51,536 nt of DNA from Bacillota bacterium (GTDB taxonomy: Bacteria > Bacillota > Sulfobacillia > Sulfobacillales > JAIMBI01): NCBI GenBank assembly GCA_021846565.1, contig JAJZWS010000017.1, positions 1 to 51,536 of the forward strand. The letters are read 5' to 3'. The notes beneath the pieces were generated by a model. That model was not told the DNA's origin and did no database searches. It worked only from the letters and a program-made list of their open reading frames with translations. The translations under genes and the position numbers were made by a program. Positions 1-51,536 of this stretch are shown here, in pieces. Numbering within the stretch: position 1 is the first letter of the stretch; every line of letters begins with the position of its first letter.

Positions 1-84
1 CCAGGCGGGCAGATGCGCTCCCAGCGCCTCGGTGAACGCCCGCTGGGCAATGTCCTTGTGATTGTGTGACCACCCTGACGGCAC
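1..84 (-). CDS. 5' end of an unidentified gene cut by the window edge
   Basis: An open minus-strand frame begins at a GTG (82-84) and runs 28 codons to the window edge. A purine-rich GGGGAAGGGG lies about 6 nt upstream of that GTG, which is the main reason to take it as a start. The visible peptide (MPSGWSHNHKDIAQRAF..., ending ALGAHLPAW) reads like ordinary coding sequence, but it is too short to assign to a family. The call is tentative and no function is proposed. Confidence 0.35.
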   Translation of the reverse strand, partial: MPSGWSHNHKDIAQRAFTEALGAHLPAW

Positions 85-431
85 ATGACACCCCTTCCCC
101 GGTTCCCCACGACCGCACGCACTCCATCTGGCAAGCCCATAATGCGAGCCAATCGGGCAGGGAGCCAGTAATATAGGGGAGGAAGGCATAGAGGAGATAC
201 TACCACGGGTGGATCGCGTCACTGCCTAGAGTATATCACACGATGCGCGGTGGTGGCTGCCAATCCGACAAATGATTTCCGGATCGCGACTGGTCGGGTA
301 TAGTGAGGAACCGCGTGACCCCGGGCCTCGGGTGGCGCACCCAGGGGGCGGGGAGTGGGGCCCGGGCGCGGCCGGTCGTGGTGGCGTGCCGGTCTGCCGC
401 CTGGGGAAGTCCGGCCCGGCTCGTCGTCGGT
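85..431. other. intergenic stretch with no recognised gene
   Basis: About 350 bases lie between the start of the truncated minus-strand gene and the terminator of the two-component operon. The long open frames here are shadows that also run antisense or out of frame through the exported-protein gene. I see no tRNA, no insertion-sequence end and no convincing promoter. It presumably holds the promoter of the truncated gene. Confidence 0.4.
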
Positions 432-470
432 CATATCTAAAGAGCGCCGGAGGCGGGGTCCGCCTCCGGC
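432..470 (-). terminator. hairpin terminator of the two-component operon
   Basis: A perfect 11-bp stem (446-456 with 460-470) has a 3-nt loop. Read on the minus strand it is followed by GCTCTTTAGATATGA, a short T-rich tail. It lies about 48 nt beyond the stop codon of the exported-protein gene and fits an intrinsic terminator for that operon. Confidence 0.7.
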
Positions 471-517
471 GATCGGGTCGGTGGCCAGACGGCCACCCGT
501 GGGCCAGTCCCGACGCT

Positions 518-1159
518 TTAGAACTTTCGGTTCATCACGTGGGGCAGCATGCGGGCAGCGGCCTTTTGAATGCGGGCCTGGCGGGCCGTCGACATCTTGC
601 CAGCCGCTACCAGCTTGGACAGCCGAGCGTTCACGGCGTTTTGGAGTGCCTGCTGCAGAGCCGCCGGGCTGCTGCCGTGCTGGGTCGCCAGCTGCGAGAG
701 CGTGGTGCCTCCCTTGAGGGCCGTGCGCACGGCGCCGGGTGTCATGTGCAGCGTCGTCCCGGTCGTGTGGAGCATCAGGGGGTGGAACGCCCGTGTCCAC
801 CACCGATGTGCTGCGACCACGCGCCACTGGGCATGCGCGATGCGGTGCATTCCCCGCGCCGTCTGCTGGGCGGTCAAATGATGCGCCTTCGCGTACGTCT
901 GAAACTGACTGGACTTGACGCTGGCCACATCGCTTCGGAGCGTCGTGGCCGAAATGCCCAGCTTGCCGGCGAGCTGGGCCCAGAAGCCCGAGGGCGCGCT
1001 TGAGGGGCTGGCGGCAAACACCGCGCCGCCGATGGCGACAGCGGCGGCGGTGCCGACACCCACGGCCACCAGCGCCCATCGGCGGCGGAGCGCGCCGAGG
1101 GTGCGCTGGAGTTGGCTCATGGGGCGGGGGCCGTGGTTCGGTTCGTTCGAATGCTGCAA
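518..1159 (-). CDS. small exported or membrane-anchored protein of unknown function, last gene of a two-component operon
   Basis: The product has 213 residues. A basic N-terminus is followed by one hydrophobic segment (about residues 30-50, WALVAVGVGTAAAVAIGGAVF), so it is probably a signal peptide or anchor. The remainder is Ala/Gln/His-rich and helical, with a C-terminal pattern (GGTTLSQLATQHGSSPAALQQ then SKLVAAGKMSTARQARI) seen in many uncharacterised secreted proteins of Gram-positives and Chloroflexi. The TTG at 1157-1159 is preferred because GGAGGTGA (1166-1173) sits 6 nt upstream; an internal ATG gives a form 13 residues shorter. It lies 70 nt downstream of the sensor kinase in the same direction, so it may be a target or accessory of that system. 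No catalytic motif is visible. Confidence 0.75.
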   Translation of the reverse strand: MQHSNEPNHGPRPMSQLQRTLGALRRRWALVAVGVGTAAAVAIGGAVFAASPSSAPSGFWAQLAGKLGISATTLRSDVASVKSSQFQTYAKAHHLTAQQTARGMHRIAHAQWRVVAAHRWWTRAFHPLMLHTTGTTLHMTPGAVRTALKGGTTLSQLATQHGSSPAALQQALQNAVNARLSKLVAAGKMSTARQARIQKAAARMLPHVMNRKF

Positions 1160-1229
1160 ACCGTGTCACCTCCACGCGCATCGTGCCCCGGGGAGATTAA
1201 GACATTGTCAAGCGATGATAAAGTGCTCG

Positions 1230-2630
1230 TTAAGATTGTCTTGATGCCGGCCCGCCAGCGGGCGGGGCCGGTGGTTCGCCCGGCGGTCCCGCCGGCAGCA
1301 CCACGAAGAACGTCGCACCATGTCCCGGCGTGGATTCGACCCCGATGCGACCGCCGTGCAGCTCCACCAGCTCTTTTGCAATGGCGAGCCCGAGGCCAAA
1401 CCCGCCGGTGCCGCGGCTTCGCGAGGAGTCCACCCGATACAGGCGGTCAAAAACATGCGCCTGGTGCTCCGGGGCAATGCCGGGGCCGTTGTCGGCCACG
1501 GTAACCCGTACTTCCCGGGCTGGGGCGTCGGCCTCGACGCGAATGGCCACGCGCCCACCATCCGGCGTGTACTTGACGGCGTTGCCCACCAGGTTGCCCA
1601 GCACTTGGCGCAGACGCCGGGCGTCGCCCCATACCGAAGGAACGGGGATTCGGTCTACCGTGAGGTGAATGTGGCGCTGGTCCGCCGACCGCCGCCATTC
1701 CGTGCCCACGTCCACCGCCAACTGAGCCAGGTCCACTTCGGACCGCTGGAGGTAAAGCTGGTGGGCGTCGGCCAGCGCCATGTCCTGCAGCTCATCCACC
1801 AACTGCGCAACGATGCGGGCCTGCTGCTGAGCCACCGCCAGCGGATCGGCGCCGGGGATGTCGACCCCTTCGCGCCACGCTTCCAGGTATCCCTCCAAGA
1901 TGGCCAGCGGCGTGCGCAGCTCGTGCGCCACGTCCGCCATAAGGCGCTGGCGGTCCGCCTCGCCCGATTCCAGGGCGCTGGCCATGCGGTTGAAGTCGTC
2001 CGCCAGGGCGCGCACCTCCGCCGGGCCTTCGGGCGCCACGCGGTAGCTCCACTCACCCGCGCCCAGGCGGCGCGCTCCCTGCGCAATGTGCTGGAGTTGC
2101 CGCACGATGCGGTCCCCGACCAGGCTCGAGAGCAGCAGCGAGGCCAGAAAACCCACCAGCGACGCCACCAGGAGCGAGGAGAGCAAGCTCCGGATCACGG
2201 GGGACAGCCGCGGTCCCAGGGTGGGGAGATGCGACAGCACCACCCGAATATGCGGGCCAAGGGCATAGAGCCGCACGGTGGTCGCGACCGTCGAGCCGCC
2301 ATGGCGCCCGCCCACCGGTGGCTGTGCGCGGTACAGCACGTGGCCCGCCTCGGTTTCGATGGTGATGACGCTGCCCAGCAGCGTGGCGTAATGCGCGGCC
2401 GCCGCCTGGAGGCCGGGTTCCCCCTGGCGGCGGTACTGCTCGGCCAGCGCCCCGCCCACCCGATGCACCATCGCGAGGCTGCGCCGGTGGTTGTACGCGG
2501 TCAGCTGGCTGGCGGTCGCATGCTGGACGAACAGCCCCACGACGCCCAAGGCTACCGCGGTCGATGCCATAGCGGCCAAAAATAACTGCGCCCAGAGCGA
2601 CAGGCGGCGGCGCGGCGCCGCGCCGGTCAT
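1230..2630 (-). CDS. two-component sensor histidine kinase, HAMP-containing
   Basis: The product has 466 residues and is a membrane sensor kinase that would autophosphorylate and pass phosphate to the response regulator encoded just upstream. It has a first membrane helix (about 14-35), an extracytoplasmic sensor region (about 36-142), a second helix (about 146-170), a HAMP linker, a HisKA helix with phospho-acceptor His236 in DVAHELRTPLA, and an ATPase domain with an N-box (NLVGNAVKYTPDGG), G1 box (DNGPGIAPEH), F box and G2 box (GFGLGLAIAKELVELHGG). All catalytic boxes are present. The start overlaps the regulator stop by 4 nt, indicating translational coupling. The signal cannot be read from the sequence; the short variable sensor region is typical of envelope-stress or metal kinases. 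Confidence 0.95.
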   Translation of the reverse strand: MTGAAPRRRLSLWAQLFLAAMASTAVALGVVGLFVQHATASQLTAYNHRRSLAMVHRVGGALAEQYRRQGEPGLQAAAAHYATLLGSVITIETEAGHVLYRAQPPVGGRHGGSTVATTVRLYALGPHIRVVLSHLPTLGPRLSPVIRSLLSSLLVASLVGFLASLLLSSLVGDRIVRQLQHIAQGARRLGAGEWSYRVAPEGPAEVRALADDFNRMASALESGEADRQRLMADVAHELRTPLAILEGYLEAWREGVDIPGADPLAVAQQQARIVAQLVDELQDMALADAHQLYLQRSEVDLAQLAVDVGTEWRRSADQRHIHLTVDRIPVPSVWGDARRLRQVLGNLVGNAVKYTPDGGRVAIRVEADAPAREVRVTVADNGPGIAPEHQAHVFDRLYRVDSSRSRGTGGFGLGLAIAKELVELHGGRIGVESTPGHGATFFVVLPAGPPGEPPAPPAGGPASRQS

Positions 2631-3346
2631 GACGGCAGCGGGGCCCCGCCACCGCCGTCTTCGGGGGGCTCGAAGCGATAGCCGACGCCGTACACCGTAT
2701 GGATGGGGCTGGGCCGGAGTCCTAGCTTCTTGCGCAGGTTCGCGACGTGCACGTCGACGTTGCGGTCATAGCCTAAAAAGTCCGTCCCGACGGCCCCATC
2801 CAGCAGCTGCTGGCGGGTGAGGGTCCAGCCCGGGCGGTGAATCAAGAGCGTCAGGAGGCGAAACTCCGTCGGGGTGAGCGTGATGGGCTGGCCCGCCACC
2901 TCCACGAGATGCCGGTCCTCATCCACCGTGATGCCGGCTACGGTCCGCGTGCGGGATGCCGGTGGCCCGCCCCGCACGCGCCGCAGGATTGCCTCCACGC
3001 GCAACACCACCTCGGCTGGGGAAAACGGCTTGGTCACGTAGTCGTCCGCGCCGAGCTGCAGGCCGCGCAGGCGGTCCGCCTCGGTGCTTTTGGCGGTCAA
3101 CAGCAGCACGGGCGGTGCCGCCCCATCGTTCTGAAGGCGCTCCAGTACCGAAAAGCCGTCCAGCTTGGGCAATAGGACGTCCAGGATGACCAGTCCTGGG
3201 GTGGAGTCGCGCAGACCGGCCAGGGCCGTGGCCCCATCTTCGTAAAGCTGCACGGCAAAGCCCGCGCGCTGGAGGTACGCCGCCAGCAACTGGCGGAGCG
3301 CGGGTTCGTCCTCGACGACGGCCACGACGGGCTTGGCGGTGCTCAT
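2627..3346 (-). CDS. OmpR/PhoB-family response regulator
   Basis: The product has 239 residues. An N-terminal receiver domain (about 5-120) carries acidic residues E12/D13, phospho-acceptor Asp56 in VILDVLLPKLDG, the switch Thr in LLLTAKS and the conserved Lys in DDYVTKPFSPAE. A C-terminal winged helix (about 145-230) has the family pattern LTPTEFRLL and DVHVANLRKKLG. It is the first gene of a three-gene operon with the kinase and a small exported protein. A candidate -10 box ends only 6 nt before the ATG and no good ribosome binding site is visible, so the message may be leaderless. Confidence 0.95.
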   Translation of the reverse strand: MSTAKPVVAVVEDEPALRQLLAAYLQRAGFAVQLYEDGATALAGLRDSTPGLVILDVLLPKLDGFSVLERLQNDGAAPPVLLLTAKSTEADRLRGLQLGADDYVTKPFSPAEVVLRVEAILRRVRGGPPASRTRTVAGITVDEDRHLVEVAGQPITLTPTEFRLLTLLIHRPGWTLTRQQLLDGAVGTDFLGYDRNVDVHVANLRKKLGLRPSPIHTVYGVGYRFEPPEDGGGGAPLPS

Positions 3347-3352
3347 AGCCCC

Positions 3353-3384
3353 AGTATAGCCGCAGACCCGGCCCGAACCGTCAA
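3353..3384 (-). promoter_or_regulatory. candidate promoter of the two-component operon
   Basis: On the minus strand TTGACG (3379-3384) and TATACT (3353-3358) are separated by 20 nt, longer than the usual 17. The -10 box ends 6 nt before the ATG of the response regulator, so transcription would begin at or next to the start codon. Confidence 0.4.
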
Positions 3385-3468
3385 TGGAATGTTAAGCTCA
3401 GGATCATCGAGGGTCCGCGGGGCCGGCACGCAAAGCGTCGGGACCGGTGGCGGGCGGGGAGGTGCCCC

Positions 3469-3849
3469 GTGAAGTTGGCGTATGCGGTGGTGCGCGTCCG
3501 CGACTTGCCGCGGATGGCCGCCTGGTACGAGAGGCTCCTGGGTCAGCCGCCCGATCGGCGGCGCACCGTGGCCGAGCTGGCAACCGATCCGTGGGTGCAG
3601 TTCACCTTCGTGGGCGGTGCCGCCCTGGCGTTGCAGGGTGTGGATCCGCTGGCGGACGTGGCCTTTGGCGGGGCATGGGACCGCGGGGCGGTCTACCTGG
3701 CGTGCCCCGTGATGCAGGTGGTCTACCGCCTGCGCGCGGCCGATGAGCGCGTCGAAGGGCCGGAGGTGGACGGTCCCCTGCTGCAAGCCGTCGTGGTGGA
3801 CCCAGAGGGAAACCGCGTGCGCCTGATAGAGTGGCTGTCGAACCCCTGA
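3469..3849 (+). CDS. VOC-superfamily (glyoxalase/bleomycin-resistance fold) protein
   Basis: The product has 126 residues, one VOC domain in length. It shows the typical opening strand and helix (YAVVRVRDLPRMAAWYERLLGQPP) and the closing strand VVVDPEGNRVRLIEW, where the final Glu is a usual metal ligand. The GTG start has a GGGGAGGTG ribosome binding site 5 nt upstream. The family ranges from glyoxalases to dioxygenases and antibiotic-binding proteins, and the substrate cannot be inferred. It stands alone between the two-component promoter and the UPF0173 gene. Confidence 0.8.
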   Translation: MKLAYAVVRVRDLPRMAAWYERLLGQPPDRRRTVAELATDPWVQFTFVGGAALALQGVDPLADVAFGGAWDRGAVYLACPVMQVVYRLRAADERVEGPEVDGPLLQAVVVDPEGNRVRLIEWLSNP

Positions 3850-3993
3850 GCGCCCAGGACCCCTGGCAAAACGGAAAAAGATGGGTTCCGATCGGTTGAC
3901 GCCGGCGTTGCAGTGGCCCACCATAATAGAGTCCGGTGCTGGGGCGCGCGCGCGGACCCGGCGGCCGATATTGTGCGAAGAGGGGGCACACGG

Positions 3994-4719
3994 ATGGCCA
4001 ACGCAGAGGGCATCGCGCTGAACGGCACATGTATCACATGGCTGGGCCACGCCGCATTTCTGATCGAGACGTCTCGGGGTCGGCGCTTGGTGATGGACCC
4101 GTTTCTCACGCACAACCCCATGTGTCCGGACGGTTTCCGGCACATTGACGCTGCGGATGTTATTACGGTATCCCATGGACACTCGGACCACATGGAAGAT
4201 GCGGCCGCCATTGGGCAGCGCACCGGCGCGCCTATTGTGGCCAACTATGAGATTGCGAGCTACCTGCAGGACGTGGAGGGTGCTCCCGCCACGATTGGGA
4301 TGAACAAGGGGGGCACCGTGGAGGTGGCGGGCCTTCGCCTCACGATGGTGGAAGCGGTGCACTCCAGCGGTATCGCCACGCCAGAGGGCCAGCGCTACGG
4401 TGGAGAGGCGGCGGGATTCGTGGTGGAGCTGGAAGACGGGCTCACCCTGTATCACGCGGGGGACACCAACGTGTTTTCCGACATGCGCCTGATTCACGAT
4501 TTGTACGCCCCGGCCATCGCGCTGCTGCCCATCGGGGGGCACTTCACCATGGCGCCCAAGGAGGCGGCGTACGCGGTTCGGCTGCTGGGGCCCCAAGTCG
4601 TGATCCCCATGCACTACGGTACGTTTCCACCCTTGACGGGGACGCCCGCGGCGCTGGCGGATCTGGTGGGGGACCAGGCGCGGGTGGTGGCGCTCCAGCC
4701 GGGAGAGTCTTACGCCTGA
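3994..4719 (+). CDS. UPF0173-type metal-dependent hydrolase (metallo-beta-lactamase fold)
   Basis: The product has 241 residues from this ATG, close to the roughly 226-235 usual for UPF0173 (YtkL-like) proteins. Metal-binding motifs are present in order: GHAAFLIE, DPFLTHNP, VSHGHSDHMEDA (HxHxDH type), HAGDTNVFSD, GGHFTMAP and IPMHYGTFP. These match a dinuclear-zinc hydrolase; the physiological substrate of the family is not established. The start was chosen for AGAGGGGG about 8 nt upstream; in-frame sequence upstream lacks family similarity. It is followed immediately by the nuclease-like frame. Confidence 0.88.
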   Translation: MANAEGIALNGTCITWLGHAAFLIETSRGRRLVMDPFLTHNPMCPDGFRHIDAADVITVSHGHSDHMEDAAAIGQRTGAPIVANYEIASYLQDVEGAPATIGMNKGGTVEVAGLRLTMVEAVHSSGIATPEGQRYGGEAAGFVVELEDGLTLYHAGDTNVFSDMRLIHDLYAPAIALLPIGGHFTMAPKEAAYAVRLLGPQVVIPMHYGTFPPLTGTPAALADLVGDQARVVALQPGESYA

Positions 4720-4792
4720 GCGCGAGCGGGCGCGCCGCCGGCCGCGCTCGCTCGCCGCGTCCCAGGCCGGGGGCTGTCTGCGCTACGCCACG

Positions 4793-5428
4793 ATGGGCCT
4801 GTTGGGCTTTGGACGGCGTTTGGACGAGGACACCCGGGTGCGCATGGCCGCAGGTACGGCCATGCACCGGCAGTTTCAACAGGAGCTGACGGACCGCGGG
4901 CTTCTCGTGCGGGCGGAGGTGACGATCCGCGACCCGGGACTCCTGATGTCCGGGCGCATCGACGCGGTGATTCATGAAGGGACCGAGGCGGTGCCCTTGG
5001 AGTACAAGACCGTCAACTCGGTGCGCTTTGCCCAGATGCGCCAGGAAGGCCCGGGGGTGTCCCATTGGGCGCAGCTGGCGCTTTATTTGGCGTGTCCGCC
5101 CCGTCCGTTTTCGCATGGGGTGCTAGTGGTGGACGAGCGCGCGCCGGCAGGGGGTCGGCTGGTGGCCCGGCAGCCCGCCGGGAGCCTGTTCGCCGACTGG
5201 GTGGTGGCTCGGGTGCAGCAGGCCTGGCGCTGGGCGGAGGAGGGCGCCCTGCCCCCGCGAGAGCCGGCGCTCCACTGCCTCGATTGCGACCGCTGGGAGC
5301 GGTGCTATCGGACGGACGAGGAACGCCAGACGGCGGTGGCGGCGCATCCCGCCTGGGATCCGTCGCCGGCGATGCCCTGGGAGCCGATTGCGTGGGAATC
5401 TCACCATGATCTGTTAAAGGAGCGATAA
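4793..5428 (+). CDS. Cas4-like PD-(D/E)XK nuclease, true N-terminus uncertain
   Basis: The 211 residues from the first canonical start contain the nuclease core: a Gln/His helix (GTAMHRQFQQEL), the catalytic Asp in SGRIDAVI, ExK in LEYKTV, and a C-terminal cysteine cluster CLDCDRWERC as in Cas4/RecB-like Fe-S nucleases. The same frame stays open upstream of the ATG to 4637 and encodes SLAASQAGGCLRYAT, which resembles the conserved N-terminal segment carrying the fourth cluster cysteine. That stretch contains no ATG, GTG or TTG, so initiation may be non-canonical or a base may be wrong. The ATG at 4793 lacks a ribosome binding site. The gene lies directly after the UPF0173 gene and 3 nt before the OsmC gene. 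No CRISPR array or cas genes are nearby, so this is an orphan repair-type or unknown nuclease. Confidence 0.75.
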   Translation: MGLLGFGRRLDEDTRVRMAAGTAMHRQFQQELTDRGLLVRAEVTIRDPGLLMSGRIDAVIHEGTEAVPLEYKTVNSVRFAQMRQEGPGVSHWAQLALYLACPPRPFSHGVLVVDERAPAGGRLVARQPAGSLFADWVVARVQQAWRWAEEGALPPREPALHCLDCDRWERCYRTDEERQTAVAAHPAWDPSPAMPWEPIAWESHHDLLKER

Positions 5429-5431
5429 GAG

Positions 5432-5863
5432 ATGGCCAAGGCACAGATGACATGGCTTTCCGGCATGGCCCTGGAAGGTACGGCCGAGTCGGGACACCGG
5501 GTGGTGGTGGATTCGTCCCCCGATGTTGGGGGAGAGAACCGGGGCTTTCGCCCCACGGAGCTGACCCTGATTTCGCTCATGGGATGCACCGGCATCGACG
5601 TGCTCTCGATCCTGCAGAAGATGCGTGTGACGGTGGATGCGTTTGATATGGACGCCGACGCAGACCGGCGCGAGACGCACCCCAAGATTTTCGAGCATGT
5701 GATGGTGAACTATCGGCTGACGTCGCCCGACTGCACGCCCGCGCAACTGGAGCGCGCCGTCACGCTGTCCGCCGAGCGCTACTGCACCGTGTCGGCGATG
5801 CTGGAACCTCCGGTGGCGATTCGCCGCATGATTTACTTGAACGGCGAGCGGCTCGACGCTTGA
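5432..5863 (+). CDS. OsmC/Ohr-family thiol peroxidase-like protein
   Basis: The product has 143 residues, the usual OsmC length. The two conserved cysteines occur in LISLMGCTGIDVL (helix start) and SAERYCTVSAML, as in organic-hydroperoxide-reducing OsmC proteins, which act in the cytosol. AAAGGAG, inside the last codons of the nuclease gene, lies 7-8 nt before the ATG, so the two genes are co-transcribed. It could be the YhfA-like OsmC subgroup rather than Ohr; that distinction is not safe from the sequence alone. Confidence 0.9.
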   Translation: MAKAQMTWLSGMALEGTAESGHRVVVDSSPDVGGENRGFRPTELTLISLMGCTGIDVLSILQKMRVTVDAFDMDADADRRETHPKIFEHVMVNYRLTSPDCTPAQLERAVTLSAERYCTVSAMLEPPVAIRRMIYLNGERLDA

Positions 5864-5869
5864 GGCGGC

Positions 5870-6481
5870 CTAGTCCAACCGGGCGCCCAGCGACGAGGCC
5901 AGGAGCAAGGCCTGGGACACGTCGATGCGCACGCCGTGCCAGTCGATCCCCGCCAGCGCCACCTCGGTCAGGTTGGCGCCGCGGAGGTCCGCCCCGGCCC
6001 ACTTGACGCCATCGAGGGTCGCCCGCTCCAGGTGGGCGTCCCGCAGGATGGCGCGTTCCAGGTGCGCCCCGGTGAGGTCCGCCTCGACCAGCTTCACCCC
6101 GGTGAGGTCGAATCCTGTCCAGGCCACGTTGCGGAGCGCGGTGTAGGACCAGTCGCCACGAACAAGGGTGGCGGCGGCCCACCGAGCCTCCTCGAATCGG
6201 GACCCGGTCAGCTTGCAGTCGCGAAAGGTGGCCGCAAACAGGTTCGTGCCGCGAAACCGACAGTGAATAAAGGCGCTGCTGTCGTGCACCGAGGCGTTCC
6301 AGGCGGTTTCGGTGAAGTCGCACTCCACAAAGCGGCAGGTCGCGGTCGAGACGCTGGACCAGTCGCGATGGCCAAAGCGGCAGCCGATAAATTCCGCGCC
6401 CGTGACCAGCCCATCAGGGAACAGCGCGGCGGCGTTGGGCATCGTGTGGTCCCGAAACGGTCTCGTCGTCTCGTCTCCCAT
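5870..6481 (-). CDS. pentapeptide-repeat protein
   Basis: The product has 203 residues from the ATG at 6479-6481, which has AGAGGGAG upstream. Almost the whole protein is built of A(D/N)LxG-like pentapeptides, for example FIGCRFGHRDW, DLTGVKLVEADLTGAHL and GADLRGANL, which fold as a right-handed quadrilateral beta-helix. Some such proteins mimic DNA and protect gyrase; most have no known role. It is convergent with the OsmC gene (6 nt apart) and divergent from the small gene at 6615. A longer reading to 6523 is less likely because it lacks a ribosome binding site. Confidence 0.88.
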   Translation of the reverse strand: MGDETTRPFRDHTMPNAAALFPDGLVTGAEFIGCRFGHRDWSSVSTATCRFVECDFTETAWNASVHDSSAFIHCRFRGTNLFAATFRDCKLTGSRFEEARWAAATLVRGDWSYTALRNVAWTGFDLTGVKLVEADLTGAHLERAILRDAHLERATLDGVKWAGADLRGANLTEVALAGIDWHGVRIDVSQALLLASSLGARLD

Positions 6482-6614
6482 GGCTTGTCTCCCTCTTCGC
6501 GCCCCGCTGGCTCTCCGAAGCAATTCAGTGCAATTGTCCCCCCGCTGTCAACATGTGCGCCTGGGACAGGCGCCGCGGCCGGGGACACTAGCAGCGTGAG
6601 AAGGGAGGCGCATC

Positions 6615-6785
6615 GTGGCTAAAAAGACGCTGAAGTCGTTCACCACCGAGCGGTTTCAACAGGAAGTGGCGCGCGAATTGGGCATCGATCTCAGCCAATC
6701 CAGCGGACAGGCACGTGCCCGCCGCGAGGCCCAGACGGATCCCCAATCCGTCCCCGCGCCGAAGACGCCGGACCGTCAGGCCTAG
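6615..6785 (+). CDS. 56-residue small protein, possibly small acid-soluble spore protein-like
   Basis: A GTG start is preceded by AAGGGAGG with ideal spacing and gives a 56-residue basic protein. The segment FQQEVARELGIDLSQ is reminiscent of the helix found in alpha/beta-type small acid-soluble spore proteins (KYEIAxELGVxL), but the second conserved block with the GPR-protease site (GGEITKR) is missing, so the assignment is weak. The tail is Pro/Gln-rich. A strong hairpin follows the stop. The ribosome binding site and terminator support a real gene. Confidence 0.55.
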   Translation: MAKKTLKSFTTERFQQEVARELGIDLSQSSGQARARREAQTDPQSVPAPKTPDRQA

Positions 6786-6788
6786 CAC

Positions 6789-6826
6789 GCGGAGGCCCCG
6801 CCCTGGTTCCGGGGCGCGGCCTCCGC
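6789..6826. terminator. bidirectional hairpin between the small gene and aspS
   Basis: A 9-bp perfect stem (6789-6797 with 6818-6826) with additional inner pairing sits in the 42-nt gap between two convergent genes. Neither side has a clear T tract. It could serve both strands. Confidence 0.5.
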
Positions 6827-6827
6827 C

Positions 6828-8102
6828 TCATGGGGCGAGCCGATGCACGTCGCGGGGAAACAGGCACACCTCGCGGACGTTGGCGGCGCCCAAAAGTTTT
6901 TGCACCACGCGCTCCAAGCCAATGGCAAACCCGCCATGGGGCGGCATGCCCGTCTGAAACGCCTCCAGATAGCTGGCGTAGGGCGTCGGATCCCAACCGC
7001 GCTGAGTCAACGCGGCCAGGTAGTCCGCATAGCGGTGGAGACGCTGACCGCCCGTCACGATCTCCTGTCCGCGAAACAGGAGGTCAAACCCGGCCGAATA
7101 TTCCGGGCGGTCGGGGTCGGGGTGGGTGTAGAACGGGCGGTGGGCCAAAGGGTACCCCACAACCAGCAGAAAGGCCGATCCGTATTCCTCCTCGGCCCAC
7201 TCGGAGAGCCACCGCTCGTGCGCGGGTGCCAAGTCGGGCTCACCGGCGAGAGGGGTCCCCAGCGCGGTGCCCAGCATCTCGAGTGCCTCCGCGAAGTGCA
7301 CGATCGGCAGGGGATCGGGCACGGGGGGAACCCCTACGCCGGGGACTGCCGGCTGGGCGTGGGTCATCATGGCCGCCATGACCCGCTGCAACACAGCCGC
7401 GACATCCCGCCAGCTGTCGATGAAGCCCACCTCGACATCCAGGGACGTATACTGCGACAGGTGCCGAACGGTGTCGTGGGGCTCAGCGCGGAACACGGGA
7501 CCCACTTCATACACGCGCTCCAAGGCGCCCACCAGGATCTGCTTGTAAAACTGTGGGCTCTGCGCCAAAAACGCTGGCCGCCCAAAGTAGTCTAGCTGAA
7601 AGACGTTCGCGCCTCCCTCGGTGGCCGTGCCCAGGATTTTCGGTGTAAACACTTCCACAAATCCCTCGGACTGCAGGACGGCGCGAAAGCCCTGCACCAG
7701 TGCGGCCGACAGCCGCGCGGCGGCCTGCCGGGTGGCATGGCGCAGCGACACGGGGGCATGGTCCAGCAGAAAGGGCAAGGACGCCGTGAGGTCCGGCTTG
7801 CCCACGTCCAGGGCGGGGGGAGCGGCCGACACCGAAACCACGCTCAGCACCGGGGAATGCAGTTCCACCCCCAGGGCCGCGCGGGCGTCTCGCGCCACCT
7901 GAGCCTCGACGTCCAGCACGCTTTCGCGTGGCGGAAGGCCCCGAGCGTCGTCGGGAGGCGTAAGGACTTGGACCACGCCCGATCGGTCGCGCAACAGGAC
8001 AAAGTTGGTGCGCCCCAAAGCTCGCGTGGCGTGCAACCATCCCTGCACGCGAACCGTTTCGCCCACATGGTTGGGCAGGTCGGCAATTAATGTGCGCTTC
8101 AC
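6828..8102 (-). CDS. aspS: aspartyl-tRNA synthetase, archaeal/eukaryal type, probably non-discriminating
   Basis: The product has 424 residues. It attaches aspartate to tRNA in the cytosol. An N-terminal OB-fold (about 1-100) is followed by a class II catalytic core. Motif 2 is around EVGPVFRAEPHDT and motif 3 is GGFAIGLERVVQKLLG. The length and the absence of the bacterial GAD insertion place it in the archaeal-type AspRS group rather than the roughly 590-residue bacterial enzyme. Position 24 (in GWLHATRALG) is His, where discriminating archaeal AspRS has Trp; published work links His there to acceptance of tRNA-Asn. The GTG start was chosen because GGGGGTG lies 6 nt upstream and the protein begins VKRTLIADLP. 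A T-box leader precedes it. Confidence 0.92.
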   Translation of the reverse strand: MKRTLIADLPNHVGETVRVQGWLHATRALGRTNFVLLRDRSGVVQVLTPPDDARGLPPRESVLDVEAQVARDARAALGVELHSPVLSVVSVSAAPPALDVGKPDLTASLPFLLDHAPVSLRHATRQAAARLSAALVQGFRAVLQSEGFVEVFTPKILGTATEGGANVFQLDYFGRPAFLAQSPQFYKQILVGALERVYEVGPVFRAEPHDTVRHLSQYTSLDVEVGFIDSWRDVAAVLQRVMAAMMTHAQPAVPGVGVPPVPDPLPIVHFAEALEMLGTALGTPLAGEPDLAPAHERWLSEWAEEEYGSAFLLVVGYPLAHRPFYTHPDPDRPEYSAGFDLLFRGQEIVTGGQRLHRYADYLAALTQRGWDPTPYASYLEAFQTGMPPHGGFAIGLERVVQKLLGAANVREVCLFPRDVHRLAP

Positions 8103-8319
8103 CGCAAGCACCCCCAGTCTATCCTCGGGGTGCGGACGAGGAGGTTCCCGTGGTGCCACCGCACTTCACCCGCGCCGGCGGGCCTCAAGCGCCTCCCCTT
8201 TCCGGGAGGCGGCCGCTCCGAAGGATCTTCACCAAACGTTCGCGCCACCCTTTCAGCGACAGGCGGCTCTCTATAGCGAACGGCGGTTGGCTACTGGTCT
8301 TCCTCATGGCGGCGGATCG
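8103..8319 (-). ncRNA. T-box riboswitch leader of aspS, apparently translational
   Basis: Read on the minus strand, the leader shows the T-box order. The specifier-loop strands are AGTA (in GACCAGTAGCC) and GAA followed by GAT (codon at 8225-8227), an Asp codon. The AGAGAGC bulge sits in stem I with matching arms (CGTTCGC with GCGAACG; GCCGCC with GGTGGC). The GGAGC block comes next, then a stem III hairpin (GCCTCCC with GGGAGGC), then the T-box GGTGGCACCACGGG (about 8148-8161). The bulge reads TGGC, whose C would pair with discriminator G73, as expected for tRNA-Asp. There is no T-tract terminator. Instead GCACCCC (8127-8133) can pair with GGGGGTGC (8108-8115), which is the aspS ribosome binding site. 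A -10 box TATCAT lies at 8326-8331. Confidence 0.82.
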
Positions 8320-8427
8320 GAAAGCATGATACCACGTAGCCGGACGTCGGCGCACAAAATCGTCGGACGGAGCCGGCAGGCATCCACCCATCGCCGAACC
8401 CCCGGTGATCCATAAGGCGCGAGCACC

Positions 8428-8482
8428 TTGACGGCATGACGGGGCCCGCCTATTCTCTTCGTAGGGTTAGACAAATTGTCTA
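8428..8482 (+). promoter_or_regulatory. promoter and palindromic operator of the first S9/BNR operon
   Basis: TTGACG (8428-8433) and TATTCT (8451-8456) are separated by exactly 17 nt. Twelve nt after the -10 box comes the perfect palindrome TAGACAAATTGTCTA (8468-8482, 7-bp arms, central A), just downstream of the expected transcription start. That is a good place for a repressor. Near-identical sites occur before the second S9 gene and before the peptide-binding lipoprotein gene. Confidence 0.75.
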
Positions 8483-8540
8483 CGCATGAGCTGGCGGTTG
8501 GCGACCGCGCTCAAGTTGCGCCAAGCTAAGGAGGCCGCGT

Positions 8541-10502
8541 ATGAATCCCAATGGCCGGCGGTCGGTTACCGCCGAGGATATTTTCCGGTTGTGGGCGGTG
8601 GGAGATCCAGTGGTGCAACCAGGAACCGAGCGCGTGGCCTACGTGGCGTCGATTCCGGTGCACGGGCAGCGAGAGTCGGCCTCGAACATATTTGTCGCGA
8701 GCCCTGGCCCGACGGAGGCTTATCCGTGGACCACTACCGGAGGCAACCGCCGACCACGTTGGTCGCCCGACGGAGGGTGGCTGGGCTTTCTGTCCCGGCG
8801 CAGCGGGATGCCGCCGCAGGTTTATCTCATGGCATCGTCCGGCGGCGAGGCGCGGCCCTTAACGAGACTCAGCCGGGGCGTGGAAGACTTCGCCTGGGCT
8901 CCCGACGGCCAGAGTCTAGTGGTGGTCGCCGCGTCGGGCGCGCCATGGATTCCCAAAGACGACCGAGGGCCCGAGCCGGCCCGCGTCATTGACCGCATGC
9001 CGTATCGTCTGAACGGGGTGGGCTATACCGACGACCGGAGGTTTCACCTCTTCCGCGTGGACGGCACCTCCGGTGACCTCGTGGCGCTGACGGACGGTCC
9101 CTACAGCGACAGCCAACCCGCGTGGGCGCCGGACGGAAAGGAGATCGCCTTTGTCTCGGCCCGGCATGATACCCGGGACCACGACGTGGGCCAAGACGTG
9201 TTTGCCATCCGATTGGACGATTTGTCTATTCGCCAGCTCACGGCCACGGAGGGTGGCGTGCATGACCCGGTGTGGTGCCCAGACGGCTGCCACATCGCCT
9301 ACGTCGGCACGACGCGGCGAGACAGCACCCCGTCCCATGGCCGTCTCTGGGTGATGAATGCCGATGGCCGCGATCGCCGGCGGCTGGCAGGGTCCTGGGA
9401 CCGCCACGTTATCGGACGGCCCCAGTGGGCGCCGGACCACCAGGGGATCTATGCGCTCGCGGAGGACGACGGGACCACGGACGTGTGGCAATTTGCTTTT
9501 CAGGGCAGCGATGCGGCCGAGGGCCCGGAACGGGTGGGGATTGGCCGCCGCCAGGTTGCCGCATTTGACCTGGCGCCCGACGGCACCTGGGGCGTCACCG
9601 TCAGTTCCACCGCGACGCGGCCCCCGGAGGTTTACCGGGAAGCCTGGCGTTCCCATGCCGGGCCTATAGCGCTGACCCATCTGCACGATGCGTGGTGTGC
9701 GGAGGTGGTGCGAGCCGAGATGGAACCCTATACGGCAACCAGTGCGGACGGGACGCTGGTCTCGTGCTGGCTGATGCGGCCGCCGGCCCTTGCCGTTGCC
9801 GACGCGGGGACCCACCCGGGCCTGCTGAAGCTGCATGGCGGCCCCTTTGCCCAGTATGGCTATGGATTTTCCCACGAGATGCAGTACTGGTGTGCCCAGG
9901 GCTACACGGTGTTTATGGCGAACCCGCGGGGCAGCTCGGGGCGCGACGAGGAGTGGGCCCGCTCGCTAGGCATGGCGCGAGGGGTCGTGGACTATGAAGA
10001 TGTGCTGGCCGCCGTGGATGCGGGACTGGCCCGCGACGCGTCGGTCGACCCCGACCGGCTGGCCGTCAACGGAGGCAGCTACGGAGGCTATCTCACCAGT
10101 TGGATCGTGGGACACACGAACCGTTTTCGCGCAGCCTGCTCGGAGGCCGCACCTAACAATCTTTATTCGATGAGCGGCACCGGTGATATGGCGGGGAGAA
10201 ACCGCCGACTGCAATATGGATTCACCGCGCAGGAAAACCCCGAGTTTTTCTGGCGGGCGTCGCCCATCGCCTATGCCCTGGACATCAACACCCCCGTGCT
10301 GATCATTCATGGGGAAAATGACTACCGCGTACCCATTGAGCAGGGCGAGCAGTTGTTTGCGGCCCTGTACTTCCAGGGGAAGGCAGCACGCCTGGTGCGC
10401 TTTCCCAACGAGCATCATGGCCTGGCGCGGAGCGGCCACCCGGTGCATCGCCTTGAGCGCTTGAACCTCATGCGGGAATGGTTTGCGGAACATGGAGCGT
10501 AG
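8541..10502 (+). CDS. S9-family serine peptidase (acylaminoacyl-/dipeptidyl-peptidase-like)
   Basis: The product has 653 residues. An N-terminal beta-propeller (about 1-390, TolB/WD-like blades such as PRWSPDGGWLGFLS and SQPAWAPDGKEIAFVS) is followed by an alpha/beta-hydrolase domain. The catalytic triad reads Ser513 (GGSYGGYLTSW), Asp594 (GENDYRVP) and His626 (NEHHGLA). There is no signal peptide, so it probably cleaves oligopeptides in the cytosol. The ATG has AAGGAGG 7 nt upstream. The end overlaps the start of the BNR gene by 11 nt, so the two are one operon behind the palindromic operator. A second S9+BNR pair lies inverted about 8 kb away. Acylaminoacyl-peptidase and dipeptidyl peptidase cannot be told apart here. 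Confidence 0.93.
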   Translation: MNPNGRRSVTAEDIFRLWAVGDPVVQPGTERVAYVASIPVHGQRESASNIFVASPGPTEAYPWTTTGGNRRPRWSPDGGWLGFLSRRSGMPPQVYLMASSGGEARPLTRLSRGVEDFAWAPDGQSLVVVAASGAPWIPKDDRGPEPARVIDRMPYRLNGVGYTDDRRFHLFRVDGTSGDLVALTDGPYSDSQPAWAPDGKEIAFVSARHDTRDHDVGQDVFAIRLDDLSIRQLTATEGGVHDPVWCPDGCHIAYVGTTRRDSTPSHGRLWVMNADGRDRRRLAGSWDRHVIGRPQWAPDHQGIYALAEDDGTTDVWQFAFQGSDAAEGPERVGIGRRQVAAFDLAPDGTWGVTVSSTATRPPEVYREAWRSHAGPIALTHLHDAWCAEVVRAEMEPYTATSADGTLVSCWLMRPPALAVADAGTHPGLLKLHGGPFAQYGYGFSHEMQYWCAQGYTVFMANPRGSSGRDEEWARSLGMARGVVDYEDVLAAVDAGLARDASVDPDRLAVNGGSYGGYLTSWIVGHTNRFRAACSEAAPNNLYSMSGTGDMAGRNRRLQYGFTAQENPEFFWRASPIAYALDINTPVLIIHGENDYRVPIEQGEQLFAALYFQGKAARLVRFPNEHHGLARSGHPVHRLERLNLMREWFAEHGA

Positions 10503-13500
10503 GGCGGAGGAGCGGCCGGCATGGCCTCCGTTGCCATGGCGCCTCCTCGGACCGCACCGCGGGGGCCGGGTCACCGCCGTGGTGGGGCATCCCACTGACC
10601 GGCTGACGTTTTTCTTCGGCGCGGCGGCCGGCGGGGTGTGGGCCACCCACAACGGGGGCGTGTCTTGGCGCAATCTGACCGATGGGGCCTTTCGGCGTGC
10701 GTCGGTGGGGGCGCTGGCGCTGGCGCCCACGGACCCGGCCACGATGTACGTGGGACTCGGAGAAGCGTGTGTGCGCAATGACGTGGTGCCGGGCGACGGT
10801 GTCTGGCGCTCGGACGATGCGGGGGCCCACTGGGTGGCACTCGGCTTGGACGACACGCAGCACATCGGGCGCATCCTGGTGCACCCGACCGATCCGCACA
10901 CGCTCTACGTGGCCGCCTTGGGTCATGCCTTTGGACCCAACGTGGCGCGCGGCGTGTTTCGGTCGCGGGATGGTGGGGGCCACTGGGAGCACGTGCTGCA
11001 CGTGGGGCCTGACGCCGGGGCGGTGGACCTGGCCATGGACCCCGCTGACCCCCGCACGCTGTACGCCGCCCTGTGGGAAGTGCGCCGCTGGCCGTGGACC
11101 TTTGTCAGCGGAGGGCCCGGGTCCGGCTTGCATCGGTCTCAGGATGGCGGAGACCACTGGGTCGACCTCACCGCCGCCCCCGGACTGCCCAGGGGGGTGT
11201 GGGGCCGGGTGGGGCTGGCCACGACGCCCGCGCGCCCGGGCCGGCTGTGGGCCGTGGTGGAAGCGCGTGACGGCGGAATCTTTGTCTCTGATGACCAGGG
11301 CGCGCACTGGGGGAGAACCAATGATGAACTGGCCCTCAGGCGACGCCCGTGGTACTACAACCACATCGTGGCCGACCCCATCGATCCGAACACCGTGTAC
11401 GTGCTGGACCTGGAGTGCCGGCGCTCGCGCGATGGGGGGCGCACGTTCGCCGTCGTGCCCACGCCGCACGGGGATCATCACGCGCTGTGGATCGATCCCC
11501 AAGATCCCCAGCGCCTTATCAACGGACACGACGGGGGCGCGGCCGTGTCCTTCGACGGGGGGGCCTCGTGGTCGTCCACCTTCAACCAGCCGACGGCCCA
11601 GTTTTATCACGTAACGACGGACCGGCGCGTGCCGTACCGGGTATACGGCGCCCAGCAGGACAACACCACGCTCAGCGTGCCCAGCCAAAGTCGCTGGGGG
11701 GTCGTGGGCGCGTCGGAGTGGGCCGACGTGGGTGGAGGCGAAAGCGGTGCCATCGCCGTGCGTCCCGACAACCCCCACATCGTGTATGCCGGCAGCTACA
11801 ATACCCTCACCCGGTACGACCAGGCGACGGGTGAACTCCGTTCGATTCATCCGTGGCCCGAGTTGACCGCCGGCCGCCCGGCGGCGGCGGTGCGCCACCG
11901 CTTTCCCTGGACGTTTCCCGTGGTGCTGTCGCCCCATGATCCGCAAACCCTGTACACCGCTGCGGAGGTGGTGTTTCGCACGCGGGATGAGGGCAACCGC
12001 TGGGCGATCATCAGTCCGGACCTGACCCGTCAGGACGCCAGCAAGATGGGACCGTCCGGCGGGCCCATCACCGGTCAGGCCATGAATGCGGAGTACTACG
12101 GCACGGTGTCGGCCTTGGCCGAGTCGTCCTGCCGGCCGGGCTTGTTGTGGGCGGGCACGGACGACGGCTTGCTTCACGTGTCGCCGGATGGGGGGGCCAC
12201 CTGGCAGGACCGGACCCCAGAGGGTCTGCCCCCAGACAGTTGCGTTTCCGTGGTGGAACCCTCGGCGCACGATGCGGACGCCGCTTATGTGGCTGCCCAC
12301 CGGTACAAGGTGGACGACCCGGCACCGTACATGTTTCGCACCGTTGACGGCGGACGCCACTGGACCCTGATGGTGGCCGGTCTGCCCCCGAACGAATGGG
12401 TGCGCGTCGTCCGGCAGGATCCCCGCGTGGCGGCCCTGCTGTACTGCGGCACGGAGACGGGCGTCTACATCTCGCTCGACGGGGGGGACTCCTGGCAGCG
12501 TGCCAACGCCAATCTCCCGGCCGTGCCCATCTACGACCTAGTGGTCCACGACCGTGACCTGGTTGCTGCCACCCACGGACGGTCGTTTTGGGTAGTGGAC
12601 GACGTCTCGCCGTGGCGCGCGCGGGCCACCGGTAGCGCGGGAGCCGCACCGATCCTCTATCGTCCGGCCGACGCCCTGCGCTGGGTGCCGCGGCCTGCCG
12701 GTGCGGGCCGCCGCGGCGCGGAGGGCTCCGGGTATCGGACCCTGCCCACGGCGTCGGTACGTTGGGAGCGCAACCCGCGTGGTGAGCCTGAGTGGGTGGA
12801 CAGCGGGGCGAATCCCGCCGGCGGCCTCTTTCTGGGTTATGAACTGGCGGAGCCAGCCGCCACGCTGGAGCTTGCCATCGAAGATGACGCCGGAATGCCT
12901 GTGCGGATGGTGGCCCGCGGGCCCCATGCCGCCGGCTTCCATCGGGTCGCGTGGGACCTGAGGACCGAGGGGACCGCCGGACTGCCATCGACGACCCGAC
13001 GCACGATGGGTATCCCCGGCCTCCCCGTGCTGCCCGGCGCGTATCGGGCCATCCTTACGGTGGATGGCCAATCCTGGGTTCAGTCCTTTGCCGTGAAGCT
13101 TCCGCCCGGGGACCAGGTGGATCTTGCCGCACTCTTGGCCCAGCGCCGGCTCCACGAGGCGATTCGCGCCACATTCCGCCACTTGATTGACTTGGTGGTA
13201 GCTATGCGCACGTGGATGCCGGAGCTTGCTGCGGTGGCTGCCATTGGAGAGGCCGATGGAGATCCCGAGGTAACCAGCCGGTACCACCAGCTGCTGGCCA
13301 TCCTCGTGGGATTGGCCGGCGAGGAAAATCCAGGCCCGGACTCCCTCAGCGCCCACCCCGCGCCACTGAGCGTTCAACTGGCGGCCCTGGCGGAGACCGT
13401 GGCGTTGGGTGGCCGGGCCCCGACGATGCAGGCGCGGGAGGTTTTCCGCCAGCAGCGGCGCCGGTTCGCCGATGAGAGACAGGCGGCCGTGCGGCTGGTG

Positions 13501-13584
13501 CACGCCACCCAGGAGATCGTGAACCGTCGGTGTGCACGCCGGGGGCTGCCCCGTCTTCCCCTGCCGAAGTGGTCCGAGGCATGA
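10492..13584 (+). CDS. BNR/sortilin-type beta-propeller protein, first copy
   Basis: The product has 1030 residues. Repeated Asp-box-like blades fill about residues 20-700 (for example GVWRSDDAGAHW, GVFRSRDGGGHW, GLHRSQDGGDHW, AAVSFDGGASW), the pattern of exo-sialidase/VPS10-like propellers. A C-terminal part (about 790-1030) has a FlgD-like fold hint (GFHRVAWDLRTEG, VLPGAYRAILTVDGQ) and an alpha-helical tail. No signal peptide or membrane helix is seen, unlike many relatives, so the location is unclear and could be cytosolic. No enzymatic residues are evident. ATG 10492 is taken; a TTG 9 nt upstream is also in frame. The gene overlaps the S9 gene, so the proteins probably work together in peptide handling. 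A paralogue is encoded at 15489-18515. Confidence 0.85.
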   Translation: MERRAEERPAWPPLPWRLLGPHRGGRVTAVVGHPTDRLTFFFGAAAGGVWATHNGGVSWRNLTDGAFRRASVGALALAPTDPATMYVGLGEACVRNDVVPGDGVWRSDDAGAHWVALGLDDTQHIGRILVHPTDPHTLYVAALGHAFGPNVARGVFRSRDGGGHWEHVLHVGPDAGAVDLAMDPADPRTLYAALWEVRRWPWTFVSGGPGSGLHRSQDGGDHWVDLTAAPGLPRGVWGRVGLATTPARPGRLWAVVEARDGGIFVSDDQGAHWGRTNDELALRRRPWYYNHIVADPIDPNTVYVLDLECRRSRDGGRTFAVVPTPHGDHHALWIDPQDPQRLINGHDGGAAVSFDGGASWSSTFNQPTAQFYHVTTDRRVPYRVYGAQQDNTTLSVPSQSRWGVVGASEWADVGGGESGAIAVRPDNPHIVYAGSYNTLTRYDQATGELRSIHPWPELTAGRPAAAVRHRFPWTFPVVLSPHDPQTLYTAAEVVFRTRDEGNRWAIISPDLTRQDASKMGPSGGPITGQAMNAEYYGTVSALAESSCRPGLLWAGTDDGLLHVSPDGGATWQDRTPEGLPPDSCVSVVEPSAHDADAAYVAAHRYKVDDPAPYMFRTVDGGRHWTLMVAGLPPNEWVRVVRQDPRVAALLYCGTETGVYISLDGGDSWQRANANLPAVPIYDLVVHDRDLVAATHGRSFWVVDDVSPWRARATGSAGAAPILYRPADALRWVPRPAGAGRRGAEGSGYRTLPTASVRWERNPRGEPEWVDSGANPAGGLFLGYELAEPAATLELAIEDDAGMPVRMVARGPHAAGFHRVAWDLRTEGTAGLPSTTRRTMGIPGLPVLPGAYRAILTVDGQSWVQSFAVKLPPGDQVDLAALLAQRRLHEAIRATFRHLIDLVVAMRTWMPELAAVAAIGEADGDPEVTSRYHQLLAILVGLAGEENPGPDSLSAHPAPLSVQLAALAETVALGGRAPTMQAREVFRQQRRRFADERQAAVRLVHATQEIVNRRCARRGLPRLPLPKWSEA

Positions 13585-13586
13585 CG

Positions 13587-13605
13587 CTGGGGAGGGGGGC
13601 CCCAG
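13587..13605 (+). terminator. hairpin after the first BNR gene
   Basis: CTGGGG (13587-13592) pairs with CCCCAG (13600-13605) around a 7-nt loop, starting 3 nt after the BNR stop codon. There is no T tract, so it is only a weak terminator candidate. Confidence 0.35.
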
Positions 13606-13639
13606 TGGTTGCCGGGACGGTCTGCCAGCACGGGCAGCG

Positions 13640-14064
13640 TCCGTGCTCGCGGCACAGGCCCGGGCAGCGCCCTGGGATCCCGCGGTGATCCTGGCGGCCT
13701 ACGGCGGCCACGCGTCGTGAGAAAATGCGTTCCGGCAGATGAAGGCCCGCACTTCGTGACGTTTTCGCCCATGTTTCACGCGATGGTTCACTGGACGGAC
13801 CAAAAGAGTCGGGTGCCCGCCGCGGCCTACTTGGTGCTGCCCCTCGTCTGGGCAGCCCGCCTGCACCGGGAGCCTGCACAACGGGGTTCCCGAGGGGCTG
13901 GAGGCGTTCGTGGCGACTTGGCCAACCGCACGCGGATGGGGACCGCTTCGCGGCGAGCCGCCGTGAGCGGGCCGTCCCTGAGGGTCACGAAACGCCCGCC
14001 GGCCCTGGTGCGGCTCGTCCGGCACTTTGGGTTGGCGATGCATCATGCGGCCGTGACCCGCTAG
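13640..14064 (+). pseudogene. remnant of an IS1634/IS4-type transposase C-terminus
   Basis: Pieces of the characteristic transposase tail appear in changing frames. One frame gives WDPAVILAAYGGHAS, a stop, then ENAFRQMKART. The next gives HFVTFSPMFHAMVHWTDQK and AYLVLPLVWAARLHREPAQ. After another shift come EGLEAFVATW and finally PPALVRLVRHFGLAMHH before a stop at 14062-14064. The order matches the end of IS1634-family transposases (catalytic Glu region, FRQMK, HWTDQKIRVH, LLHRE). With frameshifts and an in-frame stop it is inactive. It sits between the two facing S9/BNR modules, so an element may once have taken part in their rearrangement. No terminal repeats could be defined. Confidence 0.65.
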
Positions 14065-14140
14065 GTACTACCCGACCACGCCGACACTCCGCGCCGGACA
14101 TGGCGACACCGCCGCCCCGGGCCCAACGGCGCCAGTATCG

Positions 14141-14539
14141 CTAGTGTGCCAATGGAGGAGGGTTGCAAGTTCTCACGCGGCGCACGTGCTCCAGGCGCCA
14201 AACGACTACGAGTGGGACGATCAGAGCCACGGCCCCGATGCCCATCGCCCATGGCTCAGGTACCACGATCACGTGGGTCACGCACGACAGGGCGTGCGGT
14301 CCGCTTCCACTGGGGAACCCGGTGCATATGGTGTGGGTGAGAACCAAACCGACGACAATCAGGGTGGTGGCCAAGCCGCCGGGCCACAGCAGCGTGGCAA
14401 GCCATCGGCACTGTCGCTGCCAAGTCGGGGAGGTCCACAGCCACACTAGCCCAATCACCCATCCAACCACGAAGAAGATTCCGCCAAACAGCAGTAGCCA
14501 GGGAACCAAGGGATCTTGCCAGCGCTCCCGAGCATTCAT
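14141..14539 (-). CDS. small membrane protein, unknown function
   Basis: The product has 132 residues with three predicted membrane helices (about 13-36, 48-69 and 95-115) and few charged residues outside the ends. Conserved-looking motifs beyond Trp/Gly-rich helices are absent, and I do not recognise the family. The ATG has AAAGGAG 8-9 nt upstream on the minus strand, which supports a real gene. It lies alone between the transposase remnant and an apparently empty stretch. Confidence 0.65.
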   Translation of the reverse strand: MNARERWQDPLVPWLLLFGGIFFVVGWVIGLVWLWTSPTWQRQCRWLATLLWPGGLATTLIVVGLVLTHTICTGFPSGSGPHALSCVTHVIVVPEPWAMGIGAVALIVPLVVVWRLEHVRRVRTCNPPPLAH

Positions 14540-15488
14540 GATGCCTGCTCCTTTCGCTCACGTACGACAACCAGAAGATTCGCACGCTTTGGCGCGTGAC
14601 CCGACCCGGCGTCACGAGTCGCGTCCTCGGCCGTGCCTGCCCACCCGATTTCGAGAGGCTGTCCCATCATGTGGGTCCCGAGGAACTGACGCGGGGCATT
14701 GTCCGATGGTAGTGCCTTTCGACCATTGTACTCCACCGGTGAGCTAACCCGTGGCGGATTGGTCCGCCAGACCGCGCACGTGCCCGTCCGGTGCGGGATC
14801 GTGGGGTTGTCAACCCGGTGTTAGCTCCGCGACGGAGGGCACTGGGTAGATACATCGGAACACGCCCCCTCCAGAGGCCGGATGGCGCGGCCCAGCTGAC
14901 CGATGTCGACGTCGTGGCGCGCCGACTCGGGCTTGTACGTGATTGACCTCGATGGCACGCGGGGCACCCGCCATTCGGCGAGGGAAGGCATCGCCCCGAC
15001 GGATAAACGCGGCTCGGCGGCGTCCTGCGATGGGCTTTTCTGACGTCACGGCTGCCGGCACCCGGTGCGTCTGACCCACCTCGACCGTCCCGACATCGCC
15101 TTGCTGGAGGCGTTGTAGCGGAGCCGGTGCGAGCCGGCAATTCGGGATCTCAATGCCACGGGGGGCTCATCGGCCGTCCGCCGGGTTTGCCTTCCACCAG
15201 GCCTGGGGATGCCCGGGGCTCCTGCTGACAGGGGCACTCCGGTGCGGCGGGCGCGGACGCGGCGGTGGGCGCCGGCGCTGTCCCAGGCCGCTGCCCGTTG
15301 CGGGCGTTGGCCTGGGGCCACCCCATAACGCCCCCGACCACAGCGGTCGCCGGCTGCAGCGCACCGGTCTGCCGGCGCAGATCCCACCGGGGTCGACTCC
15401 GCCTTCAGGTCCCTCTATAGCGGTCGCTGCTGTCCTTTTCGCCTGCGCAACTGCCGGGAAAGCCCAATCTCCGGGATGCCGAGGGCCC
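14540..15488. other. about 0.95 kb without a convincing gene
   Basis: Several open frames exist on both strands, but all are Arg/Pro/Gly-rich, lack ribosome binding sites and show no family resemblance, as expected for random GC-rich frames. The stretch lies beside the transposase remnant and between the two facing S9/BNR operons, so it may be decayed mobile DNA. The one structured element is the closed inverted repeat listed at 14741-14827. Confidence 0.45.
14741..14827. repeat. 87-bp structured region closed by an 8-bp inverted repeat
   Basis: GAGCTAAC (14741-14748) and GTTAGCTC (14820-14827) are perfect inverted copies 71 nt apart. Inside lie two further hairpins: TGGCGGA/TCCGCCA with a TTGG loop, and GGGTTG/CAACCC with a short loop. 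The cloverleaf-like outline recalls a tRNA, but the T-loop consensus GTTCGA is absent and the length does not fit. It could be a small RNA, a folded end of a lost mobile element, or chance. Confidence 0.4.
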
Positions 15489-18400
15489 CTACGTGCTTGG
15501 ACCTGGTGGCACGGCGCGGTCAGCGAGGTCCGGCCAGAGCGGCCGGATGTATCGGTCGACCACGTCCCATACCTCCGCGATGCCCTGTTCCGCCAAGGCA
15601 GCGAGGCGAGCATGCACGGCTCGCATCCCGGAGGTCGGCGGGCCATCGGCCCGATCCACGGCGCCAATGAGTGCGGCCAGCTTTACGTTGAGGCCGGGTG
15701 GAAATTTCAAGTAATCGAGCGGAACCCGGGCGCGTGGCTCGACGAATGCAGTTTCCACGCGGGCCAAAGACGCAAGGAGTGCACCCGGGACGGCCTCGCG
15801 GTGGCCGTCCCCAATCCGGTCGCGAATGTCCCGAATGACCGCGGCAGTCTCGTGCACGCGGCTCAGGGTGCGCACCAGCTGGAGGTGAAAGGCGAACTGA
15901 CTCGTCAGCCCCTCGGGGTTCGCGGACCCACGGGGATCCGGGGCGATCTGCAGGGAGACCATGGCCGTGTGGGCGCCTGCGACGAGGCGTACGACATAGG
16001 GGCCGGGCAGAACCACGGGACCCTGGGTGCTGCCGCCCCGCAGGACCGCGCCGGGCAGCGGGGTAGCCCCGGGGTGCCGCATGTTCCAGTAGACCCGCTT
16101 GGTGCCTGACCCGCACGGCAGGTCGTTGCCGGTCCACGTCCGCAAGGTGGCTCCGGCGTCATCGCCAAGGGTCAGCGCAGCGCCATCGTGGAAGGCGGCG
16201 GGCAGCCGATAGGTGATGGCTGCGCCGATGGGTGGGTTCGCCCCGGCATCGACCAGGGTGGCGCCCTCGGGTCCGCGCTGCCAGCGCACCACCGCGACCT
16301 CCACGGAGGTGTAGCCGCTTTCGGCTCGCCCAGGCAAGGCGGATGCTCCGCGCGCCTGCCCGCGGGATGTGGGGCGAGGAGGCGCCACGACCGGCAGGCT
16401 GGCGTTGGTGGTAAAGGAAGGATGCCGCAGCGCCGTCGCGTCGTCCAAGATCCAAAAGGATCGCCCGTGCGTCGCCACCACGAGGTCTCCGCCGGTCAGC
16501 GCGATGTCGTAGATCGGCACCCGCGGCAGATTATGCTGAAGTCGGTGCCACTGGGCGCCGTCGGTCACCGAGTAGTACACCCCGGACTCCGTACCCAGAA
16601 ACAAGAGACCTCTCCGCTCGGGGTCCGCGCGAATGACCCGGGCAAAGTCGTCGTCGGCGACGCCGACCGTGATCATGGTCCACGTCTGGCCAAAGTCCTT
16701 CGTATGCAGGACGTAGGGCGTGAGGTCATCGACCTGGTACCGATGCGCGGCCACATAGGCCACCGCCGGATCGTGGGGAGAGGGTTCTACCGTGCTGATG
16801 CGGGCCCATTCCGGCAGGCCGATCGGGGTCCGATCGTGCCAAGTGCGGCCCCCATCGCGGGTGACGTGAATCTGGCCATCGTCTGAGCCCGTCCACAGGA
16901 CCAGCGGGTCCAACGGGGATTCGGCCACCGACGAGAGGGTGGCATACAGTTCGGCGTGCCCGTTATCTCCGGTGATAGTGCCACCAGACGGTCCTAGCGT
17001 GTCGGGATCGTGGCGGGTGAGGTCCGGACTGATGACATCCCAGTCCTGCCCTTCGTTGCGGGATCGAAACAGGACGTTGGCGCCCACGTACAGGGTGTTG
17101 GGGTCATGGGACGACAGCAGGACGGGGAAGCTCCACGCAAACCGATAGGCTAGGTCTCGGCCCGGGGAGCCCCGCACCTCCTCGGGCCAGGGCGTAATCA
17201 CCCGGTGCTGTCGGGTGGCGTGGTCATAGCGGGTCAACAGAGATCCGTTGCTGCCGGCGTACACGATGTTGGAATTATCGGGGCGCACGGCAATGGCGCC
17301 ACTTTCGCCACCTCCGACACTGTAGCAGTCCGCCAGCGTGATCCCGGCCCCGGCGGTTCGGCTGGGCGTGGACAGGGTGCTGTTGTCCTGTTGCGCGCCA
17401 TACACGCGGTAGGGGGTCTGCCGGTCGGTGGTGGCGTGATAAAACTGGCCGGTGGGTTGGTTCAGCGTCGTGGACCACGAGGCGCCGCCATCATAGGAAA
17501 TGGCGGCGCCACCGTCGTGCCCGCTCACCAGGTGGTGTGGATCGCGGGGGTCGATCCAGAGGTCATGGTGATCCGCGTGCGCCGTGGGCAGCACCGCGAA
17601 CGTCCGGCCCCCATCCGCGGAGCGCAAGAGCTGCAGGCTGAGGGCGTACACGGTGTCGCCGGCGGCCGCCAAGCGGCTGAAGTACCACGGGCGGATGGCG
17701 AGCGACGCATCGCAGTTCACGCGCTCCCACGCGTCGCCGCCGTCGGCGGATCGAAACAGCCCCCCCTCGTGGGCCTCCACCATCGCCCACAGGTACGGCG
17801 TGCCCGCGGAGCGGGCCAGGCCGATGCGTCCCCAGGGTTCGGGGGGCAGGCCGGACCGGTTCGCCAGGCTGACCCACGTGGTGCCCGCGTCGTCGCTTCG
17901 ATAAAGTCCACTGCCTGGTCCCCCGCTCTCCAGGCGGTAGGGGGAGCGGCGGACGTCCCACAACGCGGCGTACAGCACCCGCGGATGGTCGGGGTCCAAC
18001 ACCACGTCGACGGCGCCGGTGCGGCCGCTGGCTGCCAGGACCCGATCCCAGGTGTGCCCGCCATTGTGCGTGCGGTAGAGGCCGCGCTCACCCCCGGGCC
18101 CATAGATGTGGCCCAACGCGGCGGCGTAGACGACGTTTGGGTCATCGGGGTGGACCACCAGGCGCGCCAGATGGCGCGAGTCCCCCAAGCCCCGCGGCTC
18201 CCAGGTGTGTCCGCCATCGGCAGAGCGGTACACCCCTGACCCGTGCGCCACATCGGTGCGGATGTTGGCCTCGCCGGTCCCGGCGTACACGATGCCGGGG
18301 TCAGCCGCCGATAGGGCCAGCGCCCCGATGGCCGGGGTGGGGAGGAACCCATCGGTCACGTTGTGCCAGGACAATCCCCCGTCGATGGTTTTCCACACGC

Positions 18401-18515
18401 CGCCTGCCGCGGCGCCCAAGTAGCTGGTCAGCGGATGATGAGGATCGCCGACTACGGCAGAAACGCGCCCACCCCGGAACGGCCCGATAGGCCGCCATGA
18501 AAACGCTTCGGACAT
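15489..18515 (-). CDS. BNR/sortilin-type beta-propeller protein, second copy
   Basis: The product has 1008 residues and is a clear paralogue of the protein at 10492-13584. Both begin with the same block (WRPIGPFRGGRVSAVVGDP here), share blades such as GVYRSADGGHTWEPRG and a C-terminal YVVRLVAGAHTAMVSLQIAPDPRG region, and end in an alpha-helical tail. No signal peptide or catalytic residues are visible. The ATG at 18513-18515 is preferred to one 15 nt upstream because GGGGAGG lies 6 nt before it, inside the longer reading. The gene is 36 nt downstream of the second S9 peptidase, giving the same peptidase-then-propeller order as the first module in inverted orientation. Confidence 0.85.
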   Translation of the reverse strand: MSEAFSWRPIGPFRGGRVSAVVGDPHHPLTSYLGAAAGGVWKTIDGGLSWHNVTDGFLPTPAIGALALSAADPGIVYAGTGEANIRTDVAHGSGVYRSADGGHTWEPRGLGDSRHLARLVVHPDDPNVVYAAALGHIYGPGGERGLYRTHNGGHTWDRVLAASGRTGAVDVVLDPDHPRVLYAALWDVRRSPYRLESGGPGSGLYRSDDAGTTWVSLANRSGLPPEPWGRIGLARSAGTPYLWAMVEAHEGGLFRSADGGDAWERVNCDASLAIRPWYFSRLAAAGDTVYALSLQLLRSADGGRTFAVLPTAHADHHDLWIDPRDPHHLVSGHDGGAAISYDGGASWSTTLNQPTGQFYHATTDRQTPYRVYGAQQDNSTLSTPSRTAGAGITLADCYSVGGGESGAIAVRPDNSNIVYAGSNGSLLTRYDHATRQHRVITPWPEEVRGSPGRDLAYRFAWSFPVLLSSHDPNTLYVGANVLFRSRNEGQDWDVISPDLTRHDPDTLGPSGGTITGDNGHAELYATLSSVAESPLDPLVLWTGSDDGQIHVTRDGGRTWHDRTPIGLPEWARISTVEPSPHDPAVAYVAAHRYQVDDLTPYVLHTKDFGQTWTMITVGVADDDFARVIRADPERRGLLFLGTESGVYYSVTDGAQWHRLQHNLPRVPIYDIALTGGDLVVATHGRSFWILDDATALRHPSFTTNASLPVVAPPRPTSRGQARGASALPGRAESGYTSVEVAVVRWQRGPEGATLVDAGANPPIGAAITYRLPAAFHDGAALTLGDDAGATLRTWTGNDLPCGSGTKRVYWNMRHPGATPLPGAVLRGGSTQGPVVLPGPYVVRLVAGAHTAMVSLQIAPDPRGSANPEGLTSQFAFHLQLVRTLSRVHETAAVIRDIRDRIGDGHREAVPGALLASLARVETAFVEPRARVPLDYLKFPPGLNVKLAALIGAVDRADGPPTSGMRAVHARLAALAEQGIAEVWDVVDRYIRPLWPDLADRAVPPGPST

Positions 18516-18551
18516 TCGTTGCCTCCCCATGCTCTTCTTCGGCCGGCCGCA

Positions 18552-20501
18552 CTACAAGCGGGAGCCAAACCATCGCGCGATCCGCCAGAGGCGGTCGACC
18601 CGGTGGTAGGGCTGGCCGGCACGCGACAACTCATGGCTCTCCCCGGGATACCGCACCAGCTCCACCTCGCGCCCCAGCATCTTGAGCGCCTGAAACAGCT
18701 GCTCCGCCTGCTCGATGGGGCAGCGCCAATCTTCTTCCGCGTGCAACAGCAGCAGCGGCGTGGTGATCTGGTCGGCAAAAGCCAGCGGGGAGCTGTCCCG
18801 ATAGTGCTCGGGATGCGCCCACGGCCCGCCGTACTCCTCCATCCCCCGAAAGCCCATGTCGCTGGTGCCGACAAAGCTGTAACGGTTGGACACGCTGCGC
18901 TGGGCAATGGCGGCCCGGAACCGGTCGGTCTGGGTCAAAATCCAGTTGGTGAGATAGCCACCGAAGCTGCCTCCGGTGATGCCGAGGCGCGCCGGGTCCA
19001 TCCATGGAAACTGAGAAGATTGGCCCAGCGCCGCATCCAGGACGGCCAGCACATCGTGCGCCGTGTCCACGCCCCAGTGATCCATCACCGGCGTGCAGTG
19101 ATCCTGACCATACCCGGTGGATCCGCGCGGGTTCGAGTACACCACTCCGATGCCCAGGCCCGCGAGCATTTGGAATTCAAACATAAACGCTTCCCCGTAT
19201 GCGGCGTGCGGGCCGCCGTGAATCTCCAAGACGGCAGGCCCGGGGGTGTCGGTCACGGGGGGCAGGGCCCAGGCCTCCACGGTCAGCCCGTCTGGGCTCG
19301 GGGTGCGGAATGGCTGGGGGGTCGACAGCCAAACCGCCTCCAGCCATGGGTTCGCGTCGGTGATGCGTGTCAGGGCGCCCTCCAGGGGACCCACATAAAT
19401 CTCCCCCGGCGAGCGGGCCGTGGCGGCGGCCAGAGCCGCCTCACCCGTCGCCGTGTCGACGCTGAGCCCGTACACCGTGCGGTGAGCGGCCAACAGCGAC
19501 CGGACGGGAGAGCCGTCCCGAGGCACGGCGTAGATGCCCGTGGCGCCGCCGTCGTCCGCTACGACCCAGAGTTCACGGCTATCTGGCGTCCAGAGGGGAC
19601 CCGGGAGCGAAGCAGCGCCGCGCGCATCCGAGAGCACATGGCTGCCCGGCTCCCGGTCCCACGCCGGCGCCACGCGCTGGGCGGCTCGGCGACCGTCGGC
19701 CGCCACTTCCCACAGCGCCGCACACGTAGCGCGGCCAAAACGGCCATCGTGACCATAAAACGCCAGCGTGGTGCCATCCGGCGACCAGCTGGGGACCTGA
19801 ACGGCCAGGTCCTGGGTCAGACGGGTCCATCGCCGATCCCCGAGGTCGAGGCGCCACAGGTCCCGAATGAGGCTGCCGTCGGCGTCCGGCTCCCGACGGG
19901 ACACCACGGCGATACTGCCCCCGTCGGGAGCCCACGTCGGCGAGGCGTAACTGTAGGCGTCCTCGCTCAGCGGGGTGAGGCCGCGTTCCATCTCCCCAAC
20001 GTCCAATATGTACAGCGCCAGATGGCGCTCTTCGTGAAGCTTCTCGCCGTTGGTGCGGTAGTGGCGGCGGCGGATGGCCAGGACATCGTCCGCGTACCCC
20101 GGGAGCAGGGGCTCCGCCAACGATTCGGCGGCCGTGAGGGCTAGGCGCCGCGAATCCGGCGCCCACGCCACCCCCGTCGGGGCGAAGGGCAGCGTCGTGA
20201 GCTGCCGGGCCTCTCCGCCGGCCAACGGCAACAGCCACAGCTGTGTCGAGCCGCCCCGGTCGGACAGGAACGCCAGCGAGCACCCATCCGGCGCCATCTG
20301 CGGGGCCCAGCTGTTCCCGACTGGCGTCGAGAGCGCGCGGGTGCCCTCGGGGGACCAGACCCAAAGGTCCCGGTCATATCCCTTGCGGTCGGTCCGCACC
20401 CGCCGCTGGACGTACACCACCTCGTGGGTCCCGGGGCGGCGTACGGGACTCTCTACCCACATCATTCGGTACAGGTCTTCCGGGACAAGTCCTTGGGTCA
20501 T
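18552..20501 (-). CDS. S9-family serine peptidase, second copy
   Basis: The product has 649 residues. An N-terminal propeller (about 1-385) precedes an alpha/beta-hydrolase domain with Ser512 (GGSFGGYLTNW), Asp591 (EEDWRCPIEQAEQLF) and His623 (GESHELSRAG). It resembles the 8541-10502 peptidase in length and motifs (both have DYRVPIEQ/DWRCPIEQ), but sequence outside the motifs differs considerably, so the duplication is old or the two were acquired separately. There is no signal peptide. The start was chosen for GGAGGAGG about 7 nt upstream; longer upstream readings run through the promoter. Its operator is a variant of the palindrome before the first S9 gene. Confidence 0.92.
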   Translation of the reverse strand: MTQGLVPEDLYRMMWVESPVRRPGTHEVVYVQRRVRTDRKGYDRDLWVWSPEGTRALSTPVGNSWAPQMAPDGCSLAFLSDRGGSTQLWLLPLAGGEARQLTTLPFAPTGVAWAPDSRRLALTAAESLAEPLLPGYADDVLAIRRRHYRTNGEKLHEERHLALYILDVGEMERGLTPLSEDAYSYASPTWAPDGGSIAVVSRREPDADGSLIRDLWRLDLGDRRWTRLTQDLAVQVPSWSPDGTTLAFYGHDGRFGRATCAALWEVAADGRRAAQRVAPAWDREPGSHVLSDARGAASLPGPLWTPDSRELWVVADDGGATGIYAVPRDGSPVRSLLAAHRTVYGLSVDTATGEAALAAATARSPGEIYVGPLEGALTRITDANPWLEAVWLSTPQPFRTPSPDGLTVEAWALPPVTDTPGPAVLEIHGGPHAAYGEAFMFEFQMLAGLGIGVVYSNPRGSTGYGQDHCTPVMDHWGVDTAHDVLAVLDAALGQSSQFPWMDPARLGITGGSFGGYLTNWILTQTDRFRAAIAQRSVSNRYSFVGTSDMGFRGMEEYGGPWAHPEHYRDSSPLAFADQITTPLLLLHAEEDWRCPIEQAEQLFQALKMLGREVELVRYPGESHELSRAGQPYHRVDRLWRIARWFGSRL

Positions 20502-20577
20502 GTGGCGCCTCCTCCATCCTCGCACTCCTTGCCCGTCCGGCACGCTGGTCGTGTGTGCCGCGCGGCGCGGCCAGGAT

Positions 20578-20610
20578 GCGTTGAAAATTTGTCCAACGAG
20601 AGCCATCATA
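20578..20610 (-). promoter_or_regulatory. promoter -10 and operator variant of the second S9/BNR operon
   Basis: On the minus strand a TATGAT box (20605-20610) is followed 7 nt later by GTTGGACAAATTTTCAACGC (20597 down to 20578). This matches GTTAGACAAATTGTCTACGC at the first S9 operon in 17 of 20 positions. The -35 region falls at the end of the racemase gene and is poor. Confidence 0.65.
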
Positions 20611-20631
20611 TCGCATGGAGCGACCGGGGCG

Positions 20632-21360
20632 CTATCCGGTCGGGCGGCCAAACCGGTGGAGCACCGCCTGTACCAGTTCGTCGGTGGCATCGAACGTAGG
20701 CACCTGGGCCGGCCGGGCCGCATGGGCATACACCGCAGGCAGTTCGGTGCAGCCCAGCAACAGCGCGTCGGCGCCGTTGGCCCAGTTCTCTCCCGCGAGC
20801 TCCGTCAAACGACGCTGGGCGGCTTGGGGATCGTGCCCCGCCTTGATTTGCTGGATGATCGTCATCAGGGCGGCCTGGGTGGTGGGATCGGGGGTGAGGA
20901 GGGTGACCGCGGCGCTATCCGCGGGACCGCGATACAAGCCCAGCTGCACGGTGGGCGTCGTGGCCATGAGCGCAACGCGGCGCGCGCCCCCGGCGGCCAC
21001 CGCTTGCATGACGAGCGTGGGCAGGTGCAGGATCGGCGCGGGCACCGCCCGGGCGATGTCATCGTAGTACGCGTGGCACGTGGCCGACGGAATCACCAGC
21101 AGGTCGGCTCCGGCGTGGACCAGCGTCCGGGCGGCCTGGATCAGGTGTGGGAGCGGTGTCGGGCCCCGGCCGGCCAGGTGCTCCAGGCGGCTGGGCGCAG
21201 ACGGCTCCGTCACCATGGTGACCGGGACGTGTTCCGCATCCTTGGTGGCGGGCGTCAGTTCGACCAAGCGGTAATAGAAGTGGGCGGTGGCCAGGCTGCC
21301 GAACCCGCCCAGAATGCCCAAGCGCGTGGGGATGGGCAGCGGCTCTCCGAACGATGCCAT
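20632..21360 (-). CDS. aspartate/glutamate racemase-family protein with a substituted N-terminal catalytic residue
   Basis: The product has 242 residues, the normal length. It shows the family opening LGILGGFGSLATAHFYYRLVE and the C-terminal catalytic motif LLLGCTELP. In most family members the first catalytic motif is PxCNTAH. Here it reads PSATCHAYYDD, so Ser92 stands at the usual Cys position, Ala at the Asn, and a Cys lies three residues later (Cys95). Some broad-specificity or L-Asp/Glu racemases also lack the first Cys (E. coli YgeA-type has Thr). It may racemise or isomerise an amino acid released by the neighbouring peptidases. The ATG has GAGGAGG 6 nt upstream. It is divergent from the DauR-like regulator. 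Confidence 0.82.
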   Translation of the reverse strand: MASFGEPLPIPTRLGILGGFGSLATAHFYYRLVELTPATKDAEHVPVTMVTEPSAPSRLEHLAGRGPTPLPHLIQAARTLVHAGADLLVIPSATCHAYYDDIARAVPAPILHLPTLVMQAVAAGGARRVALMATTPTVQLGLYRGPADSAAVTLLTPDPTTQAALMTIIQQIKAGHDPQAAQRRLTELAGENWANGADALLLGCTELPAVYAHAARPAQVPTFDATDELVQAVLHRFGRPTG

Positions 21361-21497
21361 GCGGCACCTCCTCGGCGCACAAGGTATCAGCCTCCAACGG
21401 CGGCCGCAAGGACCGAGCCGCCGGAGGCCCGGTTTCGTGCGTCGAGTGCACAATCGCGCTATATTACGAGGGTATGCTGGCATGGGAGGCGACTTAG

Positions 21498-22169
21498 TTG
21501 GCGTTGAAGGCGTGGGAGTTGGACAATTTTCGGCGGTTGGCAGAGAACCTGTCCGCGTTGTTGGGTCCATCGGCGGAAGTGGTGATTCATGACTTGGATG
21601 ACCTGCAGCACTCCATCGTGTGCCTGGCAGGTGACGTGACCCACCGCCAGCCCGGGCAGCCCATGACCACCGTGGGGCTTGAGGCGCTGCGACGTGGCAC
21701 GGAGATTTCGTCGTTGCAGGGAAGCTATCGTTCGGTGCTGCCCGACGGCCGCGTGCTGAAATGTTCGTCGACCTTCCTGCGAAATGCGGCCGGGCGATCG
21801 GTGGTGGCCCTGTGCATCAACCTTGACGTGACCCAATGGCACCAGGCGGCCGATCTGCTGCTGGACTTTGCCAGCGTCGGTGCCCGAGACGACCTGCAGG
21901 AGGAGTACGTGCACTCGGTTCCCGACATGATTGCCACCATGGTGAATGGTGCGCTCGACACGATGGGCAAGCACCCCGAACACATGGATGGCGCGGAGCG
22001 GCTCGAGGTCGTCCGCGCGCTGGACGACCGTGGCGTCTTTCTCATCAAGGGGGCGGCGGGGTACGTGTCCAAGATGCTGGGCGTGTCCCGGGCCACCCTC
22101 TACAACTATCTGCAGCGCATCCGCACGGACCAGGTTTTCGCCCATGTGGAATCCTCGAAAGTGCCTTAG
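21498..22169 (+). CDS. YheO/DauR-family PAS-HTH transcriptional regulator
   Basis: The product has 223 residues. The N-terminal half (about 10-125) matches the YheO-type PAS-like domain (LSALLGPSAEVVIHDLDDLQHSIVCLAG), which senses small ligands. The C-terminal part (about 150-215) is a DauR-type helix-turn-helix (FLIKGAAGYVSKMLGVSRATLYNYLQRIR). DauR represses D-arginine catabolism in Pseudomonas; here the neighbours point to peptide or amino-acid use. The start is a TTG with GGGAGG 8 nt upstream. It is placed between operons that share the TAGACAAATTGTCTA-like palindrome and is therefore the natural candidate for its regulator; that link is inference. I see no copy of the palindrome before the regulator itself. 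Confidence 0.87.
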   Translation: MALKAWELDNFRRLAENLSALLGPSAEVVIHDLDDLQHSIVCLAGDVTHRQPGQPMTTVGLEALRRGTEISSLQGSYRSVLPDGRVLKCSSTFLRNAAGRSVVALCINLDVTQWHQAADLLLDFASVGARDDLQEEYVHSVPDMIATMVNGALDTMGKHPEHMDGAERLEVVRALDDRGVFLIKGAAGYVSKMLGVSRATLYNYLQRIRTDQVFAHVESSKVP

Positions 22170-22275
22170 GAATGGGGTCGGGGCACGCTCCCCAAACCGG
22201 TCCGCCAGCTCCATGGCCAGCTGTCACTCGGTGCCAACGGCTGGCTAGACCAATCAAAAGAGGGCCCTTGGGCGC

Positions 22276-22335
22276 TTGACAGGCGCGGGACGCGTGAGTA
22301 CGCTCCCCCTGAGGATCAGTTAGACTAAATGTCTA
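22276..22335 (+). promoter_or_regulatory. promoter and operator of the peptide transporter operon
   Basis: TTGACA (22276-22281), a 17-nt spacer and TACGCT (22299-22304) form the promoter. The palindrome TAGACTAAATGTCTA (22321-22335) lies just downstream of the expected start. It differs from the first S9 operator at only a few central positions, keeping TAGAC and GTCTA at the same spacing. Confidence 0.75.
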
Positions 22336-22400
22336 TCAACAGCGAGGATTAGGGTTCCCAGGCAGTACCCCAGGATTCTTCAGGAGGAGCGTGACGATAA

Positions 22401-24143
22401 ATGGTCCACCTATCGCGGCGGGGAAATGTCCGCGGACGATTTGCGTGGGGGGGGATGGCGGCTGCGGTGTTGCTGTTGGCGGCCGCCTGCGCGCCCAGCG
22501 CCAGTTCCAGCTCGAAACCGGCGAGCCCTACGGCGTCGGCGCCGCGCGCCGGCGGCACTGTGGTGGATGCGCTGGGCCCGGTCACCGGCTTCGACTGGTA
22601 TCTCCCGCTGATGGCCGTGGCGTACAACAGCACCACCAACGCGACCGCCCAGTCGCTGCAGTACAAGGGACTTTATGTGACCGGGAGCAATGGGTTGCCC
22701 GACTATGCGCGGAGCATTGCCAGCGACATCACGTGGAACAAGGCGGGGACCGTCTACACGGTCAAGATGAACCCCAAGTGGCACTGGTCCAATGGCGCAC
22801 CCGTGACAGCGTCCGACGTGCAGTTTGAGTGGCACATGATTCAGGCGGCCAGCGCCGCAAACGCGCCGGCACCGTGGCCATGGACGGGCGCGGGTCCCAC
22901 CGGGATCAACGTCACCGTCAAGTCCTTCAGGGTCGTCAACGCGCACGAGTTTCAGGTAACCACCGTGGCGCCCGAGAACCAGTTGTGGTATCTCGGCCAG
23001 CTGGGGAACTTTATGCCGTTCCCCAAAGCCTCATGGGACAAGTACCCCGGGCAGCACGCGAAAGAACTGGCTTACCTCACCCAGAACGGCAGTAATCCTT
23101 CGTTCTTCTCGGTGATTGACGGCCCGTTCAAGCTGATTCAGGCCGTGCCCGAGCAGTCCTGGACCTTTGCGCCCAACCCACACTACGACGGTCACAAGCC
23201 GTATTTGCACCGCCTCATCTTCCAGTACGAGACCACGGACACCGCCGAGGTGGCTGGATTGCAGACCGGCGCCATTCAGGTGGGCTACTTGCCGGGGACC
23301 GATTATGCGATTCGGAACACGTTCACGTTGCAGCGCTTTGTGGCTCAGCCCCCCGCAGCGTTTGCCCGCATCCTGCTGAACTTCAAGAATCCCCAGGTGG
23401 GATCTATTCTCAAGCAGGAGGCGGTGCGGCAGGCGATGCAGATGGGGATCGACCAGCCGACCATCATTCGAGCCGTCTTCAACGGGTTGGGTGTGCAAAG
23501 CACCACGGCCGTGGTGTCCATGTCGCCCTATCTCGATCCGGCCTTAAAGAAAGGGCCGATATTTCCGTACAATCCCCAGGCGGGCGTGAAACTGTTGGAG
23601 GCCAACGGCTGGCATCTCTCGAACGGGGTGATGACGAACGCTTCGGGTCAGAAGCTTCAGTTCCAGCTGAGCTATCCTACGGGCAGCAGCTCCATCCTGG
23701 CGATGGTGCAACTGCTGGCGCAGGACTGGGGCAAGGAAGGGATCAACGTGTCGCTGAACGCGGTGCCGTTCCCGACCATGCTGCAAGATCACCGCAAGCC
23801 CACATCGTGGCAGATCCAAGGGGGCCTTGAGCTCACCGGCGGCATCGGGTACGGGGTCGACAACACGGTGTTTGGAACCAACGGCCCCTTGAATTTCGTC
23901 GGGTACTCCAACACGACGCTTGACAACCTGATGACGGCGGCTTTGGCGCCTCAGCCGAACGCGCAGGCGGGCGTTCAGAAAATCTACGCCTATGAAGAGT
24001 TCCTGGCGCACCACCTGCCGAATCTGTGGATGCCGGTGGGTGACAGCTATTCGATGGTCGCAAAGAACGTGCATGGGGTATTCAGTTCCGTGCCGGTGAA
24101 AGGCGAGTTTGCCATCTACCCGCAGTACTGGTGGGTGAGTTAA
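22401..24143 (+). CDS. peptide-binding lipoprotein of an ABC transporter (SBP family 5)
   Basis: The product has 580 residues. A lipoprotein signal ends at Cys30 (AVLLLAAACAPS), followed by a Ser/Ala/Pro-rich linker. The rest matches family 5 solute-binding proteins: the opening YLPLMAVAYNSTTN, the domain I pattern WHWSNGAPVTASDVQFEWHMI, the central DGPFKLIQAVPEQSW and the late KIYAYEEFLAHHLPNLWMP. It would capture oligopeptides or similar ligands outside the membrane. GGAGGAG lies about 12 nt before the ATG, slightly far. First gene of the operon with tldD, tldE, two permeases and an S53 protease; a strong hairpin follows it, which could keep its message more abundant than the rest. Confidence 0.92.
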   Translation: MVHLSRRGNVRGRFAWGGMAAAVLLLAAACAPSASSSSKPASPTASAPRAGGTVVDALGPVTGFDWYLPLMAVAYNSTTNATAQSLQYKGLYVTGSNGLPDYARSIASDITWNKAGTVYTVKMNPKWHWSNGAPVTASDVQFEWHMIQAASAANAPAPWPWTGAGPTGINVTVKSFRVVNAHEFQVTTVAPENQLWYLGQLGNFMPFPKASWDKYPGQHAKELAYLTQNGSNPSFFSVIDGPFKLIQAVPEQSWTFAPNPHYDGHKPYLHRLIFQYETTDTAEVAGLQTGAIQVGYLPGTDYAIRNTFTLQRFVAQPPAAFARILLNFKNPQVGSILKQEAVRQAMQMGIDQPTIIRAVFNGLGVQSTTAVVSMSPYLDPALKKGPIFPYNPQAGVKLLEANGWHLSNGVMTNASGQKLQFQLSYPTGSSSILAMVQLLAQDWGKEGINVSLNAVPFPTMLQDHRKPTSWQIQGGLELTGGIGYGVDNTVFGTNGPLNFVGYSNTTLDNLMTAALAPQPNAQAGVQKIYAYEEFLAHHLPNLWMPVGDSYSMVAKNVHGVFSSVPVKGEFAIYPQYWWVS

Positions 24144-24166
24144 GCAGTTCGGATCCGGGGCATCGC

Positions 24167-24197
24167 GGACGGGCGGGCGCGCCATGCCCGCCCGTCC
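24167..24197 (+). other. intercistronic hairpin after the binding-protein gene
   Basis: A perfect 12-bp GC-rich stem (24167-24178 with 24186-24197) has a 7-nt loop and no T tract. It lies between the binding-protein stop and the tldD start. Such hairpins often protect or partly terminate the upstream message, giving excess binding protein over the membrane parts. Confidence 0.55.
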
Positions 24198-24240
24198 GGC
24201 GGATGCGCCTCAGAACACCGGAGAGATGGGGGGAGACAGC

Positions 24241-25656
24241 GTGACCGGTGGTTCGGTGACGACGTGGGATGCCGGTCTGGAGGAGACTCTCCGCCAGCTT
24301 CTGGGGCGTCAGGCGGTGGATTACGTCGAGCTGCGGCTGGAGGTCAACGAAGCCACCGTCATTGAGCTGGTGGGCACGACCCCCCAGCGGGTGGACCACC
24401 AGTTGGACGTGGGCGGCAACGTGCGGGCGGTGTCTGGGGGGTACGTGGGCTTCGTCCACTTCGACGGCTGGCATCAGCTGGAGGCGCGCGTTCGTGAAGC
24501 CGTGCAGCTGGCGCAGTGGGGCGAAGCCGCCAGCTTGGGTCCGCGCGACGGCTGGGCCCCCAGCCAGGTGGTGCACTTGCGCACGCGCGTGCCGTACGGC
24601 GAAGACCCACGCGGCGTCTCACTGGAAGAGAAGATGAGTCTGCTGCAGGGATACGCCGATGTGGGCCTGTCGGCCTCATCGGCCATTCAAAATGTGCAAA
24701 CCCGCTACTTTGACCGCTATCGCCATCTGTTGTTCCTGAACAGCCGCGGCAGCGTGGTGGAACAGGAGAAGATGGACCTGGGTGGCAGTGTTCTCATGGT
24801 GGCGCGACGTCAGGGTTCCGTCGCACAACGGGGCGTGAGCTTTGGGTCCTCCAACGATTTTGGTGCGGTTCGCGGGCTCGGCGACGAGGTGCGGGACGCC
24901 GCCCGCCAGGCGGTGTTGCTGCTTGAGGCGCCCGAAATTGTGGGCGGCGAGTACACCGTGGTCGTCGATCCCCACTTGGCCGGCGTGTTTGCGCATGAGG
25001 CGTTCGGCCACTTGAGCGAAGCGGACGGGCAGGTGGACGATGCCGGCCTCTTGCAGGCGATGCGGCTGGGGCGGCGCTTCGGGCCCAAGAATCTGCACAT
25101 ATACGACACGGGGCGCGATGAGGGGAGCCGCGGATATCTGCCGGTGGACGACGAAGGGGTGGAGGCCCGGGACATCGACCTCATCAGGGACGGGGAGTTG
25201 GTGGGGCGCCTGCACTCCTGCCGGACGGCGGGCAGTCTAGGCGAACAGCCGACAGGCAACGCCCGGGCTCTGCACTACCGGTTTGCGCCCATCGTGCGGA
25301 TGCGCAACACGGTCATCGCCCCGGGCGACACGCCGGTGGAGGGGCTGTTCCAGGGCATCAAGCGTGGGATTTACGCCACGGGCAGCACGGGTGGACAAAC
25401 CAACGGGGAAGTGTTCGCGTTTCGGGCGGCCCAAGCCTATCTGATCGAAGACGGACGGGTCACCCAACCTCTACGGAACGCTGTGCTGACGGGCAACGTG
25501 TTTTCCACGCTCGACAACATCACGGCGATTGGCAGCGACTTCACCCGGTATGAGGGGGGAGGCGGGTGCGGCAAGGCCGGGCAGATGCCGCTGCCCGTCA
25601 GCCACCACGCGCCGTCGCTGCGCATCGAGCGGTGTCTGGTGGGAGGGGGACGATGA
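24241..25656 (+). CDS. tldD: TldD-family metallopeptidase
   Basis: The product has 471 residues. The zinc motif HExxxH occurs in GVFAHEAFGHLSEADG, and the C-terminal metal-binding Cys region is GGGGCGKAGQMPLPV. N-terminal beta domain features (VDYVELRLEVNEATVIEL) are as in TldD. TldD pairs with TldE to form a heterodimeric protease that degrades unfolded peptides and matures some RiPPs. The GTG at 24241 is chosen for GGGGGAG 5 nt upstream; an ATG at 24184 lies inside the intercistronic hairpin and is unlikely. It overlaps tldE by 4 nt. Finding the pair inside a peptide-import operon suggests breakdown of imported peptides, although no RiPP precursor is seen nearby. Confidence 0.94.
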   Translation: MTGGSVTTWDAGLEETLRQLLGRQAVDYVELRLEVNEATVIELVGTTPQRVDHQLDVGGNVRAVSGGYVGFVHFDGWHQLEARVREAVQLAQWGEAASLGPRDGWAPSQVVHLRTRVPYGEDPRGVSLEEKMSLLQGYADVGLSASSAIQNVQTRYFDRYRHLLFLNSRGSVVEQEKMDLGGSVLMVARRQGSVAQRGVSFGSSNDFGAVRGLGDEVRDAARQAVLLLEAPEIVGGEYTVVVDPHLAGVFAHEAFGHLSEADGQVDDAGLLQAMRLGRRFGPKNLHIYDTGRDEGSRGYLPVDDEGVEARDIDLIRDGELVGRLHSCRTAGSLGEQPTGNARALHYRFAPIVRMRNTVIAPGDTPVEGLFQGIKRGIYATGSTGGQTNGEVFAFRAAQAYLIEDGRVTQPLRNAVLTGNVFSTLDNITAIGSDFTRYEGGGGCGKAGQMPLPVSHHAPSLRIERCLVGGGR

Positions 25657-26999
25657 CCACCACAACGGATCCGTTCGTGCAGCGCCTGACCAAGCTGCGA
25701 CAGGCAGGCGAGCAGGTGTTGCTGACGGAGGTGCACCGGGAGCACGTGACCGCCCGGGTGCGGGGCGGTCACCTGGAAGGGATCGATCAGGGGCACGAGC
25801 ACCACCAGGCGGTGCGGGTCCTGTCGGGGGGACGGCTGGGGTATCAGGGCTCGCGCACCGCCGACTGGGACGCGTTGCTGGACGGCGCGCGTGCCGGGGC
25901 CCGGGGCGCGGAGTTGGATGGGTTTGTCCTAAGCGCCCTGGGTCAGGGAGCCGCGTCCGACGCTTCGTCTGAGGATTCCGTCCGCGACCCCGTGCCGGCC
26001 GACTTGGCGCACATGGCGCTCGCGATGGGTCGGGCCCTGTCGGGTGAGGCTCCCGAGGTGGTGCCCCAGGCGCAGGTGCAGTGGATGCGCCAATGGACGC
26101 GGCTGGTGGATGGGGACGGCGTCGAGCGGCGGTGGATGCGCACCGAAGGACGGGCGGCCTTGAGCGGCCGGGTGGTTCGAGATGGGGACTTCATGACGGT
26201 GGGGACCAATCGCGGGCAGGCGGCGGCCCTGCCCGATCCCCAGTCGCTCCTGGACCACGTCCGGACCCGCCTCGCGTGGGGTCAGCGCATCGTGTCGCTG
26301 GATGCCGACGTCCTGCCCATCGTGTTCATGCCGCCCGTGGGATTCAGTCTGCTGGCCCCACTGCTGGCGCGGCTGTCCGCTCCGGCCGTGGCCGCGAAAA
26401 CCAGTCCGTGGTCGGATGCCCTCGACACCCGTGTGGCGAATGCGGAGCTGTCGCTGGTGAGTGACCCTGGCATCGCCGATGGGCCGCGCAGTGTCCCGTG
26501 GGATGACGAGGGGACGGCCACCCGCCGGGTTCCACTCATCGACCGCGGCATGCTCCGCCACTGGATTCTGGATCGCCGGACGGCGCACCAACTGGGACAG
26601 TCGGCGCTGGGACTGGGCTTCAGCGGAGAATTGGGCAGCCCACCGACGCCCCGGCCCAGCAACGTCACGGTGAACGCCGGCTCGACCCCGTGGGCGGATC
26701 TCGTGCAGTCCCACCCCCGCCTGCTGATTTTGGAGGGATGGGTGGGGGGTCGGCCCGTCAACCCGTTGCGCGGGGAGATGGCCGGCACCGCCACGGCCCT
26801 GTACCTGGTGGACCATGGGGCCGTCGTGGGCCGCGTCAAAAATGTGGTGGTGTCGGTCAACGCTCTGGAAGCTTGGGGCAGCCGGCTGTCCCGGGTGGGG
26901 GACGAGCGGCACTGGGTAGGCGGCGGCATGATGCAGTTGGCGCCCGCCTTCCTGCCCCCCATCTTGGTCCAAGACGTTGCGGTCGCGGCCAAGTCGTGA
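25653..26999 (+). CDS. tldE: TldE/PmbA-family protein, partner of TldD
   Basis: The product has 448 residues. The same overall fold as TldD is recognisable (N-terminal AGEQVLLTEVHREHVTARVRGG; C-terminal GEMAGTATALYLVDHGAVVGRVKNVVVSVN), but the HExxxH motif is absent, as expected for the non-catalytic TldE subunit. The ATG overlaps the tldD stop (ATGA) and has GGGAGGGGG upstream, so the subunits are translationally coupled. The 54 nt before the next reading frame carry no terminator. Confidence 0.92.
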   Translation: MTTTTDPFVQRLTKLRQAGEQVLLTEVHREHVTARVRGGHLEGIDQGHEHHQAVRVLSGGRLGYQGSRTADWDALLDGARAGARGAELDGFVLSALGQGAASDASSEDSVRDPVPADLAHMALAMGRALSGEAPEVVPQAQVQWMRQWTRLVDGDGVERRWMRTEGRAALSGRVVRDGDFMTVGTNRGQAAALPDPQSLLDHVRTRLAWGQRIVSLDADVLPIVFMPPVGFSLLAPLLARLSAPAVAAKTSPWSDALDTRVANAELSLVSDPGIADGPRSVPWDDEGTATRRVPLIDRGMLRHWILDRRTAHQLGQSALGLGFSGELGSPPTPRPSNVTVNAGSTPWADLVQSHPRLLILEGWVGGRPVNPLRGEMAGTATALYLVDHGAVVGRVKNVVVSVNALEAWGSRLSRVGDERHWVGGGMMQLAPAFLPPILVQDVAVAAKS

Positions 27000-27070
27000 C
27001 GCGACGGACCGACCGCGCCTACACACCGGGCCGGTGCGGCCATTGATGAACAATGAAGAAGGGGGCACCG

Positions 27071-27994
27071 ATGAGCACTTCGGAGAGTTCCGAGGCGGTG
27101 GCGGTGGGAAGTTCCACGAACGACGAAGTGTGGATGCCGAAAGCCAGTTCGCGCACCGAGCGGGTGTGGGCGCATCCGCTGGCCCGGTGGGGCATTATCG
27201 TGCTGCTCGCCATCATTGGGTTCTCGTTTGTGGGTCCGAGCCTGTATCGCGGTAGTGCGTACACCCTGCACATGACGGCGCTCCTGCAGCCGCCCAGCGC
27301 GCGGTTCCCCCTGGGGACGAACAATTTGGGGCGCAACATGCTGGCGCGACTCATGCTTGGAGGACAAACCTCGCTGGAGGTGGGATTTGCCGCCGCCATC
27401 GCGGGGATGACCATCGGGGTGGTGTACGGTTTGGTGGCCGGGTACTCCGGTGGATTCGTCGACGCGGTTATGATGCGCATCGTGGACATGCTCCGAGCGA
27501 TTCCCGGGTTGTTTCTGTTGCTGTTCGTCGACGCGATCGTCAAGCCCAGCCCGCTTATACTGGTTTTCCTGATTGCCGGCATTTCGTGGCATGGGGTGAG
27601 CCGTTTGGTGCGCGGGGAGGTGCTGCGCATCCGGTCGGAAGGATTTGTGGAAGCGGCAGTGGCCGCCGGGGCCTCCAAGGGCCGCATCATGCGGCAGTAC
27701 CTGTTTCCCAATGCGATCGGCGTGATTATCGTGTCCACCACGTTCCACATCGCGGATGCCATTCTCGCGGTGGCGGGGCTCAGCTTTCTCGGGCTCGGGC
27801 TGCCCCCGCCGCTGCCCAACTGGGGCGCGATGCTGGCCAACTCGATGGCCTATCTGCCCCAGAACGCGTGGTGGTTAGTTTATCCGCCCGGATTCATGAT
27901 CCTGCTGACGGTTCTGTCGATTAATTTCATCGGCGACGGCGTGCGGGCCGCCTTTGGGCGCAACGCGCGGCGTGCGGGGCGGAGGGGAGCCTGA
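27071..27994 (+). CDS. peptide ABC transporter permease, DppC/OppC type
   Basis: The product has 307 residues. A long N-terminal cytosolic stretch precedes the first membrane helix (about 41-62), then a short outer segment (PPSARFPLGTNNLGRNMLAR, with the LGTDxxGRD-like motif) and about five more helices. The cytosolic EAA loop reads EAAVAAGASKGRIMRQYLFPNA and contacts the ATPase. AAGAAGGGGG is placed 6 nt before ATG 27071, so the ATG 18 nt upstream is less likely. It ends one base inside the next permease gene. No ATPase (OppD/OppF-like) gene is present in the operon, so the ATPase must be shared or encoded elsewhere. Confidence 0.92.
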   Translation: MSTSESSEAVAVGSSTNDEVWMPKASSRTERVWAHPLARWGIIVLLAIIGFSFVGPSLYRGSAYTLHMTALLQPPSARFPLGTNNLGRNMLARLMLGGQTSLEVGFAAAIAGMTIGVVYGLVAGYSGGFVDAVMMRIVDMLRAIPGLFLLLFVDAIVKPSPLILVFLIAGISWHGVSRLVRGEVLRIRSEGFVEAAVAAGASKGRIMRQYLFPNAIGVIIVSTTFHIADAILAVAGLSFLGLGLPPPLPNWGAMLANSMAYLPQNAWWLVYPPGFMILLTVLSINFIGDGVRAAFGRNARRAGRRGA

Positions 27995-28950
27995 TGGCGC
28001 GCGTAGTGTTGCAGCGGGTGTTGCAGTCTTTGCCAACGCTGTTCTTTCTCACGTTCTTGAGCTTCGGTCTCATGCAGATCGTGCCGGGGGGCCCGGCGGT
28101 GATCATGCTGGGCAACAACGCAACCCCGCAATTGATTGCGCAGCTCAACCGCTCGATGGGACTCAACAAGCCGATCTACGTGCAATACGCCATCTGGCTG
28201 GAGCACTTGTTCCACGGCAATCTGGGATACGCCTACACCCAGCACGCCTCGGTGCTGAGCCTCATCGGCCAGAACCTGCCGCGCACGCTCATCCTGGTCC
28301 TGAGCGCCATCATCCTGTCGCACGCCATCTCCATCTGGCTCGGCGTCCTGCAGGCGACACGCCATTCGACGCGCCGCGATCACGCAATCTCGGTCGGGAC
28401 GTATTTCTTCTACTGCATGCCCGTGTTCTGGCTGGGCATAATGGTAGTGGCGATATTTGCCGTGGACCTTAGGTGGTTCCCCGCCGGGGGAATCTCCAAC
28501 CCCTTGAGTACGGGGTCTTCGGTTGCCGGCTACATTGACCACATGTTCCTGCCGGTGGTTGTGCTGGTAATTGGCACCGTGGCCGGCTGGACCCGGTTCG
28601 TGCGCGGCTCCATGGTGGAGACCCTAGACCAAGACTACATCCGCACCGCCCGGGCGAAAGGCATTTCGGAGCTGCGCGTCTTCTACGTGCACGCGCTGCG
28701 CAACTCGGTCATCCCGCTCATCACGTTGGCCGGGATGTCCCTGCCCGGGTTGTTCAGCGGCGCGCTGATCATTGAGATGATCTTCAACTACCCCGGGATG
28801 GGGCTCCTGTTTTGGAATGCCGCGCAGCAGCGGGATTATCCGGTGCTGATGGCGGTGGTCCTGATGGTGGGTGTGCTGGGCATTCTCGGAAACCTGCTGG
28901 CGGACCTCTTGTACGCCATGGTGGATCCCCGCATTCGCTACAGCCGATGA
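27994..28950 (+). CDS. peptide ABC transporter permease, DppB/OppB type
   Basis: The product has 318 residues and six predicted membrane helices. It opens with the DppB pattern (LQRVLQSLPTLFFLTFLSFGLMQIVPGGPA) and has the EAA loop DYIRTARAKGISELRVFYVHALRNS. The C-terminal helix ends at RIRYSR, which matches the family's VDPRIRY ending. The ATG overlaps the preceding stop (TGATG). In most dpp/opp operons B precedes C; here the order is reversed. Confidence 0.94.
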   Translation: MARVVLQRVLQSLPTLFFLTFLSFGLMQIVPGGPAVIMLGNNATPQLIAQLNRSMGLNKPIYVQYAIWLEHLFHGNLGYAYTQHASVLSLIGQNLPRTLILVLSAIILSHAISIWLGVLQATRHSTRRDHAISVGTYFFYCMPVFWLGIMVVAIFAVDLRWFPAGGISNPLSTGSSVAGYIDHMFLPVVVLVIGTVAGWTRFVRGSMVETLDQDYIRTARAKGISELRVFYVHALRNSVIPLITLAGMSLPGLFSGALIIEMIFNYPGMGLLFWNAAQQRDYPVLMAVVLMVGVLGILGNLLADLLYAMVDPRIRYSR

Positions 28951-28980
28951 AGTCCCACCCAGAAAGCAGGAGGCGATGAT

Positions 28981-30912
28981 ATGCAGTGGCCGACGAAGGT
29001 TCTGGTGACCGCCGCGTTGGTGATGACCGCCATGGGCGGGGGACTGGGATCCATGGGGCCCGCCGCCGCGGCGCCCTACGGATCGGGTGGGGGTCCGGGC
29101 GGGGCCACGGTGTTGGGCAGCACGCCCGCCAGCACCCCGATGACGGTGAGCATCATCTTTAAAGTCCGACACCAGACCCAGCTGACGCGGCGCATCGCGG
29201 CGGTGTCCACGCCGGGGCCGCTGTTTCGGCACTATCTGTCCGTGGCGCAGTTCGCGGCCGCCTACGGCCAAAGCCCCCAGACGATTTCCCGCCTGACCGA
29301 GTACCTGTCGCAGTTCGGGATCACGAGCGACGTAATGGCCAACAACCTGGTGGTAACTGCCCAGGGCACGGCCGGGGCGTTCGACCAGGCGTTTCGCGTC
29401 CGGATTCAGAATCAGCAGTACGGCGGCAAGACGTTCCACGCGCCTAAGGGCGCCCCCACCATCCCGGATGGCATGGGAGGCAAGGTGCTGGCCGTGCTGG
29501 GGCTGAGCAACTACGGGCAGGCGAAAAGCCAGTTGGCTCTGCCCGTGGGCATGAGTCAGGCCGCAACGACTGCGAACACGCCGCCGGCGGGCATGCGTAC
29601 GCCCGCGGACCTGGTCGAGCAGTACAATGTGGCGCCGCTGTACAACGCGGGCTTTACCGGCCAGGGTCAAACCATCGGCATCGTGACGCTGGCGGCGCTG
29701 AACCCCAGCGACGCCTACACGTTTTGGGCGGACAACCACATCGCGGTGCTGAGCAATCGGCTGAGCCTGGTCAACGTGGATGGGGGCCCGGGTCCGGTCT
29801 CCCTGAAGTCCGGATCCACCGAAACCACGGTGGACGTGGAGCAGTCGGGTGCGCTCGCGCCCCAGGCGCGCATCATCGTGTACCAAGCGCCCAACGGTGG
29901 GGGGACGGGCTTTGTGGATGCCTACTTTACGGCCGTGACGCAGGACGTGGCGGGATCGGTGTCGTCCAGCTGGGGTACCAGCGAAACAGCGGTCATGAAG
30001 GGCATTCGCCAGGGGTTCGTGTCTCCGGGGTATCCTGAGGCGTTCACCGAGGCTTACATGGAGGGGGCCGTCCAGGGCATTTCCATGTTTGCCGCGTCGG
30101 GTGACGCGGGCGCCTATGCGGCGTCGCGGGCCCCCGGCGGGCCGACCAATCTCTCGGTGGGCATGCCGTCGGATAGCCCGTACGTGACGTCGGCCGGCGG
30201 CACCACGCTGCCCGGCACGCAGACCTACACGACGAAAGCCGGCACCTTCACGGTGACGGTGCCCCGGCAGCGCACCTGGGGGCGCGACTACCTGTTCCCC
30301 TTCTGGAAGGAGTTCGGGTTTCCGTCCGAGGCCGCGTGGGCGACGCTGCATGCGGTGGGCAGCGGCGGAGGATACAGCCAGCTGTATTCGACGCCCGCGT
30401 ATCAACAGGGGGTGCGCGGGGTCAACGCGTTCAGTGCCGTGCCGTGGCTCACCCCCATCAACAACAACACCGCCTGGCAGTTCAATCCCAGCCCGAGCGT
30501 CGTGGTGGGGACGGCTTCGGGGCGCAACATTCCGGATCTGGCGATGAACGCCGACCCGCAGACGGGATATGCGGTGTACAGCACCCTGTTTGATTCGGCG
30601 GCGCATCCGTCGGATTGGCTGCAGATCGGGGGGACCAGCTTTGTTGCCCCCCAGCTGGCCGGTCTCACCGCGCTCATCAACGGCGAGGTGGGGGCGCGTG
30701 TCGGCTTCTGGAACCCGCAGATTTACCGGTTTGCCACGGGCGGGTCGTCGCCGTTTCATCCGCTGGACACGACCGGGACGAGCAACGACAACCTCTACTA
30801 CACGGGGACGGCCGGCGCCGTCTACAACCCGGGCAGTGGTCTCGGGACGCCCAACATCGCGGCGCTCGCCAGTCAGTTCCAGATGTCGGGAGGTGGGTCC
30901 CCGCCAAGCTGA
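28981..30912 (+). CDS. secreted S53-family (kumamolisin/sedolisin) acid protease precursor
   Basis: The product has 643 residues. A signal peptide (about 1-31, ending AAAA) and a pro-domain (about 45-185, with HYLSVAQFAAAYG, the typical pro-kumamolisin block) precede the catalytic domain. The Ser-Glu-Asp triad reads Glu281 and Asp285 (ETTVDVE) with Ser553 (GGTSFVAPQ); the oxyanion Asp is Asp375 in ASGDAG. The calcium site region is near the end (NPGSGLGTPN). Enzymes of this family work outside the cell at acid pH, so it would release peptides for the transporter encoded upstream. The ATG has AGGAGG 7 nt upstream. It closes the operon; a strong hairpin follows. Confidence 0.94.
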   Translation: MQWPTKVLVTAALVMTAMGGGLGSMGPAAAAPYGSGGGPGGATVLGSTPASTPMTVSIIFKVRHQTQLTRRIAAVSTPGPLFRHYLSVAQFAAAYGQSPQTISRLTEYLSQFGITSDVMANNLVVTAQGTAGAFDQAFRVRIQNQQYGGKTFHAPKGAPTIPDGMGGKVLAVLGLSNYGQAKSQLALPVGMSQAATTANTPPAGMRTPADLVEQYNVAPLYNAGFTGQGQTIGIVTLAALNPSDAYTFWADNHIAVLSNRLSLVNVDGGPGPVSLKSGSTETTVDVEQSGALAPQARIIVYQAPNGGGTGFVDAYFTAVTQDVAGSVSSSWGTSETAVMKGIRQGFVSPGYPEAFTEAYMEGAVQGISMFAASGDAGAYAASRAPGGPTNLSVGMPSDSPYVTSAGGTTLPGTQTYTTKAGTFTVTVPRQRTWGRDYLFPFWKEFGFPSEAAWATLHAVGSGGGYSQLYSTPAYQQGVRGVNAFSAVPWLTPINNNTAWQFNPSPSVVVGTASGRNIPDLAMNADPQTGYAVYSTLFDSAAHPSDWLQIGGTSFVAPQLAGLTALINGEVGARVGFWNPQIYRFATGGSSPFHPLDTTGTSNDNLYYTGTAGAVYNPGSGLGTPNIAALASQFQMSGGGSPPS

Positions 30913-30932
30913 CGGAGGTGCCTCTGGCGCAC

Positions 30933-30968
30933 CGCCGCTGCCGGATGCTGAGGCTGCCGGCAGCGGCG
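30933..30968. terminator. bidirectional hairpin between the S53 gene and the nitrilase gene
   Basis: A perfect 12-bp stem (30933-30944 with 30957-30968) has a 12-nt loop and sits 2 nt from the nitrilase stop. There is no clear T tract on either strand. Confidence 0.55.
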
Positions 30969-30970
30969 TG

Positions 30971-31921
30971 TCAGTGGCGCACCACGTTGCGGCGGGGCTC
31001 TTCATTGACGTGGAGGGTAAAGACGTCGGGGCGCGCGTAGTGGCCTGTGACGTCAAAGTCGAACCGGGCCTGTTCCAGTTCGGTCAGGTCCAGCGTCGCG
31101 ACCAGGAGGCCGGCCGCATGGTACAGCGGGCCCCGCACATATTGGCCCAAGGGCCCGACGATGGCGCTCCCGCCCCGACACAGTTCGTCGGGTGCCTCGG
31201 CCAGGTCGGCCGCACACGCCAGGTCGTCCGGGTACATGGTTTTGGTGACGTACTGGTTGGCGCCCAGCACGAAGCAGCGTCCCTCGCATGCGATGTGTTG
31301 GAGTGTGGCCTGCCAGGTGTCGCGGTCGTCGGCCGTCGGGGCCACATAAAGCGACACGCCTTTGTCATACATGGCGGCGCGCGCGAGGGGCATGTAGTTT
31401 TCCCAGCAGATGAGCCCCCCGACGGGGCCAAACGGGGTGTCGACCACCGTCAGCGTGCTCCCGTCGCCCTCGCCCCAAATGAGGCGCTCGGAGCCGGTGG
31501 GCTTTAACTTGCGATGCCGGCCGAGCAACTGGCCTTCCGGGCCAAAATACAGGGTGGTGCCGTACAGCGTCCCCTGGCCCCCATGGTCGGCCCGTTCGAT
31601 GACGCCCAGGACCACGTAGGCGTGGGCCTGCGCCACGGCTGCCGCCAGCCGGTCGATGGCCGGCGAGGGCACCTCCACCGCAGACCGCCAATAGCGTCCC
31701 CAGTCAAGGCGGCCCTCCCGTCGGCGACTGCCGACGACGGCGCCAAATCCCAATCCCCGCGGATAGCCCGACAAAAACGCTTCCGGAAACACGACCAGTT
31801 CGGCGCCCTGGCCCACGGCCTCTGCCAGGTGCTCAATCACCCGGTCGACACTCCGTTCCAAGTCCATCAGCACCGGAGCGTCCTGAACCACCGCCACCGT
31901 GACCGCATCGGCCCGCCGCAT
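30971..31921 (-). CDS. nitrilase-family carbon-nitrogen hydrolase
   Basis: The product has 316 residues. The catalytic triad is complete: Glu47 in VVFPEAFLSGYP, Lys138 in HRKLKPTGSERLIWGEGDG and Cys172 in GLICWENYMPLAR. The CWENYMP context and the SERLIWGEGDGS stretch fit true nitrilases (nitrile to carboxylic acid plus ammonia) rather than amidases. The ATG has AAGGAAGG 6 nt upstream. The gene is divergent from paaABCD; arylacetonitrile hydrolysis would give phenylacetate, so a shared pathway is plausible but not proven. Confidence 0.92.
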   Translation of the reverse strand: MRRADAVTVAVVQDAPVLMDLERSVDRVIEHLAEAVGQGAELVVFPEAFLSGYPRGLGFGAVVGSRRREGRLDWGRYWRSAVEVPSPAIDRLAAAVAQAHAYVVLGVIERADHGGQGTLYGTTLYFGPEGQLLGRHRKLKPTGSERLIWGEGDGSTLTVVDTPFGPVGGLICWENYMPLARAAMYDKGVSLYVAPTADDRDTWQATLQHIACEGRCFVLGANQYVTKTMYPDDLACAADLAEAPDELCRGGSAIVGPLGQYVRGPLYHAAGLLVATLDLTELEQARFDFDVTGHYARPDVFTLHVNEEPRRNVVRH

Positions 31922-32286
31922 GTTCACCCTTCCTTCTGGAGCTCCCGGGACAACCCCTGATGGAAAGCGAGGGGATGGGGCTCTGGCGACCATGGTGCAC
32001 CGAGGCGCGGTCCCTGTCCACACCCGGTGGCGAGGGAGCTCGGGCGCAGCGCGAGAACCCACTGAGCGGGCCTCCTGGCACCCGGGCGGCCCCGGCAAAC
32101 CAGGGTCCCAGGGAAGGGACCATCCGACGCAGGGTAGGCGGGACGCATGGTGCCTCTGCGATGGCCGAAGGTCGCTTCCAGGGCGCGCCCCACGACCGTA
32201 CCCGTCCAGAGGCGTGAGTGGTTGACTAAACTCACCTGCGTAGCGAAGCGTCGTGACCGGTGGCCAACCAGCAGAGGGGGCGTCGC
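31922..32286. promoter_or_regulatory. divergent control region of nitrilase and paa genes, with a dyad
   Basis: This 365-nt region must hold both promoters. No gene is visible in it. Ahead of paaA lies GTGAGT (32214-32219), ten bases, then ACTCAC (32230-32235): a 22-bp dyad overlapping a possible -35 hexamer TTGACT (32222-32227). I cannot identify a good -10 box. No regulator gene (PaaX or PaaR type) is adjacent. Confidence 0.45.
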
Positions 32287-33258
32287 ATGAACCCGAATGC
32301 AGAGGACCGCACACAGCAGTTTCTGGAACACCTCGACGACGGCCACATGGTGGAAGCGGACGACTGGATGCCCGACGCGTATCGGGCCGAGTTGGTGCGG
32401 CTCATCCGGTTGCACGCCGTCAGCGAAATCATGGGGACCCTGCCGGAAAAGGAGTGGGTGCCGCGTGCCCCCACGCTGTACCGCAAGCTGGCGCTCATGG
32501 CCAAAGTCCAAGACGAGGCTGGCCACGGGCAGCTGCTCATCCGCGTCGCGGAAGACCTCATGGCGCCGCGAGGGCAAAACCGCGAACACATCATGGAGGA
32601 CCTGTTTGCCGGCCGCCAGAAGTTCCACAATGTGTTTCATCTGCCCGTGCCGACGTGGGCCGACGCCGGACTCATCGGCTGGCTGGTGGATGGTGCCGCG
32701 ATTATCACGCAGGGCATGCTCCTCGGGGGCTCCTACGCGCCTTATACGCGTGCGCTCCGCCGCATTGTTGAAGAAGAGGCGTTCCACATCCAGCACGGCG
32801 AAAGCATCTGCATGGCCCTGGCCGAGGGCACGGCCGGACAGCGAGCCATGTTCCAGGATGCCCTGACGCGCTGGTGGCCTGCCCTGATGACGTTTTTCGG
32901 CCCGCCCGAGGATGGGACGGCACGGTCGGCGGCCCCGGGAGCGGCCCACACATCCCATCAGGCTGCCAACCTGCGTTTTCGGATCCGCACCAAGAGCAAT
33001 GAGGAGCTGCGCCAGCGCTACCTCAGCAAGTATGTGCCCCGCATTCGCTCGCTGGGGTTTGTCATCCCGGATCCCACGCTGAAGCAGGATCCAACCACGA
33101 AGGTGTGGACCTACCAGCCGCCGGACTGGGAGCAGTGGCGCGCCATCATTACCAATCATGGGCCGCGTTCCGCGGCGCGGGTGAACCTGCGGCACACATC
33201 GTATGCCGAGGGGCAGTGGGTGCGCGACGTGATGTCCGCCACCCGAAAGGCGGTGTGA
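32287..33258 (+). CDS. paaA: phenylacetyl-CoA 1,2-epoxidase catalytic subunit PaaA
   Basis: The product has 323 residues. It is the di-iron oxygenase subunit that epoxidises the ring of phenylacetyl-CoA. Iron-ligand helices are visible: the E..DExxH pattern in VQDEAGHGQLL and EEEAFHIQHGES, plus the upstream SEIMGTLPEKEWVPRAP block that is diagnostic of PaaA. The ATG has GAGGGGG upstream; an earlier ATG at 32260 is possible but lacks a site. First gene of paaABCD, separated by 3 nt from paaB. The reductase PaaE is not encoded here. Confidence 0.95.
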   Translation: MNPNAEDRTQQFLEHLDDGHMVEADDWMPDAYRAELVRLIRLHAVSEIMGTLPEKEWVPRAPTLYRKLALMAKVQDEAGHGQLLIRVAEDLMAPRGQNREHIMEDLFAGRQKFHNVFHLPVPTWADAGLIGWLVDGAAIITQGMLLGGSYAPYTRALRRIVEEEAFHIQHGESICMALAEGTAGQRAMFQDALTRWWPALMTFFGPPEDGTARSAAPGAAHTSHQAANLRFRIRTKSNEELRQRYLSKYVPRIRSLGFVIPDPTLKQDPTTKVWTYQPPDWEQWRAIITNHGPRSAARVNLRHTSYAEGQWVRDVMSATRKAV

Positions 33259-33261
33259 GAT

Positions 33262-33618
33262 ATGACGACCGATGAACCGGGTTCCGTCGCAGACCAGATG
33301 GTGCCAACAGACCAAGGGGAGCTCGCCGTTTACGAGGTGTTTGCCCAAACCAGCGAGCGAGGGACGGTGGAGTGGCAGGCCAGCCTGCTTGCCGGGTCGC
33401 CGGCGATGGCGCTCATGCTGGCACGGGAAAATTTTCTGCGCCGCCGAGAGATTTTCGACCTGTGGGTGGTGCCGCGCGATGCCGTGGCCCGGGCGGAGGG
33501 GGCGGATGAGTTGTTTCGCCTGCCCAAGACCTATCGCGAGGTGTCCGATTACCAGTATCTCGTCGGAAAGTGGCGGCAGTACCATCAACAGGCCATGACG
33601 CGCGACACCATGGCCTAG
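33262..33618 (+). CDS. paaB: phenylacetyl-CoA 1,2-epoxidase structural subunit PaaB
   Basis: The product has 118 residues, slightly longer than the usual ~95. It contains the PaaB pattern: YEVFAQTSERGTVEWQASLLAGSPAMALMLARENFLRR and IFDLWVVPRDAV. PaaB bridges PaaAC dimers in the epoxidase complex. The C-terminal extension (FRLPKTYREVSDYQYL) is also seen in other Gram-positive homologues. It starts 3 nt after paaA and is followed by paaC after 25 nt. Confidence 0.93.
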   Translation: MTTDEPGSVADQMVPTDQGELAVYEVFAQTSERGTVEWQASLLAGSPAMALMLARENFLRRREIFDLWVVPRDAVARAEGADELFRLPKTYREVSDYQYLVGKWRQYHQQAMTRDTMA

Positions 33619-33643
33619 CGCCAAGGCGGAAGGGGATGGGGAC

Positions 33644-34432
33644 ATGGCGGTCGACCGATACCACCTGGCACTCACGGAACTTTTGATGCAGTTGGCGGAC
33701 GACGACTTGGTGGTGGCTACGCGGGCGGGCGAGTGGCTGGGGCTGGCCCCCCATTTGGAAGAGGACGTGGCCTTTTCGTCGATTGCCCAGGATGAGATGG
33801 GGCACGCGGCCACCTACTTCAGTCTCTTGGCGACCATCCACGGCGGCGATCGGGACGACCTGGCGCATCTGCGGCCGACGATGGCCCGGCGCAACAGCGT
33901 GATGCTGGAGCGGCCCAACGGGCGCGGAACGTACCGAGACGAGCCCCACTTCGACTGGGCATACGCCTTGGCGCGTCACTTTTTTTACGACACCCTGGAG
34001 ATCGCCCGGCTGGACCGCCTAGTGCAGTCGGCCCACCGGCCGCTGGCAGAGGCCGCGGCCAAGATTCGGCGCGAGGAGCGCTACCACAGCCAGCATCATG
34101 CCATGTGGCTCCGCGACATCGCGCGCGGGGGGGCCGAATACCGCCGGCGGTTGCAGATTGCGCTGGACCGGGCGGCCGCCGACGCCGTCGACTTGGCCAG
34201 TGTCGGGCCGATGGCCGCCGAGATGGAGACGTTCGGCCTGTTGCCCGATGCGTCGCATCTGGGCGATGACTGGCGCGCCCGGGTGGTCCAGGCACTGGAT
34301 CCTTTGGGCTGGTCGCTGCCCCCCCTAGGGGGTACGTTGAACGGCCGACACGGTGAACACACCCAGGATCTGACCCTGTTGTTGCGGGACCTCGGCGAAG
34401 TGTACCGGTCCAGTCCGGGGGCGTCGTGGTAG
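33644..34432 (+). CDS. paaC: phenylacetyl-CoA 1,2-epoxidase structural subunit PaaC
   Basis: The product has 262 residues, a ferritin-like fold related to PaaA. It contains LMQLADDDLVVATRAGEWLGLAPHLEEDVAFSSIAQDEMGHAATYFSLL and EERYHSQHHAMWL, the known PaaC blocks. In the complex it pairs with PaaA but does not hold the active di-iron site. AAGGGGATGGGG is placed a little upstream of the ATG. Its end overlaps the paaD start. Confidence 0.94.
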   Translation: MAVDRYHLALTELLMQLADDDLVVATRAGEWLGLAPHLEEDVAFSSIAQDEMGHAATYFSLLATIHGGDRDDLAHLRPTMARRNSVMLERPNGRGTYRDEPHFDWAYALARHFFYDTLEIARLDRLVQSAHRPLAEAAAKIRREERYHSQHHAMWLRDIARGGAEYRRRLQIALDRAAADAVDLASVGPMAAEMETFGLLPDASHLGDDWRARVVQALDPLGWSLPPLGGTLNGRHGEHTQDLTLLLRDLGEVYRSSPGASW

Positions 34433-34935
34433 CCGCACCGGCGGCTCGTCACCCGCGGGCGCAGCAGGTGATGGCGGCGCTGGACCAAGTGATGGATCCC
34501 GAGATGCCGGGGGTGAGCCTGGTCGCCCTGGGGATGGTGCATGCCGTGGATGTGGGCCGCGAGCGTATTCACATCAGCCTGTTGCCCACGTTCGTCGGGT
34601 GCCCGGCTTTGGACGTCATGCGAGCCCAGGCGGTGAAGGCGGTGAGTCAGGCCACGGGCGTCGAGCCGCACGAGATCGTCGTCGAGTACACGTCCGCCGT
34701 ACCCTGGACATCCGACCGCGTGGCGCCGTCCTGCTATCGGGCCCTCACGTCGCGGGGCATTGCGCCTCCGCCGCGCGTGACCGAGAACGTGATGACAGAG
34801 ATGCCCCCGATGGCATGTCCGTGGTGCGGATCCACCGACACGGAGTCGGAAGGGGTGTTTGGGCCCACGGCGTGTCGGTCCATCTACTACTGCCGTGCGT
34901 GCCGCAACCCCTTTGAAGCCATGAAACCGGTTTGA
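34426..34935 (+). CDS. paaD: PaaD, maturation factor of the phenylacetyl-CoA epoxidase
   Basis: The product has 169 residues. An N-terminal MIP18/DUF59 domain (VMAALDQVMDPEMPGVSLVALGMVHAV, and LLPTFVGCPALDVM with the conserved Cys) is followed by a C-terminal zinc-ribbon with CPWCGS and YYCRACRNPFEAMKP. PaaD is thought to help insert metal or Fe-S into the Paa enzymes. The GTG start overlaps paaC by 7 nt. In many genomes paaE follows; here the operon ends and the next gene is convergent. Confidence 0.93.
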   Translation: MVAAPAARHPRAQQVMAALDQVMDPEMPGVSLVALGMVHAVDVGRERIHISLLPTFVGCPALDVMRAQAVKAVSQATGVEPHEIVVEYTSAVPWTSDRVAPSCYRALTSRGIAPPPRVTENVMTEMPPMACPWCGSTDTESEGVFGPTACRSIYYCRACRNPFEAMKPV

Positions 34936-34944
34936 GGGGACTGG

Positions 34945-34978
34945 GGCTCAGCGGGTCGGCCCTATGCCTCGCTAAGCC
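34945..34978. terminator. weak hairpin between paaD and the MFS gene
   Basis: GGCTCAGCG (34945-34953) can pair with CGCTAAGCC (34970-34978) with one mismatch around a 16-nt loop. It overlaps the stop codon of the convergent MFS gene. No T tract is seen. Confidence 0.3.
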
Positions 34979-36180
34979 GGAGGCGCTGTCGCCGGCGTGG
35001 TGCGTTCCGTTGAGATGCGGGACCACACCCGCGCGCTGGCGAGCGGGATGAGGGTGCAGCTGAGCCCCACGCCCAACCACTGAAAGGCCGCCCCCATCCC
35101 GTTGATCTGGCTCACGACCCCGAAGACCAGGGGCACCAGGAGCATGGCGGCGGACCAAAAGACGTTGACCACGGCGATGGCGGAAGCCCGGTCGACATCA
35201 GCCACGGCCCCCACCACCAGCGTGAGATACAGCACCGCGACCGGGGCCGACAGGAATCCCGTCGCGATCAGAGCGGCCGCGACGAGCCACGACGTGGACG
35301 TGGCCCCCGTCAGGAAAATCCCGGCCGCCATGCCGCCTACGCCGAGGAGGACACCCGTGCGCTGGCCGGTCCAGCGCAGCAGGCGGCCTGCCATAAAGCT
35401 TCCCAGGATGGTTCCGACGTTGCGCAGCGCGGTGACCAGGCTTGCCGTCGTCGTGGAGTGGGTGAGGTGTAGCACCCACAGCGGATAAAACGATTGCACC
35501 AGCGCCTGCGGGACGGCGGCCAGTAGGGCAATGCCCCCGGCCACCCACACCGTCGAGTAGCGGAACAGCGAAGGCAGGCGGCGCAGGGCCGGCAGCACCT
35601 GCTCATGGTGGCGGTCGGCTGCCAGGGACACCAGGCCCATGGTGAGCAGGAGCGCAGTGACTTGGACCCCCGTGATTAGTCCGAAAATCGCGCGATAGCC
35701 CACCAGCCCGACCAAGGGCCCGGTGGCCACGATGCCAATGAGACCGCCGAGATTGGCTCCCCCGGTAAAGTGCCCCAGCCGCGTGGCGATGTCGCCGGGC
35801 AGCCGCGTGATGTAAGACTGGGCAGAGGTCCAAAACAGCCCGCGCATGGCGCCGCTGAAAACCTGGGCGGCCACCAGACCCACCACGCTGGTGTAGCCCA
35901 CCCACGGGGCCAAGCCGGCCAACACCGCGAGGCCGAGGGATACGCGCAGGATGCGTACTTCCCCAAACACGGCCGTAAACGGCCCACTGAGCACGCGCTG
36001 CAGGACGAGGAACACCCCTGGAAGCGCCGTCAGCAGGGCAATCGTGAAAATCGGGAAGTGCCGACTCGCGGCATACAACGGAATGGCGAAAGACAGCATC
36101 AGATATCCTATGTTGAATACCCATCCGATCGCGGTCACTTGCTTAGCCGATCGGGAGATGGACGCTGGCGCGACGATCAT
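34972..36180 (-). CDS. major facilitator superfamily transporter
   Basis: The product has 402 residues and about 12 membrane helices in two halves, with a long cytosolic loop in the middle (VSLAADRHHEQVLPALRRLPSLFR). The loop between helices 2 and 3 (VLSGPFTAVFGEVRILRVS) is the MFS signature region in altered form. The substrate is unknown. Being convergent with paaABCD it might export or import aromatic acids, but nothing in the sequence shows this. The ATG has AAAGGAG about 8 nt upstream. Confidence 0.88.
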   Translation of the reverse strand: MIVAPASISRSAKQVTAIGWVFNIGYLMLSFAIPLYAASRHFPIFTIALLTALPGVFLVLQRVLSGPFTAVFGEVRILRVSLGLAVLAGLAPWVGYTSVVGLVAAQVFSGAMRGLFWTSAQSYITRLPGDIATRLGHFTGGANLGGLIGIVATGPLVGLVGYRAIFGLITGVQVTALLLTMGLVSLAADRHHEQVLPALRRLPSLFRYSTVWVAGGIALLAAVPQALVQSFYPLWVLHLTHSTTTASLVTALRNVGTILGSFMAGRLLRWTGQRTGVLLGVGGMAAGIFLTGATSTSWLVAAALIATGFLSAPVAVLYLTLVVGAVADVDRASAIAVVNVFWSAAMLLVPLVFGVVSQINGMGAAFQWLGVGLSCTLIPLASARVWSRISTERTTPATAPPA

Positions 36181-36567
36181 GCGGCGCGGCTCCTTTCACG
36201 GATGCGGATGGGTCCTTGCCGGCGAGAGACCCGTCCGCGGAACCCGGGCCGCCGGCTCGCGACAGCACGACCCAGCGAACAGGGGGCATCGCGCCCGGAA
36301 TGCAGAGGGGCCGCGGGTATGACGCGGCATTCGGGCACCCTGAGGTCGACCCATCTCGTCCAGCATACCGCGACAGGACGACGGCGCCAAGGTGGGCGCC
36401 GCTGCGACCCCCGCGCCGCCTCGCACACACGGCAGCGTGTTGAGATGCGGCGTCACACGTCTGGCCCGACGGCCGCGGCATAAGAACCGCTCCGGGCTCC
36501 GGTGGGTGTCTATACTGTGGATGGGCGGTTCAGCCGCTGACAGGCAGGACCCAGACGGGGGTGGGGA
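36181..36567. other. intergenic region between the MFS gene and the NrtS-like gene
   Basis: About 390 bases separate two divergent genes. No gene is supported. A TATACT box (36511-36516) about 55 nt before the NrtS-like start is a possible -10 element, without a recognisable -35 box at 17 nt. Confidence 0.35.
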
Positions 36568-36888
36568 TTGGTGGACGAGGCGCCGTGGGGCGGGCGGGGG
36601 CTTGCCTGCCGCTTTGAAACCGCGGACGGACCGGTGGTCAAGAGGCAACTGGCGGCTCTCTTGCACCCGCCGCTGGTCAAAACGGCCGCCAAGACGGCAC
36701 TGGTGGTGGGCGTCATTCTGTCCCTCATCAATCACGGCGCCGCGCTGCTGAGTGGGCGCATCACGACTGAATTGGTCTTCCAAATGCTGCTGACCTTCGC
36801 GGTGCCGTATTGCGTCGCCACCTATGGAGCCATATCCATGGCGCGAGTGCCCACCCCGGTCGACCGGTCGGAGCGCGGCGACCGCTAG
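36568..36888 (+). CDS. NrtS-like nitrate/nitrite transporter family membrane protein
   Basis: The product has 106 residues with two hydrophobic helices. The core KTALVVGVILSLINHGAALLSG and the second helix VPYCVATYGAIS match the short NrtS family, reported in cyanobacteria to support nitrate/nitrite uptake. The N-terminal ~35 residues are not conserved. TTG 36568 and GTG 36571 are both possible starts, preceded by GGGGGTGGGG. It is alone, 128 nt before the operon at 37017. Confidence 0.75.
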   Translation: MVDEAPWGGRGLACRFETADGPVVKRQLAALLHPPLVKTAAKTALVVGVILSLINHGAALLSGRITTELVFQMLLTFAVPYCVATYGAISMARVPTPVDRSERGDR

Positions 36889-36956
36889 CGCTGCCGTCGC
36901 GAAGCTCATAGGCGGGCAGCCGGCTCTCGAGCGGGCGCTGTCGGCTCGGGCTCCAA

Positions 36957-36972
36957 TGTGAACTGGCTTACA
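36957..36972 (+). promoter_or_regulatory. Crp-type binding site before the redox operon
   Basis: TGTGA-ACTGGC-TTACA matches the Crp-family half-site pattern TGTGAN6TCACA except for one base. It lies 44 nt before the first gene of an operon whose second gene encodes a Crp/Fnr regulator, which suggests autoregulation. Confidence 0.45.
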
Positions 36973-37016
36973 GACTGCGAGGGCCGCTTGGGGCAACCTC
37001 GGAGCCAAGGAGAGGC

Positions 37017-37304
37017 ATGGCCGGGACAGGGGAGGCGATTCCGATGAGTGGGGGCGAGGCCGCGGCATCAAGAGTGGACCTGTATTCTCATGTGGGCTGC
37101 TGGGGTGGGGAGGCGGCCATCGCGTGGTTGACGGAGGCGCGCATCCCCTTCCGGGTGCATGACATCGGTCAGGACCCGGCGGCCCGTGCGGCGTGGCGGT
37201 CGCTGGGGGCGCCGCCGTCCCCGGTCGTGGTCGTGGACGGCCACATCCTCCTCGGATTTGACGCCAAGACGGTTCAGGCCCTGCTGGCGGGGGGAGCAGC
37301 GTAA
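37017..37304 (+). CDS. glutaredoxin-like protein with a single active-site cysteine
   Basis: The product has 95 residues. The thioredoxin-fold opening is VDLYSHVGCWGGEAAIAWL, where the active-site motif is C-W-G-G instead of CxxC or CGFS, then a Grx-type cis-Pro region (APPSPVVVVDGHILLGFDA). It would act as a monothiol redox or binding protein in the cytosol. The ATG has AAGGAGAGG 5 nt upstream. First gene of a seven-gene operon, overlapping the Crp/Fnr gene by one base. A second Trx-fold protein and a candidate selenoprotein redoxin are encoded further down. Confidence 0.85.
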   Translation: MAGTGEAIPMSGGEAAASRVDLYSHVGCWGGEAAIAWLTEARIPFRVHDIGQDPAARAAWRSLGAPPSPVVVVDGHILLGFDAKTVQALLAGGAA

Positions 37305-38035
37305 TGCCAAACAGCGAAGCCGAGCGCACCGCCGTGGACCGTCGTGAGAAACTTGGTTATCTGCGGCGCATCGATCTGCTGCAAGAACTCAGCGCGGAGG
37401 ACCTCCAGGCCATTGACGCGCTGGTGCCGCTGATTTCCTATGGCGCGGGCACCGTACTGTACGAGCCAGGCCGGCGACTGAACCGCCTGTTTTTTCTGAA
37501 GCGGGGGCAGGTGCGGCTGTACCAGCTTTCGCCGGATGGCAAGCAGCTGACGCTCGCCCTGCTGAGGGCGGGCAACATTTTCGGCGAGACCGACACCTTT
37601 GCCACGGGCGCAGGCACCTGCTATGCGGAGGCTCTCACGGACGCACTGGTGTGCACGATGACCACCGCCGACCTGATGGCGTTTATGATGAAGCGACCGC
37701 GGGTCGCGTTGCGCCTGATTCAGATTCTGTCCCGCGAGCTCAAGAGCGCCCAGGAACTGGCGGCGACTTTAGCGCTGCGGGACGTTCGCACGCGAGTGCT
37801 GCATCTGCTCACCAAATTGGCGGCGGAATACGGCGAGTGCCGCGACGGGGAGTTCACGGCGCTGGATCTCAAACTGACACACCAAGATCTGGCGCACATG
37901 GTCGGGGCCACGCGGGAGTCCGTCAGTGCGGTGCTGGGCGATTTGGGGCGCAAGGCTGTCGTGCAAACCAGCCGCGGCCGGCTGGCCATTCGCTGCGAGG
38001 AGGCGGCTCGCCTCTTGGAAGGCGACTTGCCGTAG
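37304..38035 (+). CDS. Crp/Fnr-family transcriptional regulator
   Basis: The product has 243 residues. A cyclic-nucleotide-binding fold (about 25-140; FLKRGQVRLYQLSPDGKQLTLALLRAGNIFGE) is followed by a long helix and a winged helix-turn-helix (about 165-230; LTHQDLAHMVGATRESVSAVLGDL). No Fnr-type N-terminal cysteine cluster is seen, so oxygen sensing through Fe-S is unlikely; the effector is unknown. It overlaps the preceding gene by one base (TAATG). A Crp-type site lies ahead of the operon. Confidence 0.94.
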   Translation: MPNSEAERTAVDRREKLGYLRRIDLLQELSAEDLQAIDALVPLISYGAGTVLYEPGRRLNRLFFLKRGQVRLYQLSPDGKQLTLALLRAGNIFGETDTFATGAGTCYAEALTDALVCTMTTADLMAFMMKRPRVALRLIQILSRELKSAQELAATLALRDVRTRVLHLLTKLAAEYGECRDGEFTALDLKLTHQDLAHMVGATRESVSAVLGDLGRKAVVQTSRGRLAIRCEEAARLLEGDLP

Positions 38036-38098
38036 GCGAAGGCGACAAAGGCGACGAAGAAGATTGGATGGCGGGCACTGGCGAGAGGAGGATTCCGC

Positions 38099-38386
38099 GT
38101 GCTGAACCTGTTGCCGGCGTCGGTGTCCACCATGATTGATCCCTGGCTCACAGCGGTGGGCGCGATGGTGTATGTCCTGTATGGTATCCGCTTTTGGCGT
38201 GGCCGTCCCTGGCGACTCCGCCTCCTGTACCTTTTGGGCGGGGCCGTGCTGGTCCTCGATGAGTTTGACATGCTGTGGTGGATCGAGGGGATTGGCCTGG
38301 CGCTGATTGTCTCTGCCATCCTTGGCGCATCCGCTGTAACCTCGACCGCTCAGCCGGGTCCGGCGTCGACCGGCCGGAATCCGTGA
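38099..38386 (+). CDS. small membrane protein of the redox operon
   Basis: The product has 95 residues with about three hydrophobic segments (15-32, 41-55, 58-78) and a polar tail. No family is recognised. The GTG start has GGAGG about 8 nt upstream. Its stop overlaps the GTG of the next gene (GTGA), so the two are translationally coupled and a joint role in membrane thiol chemistry is possible, though unproven. Confidence 0.75.
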   Translation: MLNLLPASVSTMIDPWLTAVGAMVYVLYGIRFWRGRPWRLRLLYLLGGAVLVLDEFDMLWWIEGIGLALIVSAILGASAVTSTAQPGPASTGRNP

Positions 38387-38712
38387 CGGCCCGGGGCACG
38401 ACGGCCGCGCTGTCCATCGTGATTTATCGCATTACGGGTCGTCAGGGACTGGTCTCGGTGCCGGACTGGGTGTGCCGGGAGTGTGATCTCACGGTAGCGG
38501 CAGTCGCGGAGGCTTGTCGACAGGCCCACGTGCCACGGGAAGCGGTCGTCGTAAAGCCCTGGCTGACGCACGTCGGGGAGGCGTGGCGCCTGGGCGCGCG
38601 CCATCCGCCCGCCGTCTTGGTGGGAGGGCACCTGTACAGCCAAGCAGTCGTGCCCGACGTGGGGGCTTTGGCGGCGTACCTCCGCCGCGCTGAGGGCGAA
38701 GGGAGGCCATAG
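38383..38712 (+). CDS. thioredoxin-fold protein with a CxxC motif
   Basis: The product has 109 residues. A first strand (SIVIYRITGR) leads to the redox motif VCRECDLTVAAVAEACRQA (Cys-Arg-Glu-Cys), and a later strand-loop GARHPPAVLVGGHLYSQAV holds a cis-Pro. This is the layout of small glutaredoxin/thioredoxin-like proteins. The GTG overlaps the preceding stop. The radical SAM gene follows after 86 nt. It may recycle the redoxin encoded at the end of the operon; that is inference. Confidence 0.72.
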   Translation: MTARGTTAALSIVIYRITGRQGLVSVPDWVCRECDLTVAAVAEACRQAHVPREAVVVKPWLTHVGEAWRLGARHPPAVLVGGHLYSQAVVPDVGALAAYLRRAEGEGRP

Positions 38713-38798
38713 GCGAGGCGTCTGACGGCCCGACCGCCGGACCCTCCCCGGGCCGCAAATCCTGCGACCAATCCGCGATGCCACAAGGAGGTCATTGG

Positions 38799-40245
38799 AT
38801 GCCGGATACCGCGACGACGTCCCGTGAAGTGTTTTACGAACTGACGCGCAGCCTCTGCCCCGAGTGCCGGCGCGTCATCGATGCCAAGGTGCTGCTGCGA
38901 GACCACCAGGTGTACCTGCGCAAGCGGTGTCCGGACCACGGCTGGTTCGAAGGGAAAATCTACGGGGATGCGGACCAGTATGTGGCGGCGGCCCGCTTCA
39001 ACAAGCCCGGCACCATCCCACAGACCTACACGACAGCCATTGACCGAGGGTGTCCCGACGACTGCGGGCTTTGTCCCGATCACGCCCAGCACATCTGCGT
39101 GGGCATCGTCGAGGTCAACACCGCGTGCAACATGTCGTGCCCGCTCTGCTTTGCCAACGCGGGTCAGGGCTACAATCTGACGTTTGCCGAGGTTGAGGGG
39201 ATTTTGGACCACTTCGTGGCGACGGAGGGCCACCCGGAGGTGGTGCAATTTTCCGGGGGGGGAGCCCACCATCCATCCCGACATCATCCGCATGGTGGAA
39301 GCGGCTCAGGCGCGCGGCATCCGTCAGGTCATGATCAATACGAACGGCAAACGCCTGGCGGACGACGACGCTTTTCTGGCGCAGGTGGCCCAGTTAAAGC
39401 CCTCATTGTACTTTCAGTTCGATGGGTTCGCTCGGAACACCTACGCCACCTTGCGGGGGGAGCCCGATCTTCTGTCCACCAAGTTGCGCGCCCTGGATCG
39501 GGTGGCCGAAGCTGGCTTGTCCGTCATCCTCGTGCCGGCGGTGGAGCAGGGCGTGAATCTCCACGAGGTGGGGCGCATCGTGGAGTTCGGGCTGACCCAT
39601 CCGGCGGTGCGGGGCATTAACTTTCAGCCAGCGTTTCACTCGGGGCGGCATCCGGATCACGATCCGCTCCAGCGGTTGACGATTCCCGACATCACTCGAG
39701 CGATTGCCGAGCAGACGGGTGGCCAGTTTCTGCAATCCGACTTCCTCCCCATCCCCTGTTGCTTCCCCACCTGCAATTCTGTCAGCTATGCGTTTACGAA
39801 TGGCGACGGAGTGCTGCCGCTGGCCCGGCTCATCAATCTGGAGAACTATCTCGACTACATAGCCAATCGCGTGCTGCCGGATCAGGACGCCATTCGGTCC
39901 GCCCTGGAAGCCCTGTGGTCGTCGGCCGCCGTGCCGGGTACGGCCAGCTTCGGCGCGGATGTGCTGCAGGCGTGTACGGTGTGCGGTATCACGGGGCCGC
40001 AGGATTTGGGAGCGGCGGGCAACTCGCTGTTTATGATCCTGCTCCAGGACTTTTTGGACCCCTGGACGTTCACCCAGAAAAACGTGATGAAGTGCTGCAA
40101 GGCGGTGCTGCTGCCGGACGGCAAGCAGATCCCGTTCTGCGCGTACAACAACGTGGGCTATCGGGAACTGGCGCGCGCACAACTGGCGCGGCGCCGTCGG
40201 GGATCCGCCACCCCGCTGGTGTTTGAGGGAGGTCCGGTCCAATGA
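38799..40245 (+). CDS. radical SAM enzyme of the MJ0619/tetraether-synthase-like family, with a frameshift in a G8 tract
   Basis: Corrected for one extra base, the product is about 481 residues. The N-terminal domain has the family pattern of Cys motifs: SLCPECRRVIDAKV (C20, C23), RKRCPDHGWFEGKI (C44) and RGCPDDCGLCPDHAQHIC (C85, C89, C92, C100). The radical SAM cluster motif is C110/C114/C117 in ACNMSCPLCFAN. The GGEP motif that binds SAM falls exactly at the frameshift: TTTTCC is followed by eight G (39255-39262), while seven would give FSGGEPTIHPD. Downstream the frame continues intact (IRQVMINTNGKRLA, CCFPTCNS, MKCCKAVLLPDGKQIPFCAYNN). MJ0619 relatives join lipid chains into tetraethers or modify lipids; a different substrate is possible. 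The ATG at 38799 has AAGGAGG upstream. It overlaps the methyltransferase gene by 4 nt. Confidence 0.82.
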
Positions 40246-41033
40246 TGCGGGAGGATCCCAGCGTGATCAAGCAGTGTTGTGCAGCGGCGTACGCGACCCC
40301 GTGGGTCGCGCTGCTGCTGGGGGAGTCCTGGCATCCGGGGGGCTTGGATCTGACGGAGCACTTGGGACGCGCGCTCGCCCTCACCCCGCGCGATGTGGTG
40401 GCCGACGTGGCGGCGGGGGAGGGAGCCTCCGCCCGGCACCTGGCGGCGCGCTTTGGGTGCGAGGTGTGGGCCCTCGACCTCGGCGAGGCTCAGGTGGCTC
40501 GGGGGCAATCCCGCGATGCCCGCCAGGGCGGCGCTCCAGTCCGCTTCCAGCAGGGCGACGCCGAAGCGCTGCCCTGGGCGGCGGGCAGTGTCGACGTGGT
40601 GCTGTGCGAGTGTGCGCTCTGCACGTTTCCCAGCCCGGAGACCGCGGTGCAGGAGTGGGCGCGGGTCGTAAAGCCGGGTGGGCGGATTGGGCTGACGGAT
40701 GTGACGCGCCGAGGTCCACTGCCCGCGGCCTTGGACAATCTGGCGGGCTGGGTGGGGTGCCTCGCGGGAGCCCGGCCCGTCGAGGCGTACGCGGATCTGC
40801 TGACGACCGCGGGGTTTCAGGTGCTTCGCCGCGAAGACCGCAGCGCGGACCTGAGTGTGCTGGTTGCGCGCATAGGGCAGGCGCTGCTTACGTGGTTGCA
40901 GTTCCAGGGCCCGGGGGCCTCTCTGGGGGGGTTGGACCGGGCGGCGGTCGAGGGCCTATGGGCGGCCATTCAGGAGGCGATTGGGCGTCACGAACTCGGG
41001 TACGCCCTCCTCACGGCTAGGCGCCCCGCATGA
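40242..41033 (+). CDS. class I SAM-dependent methyltransferase
   Basis: The product has 263 residues. Rossmann motif I is VVADVAAGEGASARHLAARFG, the acidic strand 2 end is VWALDLGEA, and later blocks are GDAEALPW, VVLCECALCTFPSP and GGRIGLTDVTRRG. The N-terminal signature IKQCCAAAYATPW...GESWHPGGLDLTEHL, with a Cys-Cys pair and HPGG, marks a subgroup I know only as uncharacterised methyltransferases, distantly like arsenite methyltransferases. Extra cysteines (CECALC) could bind metal or a metalloid. The ATG overlaps the radical SAM stop and its own stop overlaps the redoxin start, so the three genes are translationally coupled. Confidence 0.88.
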   Translation: MMREDPSVIKQCCAAAYATPWVALLLGESWHPGGLDLTEHLGRALALTPRDVVADVAAGEGASARHLAARFGCEVWALDLGEAQVARGQSRDARQGGAPVRFQQGDAEALPWAAGSVDVVLCECALCTFPSPETAVQEWARVVKPGGRIGLTDVTRRGPLPAALDNLAGWVGCLAGARPVEAYADLLTTAGFQVLRREDRSADLSVLVARIGQALLTWLQFQGPGASLGGLDRAAVEGLWAAIQEAIGRHELGYALLTARRPA

Positions 41034-41599
41034 GTCAGGGCACCTCGACGGGCGGGCGCCTGGCGGCCGGCGACCCGGCGCCCGACTTTGACCTCGCGTC
41101 CGACGACGGTTCGCGGTTCCGGCTCAGCGCCGCGCCGCCGGGATGGTACCTCCTCATCTTTCTTCGTCATCAGTACTGACTGTCGTGCCTCGAGCACGCG
41201 GCGGAGGTCCGCCGCCAGTACGACGCATTCACCCGCCTAAGCTGTCGGGTGGTGGTGGTGACCATGTTGGAACCCAGCGAGCTGGTGCGCTTTCGCGAGG
41301 ACCATCGCATGCCCTTTGTGGTATGCGGCGATCCCGCATGCGCGGTGTATCGGCGGTATGGGCTCCAGCGGGGCGGAGTTCTCCAGGTGTTCCGTTGGCG
41401 GTCGCTTCGGCCCTACGTGGTGGCTGGCGGGCGCGGGATGCGGGCAGCCTGGTCAGCTCGGGGCGATGATCTCCTGCAGCTCGGGGGAGACTTTTTGGTG
41501 GACCCGGCAGGTCGGCTCAGGATGGCCTATTACAGCGAGGCCCCCGACGACCGCCCGGCGACGGCCCAGTTGCTGGCGGCCATCACCGGCGAGCGTTAG
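41030..41599 (+). CDS. probable selenocysteine-containing redoxin (AhpC/TSA-like), TGA read-through at codon 50
   Basis: Reading through one in-frame TGA (41177-41179) gives a continuous 189-residue redoxin. Before it: AAGDPAPDFDLASDDGSRFRL and YLLIFLRHQY. After it: LSCLEHAAEVRRQYDAF, then PSELVRFREDHRMPFVVCGDPACAVYRRYGL and FLVDPAGRLRMAYY. In relatives the motif after FLRH is CxxC with a following H, and the TGA takes the place of the first Cys (U50-L-S-C53). The fold strand pattern and family features continue normally on both sides, so a pseudogene is less likely than recoding. A SECIS-like hairpin begins 18 nt downstream. The ATG overlaps the methyltransferase stop (ATGA). A plain nonsense mutation or base-call error (TGC/TGT to TGA) is the alternative. 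Confidence 0.75.
41177..41215 (+). promoter_or_regulatory. in-frame TGA and bacterial SECIS-like hairpin
   Basis: After the TGA (41177-41179), GCGGCGG (41198-41204) and CCGCCGC (41209-41215) form a perfect 7-bp stem with loop AGGT. The loop core AGGTC is the same as in the E. coli fdhF SECIS apex, and the GGT begins 26 nt after the TGA, within the range known for bacterial SECIS elements. A smaller stem CGTGC/GCACG (41184-41198) lies between. Confidence 0.65.
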
Positions 41600-41707
41600 A
41601 GGATCGGGATGGTCGGGACAGGGCCGAGGCGATCAGCGTGGGAATCACGCCATAGAGCGGCGAGACCGCCGCGGCAAAGCTGACGGTCTCATCCACCCGG
41701 ATTGCCT

Positions 41708-42214
41708 TTAAGACGCTAGCGTTCGGGTCGTGTGTGCGACGTTGGGCGCTGCCGCCCTCGCCAGAAAGGCGGCGGCCACCAGGCCGAACATCATGTGGCC
41801 CAAGGCAAACGCCCACGGCGCCATGTGACTCGCCATCATGGGATCCACCAGCGGAAGCGCCACAAATTGGCTGACCAGCCATACAATCAGACCGTAGCCG
41901 ACGCCCCACAGCAAGCGCGCGCCGCTGGCCGCCATCTGAGGCACGACGCGAAACAGCACCGCTAGGCCGGTGCCCAACATCGCGCCCATCATCATGTGGG
42001 TCATGAGACCCGCGAACACCACACCAGCCTGGACATGCATCATCGCCGCCGGGCCGTACCATACGACGGCAATGAGCTGGACCGGAGCCCAGAGGCCCAC
42101 GCCGCTTACCGCCGCGACCATCATGGCCCACATGGCCATGATGACGGCCCCGATGACGCCCCCGACAATGGCCCGTCCCAACGGGAACACGTTGGCCAGT
42201 GAACGAGACTTCAA
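41708..42214 (-). CDS. Met/His-rich membrane protein, unknown function
   Basis: The product has 168 residues with about five membrane helices. Met and His cluster in or near the helices (PAAMMHVQAG, LMTHMMMGAMLG, DPMMASHMAPWAFALGHMMFG), a pattern seen in metal-handling or heme-associated membrane proteins; no family is assigned. The TTG at 42212-42214 is preferred because GAGGAGGTGA lies 6 nt upstream, while the longer reading has no site. It is convergent with the redoxin and divergent from the M24 peptidase. In the 108 nt after its stop a minus-strand frame encodes a short hydrophobic peptide, too weak to call. Confidence 0.72.
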   Translation of the reverse strand: MKSRSLANVFPLGRAIVGGVIGAVIMAMWAMMVAAVSGVGLWAPVQLIAVVWYGPAAMMHVQAGVVFAGLMTHMMMGAMLGTGLAVLFRVVPQMAASGARLLWGVGYGLIVWLVSQFVALPLVDPMMASHMAPWAFALGHMMFGLVAAAFLARAAAPNVAHTTRTLAS

Positions 42215-42381
42215 TGGAATCACCTCCTCGAGCCCCACAGTACTGGTGCCCTGGCCGAGCGTCTGCGAAGTGCTTCACACAGACGAGCACATCGGGTCCG
42301 GGCGGGCACCCTGGGGGCGTTGGAGCACATCGGCCTGACGGCGATGAGGTTTCGCGTCGGCCCCCGGGAGCCGTCCTGTGC

Positions 42382-42400
42382 GGTACACTGCTCGTGTACC
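42382..42400 (+). promoter_or_regulatory. perfect 7-bp dyad before the M24 peptidase gene
   Basis: GGTACAC-TGCTC-GTGTACC lies 34 nt before the ATG. It could be an operator or an mRNA hairpin. It does not resemble the palindrome of the S9/transport regulon. Nearest similar sequence was not found elsewhere in the window by eye. Confidence 0.45.
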
Positions 42401-42433
42401 TGGCGCATCACGCGTTTGCGAGGAGGCGGACCC

Positions 42434-43594
42434 ATGGCGGCCCGAGACATACCCGATGGCGAGTACCGGCAGCGACACGCCAACCTGTCAGCGGCCGTGG
42501 CGGCCCGGGGGCTTGACGGTTTGCTGGCGTTTAGCGGATACATGGAGCGGGAAGGGCATGTGCTTTACCTGACCGGCCACCGCATTGTCTTCCCTCCGTG
42601 GGCATCTGACGATCGGCGCAATGGCGCGGGCTTTTCGAGTTGCCTCGTGGTGCCGGGACAGGGCATCCACCTGCTTGCGGCCTTTCAGACCGACCGGTCG
42701 ACCGTGGCCGACACCGTGGTGGCCATCGTGGAGACCATGGACCTGAACACCGCCCTGATTGCCGCCCTGCGTGGGACGTACGGTCCCAGCGGCCCCAGGC
42801 GGCTGGGAATTGCAGGCTCGGACGTGCTGAACGTGAAGGCGTACCGTGCTCTGCACGACGCGTTTCCCGGCACCGAGTGGGTGATGGCCGACGACCTGCT
42901 GGTGTCACTGCGCATGGTCAAATCGGACTACGAACAGCAGTGCCTCCGGGCGGCCGCGCGCGCCGCCGACGCCGGGATCCGGGCAGCGTGGGACGCGGGG
43001 GTGGCGGGGGTGGCGGAAAAGACCGTGGCGCGGGCGGTGGCGGCGGCGTGCCAGGACGCGGGAGCCGACCATGTGGCGCGTATTCGCCTGCGCACCGGCG
43101 CCGACGTGCTGGTGTCCGGCCGGTGGCCGCTGGCCACCGACCGGACGATTGCACCGGGAGACCTCGTCTACATGGACCTGCTGGGATGGGTGGGCCACTA
43201 CGCATTTGACGTGGCGCGCACCTGGAGCGCCGGTCCCACCGATGACGTGCGCCAAAACCTGCTTACCCAGTCCGCGAACTTGCTGGAGCGCACGATTCAC
43301 GCCATCCGCCCGGGAGCCACGGGCGATGAGGTGGCCCGCTCGGTCGGCGCGACGTACCAGGGTACACCCTGGTTCGAGCGGTACGAGCCCATGGGTCACG
43401 GGATCGGGATCGAGTGCGTGGAAAACCCCTGGATCATGCCAGGCAGTCCCATCCCGCTGGCGGCAGGGATGGTGCTGTCGCTGGAGCCCGAATTCGTGAT
43501 CCCCGGCGAGGCCAAAGGACAGCAGGAAGACATGGTGCTCGTGACGCCCACGGGCGTCGAGCGGTTGACTGAGTCCCCCTGGCTGCCGACATGA
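42434..43594 (+). CDS. M24-family metallopeptidase (Xaa-Pro peptidase/creatinase-like)
   Basis: The product has 386 residues. An N-terminal creatinase-type domain (about 1-150) precedes the pita-bread domain. The metal ligands follow the M24 order: Asp in VYMDLLGWVGHYAFDVARTW (two Asp), His in MGHGIGIECVENP, Glu in LSLEPEF and Glu in QEDMVLVT. Both domains are complete. It would remove residues before proline in the cytosol, or hydrolyse a related amide. The ATG has GGAGG 7 nt upstream; the longer reading upstream crosses the dyad. Confidence 0.9.
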   Translation: MAARDIPDGEYRQRHANLSAAVAARGLDGLLAFSGYMEREGHVLYLTGHRIVFPPWASDDRRNGAGFSSCLVVPGQGIHLLAAFQTDRSTVADTVVAIVETMDLNTALIAALRGTYGPSGPRRLGIAGSDVLNVKAYRALHDAFPGTEWVMADDLLVSLRMVKSDYEQQCLRAAARAADAGIRAAWDAGVAGVAEKTVARAVAAACQDAGADHVARIRLRTGADVLVSGRWPLATDRTIAPGDLVYMDLLGWVGHYAFDVARTWSAGPTDDVRQNLLTQSANLLERTIHAIRPGATGDEVARSVGATYQGTPWFERYEPMGHGIGIECVENPWIMPGSPIPLAAGMVLSLEPEFVIPGEAKGQQEDMVLVTPTGVERLTESPWLPT

Positions 43595-43607
43595 TGGTCC
43601 AGCTCCC

Positions 43608-43778
43608 TCAGGACTTGGACGTGGGCTTGGGGTGGTGCATCGCGCGGCTCACCCAATGCCACGCGATGAGGATCAGACCCAGCACCAGGGCCGCGTACAT
43701 CAGACCCGCCACCACATGGAAAATCACGGCGCCCATGAGCCATATGAGCACCAGCCCGATGCCAATTGTCAACAGCAT
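43608..43778 (-). CDS. small membrane protein of the DUF5670/Lmo0937 type
   Basis: The product has 56 residues: MLLTIGIGLVLIWLMG, then a His/Gly hinge and a second helix (LMYAALVLGLILIAWHWV), ending in a short polar tail. This two-helix hairpin with a His at the turn matches the small Lmo0937/DUF5670 family, common in Bacillota and of unknown role. The ATG has GGAGG 6 nt upstream. It lies 75 nt downstream of the membrane protein gene on the same strand; AGCCTG/CAGGCT in the gap could form a weak hairpin. Confidence 0.72.
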   Translation of the reverse strand: MLLTIGIGLVLIWLMGAVIFHVVAGLMYAALVLGLILIAWHWVSRAMHHPKPTSKS

Positions 43779-43853
43779 AACCGGCCTCCGTTCTCTGGCC
43801 TGTAGCCTGTCGGCTCCAGGCTGCAGCTCTTAGGATGTGTGGCGGCGCGACGG

Positions 43854-44897
43854 TTATGCAGGGTGGCCAAAGCGACCCACGTGATACGCGTAGCCGACCA
43901 GGAGCAACAGCAGGACGGCGCCACTGTTGGGATCAGTGCCCATGCCGCCCAAGAGGCCAAAATCTTGGCCGAGCCACCACGTCGCCACCACGACCACTAC
44001 GGTGGTCCACCAGGCGAAGGGCGCCCAGCGACCCCGTGCGACGGCCCAAAGGAGCGCCACGCCGAGAAAGGTGGCCACCAGCACCCCGTTCCACACGACC
44101 GCGTGCTGGAGGGCCGAGAGGGACCACACGCGGATCGGCCCTGAAATCACGGCAGGCTGGGGCAGCGCCGCTGTAGCCGCAAGGTAGCGTCCCAGTGCGC
44201 CTGACCACCAGCCGGAGGGCGGCCAAGCCTGCAGCACGGCCGCCAGCAGGAACGTGCCACCAATGACGCGCCACCACACGGCGCGAATCTCTCGACCCGT
44301 CCACCACACGACCGGCGCCAAGAGCATGAGACTCATCACGGAGTACAGGAGCGCGGAGCCCGGGCTTCCGAGCAGCCAGCTGCCGCGGACAAAAAGGTCC
44401 CCGGCGCCTTCGCCCACGACAAACACCACGAGTCCCCAGACCAGGGACAGCCAAAGCCCGGCGCGGCGCCAGCGCGATTCGCCCCCCAGTACGATCAAGA
44501 GCCCGATGGCCAGCTGCAGCCAGGCTGCCACCAGATTGGCGATGACGGGAGAGATCCCCCACAGGTGCATGCCAATGGAGAGGCTCTGGGCAATCAGGGC
44601 CGGCTGGTGCTGTAAGAGGGGTGTTAGCATGCCCGACAGAAACTGAGTCACCATCAGCGGCTGAAACTGCAGCATCGCGTCCAAGAGCCACAGCGATCCC
44701 AGGCCGACGGTGAGCACGCGACGGGAGGGAATCGGCAACGACGGAGGCCCCGGAAACCGGTGGTGCTCCCAGAGCCACACCAGATAGCGGCCGCCTACCA
44801 GCACCACCAGCGTGACAACCCCCAAATTGATGGCGTAAAACAGCAGGAGCGGCGTGAGGTGGGCGCCTGGGGGCGGGGGTGGCAAGTTCATGCGCAC
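43854..44897 (-). CDS. polytopic membrane protein, unknown function
   Basis: The product has 347 residues and about nine or ten hydrophobic segments, starting with a Pro-rich N-terminus (NLPPPPPGAHLTPLLLFYAI). Short charged loops include SLPIPSRRVL and GGESRWRRAG. Weak DoxX/DoxD-like character is seen around LLIVLGGESRWRRAGLWLSL, but this is not enough for a family call. GTG 44897 is preferred to ATG 44891 because AAGGGGGG lies 8 nt before it. It is divergent from the kinase-like gene. Confidence 0.75.
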   Translation of the reverse strand: MRMNLPPPPPGAHLTPLLLFYAINLGVVTLVVLVGGRYLVWLWEHHRFPGPPSLPIPSRRVLTVGLGSLWLLDAMLQFQPLMVTQFLSGMLTPLLQHQPALIAQSLSIGMHLWGISPVIANLVAAWLQLAIGLLIVLGGESRWRRAGLWLSLVWGLVVFVVGEGAGDLFVRGSWLLGSPGSALLYSVMSLMLLAPVVWWTGREIRAVWWRVIGGTFLLAAVLQAWPPSGWWSGALGRYLAATAALPQPAVISGPIRVWSLSALQHAVVWNGVLVATFLGVALLWAVARGRWAPFAWWTTVVVVVATWWLGQDFGLLGGMGTDPNSGAVLLLLLVGYAYHVGRFGHPA

Positions 44898-44966
44898 GGT
44901 TGCGACCCCCCTTCGGCACCAGCATAGCGCGCTTGCGGGTGGAGGCAAACAACAGGGAGGCGCCCG

Positions 44967-45782
44967 ATGACGGTCGAAGAGGTCCGACGCCTTGCCACCG
45001 AGACGTGGTCGGATTGGCCGTTCACGCACCTCGAAGGGTTTTCCGACGCCGGCTGGGACTACCAGGTGTTTGTGGTGGATGACGAGTGGCTGCTGCGCGT
45101 GCCGCGTACGGCAGCGGCCCGGACGGACCTGGGCTGGGAGATGCGCATGCTGGACCGCCTGGCGCCGCGCCTGCCTCTTCGCGTACCGCAGTACGTCCGG
45201 CACGCCCGGTGGGGGGGCGTGTACCGGAGGCTTGCCGGAGAGGGGGGACGGGCGCTCGGCGCGGACGCGGGTCGCCCTGTCGGCCAGTTCCTCGCCGCCC
45301 TGCACGCGACCCGGCCGCCCGGGAGCCGTCTCGAACGCCGCCAGCGCGCCTGGCGGCACCGATTTGACCGACTCGCCCGTCGGCTGGAGCACGTGGTGTG
45401 GCCGCAGCTCGGGATGGCTGGGGCGGCCCGCGCCCGGGCGTGGTATGCAACCGCGCAGGCCCGCTGGGGCGTCACCGGCCCGGCGGTGACGCTGATTCAT
45501 GGCGACCTCGCACCGCAGCACCTGCTGGCGGTGGCTGGCGAGGTGGTGGCGGTCATTGATTTTGGCGACATGACCTGGGGAGACCCGATGTTGGACTTTG
45601 CCGGGCTGGGGGTCATGGGTCCAGCGGCCCGGGCGGCCTACCCCGGACCGGTGGATGAGGCCGCCGTCGTCTTTTATGAACGGCTGGCGCCGCTCTACGA
45701 CCTGTTGCGGGATCTTGAGCGCGGTGATGCCGCGCGCGGGCTGGGCGCCCGCCTGGCCGCTTGGTCCGAGACGCTCGGGTGA
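44967..45782 (+). CDS. APH-family (aminoglycoside/macrolide phosphotransferase-like) kinase
   Basis: The product has 271 residues. The kinase catalytic loop is LIHGDLAPQHLLA (HxD), and the metal motif is VIDFGDMTWGDPMLDFAGL. The N-lobe has the strand with the ATP Lys/Arg region (WLLRVPRTAAARTDLGWEM). Such proteins phosphorylate antibiotics or small alcohols; the substrate is unknown. The ATG has CAGGGAGG 7 nt upstream. It is followed by the YchF-like gene in the same direction. Confidence 0.85.
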   Translation: MTVEEVRRLATETWSDWPFTHLEGFSDAGWDYQVFVVDDEWLLRVPRTAAARTDLGWEMRMLDRLAPRLPLRVPQYVRHARWGGVYRRLAGEGGRALGADAGRPVGQFLAALHATRPPGSRLERRQRAWRHRFDRLARRLEHVVWPQLGMAGAARARAWYATAQARWGVTGPAVTLIHGDLAPQHLLAVAGEVVAVIDFGDMTWGDPMLDFAGLGVMGPAARAAYPGPVDEAAVVFYERLAPLYDLLRDLERGDAARGLGARLAAWSETLG

Positions 45783-45817
45783 TGGCCCGGCGTGCTACCA
45801 TCGGGCGGGGGGACGAC

Positions 45818-46885
45818 GTGGACGTAGGATTGGTGGGACTGCCCGGGTCGGGCAAGACAACGGTATTCAACCTGCTGACGGGGCAGCAGGCGTTCGTGGC
45901 GGCATTTGGCGGGGGACGGCCGGAGTCACACCGGGCACAGGCTCGCGTCCCAGACGAGCGGCTCAGCGCGCTGGCGGACCTGTACCACCCGAAGAAGATC
46001 ACTCCGGCGAGCATTCAGATTGTCGATATCCCGGGGCAGGCCCCAGGGGAGGGGGAGGGCCCCAACCGGCTCTTGACCGATGTGCGGCAGGTGGACGCGC
46101 TGGTGCACATCATGCGCGGATTTCCGAGTCCTGTGGGCGAGCCCGCCGATCCCGCCGCCGCGGCGGCGGACATGGAGCTGGAGCTGGCCCTGGCCGACCT
46201 CGATTTGTTGGAGCGCCGGCGCGAGCGGCTCAGCGGCGGGAAGAAGGTGACGGCTGAGGCGAAGGCGGAACTGCCTTTGGTGGACCGCCTCATCGCGGTG
46301 CTGGAAGACGGGGGGCGTCTGGACCAAGTGGCGCTCACGCCCGAGGAAGCCGCGGGGATGCGGGGCTATCAATTTCTCACGCTCAAACCGATGCTATGGG
46401 TGGTGAACCTGTCTGACGACGACTTGAAGAGCCACGGCTGGCGGGGCCGGGACGCTTTGTTGGCGCTGGCTTCCGGAAAAGGCGTGGGGCTGGTGGAGAT
46501 GGCGGGTCAGTTCGAATGGGAGCTGTCCGCGCTGGACCCCGAGGAGCAGGCGCTGTTTTTGGCCGAGGTGGGCCTCAAGGCCTCCGGAATGGCTCGGCTG
46601 GCGCAGGCCATCTACCGGCAGCTGGGCCTGGTGTCGTTTTTGACCGCCGGGGAGGACGAGGTGCGTGCGTGGCCGATTGCGGTGGGCACGACCGCCCGGG
46701 CCGCCGCCGGCAAAATTCACTCAGACATAGAACGGGGCTTCATACGAGCCGAGGTGGTGCCGTTTGCGGCCCTCATCACGCATCGGTCGCTGGCGGCGGC
46801 CCGGGAGCACGGTCAGGTGCGGATGGAGGGGCGGGACTACGTGATGGCGGATGGAGACGTGGTGAACTTTCGGTTCAACGTGTAG
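45818..46885 (+). CDS. YchF/OLA1-like P-loop ATPase with an atypical Walker A
   Basis: The product has 355 residues, close to YchF (about 363). The G1 loop reads VGLPGSGKTTVFNLLTGQQ where canonical YchF has GLPNVGKS. Further on are the switch Thr region (HPKKITPASIQIVDIPGQAPGEGEGPN, G3 as DxPG), the coiled-coil arm (about 120-190) and a C-terminal TGS domain (AWPIAVGTTARAAAGKIHSDIERGFIRAEVV, ending VMADGDVVNFRFNV). YchF binds ATP rather than GTP and associates with ribosomes and the proteasome-like or oxidative-stress pathways. The GTG at 45818 was chosen for GGGGGGA 4 nt upstream and for the VDVGLVGLPG start. Longer in-frame readings upstream (ATG 45782) are possible. Confidence 0.9.
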   Translation: MDVGLVGLPGSGKTTVFNLLTGQQAFVAAFGGGRPESHRAQARVPDERLSALADLYHPKKITPASIQIVDIPGQAPGEGEGPNRLLTDVRQVDALVHIMRGFPSPVGEPADPAAAAADMELELALADLDLLERRRERLSGGKKVTAEAKAELPLVDRLIAVLEDGGRLDQVALTPEEAAGMRGYQFLTLKPMLWVVNLSDDDLKSHGWRGRDALLALASGKGVGLVEMAGQFEWELSALDPEEQALFLAEVGLKASGMARLAQAIYRQLGLVSFLTAGEDEVRAWPIAVGTTARAAAGKIHSDIERGFIRAEVVPFAALITHRSLAAAREHGQVRMEGRDYVMADGDVVNFRFNV

Positions 46886-46906
46886 AGGCGGGAGGCGGTC
46901 AGGGAG

Positions 46907-48217
46907 GTGACGAGGGACGTGGTCACTACGGACGGGGCGGCCTATGCGGACGAGCCCTGGGGCACCCGGGCACGCGCGCTGATGCCGGGTGGGGTCTCGA
47001 GCCCGGTGCGGTCGTTTCGGGGCGTGGGGGGCGAGCCGTTTTTCGTGGAGCGCGCCGAGGGGCCGTATTTGCTGGACGTAGGCGGTCGCCGGCTCATCGA
47101 TTTGGTGATGAGCTATGGCCCCCTGATTTTGGGCCACGCGCCTGCCCCGGTGGTGGCGGCGGCCACGCGCGCCGTGGCGCACGGCCTCTCGTTCGGCGCC
47201 CCGACGCCGCTGGAGGTGCTGCTGGCGGAGCGCATCACCGGGGCCATGCCCGCCGTGGAAAAGCTGCGTTTTGTGAACTCGGGCACCGAGGCCACCATGT
47301 CGGCCCTGCGCGTGGCTCGGGCGGCCACCGGACGGCGGCTGGTGGTGAAGTTCAGCGGATGCTACCACGGCCATCACGATTCACTCTTGATCCGGGCAGG
47401 GTCGGGTGCCGCCACGCTGGGCGTGCCCGACTCCGCGGGCGTGCCGGCGGAACTGGCGGCGCTTACGGTGTCGGTGCCCTACAACGACACGGACGCCCTC
47501 GCACGGCTGTTTCACGACCAAGGGTCGGACATTGCCGCAGTCATCGTGGAGCCGGTGGCGGGCAACATGGGAACCGTACTGCCGGCACCGGGCTTTCTGG
47601 AGGCGCTCCGCGCCCTCACCGAGGCTGCCGGGGCGCTGTTGGTGTTTGACGAGGTCATGACCGGGTTCCGGGTGGGCTGGGGTGGGGTGCAGGGGTGGCG
47701 CGGCGTCACGCCGGATCTCACGTGCCTCGCCAAGGTGATTGGCGCCGGCATGCCCGTGGGCGCGTACGGCGGCCGTCGCGATCTCATGAGCCTGGTGGCA
47801 CCCGAGGGACCGGTGTATCAGGCCGGCACCCTGTCGGGCAACCCCGTGGCGATGGCGGCGGGCTTGGCCCAGCTGGACGCCATTGGCGGGCCGACGTTTT
47901 ACGACGATCTGTCGGAACGCACGGCGGCGCTGGCCAACGGACTGGAGGCGCTGGCAGGCCGCCACCACGTGGCGGCCGTGGCGCCTCACGTGGGCGGCAT
48001 GATGACCCTGTTTTTTGCCGAACGGGCGCCGCGTGACATGGCCGAGACGGAAGCGACCGACCGCGAACGGTTTCGCCGCTTCTTTCACGGCATGCTGGCG
48101 AAGGGGGTGTTCTGGCCGCCATCGCCGTTCGAGACGGCGTTCGTGTCCCACGCGCACACTCCCGATATTATCGATCGGGTGCTGGCGGCCGCGGATCGCG
48201 TGCTCGCCGGCCTGTAA
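46907..48217 (+). CDS. hemL: glutamate-1-semialdehyde 2,1-aminomutase
   Basis: The product has 436 residues. It converts glutamate-1-semialdehyde to 5-aminolevulinate in tetrapyrrole synthesis (C5 pathway). Motifs: ARALMPGGVSSPVRSFRGVGGEPFF, RFVNSGTEATMSALRVARAATGR, FSGCYHGHHDSLL, the Asp in LLVFDEVMTGFRVG and the PLP lysine in LAKVIGAGMPVGAYGGR; the tail PSPFETAFVSHAHT is also typical. GTG 46907 is used; GTG 46919 with GGAGGTGA 9 nt upstream is an alternative. It lies 21 nt after the YchF-like gene, so probably one operon. Confidence 0.95.
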   Translation: MTRDVVTTDGAAYADEPWGTRARALMPGGVSSPVRSFRGVGGEPFFVERAEGPYLLDVGGRRLIDLVMSYGPLILGHAPAPVVAAATRAVAHGLSFGAPTPLEVLLAERITGAMPAVEKLRFVNSGTEATMSALRVARAATGRRLVVKFSGCYHGHHDSLLIRAGSGAATLGVPDSAGVPAELAALTVSVPYNDTDALARLFHDQGSDIAAVIVEPVAGNMGTVLPAPGFLEALRALTEAAGALLVFDEVMTGFRVGWGGVQGWRGVTPDLTCLAKVIGAGMPVGAYGGRRDLMSLVAPEGPVYQAGTLSGNPVAMAAGLAQLDAIGGPTFYDDLSERTAALANGLEALAGRHHVAAVAPHVGGMMTLFFAERAPRDMAETEATDRERFRRFFHGMLAKGVFWPPSPFETAFVSHAHTPDIIDRVLAAADRVLAGL

Positions 48218-49088
48218 GTCTGAGAGCGGCCGGCCCGCGCGGCTCGGCAGGGTAGCGCAGCAGCCGCGTGTGGAGCGGGGTCGTGCCCTTGATGATGACC
48301 GGGGTGCCGAGGTGCGTGAAGTGCCAGAGCCAACCGGCATCCTCGGCCACGCCCGCGGGGTGGGGATTGCCGGTGCGGGTCGGGAGCTGGATGCAGCCGT
48401 GGCTGTGGGGCACGCCGAACTGACGGGCCCAGTAGGCGCCATGAATCGCGATGCCTTGGTAGATGTACTGCGCATAGGGGACGTGCGCTACGTGATAGGC
48501 ACCCGGCTGTCCGGGGCGCCCGTAGCGCATATCGTCGCTTTTCACGCGCCGCCAGATGTAAAAGTGACCCGTGGGCGTGGGATACTCCGGCGTCACCCCG
48601 GTGGAGACGGGCAGGGTGGCCACGAGGCGGCCGCCCTCATATGCCTGCAGCACCTGCAGCGTGAGGTTCACCACCACCGTGCGACTGTCGTCGGTCTGGA
48701 TGGTGTCGGTGGCCAAGGCCGCGACCGGCCGGCCCGCATAGAGCCATGCGGCCCGGACGTGCACGGCGATGCGCTGGCTGCCGGGCCAGCGGCCGGTAGG
48801 GTGAATCTGATACACGTCTCGGCTGAGGCGGGTGAGGTGCCAGGGCATAGCGGGCGTGACCGTCACGGCCCGCTGGAGACGGCGGGGAGTGGCGGGCCAG
48901 GGCAGCGTGATGGTGATGGGCTCATCTACGCCAAAAAGGCCTGACGTGCGGGGCGCGAGGTGCACCACGGCGGGGCCCGGCGTCGGGGACCGCCCGCCGG
49001 CGCGAGGCATGCGCCACACGAGTGCCCACGCGGCCCAAATCAAGAGCGCCAGCGAGAGGATCCCGTACCAGTACATCCGAGTGCGCAT
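48168..49088 (-). CDS. L,D-transpeptidase (YkuD domain), membrane-anchored
   Basis: The product has 306 residues. An N-terminal helix (about 6-26) anchors it, then a linker and an Ig-like strand-rich segment (about 45-135) and a YkuD domain (about 140-270). The catalytic motif is HGAYWARQFGVPHSHGCIQLP, with the conserved His, Ser-His-Gly-Cys. It would crosslink peptidoglycan (3-3) or attach proteins outside the membrane. The 3' end overlaps hemL by 50 nt on the opposite strand. The start ATG has GGAGG 10 nt upstream; a longer reading to 49457 lies antisense to moaD. Confidence 0.9.
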   Translation of the reverse strand: MRTRMYWYGILSLALLIWAAWALVWRMPRAGGRSPTPGPAVVHLAPRTSGLFGVDEPITITLPWPATPRRLQRAVTVTPAMPWHLTRLSRDVYQIHPTGRWPGSQRIAVHVRAAWLYAGRPVAALATDTIQTDDSRTVVVNLTLQVLQAYEGGRLVATLPVSTGVTPEYPTPTGHFYIWRRVKSDDMRYGRPGQPGAYHVAHVPYAQYIYQGIAIHGAYWARQFGVPHSHGCIQLPTRTGNPHPAGVAEDAGWLWHFTHLGTPVIIKGTTPLHTRLLRYPAEPRGPAALRLTGRRARDPRPPAPDR

Positions 49089-49185
49089 GAGTCTGCTATC
49101 CTCCAAGCAGTAACACCAGTCGAGACCCGGACACCACTCCCGGTGTGCACCCAGACCACGTTCAGTCAACAGGAGGCTTTCAGGC

Positions 49186-49479
49186 ATGACGGATCCCCAA
49201 TCACTAGCGGACCCGACCGACTTGGCTAACCCCGTGGACAGCATTCCCATCACCGTGCTGTTTTTCTCGTTTGCCGCCGAGCGCGTGGGGATGCACCGGC
49301 TTGAGCGCACGGTGCCGCGCACCACCACCGTGGCGCGGCTGTTTGCCGAGTATGCGGACCAGCTGGGAGCCGGGGCGGACCGGTTCTTGTTTTCCGTGAA
49401 CGAAGCGTGGGCGCCGGCCACGCGCGAACTCCACCCTGGCGACGTGGTGGCCATCATCCCGCCGGTGGCGGGAGGTTAG
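49186..49479 (+). CDS. moaD: MoaD, molybdopterin synthase small subunit
   Basis: The product has 97 residues. A ubiquitin-like fold (ITVLFFSFAAERVGMHRLERTVPRTTTVARLFAEY) ends in the essential Gly-Gly (PPVAGG), which carries the thiocarboxylate sulfur for molybdopterin synthesis. The N-terminal ~20 residues are extra. The ATG has AGGAGG about 9 nt upstream. It is followed by moaE after 4 nt. Confidence 0.93.
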   Translation: MTDPQSLADPTDLANPVDSIPITVLFFSFAAERVGMHRLERTVPRTTTVARLFAEYADQLGAGADRFLFSVNEAWAPATRELHPGDVVAIIPPVAGG

Positions 49480-49483
49480 CCGG

Positions 49484-49945
49484 GTGGGCGGCGCCGAAAC
49501 AGCCACGTGGTACCACGTGGGACCGGAACCCATCGTGGTGGCAGACTTGATGGAACGGCTGGCCGATCCCGCCGCCGGCGGCCAGGCGGTGTTCATGGGC
49601 GTGGTGCGCGACGAGTTTATGGGACGGCCCACCCGGGGGCTCGAGTACGAAGCCTACACCCCGCTGGCGCTCGCGGAATTCAACCGCATTGGGTCCGAGT
49701 TGGTCCGGGAATTCAGGCTCTGCCGGCTCGTGATGGTGCACCGGGTTGGGCGCCTTGCGATTGGCGAGACCAGCGTGTTCGTGGGCGTCTCCGCGCCACA
49801 CCGCCCTGCGGCCTTCGCGGCCTGCCGGGCAGGCATCGACCGGGTGAAGGACCGGGCGCCCATCTTTAAGGCGGAACTGTGGGATGATGGCTCGCGCCGC
49901 TGGCATGGGGCGCCCGATGGGCCGCCGGTCTCACCGGACGGCTAG
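49484..49945 (+). CDS. moaE: MoaE, molybdopterin synthase catalytic subunit
   Basis: The product has 153 residues. Motifs: GGQAVFMGVVRDEFMGRPTRGLEYEAY (MoaE opening), VMVHRVGRLAIGETSVFVGVSAPHR, and the active-site lysines in RVKDRAPIFKAELWDDG. The GTG is 4 nt after the moaD stop with GGGAGG just upstream. With MoaD it makes molybdopterin from cyclic pyranopterin. Other moa/moe genes are not in the window. Confidence 0.94.
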   Translation: MGGAETATWYHVGPEPIVVADLMERLADPAAGGQAVFMGVVRDEFMGRPTRGLEYEAYTPLALAEFNRIGSELVREFRLCRLVMVHRVGRLAIGETSVFVGVSAPHRPAAFAACRAGIDRVKDRAPIFKAELWDDGSRRWHGAPDGPPVSPDG

Positions 49946-50044
49946 GATCCTTTTCGGAAATTCACTGGCCGCGCTGGGTTTGAGCGGGCGGGCCGCCGGC
50001 GCGGAACGTTCCTTCACCCATCGCTGGAAACCACCCCCGCAGAG

Positions 50045-50061
50045 TTCCCGGCCCCCGGGAA
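50045..50061 (+). terminator. hairpin after moaE
   Basis: TTCCCGG (50045-50051) and CCGGGAA (50055-50061) form a perfect 7-bp stem with a 3-nt loop, 100 nt after moaE. The following TTCT is only a weak T tract. Confidence 0.4.
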
Positions 50062-50081
50062 TTCTACGCATAGCCTTGACA

Positions 50082-50155
50082 CACGCGATCGCCTCCCGAG
50101 GCTCCGACGGATGATAGTTACTACCAGATCCCTGTCTCTAGGAGGCGATCACGTG
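50082..50155 (+). promoter_or_regulatory. long inverted repeat covering the ribosome binding site and start of a small ORF
   Basis: CACGCGATCGCCTCC (50082-50096) pairs with GGAGGCGATCACGTG (50141-50155) over 14 of 15 positions, with a single C-A mismatch and a 44-nt loop. The right arm contains the ribosome binding site GGAGG and the GTG start (50153-50155), so in RNA the stem would block translation. TTGACA (50076-50081) stands just before the left arm, but no good -10 box follows it at 17 nt. A DNA operator with two half-sites is the alternative. Confidence 0.5.
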
Positions 50156-50272
50156 CTGTCCATGCCCAGCGATATGCCAGGCTCGCCATTCGACATCAGG
50201 ACCGGACATCCCTTTTGTGATTCCGGTTTCCGGGACCTCAGACCCTCGCCTTTTGCAGAGGCCACTAATTGA
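50153..50272 (+). CDS. 39-residue small ORF, possible leader peptide
   Basis: GTG with GGAGG 8 nt upstream gives a 39-residue peptide (VLSMPSDMPGSPFDIRTGHPF..., ending FAEATN) that stops 7 nt before the GTG of the membrane-protein gene. It has no hydrophobic helix or known motif. Its ribosome binding site lies inside the long inverted repeat, so it could be a regulated leader coupled to the downstream gene. It may also be spurious. Confidence 0.4.
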   Translation: MLSMPSDMPGSPFDIRTGHPFCDSGFRDLRPSPFAEATN

Positions 50273-50279
50273 GAGGCCG

Positions 50280-51022
50280 GTGAACAAAGTGACTGGGCCG
50301 GTCACCATCAACAAAAGGCGGGACCCCCTGCGGCTTGGGTTGGTCGCCTACTGGTTCGTGCCCGCCGCCATGATGTACGCGGCGATTCGCTACGGCGAAG
50401 CCGGGTGGGGCATCACCGGGAGGTCTTTCAGCTACGAACTGGCCGCTTCGGGCATCCTTTTGCAGGGATGGCTCCCCGTGGCGGCGACGTGGGGGACACG
50501 ACGGACTGGTGCGGGGCTGAGCCTCTTTGTGCACTTGGTGTTCCTCCAGGTGGTGACGGGAATCGCCATGGCGACGCTGTATGTTCTCATACTCATCATC
50601 ACCACCGGGGGCGCCAATCCCTGGCAGGGCGTGAGCTACTATGCCCAAAACCCGGGCGTGCCCCTAACCATCGCCATGGTGACCGCGTTCAGTTGGGCGC
50701 TCATGGGCATCGGCATGCTGGTCGGTGCGGCGACTCGCAAGGCGCTGGCCCTGTGGCCCGCTACCATCATGGCAGCAGTGCTGGCGCTGGCTTATCTGAG
50801 CCTCTGGTGGGGTCGTCTCCCCAACCCCACTTTGCTTGACTTCCAGCACATGCAGTATGCCTGGTTCGGTCTCTACACCCCGTCCGGGTACGTGGCCCCG
50901 GACCGACGTCCCCTGCGTTCCTGGGGCCGTGTGTCGTATCTCTCGCTCTTGCAGCCACGACGGTCCTTGCCGCGGTCGGTGTTTCTCGGGCGGACGTCAC
51001 GCCGCCCAGCACGAGCAGGTAG
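50280..51022 (+). CDS. multi-pass membrane protein, apparently frameshifted near its C-terminus
   Basis: From GTG 50280 the frame encodes about five membrane helices (LGLVAYWFVPAAMMYAAIRY, YELAASGILLQGWLPVAATW, LFVHLVFLQVVTGIAMATLYVLIL, IAMVTAFSWALMGIGMLV, WPATIMAAVLALAYLSLWWG). After about 50880 this frame turns into an Arg/Ser/Pro-rich tail ending at 51059. In another frame the DNA reads FLGPCVVSLALAATTVLAAVGVSRADV, a good last helix, and stops at 51020-51022. I take this as one gene with an indel between about 50870 and 50920. The multi-helix layout resembles ABC-2-type permeases, without a firm family match. Confidence 0.55.
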
Positions 51023-51536
51023 CTCGTGTCCGCAGCGTCAACCGGCGGCTAGCTGGTGACGTAGAGCATTTCGCCCGCCTCGTCAGTGTTAACCAAGCCC
51101 CGCAAGAATCTGAGGTTCTGCCGTCTGGACAGCCGACGGGATCCTCGTGCGGTTGGTGCCCGTCACTGCGCCCCCGGTTTGGCCAAACTCAGCCAGACAC
51201 CGTTCCTCCTTGGGATCCTGTTTGTAGTGGTTGCCACCGGTGTCAACGATACGCCTGACGCGTGGGCACCCTTCGGCGTGCCCGGTCGCTTACCAGAGGG
51301 TGACCGTTGCCAAGCCCTTCACCAGGCGGGGAAGGCCCGGGCTGTACCGGAAGCGTAGATCGGCGGCCGCGACACTGAAGAGCGAGGAGATCCATTAGAT
51401 AGTGATAGATAGAGGCTCCTGAAAAAAGTCATGTGGCTGGAAAGCGAGGGCGAGGGGGTATTCGGGCGGGGGGAGCCCTGGGCGGATCGGCCCAGAAACC
51501 TACCCCGCGGCCCGGGTTCGGGCCTCCTGCCGCCGC
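51023..51536. other. terminal 0.5 kb without a supported gene
   Basis: Open frames here are short and of random composition. Near the end two small perfect hairpins occur: CTGGGC/GCCCAG (51478-51495) and GGCCCG/CGGGCC (51509-51524), which might be a terminator of a gene beyond the window on the minus strand. An AT-richer patch (about 51390-51435) with GATAGTGATAGATAG stands out from the GC-rich surroundings but has no recognised role. Confidence 0.35.

Follow-up and report, generated by a model that had tools for sequence, protein, structure and literature searches.

A palindromic operator of 15-19 bp (consensus GTTRGACWAAWTKTCWAC) was shown by sequence comparison to be under selection in four species of one genus, just downstream of three predicted promoters in the stretch of DNA analysed here (51,536 nucleotides, referred to as the window). 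A single repressor very likely controls all three gene sets together, and this is probably the DauR/YheO-like protein whose gene lies among the operons. The regulon as such is well supported, and DauR is its probable regulator. As in a regulon with promoter-downstream operators, the same operator is shared by co-functional operons and is conserved in relatives, which supports the peptide-use regulon that an earlier note on this DNA had proposed. The operator is positioned as a repressor site would be.

Operators, promoters and genes

The promoter and operator elements are the following:

8428..8456, plus strand: promoter of S9_1-BNR_1, TTGACG - 17 bp - TATTCT, read directly (hexamers 8428-8433 and 8451-8456)
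8466..8484, plus strand: operator S1, GTTAGACAAATTGTCTACG, core 8468-8482 (direct reading, pattern search and four-genome comparison)
20579..20597, minus strand: operator S3, GTTGGACAAATTTTCAACG, core 20581-20595, an imperfect palindrome
20605..20610, minus strand: TATGAT, tentative -10 of S9_2, with no good -35
21516..21531, plus strand: S3-like GTTGGACAATTTTCGG in dauR codons 7-12, one base shorter than S3
22276..22304, plus strand: promoter of the transporter operon, TTGACA - 17 bp - TACGCT (hexamers 22276-22281 and 22299-22304)
22319..22337, plus strand: operator S2, GTTAGACTAAATGTCTATC, core 22321-22335 (pattern search and four-genome comparison)

Direct reading confirmed all three operator sequences at the positions given in the earlier note, which had described them as a near-identical palindrome with matching flanks, lying just behind a sigma-70-type -10 box. 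The description as a palindrome holds for S1 and S2, in which the TAGAC/GTCTA arms are perfect, but not for S3, whose minus-strand core (TGGACAAATTTTCAA) has no more than 5 paired positions out of the 7 in its arms. Similarly, S1 and S2 follow complete promoters, whereas the promoter of S3 is less clear and its tentative -10 is poorly kept in G001, and the flanks GTT...ACG are common to S1 and S3 while S2 shares the GTT. The S3-like sequence GTTGGACAATTTTCGG is possibly a weak autoregulatory site; its codons are kept in the four genomes, though not clearly above the background of coding constraint. Upstream of dauR itself no clear operator was seen.

The genes of the three operons and those between them are:

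8541..10502, plus strand: S9_1, prolyl-oligopeptidase-family peptidase (PF00326, 1.5e-47)
10483..13584, plus strand: BNR_1, Sortilin/BNR beta-propeller protein (PF15902, PF02012), overlapping the S9_1 stop
15489..18530, minus strand: BNR_2, paralogue of BNR_1 (family profile match)
18552..20501, minus strand: S9_2 peptidase, paralogue of S9_1 (PF00326, 2.3e-47; 39% identity to S9_1)
20632..21360, minus strand: amino acid racemase of the cysteate-racemase (CuyB) type (PF01177, 5.7e-36; NF052483, 201 bits, cut-off 190)
21498..22169, plus strand: dauR/yheO-like regulator, the candidate repressor (PF08348, 1.4e-29; PF13309, 1.6e-20)
22401..24143, plus strand: oligopeptide-type solute-binding lipoprotein, SBP_bac_5 (PF00496, 2.8e-52)
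24184..25656, plus strand: TldD metalloprotease with HEXXXH kept as HEAFGH (family and structure-sequence matches)
25566..26999, plus strand: TldE/PmbA-like partner (PF19289, 6e-45)
27053..27994, plus strand: OppC-type permease (family matches)
27994..28950, plus strand: OppB-type permease (family matches)
28981..30912, plus strand: kumamolisin-type (S53) protease (pro-domain, catalytic-domain match, GTSFVAP motif)

Given this content, i.e., an Opp-type importer, TldD/TldE-like proteins, a kumamolisin-type protease and two pairs of S9 peptidase and beta-propeller protein, "peptide use" is a fair name for the set. In relatives BNR_1 and BNR_2 cross-match with 46-51% identity. For the protein encoded at 28981-30912 Pfam names the pro-domain only, while solved kumamolisins match over both the pro- and the catalytic part, suggesting that the product is likely a full secreted acid protease. 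OppD/OppF ATPase genes were not found in the importer operon (22401-28950) and must therefore come from elsewhere in the genome. The match of the racemase (20632-21360) to the CuyB-type family lies above the NCBIfam cut-off and is a possible clue to what the regulator senses as effector.

Conservation in the genus and occurrence elsewhere

The comparison of upstream regions in relatives, which had been proposed as a check, revealed that each of the four genomes available for the genus has S1, S2 and S3 at the corresponding three promoters (12/12 sites). In a search of the four genomes for the consensus GTTRGACWAAWTKTCWA, allowing up to two mismatches, zero-mismatch matches were obtained only at S1-S3 and at the orthologous positions, i.e., in G000, G002 and G003 (9/9), with 0 control matches. 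The most diverged genome, G001 (DauR 78% identical), carries the three sites in altered form with few changes (GTTAGACTAATTATCTA, TGGACTAAATATCTA and ATTAGACGAATTTTCGATG). Within the 15-bp cores 13, 13 and 12 columns are invariant, compared to 25%, 23% and 18% invariant columns outside the cores, and no window of the respective intergenic promoter region is better conserved than the core, which ranks first or ties for first. The -35/-10 boxes at S1 and S2 are also kept among the four genomes, the 17-bp spacing at S9_1-BNR_1 being found in 4/4. Moreover, in G001 the S9_1-BNR_1 pair lies at about 55-60 kb of the 102-kb contig C116, with at least about 42 kb of contig on both sides and among other neighbours than elsewhere, yet S1 is kept. 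The remaining units and dauR are located on C18, where the operators are kept as well. Since S9_1 keeps S1 although it is unlinked from dauR, a trans-acting factor is implied. The two-mismatch matches of G001 were regarded as chance occurrences; one of them was located on a gene map and lies inside a LacI-type gene.

The genome scans were done as pattern searches with mismatches rather than as a full matrix scan. The exact pattern TAGACN5GTCTA has 2 copies in the 3.42-Mb genome, both at S1 and S2, compared to 1 copy of its reversed control and about 1 expected from base composition by our own arithmetic. The count alone, in one genome, is thus about chance level and not significant; it is striking that both exact copies sit at promoters belonging to a single gene cluster. 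In the window, 7 15-mers with up to three mismatches from S1 were observed versus 0.19 by chance, a number in which palindromes are counted on both strands and which includes a further pair that falls within S9_1 (9214-9228). This latter match, of which G003 has a copy, was rejected as an operator as it is coding sequence. With up to two mismatches, GTTRGACWAAWTKTCWA matched S1-S3 and one transposon-like repeat in this genome (controls 0); a random scatter of the motif, named beforehand as the outcome that would speak against the regulon, was not seen, the matches being nearly confined to S1-S3. The matches in C95 and C106 (GTTGGACAACTTGTCTG) were rejected as a regulated promoter because they belong to one repeated, transposon-like element near contig ends; this element carries GTTGGACAACTTGTCTGAC at G000:C95 572-590 and C106 48232-48250 (L005, L009). 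The further S9 paralogues of the genome showed no operator site in the pattern search.

Outside the genus the motif does not exceed chance: 38 further genomes of the order gave 6 matches versus 6 control matches. A perfect TAGACAAATTGTCTA is present at position 1501 of L151 and L152 (G029:C169 and G021:C28) in the promoter region of an operon, which we take from our own reading of the sequence to encode a YkoE-type thiamine ECF transporter with a TPP-riboswitch-like leader. Matches in G031:C63 and G035:C46 look like coding sequence and were not taken as operators.

The candidate repressor and rival explanations

The dauR gene, which starts with TTG (kept as TTG or ATG in relatives), encodes a protein of the YheO/DauR family. 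It has an N-terminal YheO-like PAS_6 domain (PF08348, 102.7 bits, cut-off 27) and a C-terminal HTH_22 domain (PF13309, 73.3 bits, cut-off 29.6), and its VSRATLYNYL, aligned with 16 homologues, fits the recognition-helix signature SR.T.Y.YL and close variants. The dauBA-type D-amino-acid dehydrogenase genes that would mark an orthologue of the D-arginine-utilisation regulator DauR are absent among the identified genes of the cluster. In 4/4 genomes of the genus dauR is located between S3 and S2, and no other regulator was seen next to the sites in every one of them. We therefore regard the operator as likely to be the binding site of one dimeric repressor, with the PAS_6-HTH_22 protein encoded at 21498-22169 as the best candidate. 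The earlier note had named this protein as the obvious candidate repressor; the operator regulon it would control has held up, and its binding is suggested by association, i.e., by the neighbourhood, the unlinked operon, the peptide operon of a homologue and a weak motif before other dauR genes.

Evidence from outside the genus points in the same direction, though less firmly. YheO/DauR proteins were found in 70 of the 398 phylum genomes searched. The nearest homologue outside the genus among these, in G469 (39%), faces an operon SBP-OppB-OppC-OppD-OppF-S9-M20 and provides an independent link of this DauR branch to peptides and S9 peptidases; beside this homologue no similar clear operator was found. 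In G031 the DauR homologue is divergent from an SBP gene, and TTGACAAATTGTATA adjoins the -10 of the latter. In G373:C167 (L134 2174-2194) a perfect 21-bp palindrome, ACCTAGAATAATATTCTAGGT, which contains TAGAATAATATTCTA, lies about 50 bp before the DauR homologue and is a candidate autoregulatory operator. Altogether, three good matches lie near distant homologues, namely in L114 (over the divergent SBP promoter), in L124 (covering the dauR operon's -35) and in L134. For 79 non-redundant homologues the upstream motif scores were modestly raised, with a sum of -ln P of 107 versus 79 expected and only 8/79 at P<=0.05. Of 60 scrambled palindromic matrices, 3 scored as high overall in this test, which was designed after some of its matches were already known. 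The association of the motif with DauR homologues outside the genus is thus suggestive.

The rival explanation that survives best keeps the operator and the regulon and assigns them to another regulator encoded elsewhere, e.g., of the TetR-, MarR- or GntR-type, while DauR has other targets. This is possible, but clearly the less probable assignment. The operators of these families are typically also short palindromes, the perfect TAGACAAATTGTCTA occurs in G021 and G029, in neither of which a dauR match was found, and the motif is not clearly present at DauR homologues outside the genus. However, apart from dauR no regulator gene was seen beside the three operons throughout the four genomes, and among the genome matches found there is no site before another regulator gene. 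The Crp-like gene (37304) and the OmpR-type regulator (2627) of the window lie about 15 kb and 5 kb, respectively, from the nearest site and recur in only part of the relatives' stretches: the former was found in the G002 stretch and not in the G001 stretch searched, the latter in the G002 stretch only.

That the sites act as activator sites, aiding recruitment or open-complex formation, is unlikely. Some regulators are dual and S3 lacks a good -35, which would suit an activator, but the promoters in front of S1 and S2 are complete, with 17-bp spacing, and a site downstream of such a promoter is in a usual position for repression. A 5' RNA element such as a stabilising hairpin, instead of a DNA site bound by protein, is very improbable: the sites fall within ~25 nt of the predicted transcript starts and S1-S3 of this genome can fold (about -4.5 kcal/mol), but G002 S3 and G001 S2 show no folding and G001 S1 hardly any (-0.1 kcal/mol) despite a conserved DNA core, which led to rejection of the hairpin. 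Moreover, conservation is among the highest in what would be its loop. Finally, chance resemblance or functionless descent of duplicated promoters, suggested by the paralogy of S9_1-BNR_1 and S9_2-BNR_2 and by a palindrome count near expectation in one genome, can be dismissed, since all 12 sites are conserved, the unrelated transporter promoter has the same site, and the paralogues are only about 39-50% identical with diverged flanks.

Proposed mechanism and meaning for the YheO/DauR family

The three operons constitute a peptide-scavenging regulon in which repression is probably of the roadblock type. In the transcripts predicted from the promoters the sites span about +6 to +24, so that a repressor bound there would keep RNA polymerase from clearing the promoter. 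The PAS domain might sense a ligand derived from peptides, perhaps a free amino acid or a D-amino acid, and thereby release the repressor; family and neighbourhood, with the racemase, would fit a D- or sulfonated amino acid. Release would then jointly switch on the secreted acid protease of the kumamolisin type and peptide import by SBP-OppBC, together with intracellular peptide cleavage by the TldD/TldE-like proteins and both S9 peptidases and their beta-propeller partners; amino-acid racemisation by the neighbouring racemase might also be included.

The DauR of Pseudomonas aeruginosa (dauBAR operon) represses an amino-acid catabolic operon and is relieved by a D-amino acid. The protein described here shares the two-domain organisation of YheO-like PAS and HTH_22 and has a racemase gene as neighbour, but its putative targets are peptide import and peptidases over three units, and a clear autoregulatory site is lacking. 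Compared to Opp/Dpp importers and TldD/TldE (PmbA), the SBP, OppB, OppC and TldD with HEXXXH are alike, whereas here the operon is without OppD/OppF ATPase genes and includes two TldD/E-like genes and a kumamolisin-type protease. In Campylobacter jejuni, Cj1387c likewise links a YheO-like PAS6 to an HTH domain, and its loss raises the product of the adjacent gene, Cj1388, consistent with repression; it differs in being linked to an L-PSP endoribonuclease-domain gene and to flagella-flagella interaction, and a text search of the article turned up no binding site for it (PMC4519771).

A local repressor with few operators is an ordinary kind of system, and in the open literature searched no described operator for DauR or YheO was found. 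It is about an even bet that the YheO/DauR-family protein recognises TRGACN5GTCYA-type palindromes (with ACAAWTTGT as the core for the family) and is the peptide-use repressor of the genus, its PAS domain sensing a breakdown product. If true, these palindromes would rank with the earliest operators established in this family, and they would provide a recognition code for testing in its many uncharacterised members. The conserved operator with its three targets lends itself to a direct binding test and would tie the YheO/DauR family to peptide scavenging. Moreover, the regulon suggests how these uncultured bacteria may coordinate a secreted protease, import and peptidases.

Follow-up and report, generated by a model that had tools for sequence, protein, structure and literature searches.

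A SelL-related redoxin gene with an in-frame TGA and a covarying SECIS hairpin, next to radical SAM and methyltransferase genes in a Bacillota bacterium

Prx-like thiol:disulfide oxidoreductases with an AhpC-TSA domain (PF00578) and a UxxC or UxxU motif are described selenoproteins (PMC13188914, PMC9312934), listed as 'Prx-like 1' in PMC2398784. SelL, which occurs in aquatic eukaryotes and marine bacteria, forms a diselenide bond (PMC2397514). The window analysed here, the whole stretch of 51,536 nucleotides from a Bacillota bacterium, contains a redoxin gene for which a selenoprotein product had been proposed from the DNA letters alone. This proposal is strongly supported by the selenocysteine (Sec) machinery of the genome, a family match, the distribution of Sec and Cys at the TGA column and a covarying SECIS hairpin. 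The best explanation of these comparative data is that positions 41030–41599 in all likelihood encode a selenoprotein that belongs, within the Prx-fold oxidoreductases, to the SelL-related branch, its UGA being decoded via the hairpin. The features of the locus are as follows.

38778–40245, + strand: Tes/TrsS-like radical SAM gene, split between two frames by an additional G in the G8 run at 39255–39262; a single frame in relatives
40242–41033, + strand: ArsM-like or DVU_1556-like SAM methyltransferase gene, assigned by NCBIfam matches; ATGA overlap with the redoxin gene
41030–41599, + strand: gene for a predicted SelL-related redox selenoprotein with a Prx fold; 189 residues, among them Sec50; stop codon TAG at 41597–41599
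41177–41179, + strand: UGA codon, read as Sec, U50 of the U-L-S-C motif; distinct family sequences have TGA (32) or Cys (12) in the same column
41186–41188, + strand: codon for C53, the predicted partner of Sec50 and, by alignment, the counterpart of the peroxidatic Cys in BCP-type peroxiredoxins
41198–41215, + strand: putative bacterial SECIS, a hairpin with 7 bp in the stem and AGGU as its loop, which lies 25 nt past the UGA; assigned by register conservation and covariation

The redoxin frame and its family

Translation from the ATG at 41030 gives one continuous frame in which the TGA at codon 50 is the only in-frame stop before the terminal TAG. The sequence-only reading had described the frame in this way, and it was also right in placing the TGA at the first position of a C-x-x-C-type motif (FLRHQY-U-L-S-C) and in seeing the start as coupled to the upstream ORF, the stop of which overlaps the redoxin ATG as ATGA at 41030–41033. 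The codon-usage signal of the frame is +0.29 bits per codon before the TGA and +0.21 after it, the other five frames all being negative, and GC3 is 0.84 and 0.80 on the two sides. Without read-through of the TGA, the longest ORF that this frame offers begins at an internal GTG and spans 41249–41599; ordinary stop-to-stop calling would thus truncate the gene, and the selenocysteine reading corrects the gene model.

The read-through product matches Pfam AhpC-TSA and, over residues 16–184, the NCBIfam model NF040769, "SelL-related redox protein", with 138.3 bits against a cut-off of 120. To collect relatives we drew on genomes of the window's phylum and on those of the phylum to which an actinobacterial MAG belongs, and added six loci of GTDB genomes. 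A single-sequence search in the window's phylum returned few relatives, while the family profile returned many more in the actinobacterial phylum, where 48 of 346 genomes have NF040769-family matches, most of them with exactly one TGA. Two genomes (G241 and G376) carry two neighbouring UGA-containing Prx-like genes, one with ULLC or UMLG and one with UASC (L048, 6769–7811; L049, 6609–7641).

An alignment with homologues had been proposed as a check for Cys or Sec at the codon-50 column, and of 44 distinct sequences 32, the window's among them, have TGA there and 12 have Cys. In the tree, the window protein sits among the Sec members, its nearest TGA-bearing relatives being actinobacterial. It has a branch length of 1.78 versus a median of 0.55 and at most about 37% identity to the sampled members. 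By these sequence comparisons the redoxin is a new gene of the curated family NF040769 and not a new selenoprotein family, so that the earlier label of a new selenoprotein holds for the gene and fails for the family. To the known family and the known Prx-fold UxxC kind this gene brings a new species, a new neighbourhood and clear SECIS evidence from comparison; it also adds a member outside Actinomycetota, the home of most TGA members found here.

Selenocysteine machinery and the SECIS hairpin

We searched the genome to which the window belongs (134 contigs, 3.42 Mb in total, 96% complete) family by family for the Sec machinery, the absence of which had been named as grounds for rejecting the selenoprotein reading. 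All four components are present: tRNA-Sec (selC) with 67.8 bits against a gathering score of 47, selA with 511 bits, selB with 300 bits and selD with 350 bits. The frame of selD (G000:C53:6178-7104, L050) itself contains a TGA, at the usual position in U-G-C-K (SG-U-GCK); the hairpin behind it conforms to the bSECIS rules, and the selD product, judged from the sequence, is a probable selenoprotein. Given the machinery and the TGA-bearing selD, the genome very probably uses selenocysteine. Among relatives, tRNA-Sec is present in all but one of the tested genomes with a TGA member, the exception being a 2.0 Mb MAG (G405, L042) that may be incomplete; the genome of one Cys-bearing relative (L047, G409) has no tRNA-Sec match.

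The hairpin downstream of the redoxin TGA was found as it had been described, a perfect 7-bp stem with an AGGT loop (GCGGCGG-AGGT-CCGCCGC, every pair Watson–Crick), at a distance from the TGA of 25 nt to the loop and 26 nt to GGT. Published criteria for bacterial SECIS elements ask for a loop of 3–9 nt, a stem of 4–16 bp, a G within the first two loop positions and 16–37 nt from the UGA (PMC13188914). Applied by script to the hairpins of the window and its relatives, they accept the window hairpin (7 bp, loop AGGU, 25 nt). Of all window positions, 0.19% have a contiguous 7-bp stem in exactly the same register, and 7 of 51,476 have one that also carries an NGNU loop. As a stand-alone test the free energy of the hairpin is not significant (z −1.34); since the DNA is 67% GC, its folding energy is unremarkable, and the proof rests on comparison with relatives.

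This comparison separates Sec from Cys members. An in-register hairpin, with at least 6 of 7 pairs and an NGNU loop, follows the codon in 25 of 32 TGA genes versus none of 12 Cys genes (Fisher p 2.4e-6, a value that is indicative only, as are the other SECIS p-values, because the family sequences are related by descent). Most of these in-register TGA genes carry the loop AGUU rather than AGGU. Two more TGA genes have a shifted, covarying hairpin, CCAUCU-CGUGA-AGAUGG in L077 and ACCACCU-CGUGA-AGGUGGU in L086. Stem covariation scores 0.434, versus 0.201 for shuffled sequences and at most 0.198 for slid partners, with 26 double-change cells. The codon under the loop is TTG in 24 of 32 Sec genes and mainly CTG in Cys genes. 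The same difference is seen between two tree sisters that are nearly identical in protein sequence at this site: the Cys member L083 lacks the stem and has CTG where the Sec member L085 has TTG. The earlier SECIS claim thus stands, the hairpin being conserved with covariation in TGA relatives and absent from Cys homologues, and the combined pattern of register, covariation and Sec versus Cys distribution leaves little doubt that the codon is one for selenocysteine.

The unremarkable hairpin energy would also fit a plain nonsense mutation in a Cys redoxin, in which case the gene would be a pseudogene and the hairpin would have arisen by chance in GC-rich DNA. We regard this as highly improbable, given that 31 other distinct sequences have TGA in the same column, that the SECIS lies in the same register with covariation and that the genome has complete Sec machinery. 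A sequencing or assembly error, TGA standing for TGC or TGT, is just as improbable; the contig may indeed carry a homopolymer error nearby (39255–39262), but a substitution would have to strike the exact Sec column, where most sampled members have TGA, and the site is followed by a SECIS, which is missing from Cys members.

Upstream genes and loss of the cassette in a relative

The redoxin gene is translationally coupled to the methyltransferase and radical SAM genes. The radical SAM gene is split into the frames 38778–39617 and 39184–40245. The G8 run falls at the SGGEP codons, which are in frame in the seven relatives examined; homopolymers are a usual place for assembly errors, and the frameshift could be such an error, phase variation or a real lesion. 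Against TrsS (NF045646, cut-off 490) the two pieces score 180.7 and 132.3 bits, and against Tes (cut-off 450) 177.2 and 121.6 bits. The methyltransferase falls narrowly under the cut-off of 155 for the DVU_1556 methyltransferase (NF045667), with 149.9 bits. Its full-length relatives adjoin a radical SAM gene, or the end of one at a contig edge, in nine cases out of nine, and the pair recurs in Actinomycetota. At one locus (L114, G520:C5) the gene 3' of the pair resembles, by eye, one for a CDP-alcohol phosphatidyltransferase; this could point to lipid chemistry. Farther upstream in the window, 37017–37301 encodes a small glutaredoxin-like protein that has Cys (CWGG) and weakly resembles the Uxx-star (seleno)protein family; the gene adjoins a Crp/Fnr regulator gene at 37304–38032.

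One of these nine relatives lies in a genome of another phylum (G490; L125, G490:C1:74500-80500, 533–3311) that has a radical SAM gene, a methyltransferase gene and a UGA-containing SelL-related redoxin gene in a row; this redoxin has its own hairpin and is frameshifted in that assembly. The trio of radical SAM enzyme, methyltransferase and selenoredoxin is therefore seen in two phyla, though rarely. The radical SAM and methyltransferase context was not found around about 40 other family loci, many of them with only ~1.5 kb per side, and the operon is therefore not typical of the redoxin family. The linkage offers a lead on the role of the uncharacterised SelL-related family. It is conceivable, although we would not favour it, that the trio constitutes an undescribed selenium-dependent biosynthetic or detoxification module, present in at least two phyla, with the selenoprotein as a dedicated redox partner.

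In a genome of the same genus (G002), the stretch corresponding to about 38723–41367 is missing, and what is left of the redoxin is a frameshifted remnant of its C-terminus (L026, G002:C15:20000-27000, about 3421–3650); the downstream region with a peptidase gene is 94% identical to the window. Six further genomes of the GTDB family were searched, and an intact redoxin orthologue turned up in none. From this deletion and the lack of a close orthologue in the other genomes of genus and family we conclude that the cassette is dispensable in the group. In light of this dispensability, the radical SAM frameshift in the window could be real and the cassette might be losing function.

A decaying cassette would mean that the TGA is an ancestral Sec codon in an operon that is being lost in the lineage, the gene being little used or no longer functional. 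The radical SAM frame broken by the extra G, the deletion and frameshifted remnant in the related genome and the long branch of the window redoxin all point this way. The redoxin frame, however, is undamaged and retains R46, C53 and D101, the SECIS is a perfect 7-bp stem, and the frameshift in the G8 run could stem from an error in assembly, which together make decay of the window copy unlikely. Decayed copies in close relatives had been named beforehand as evidence that would count against a selenoprotein. The remnant partly answers to this description, but it reflects loss in that genome rather than decay in the window, and group-level loss leaves the Sec reading of the TGA as strong as before.

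Active site and comparison with known systems

An AlphaFold2 model built from the family alignment has a pLDDT of 91.1 and a pTM of 0.88, and its best matches among solved structures are BCP and AhpE peroxiredoxins. Residue 50 immediately precedes a helix formed by residues 51–62. When aligned with BCP-type proteins, the redoxin has C53 at the position of the peroxidatic Cys of the TxxC motif and U50 at that of the Thr. The view that the TGA replaces the first catalytic Cys is thus correct in that Sec and Cys share the column, and needs amending in that the equivalent of the peroxidatic Cys is C53, not U50. The protein has the peroxiredoxin fold, with R46xxxU50xxC53 in place of the canonical PxxxTxxC active site; it thus combines a Prx fold with a UxxC pair in the manner of thioredoxins and is not a canonical peroxiredoxin.

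These features suggest how the selenoprotein may be made and used. Ribosomes would reach the redoxin by translation from the coupled methyltransferase gene, and SelB with Sec-tRNA would bind the hairpin at 41198–41215 and decode the UGA at 41177–41179 as selenocysteine. The product would carry a selenol–thiol pair, U50-x-x-C53, opening the active-site helix of a thioredoxin/peroxiredoxin fold. Its selenolate would most likely act as a reductant towards a disulfide, a peroxide or a substrate, perhaps a metalloid one, that reacts with thiols, after which an Se–S bridge would form with C53 and be reset by a thiol reductant through selenol–thiol exchange. The redoxin probably serves the adjoining radical SAM and methyltransferase enzymes, a link that we infer.

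For these upstream enzymes, the best NCBIfam matches are the TrsS and Tes radical SAM proteins and the DVU_1556-family methyltransferase, all below cut-off. For the redoxin, the closest described group is NF040769, with which it shares a score above the cut-off, the RHxx(U/C)xxC motif and the one in-frame TGA of most sampled relatives; it differs from most of these in standing behind a radical SAM and methyltransferase pair. With the Prx-like thiol:disulfide oxidoreductase selenoproteins it has in common an AhpC-TSA domain with UxxC, the listing of that group being a broad one. SelL is likewise a Prx-like protein with Sec in a redox motif, but uses a diselenide, whereas the window redoxin has UxxC, codon 53 being TGC and not the second U of the UxxU of SelL proper. 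The closest folds are those of the BCP/PrxQ and AhpE peroxiredoxins, from which the redoxin differs in having U50xxC53 for TxxC, R46 for the preceding Pro and an extra insertion at about residues 113–150.
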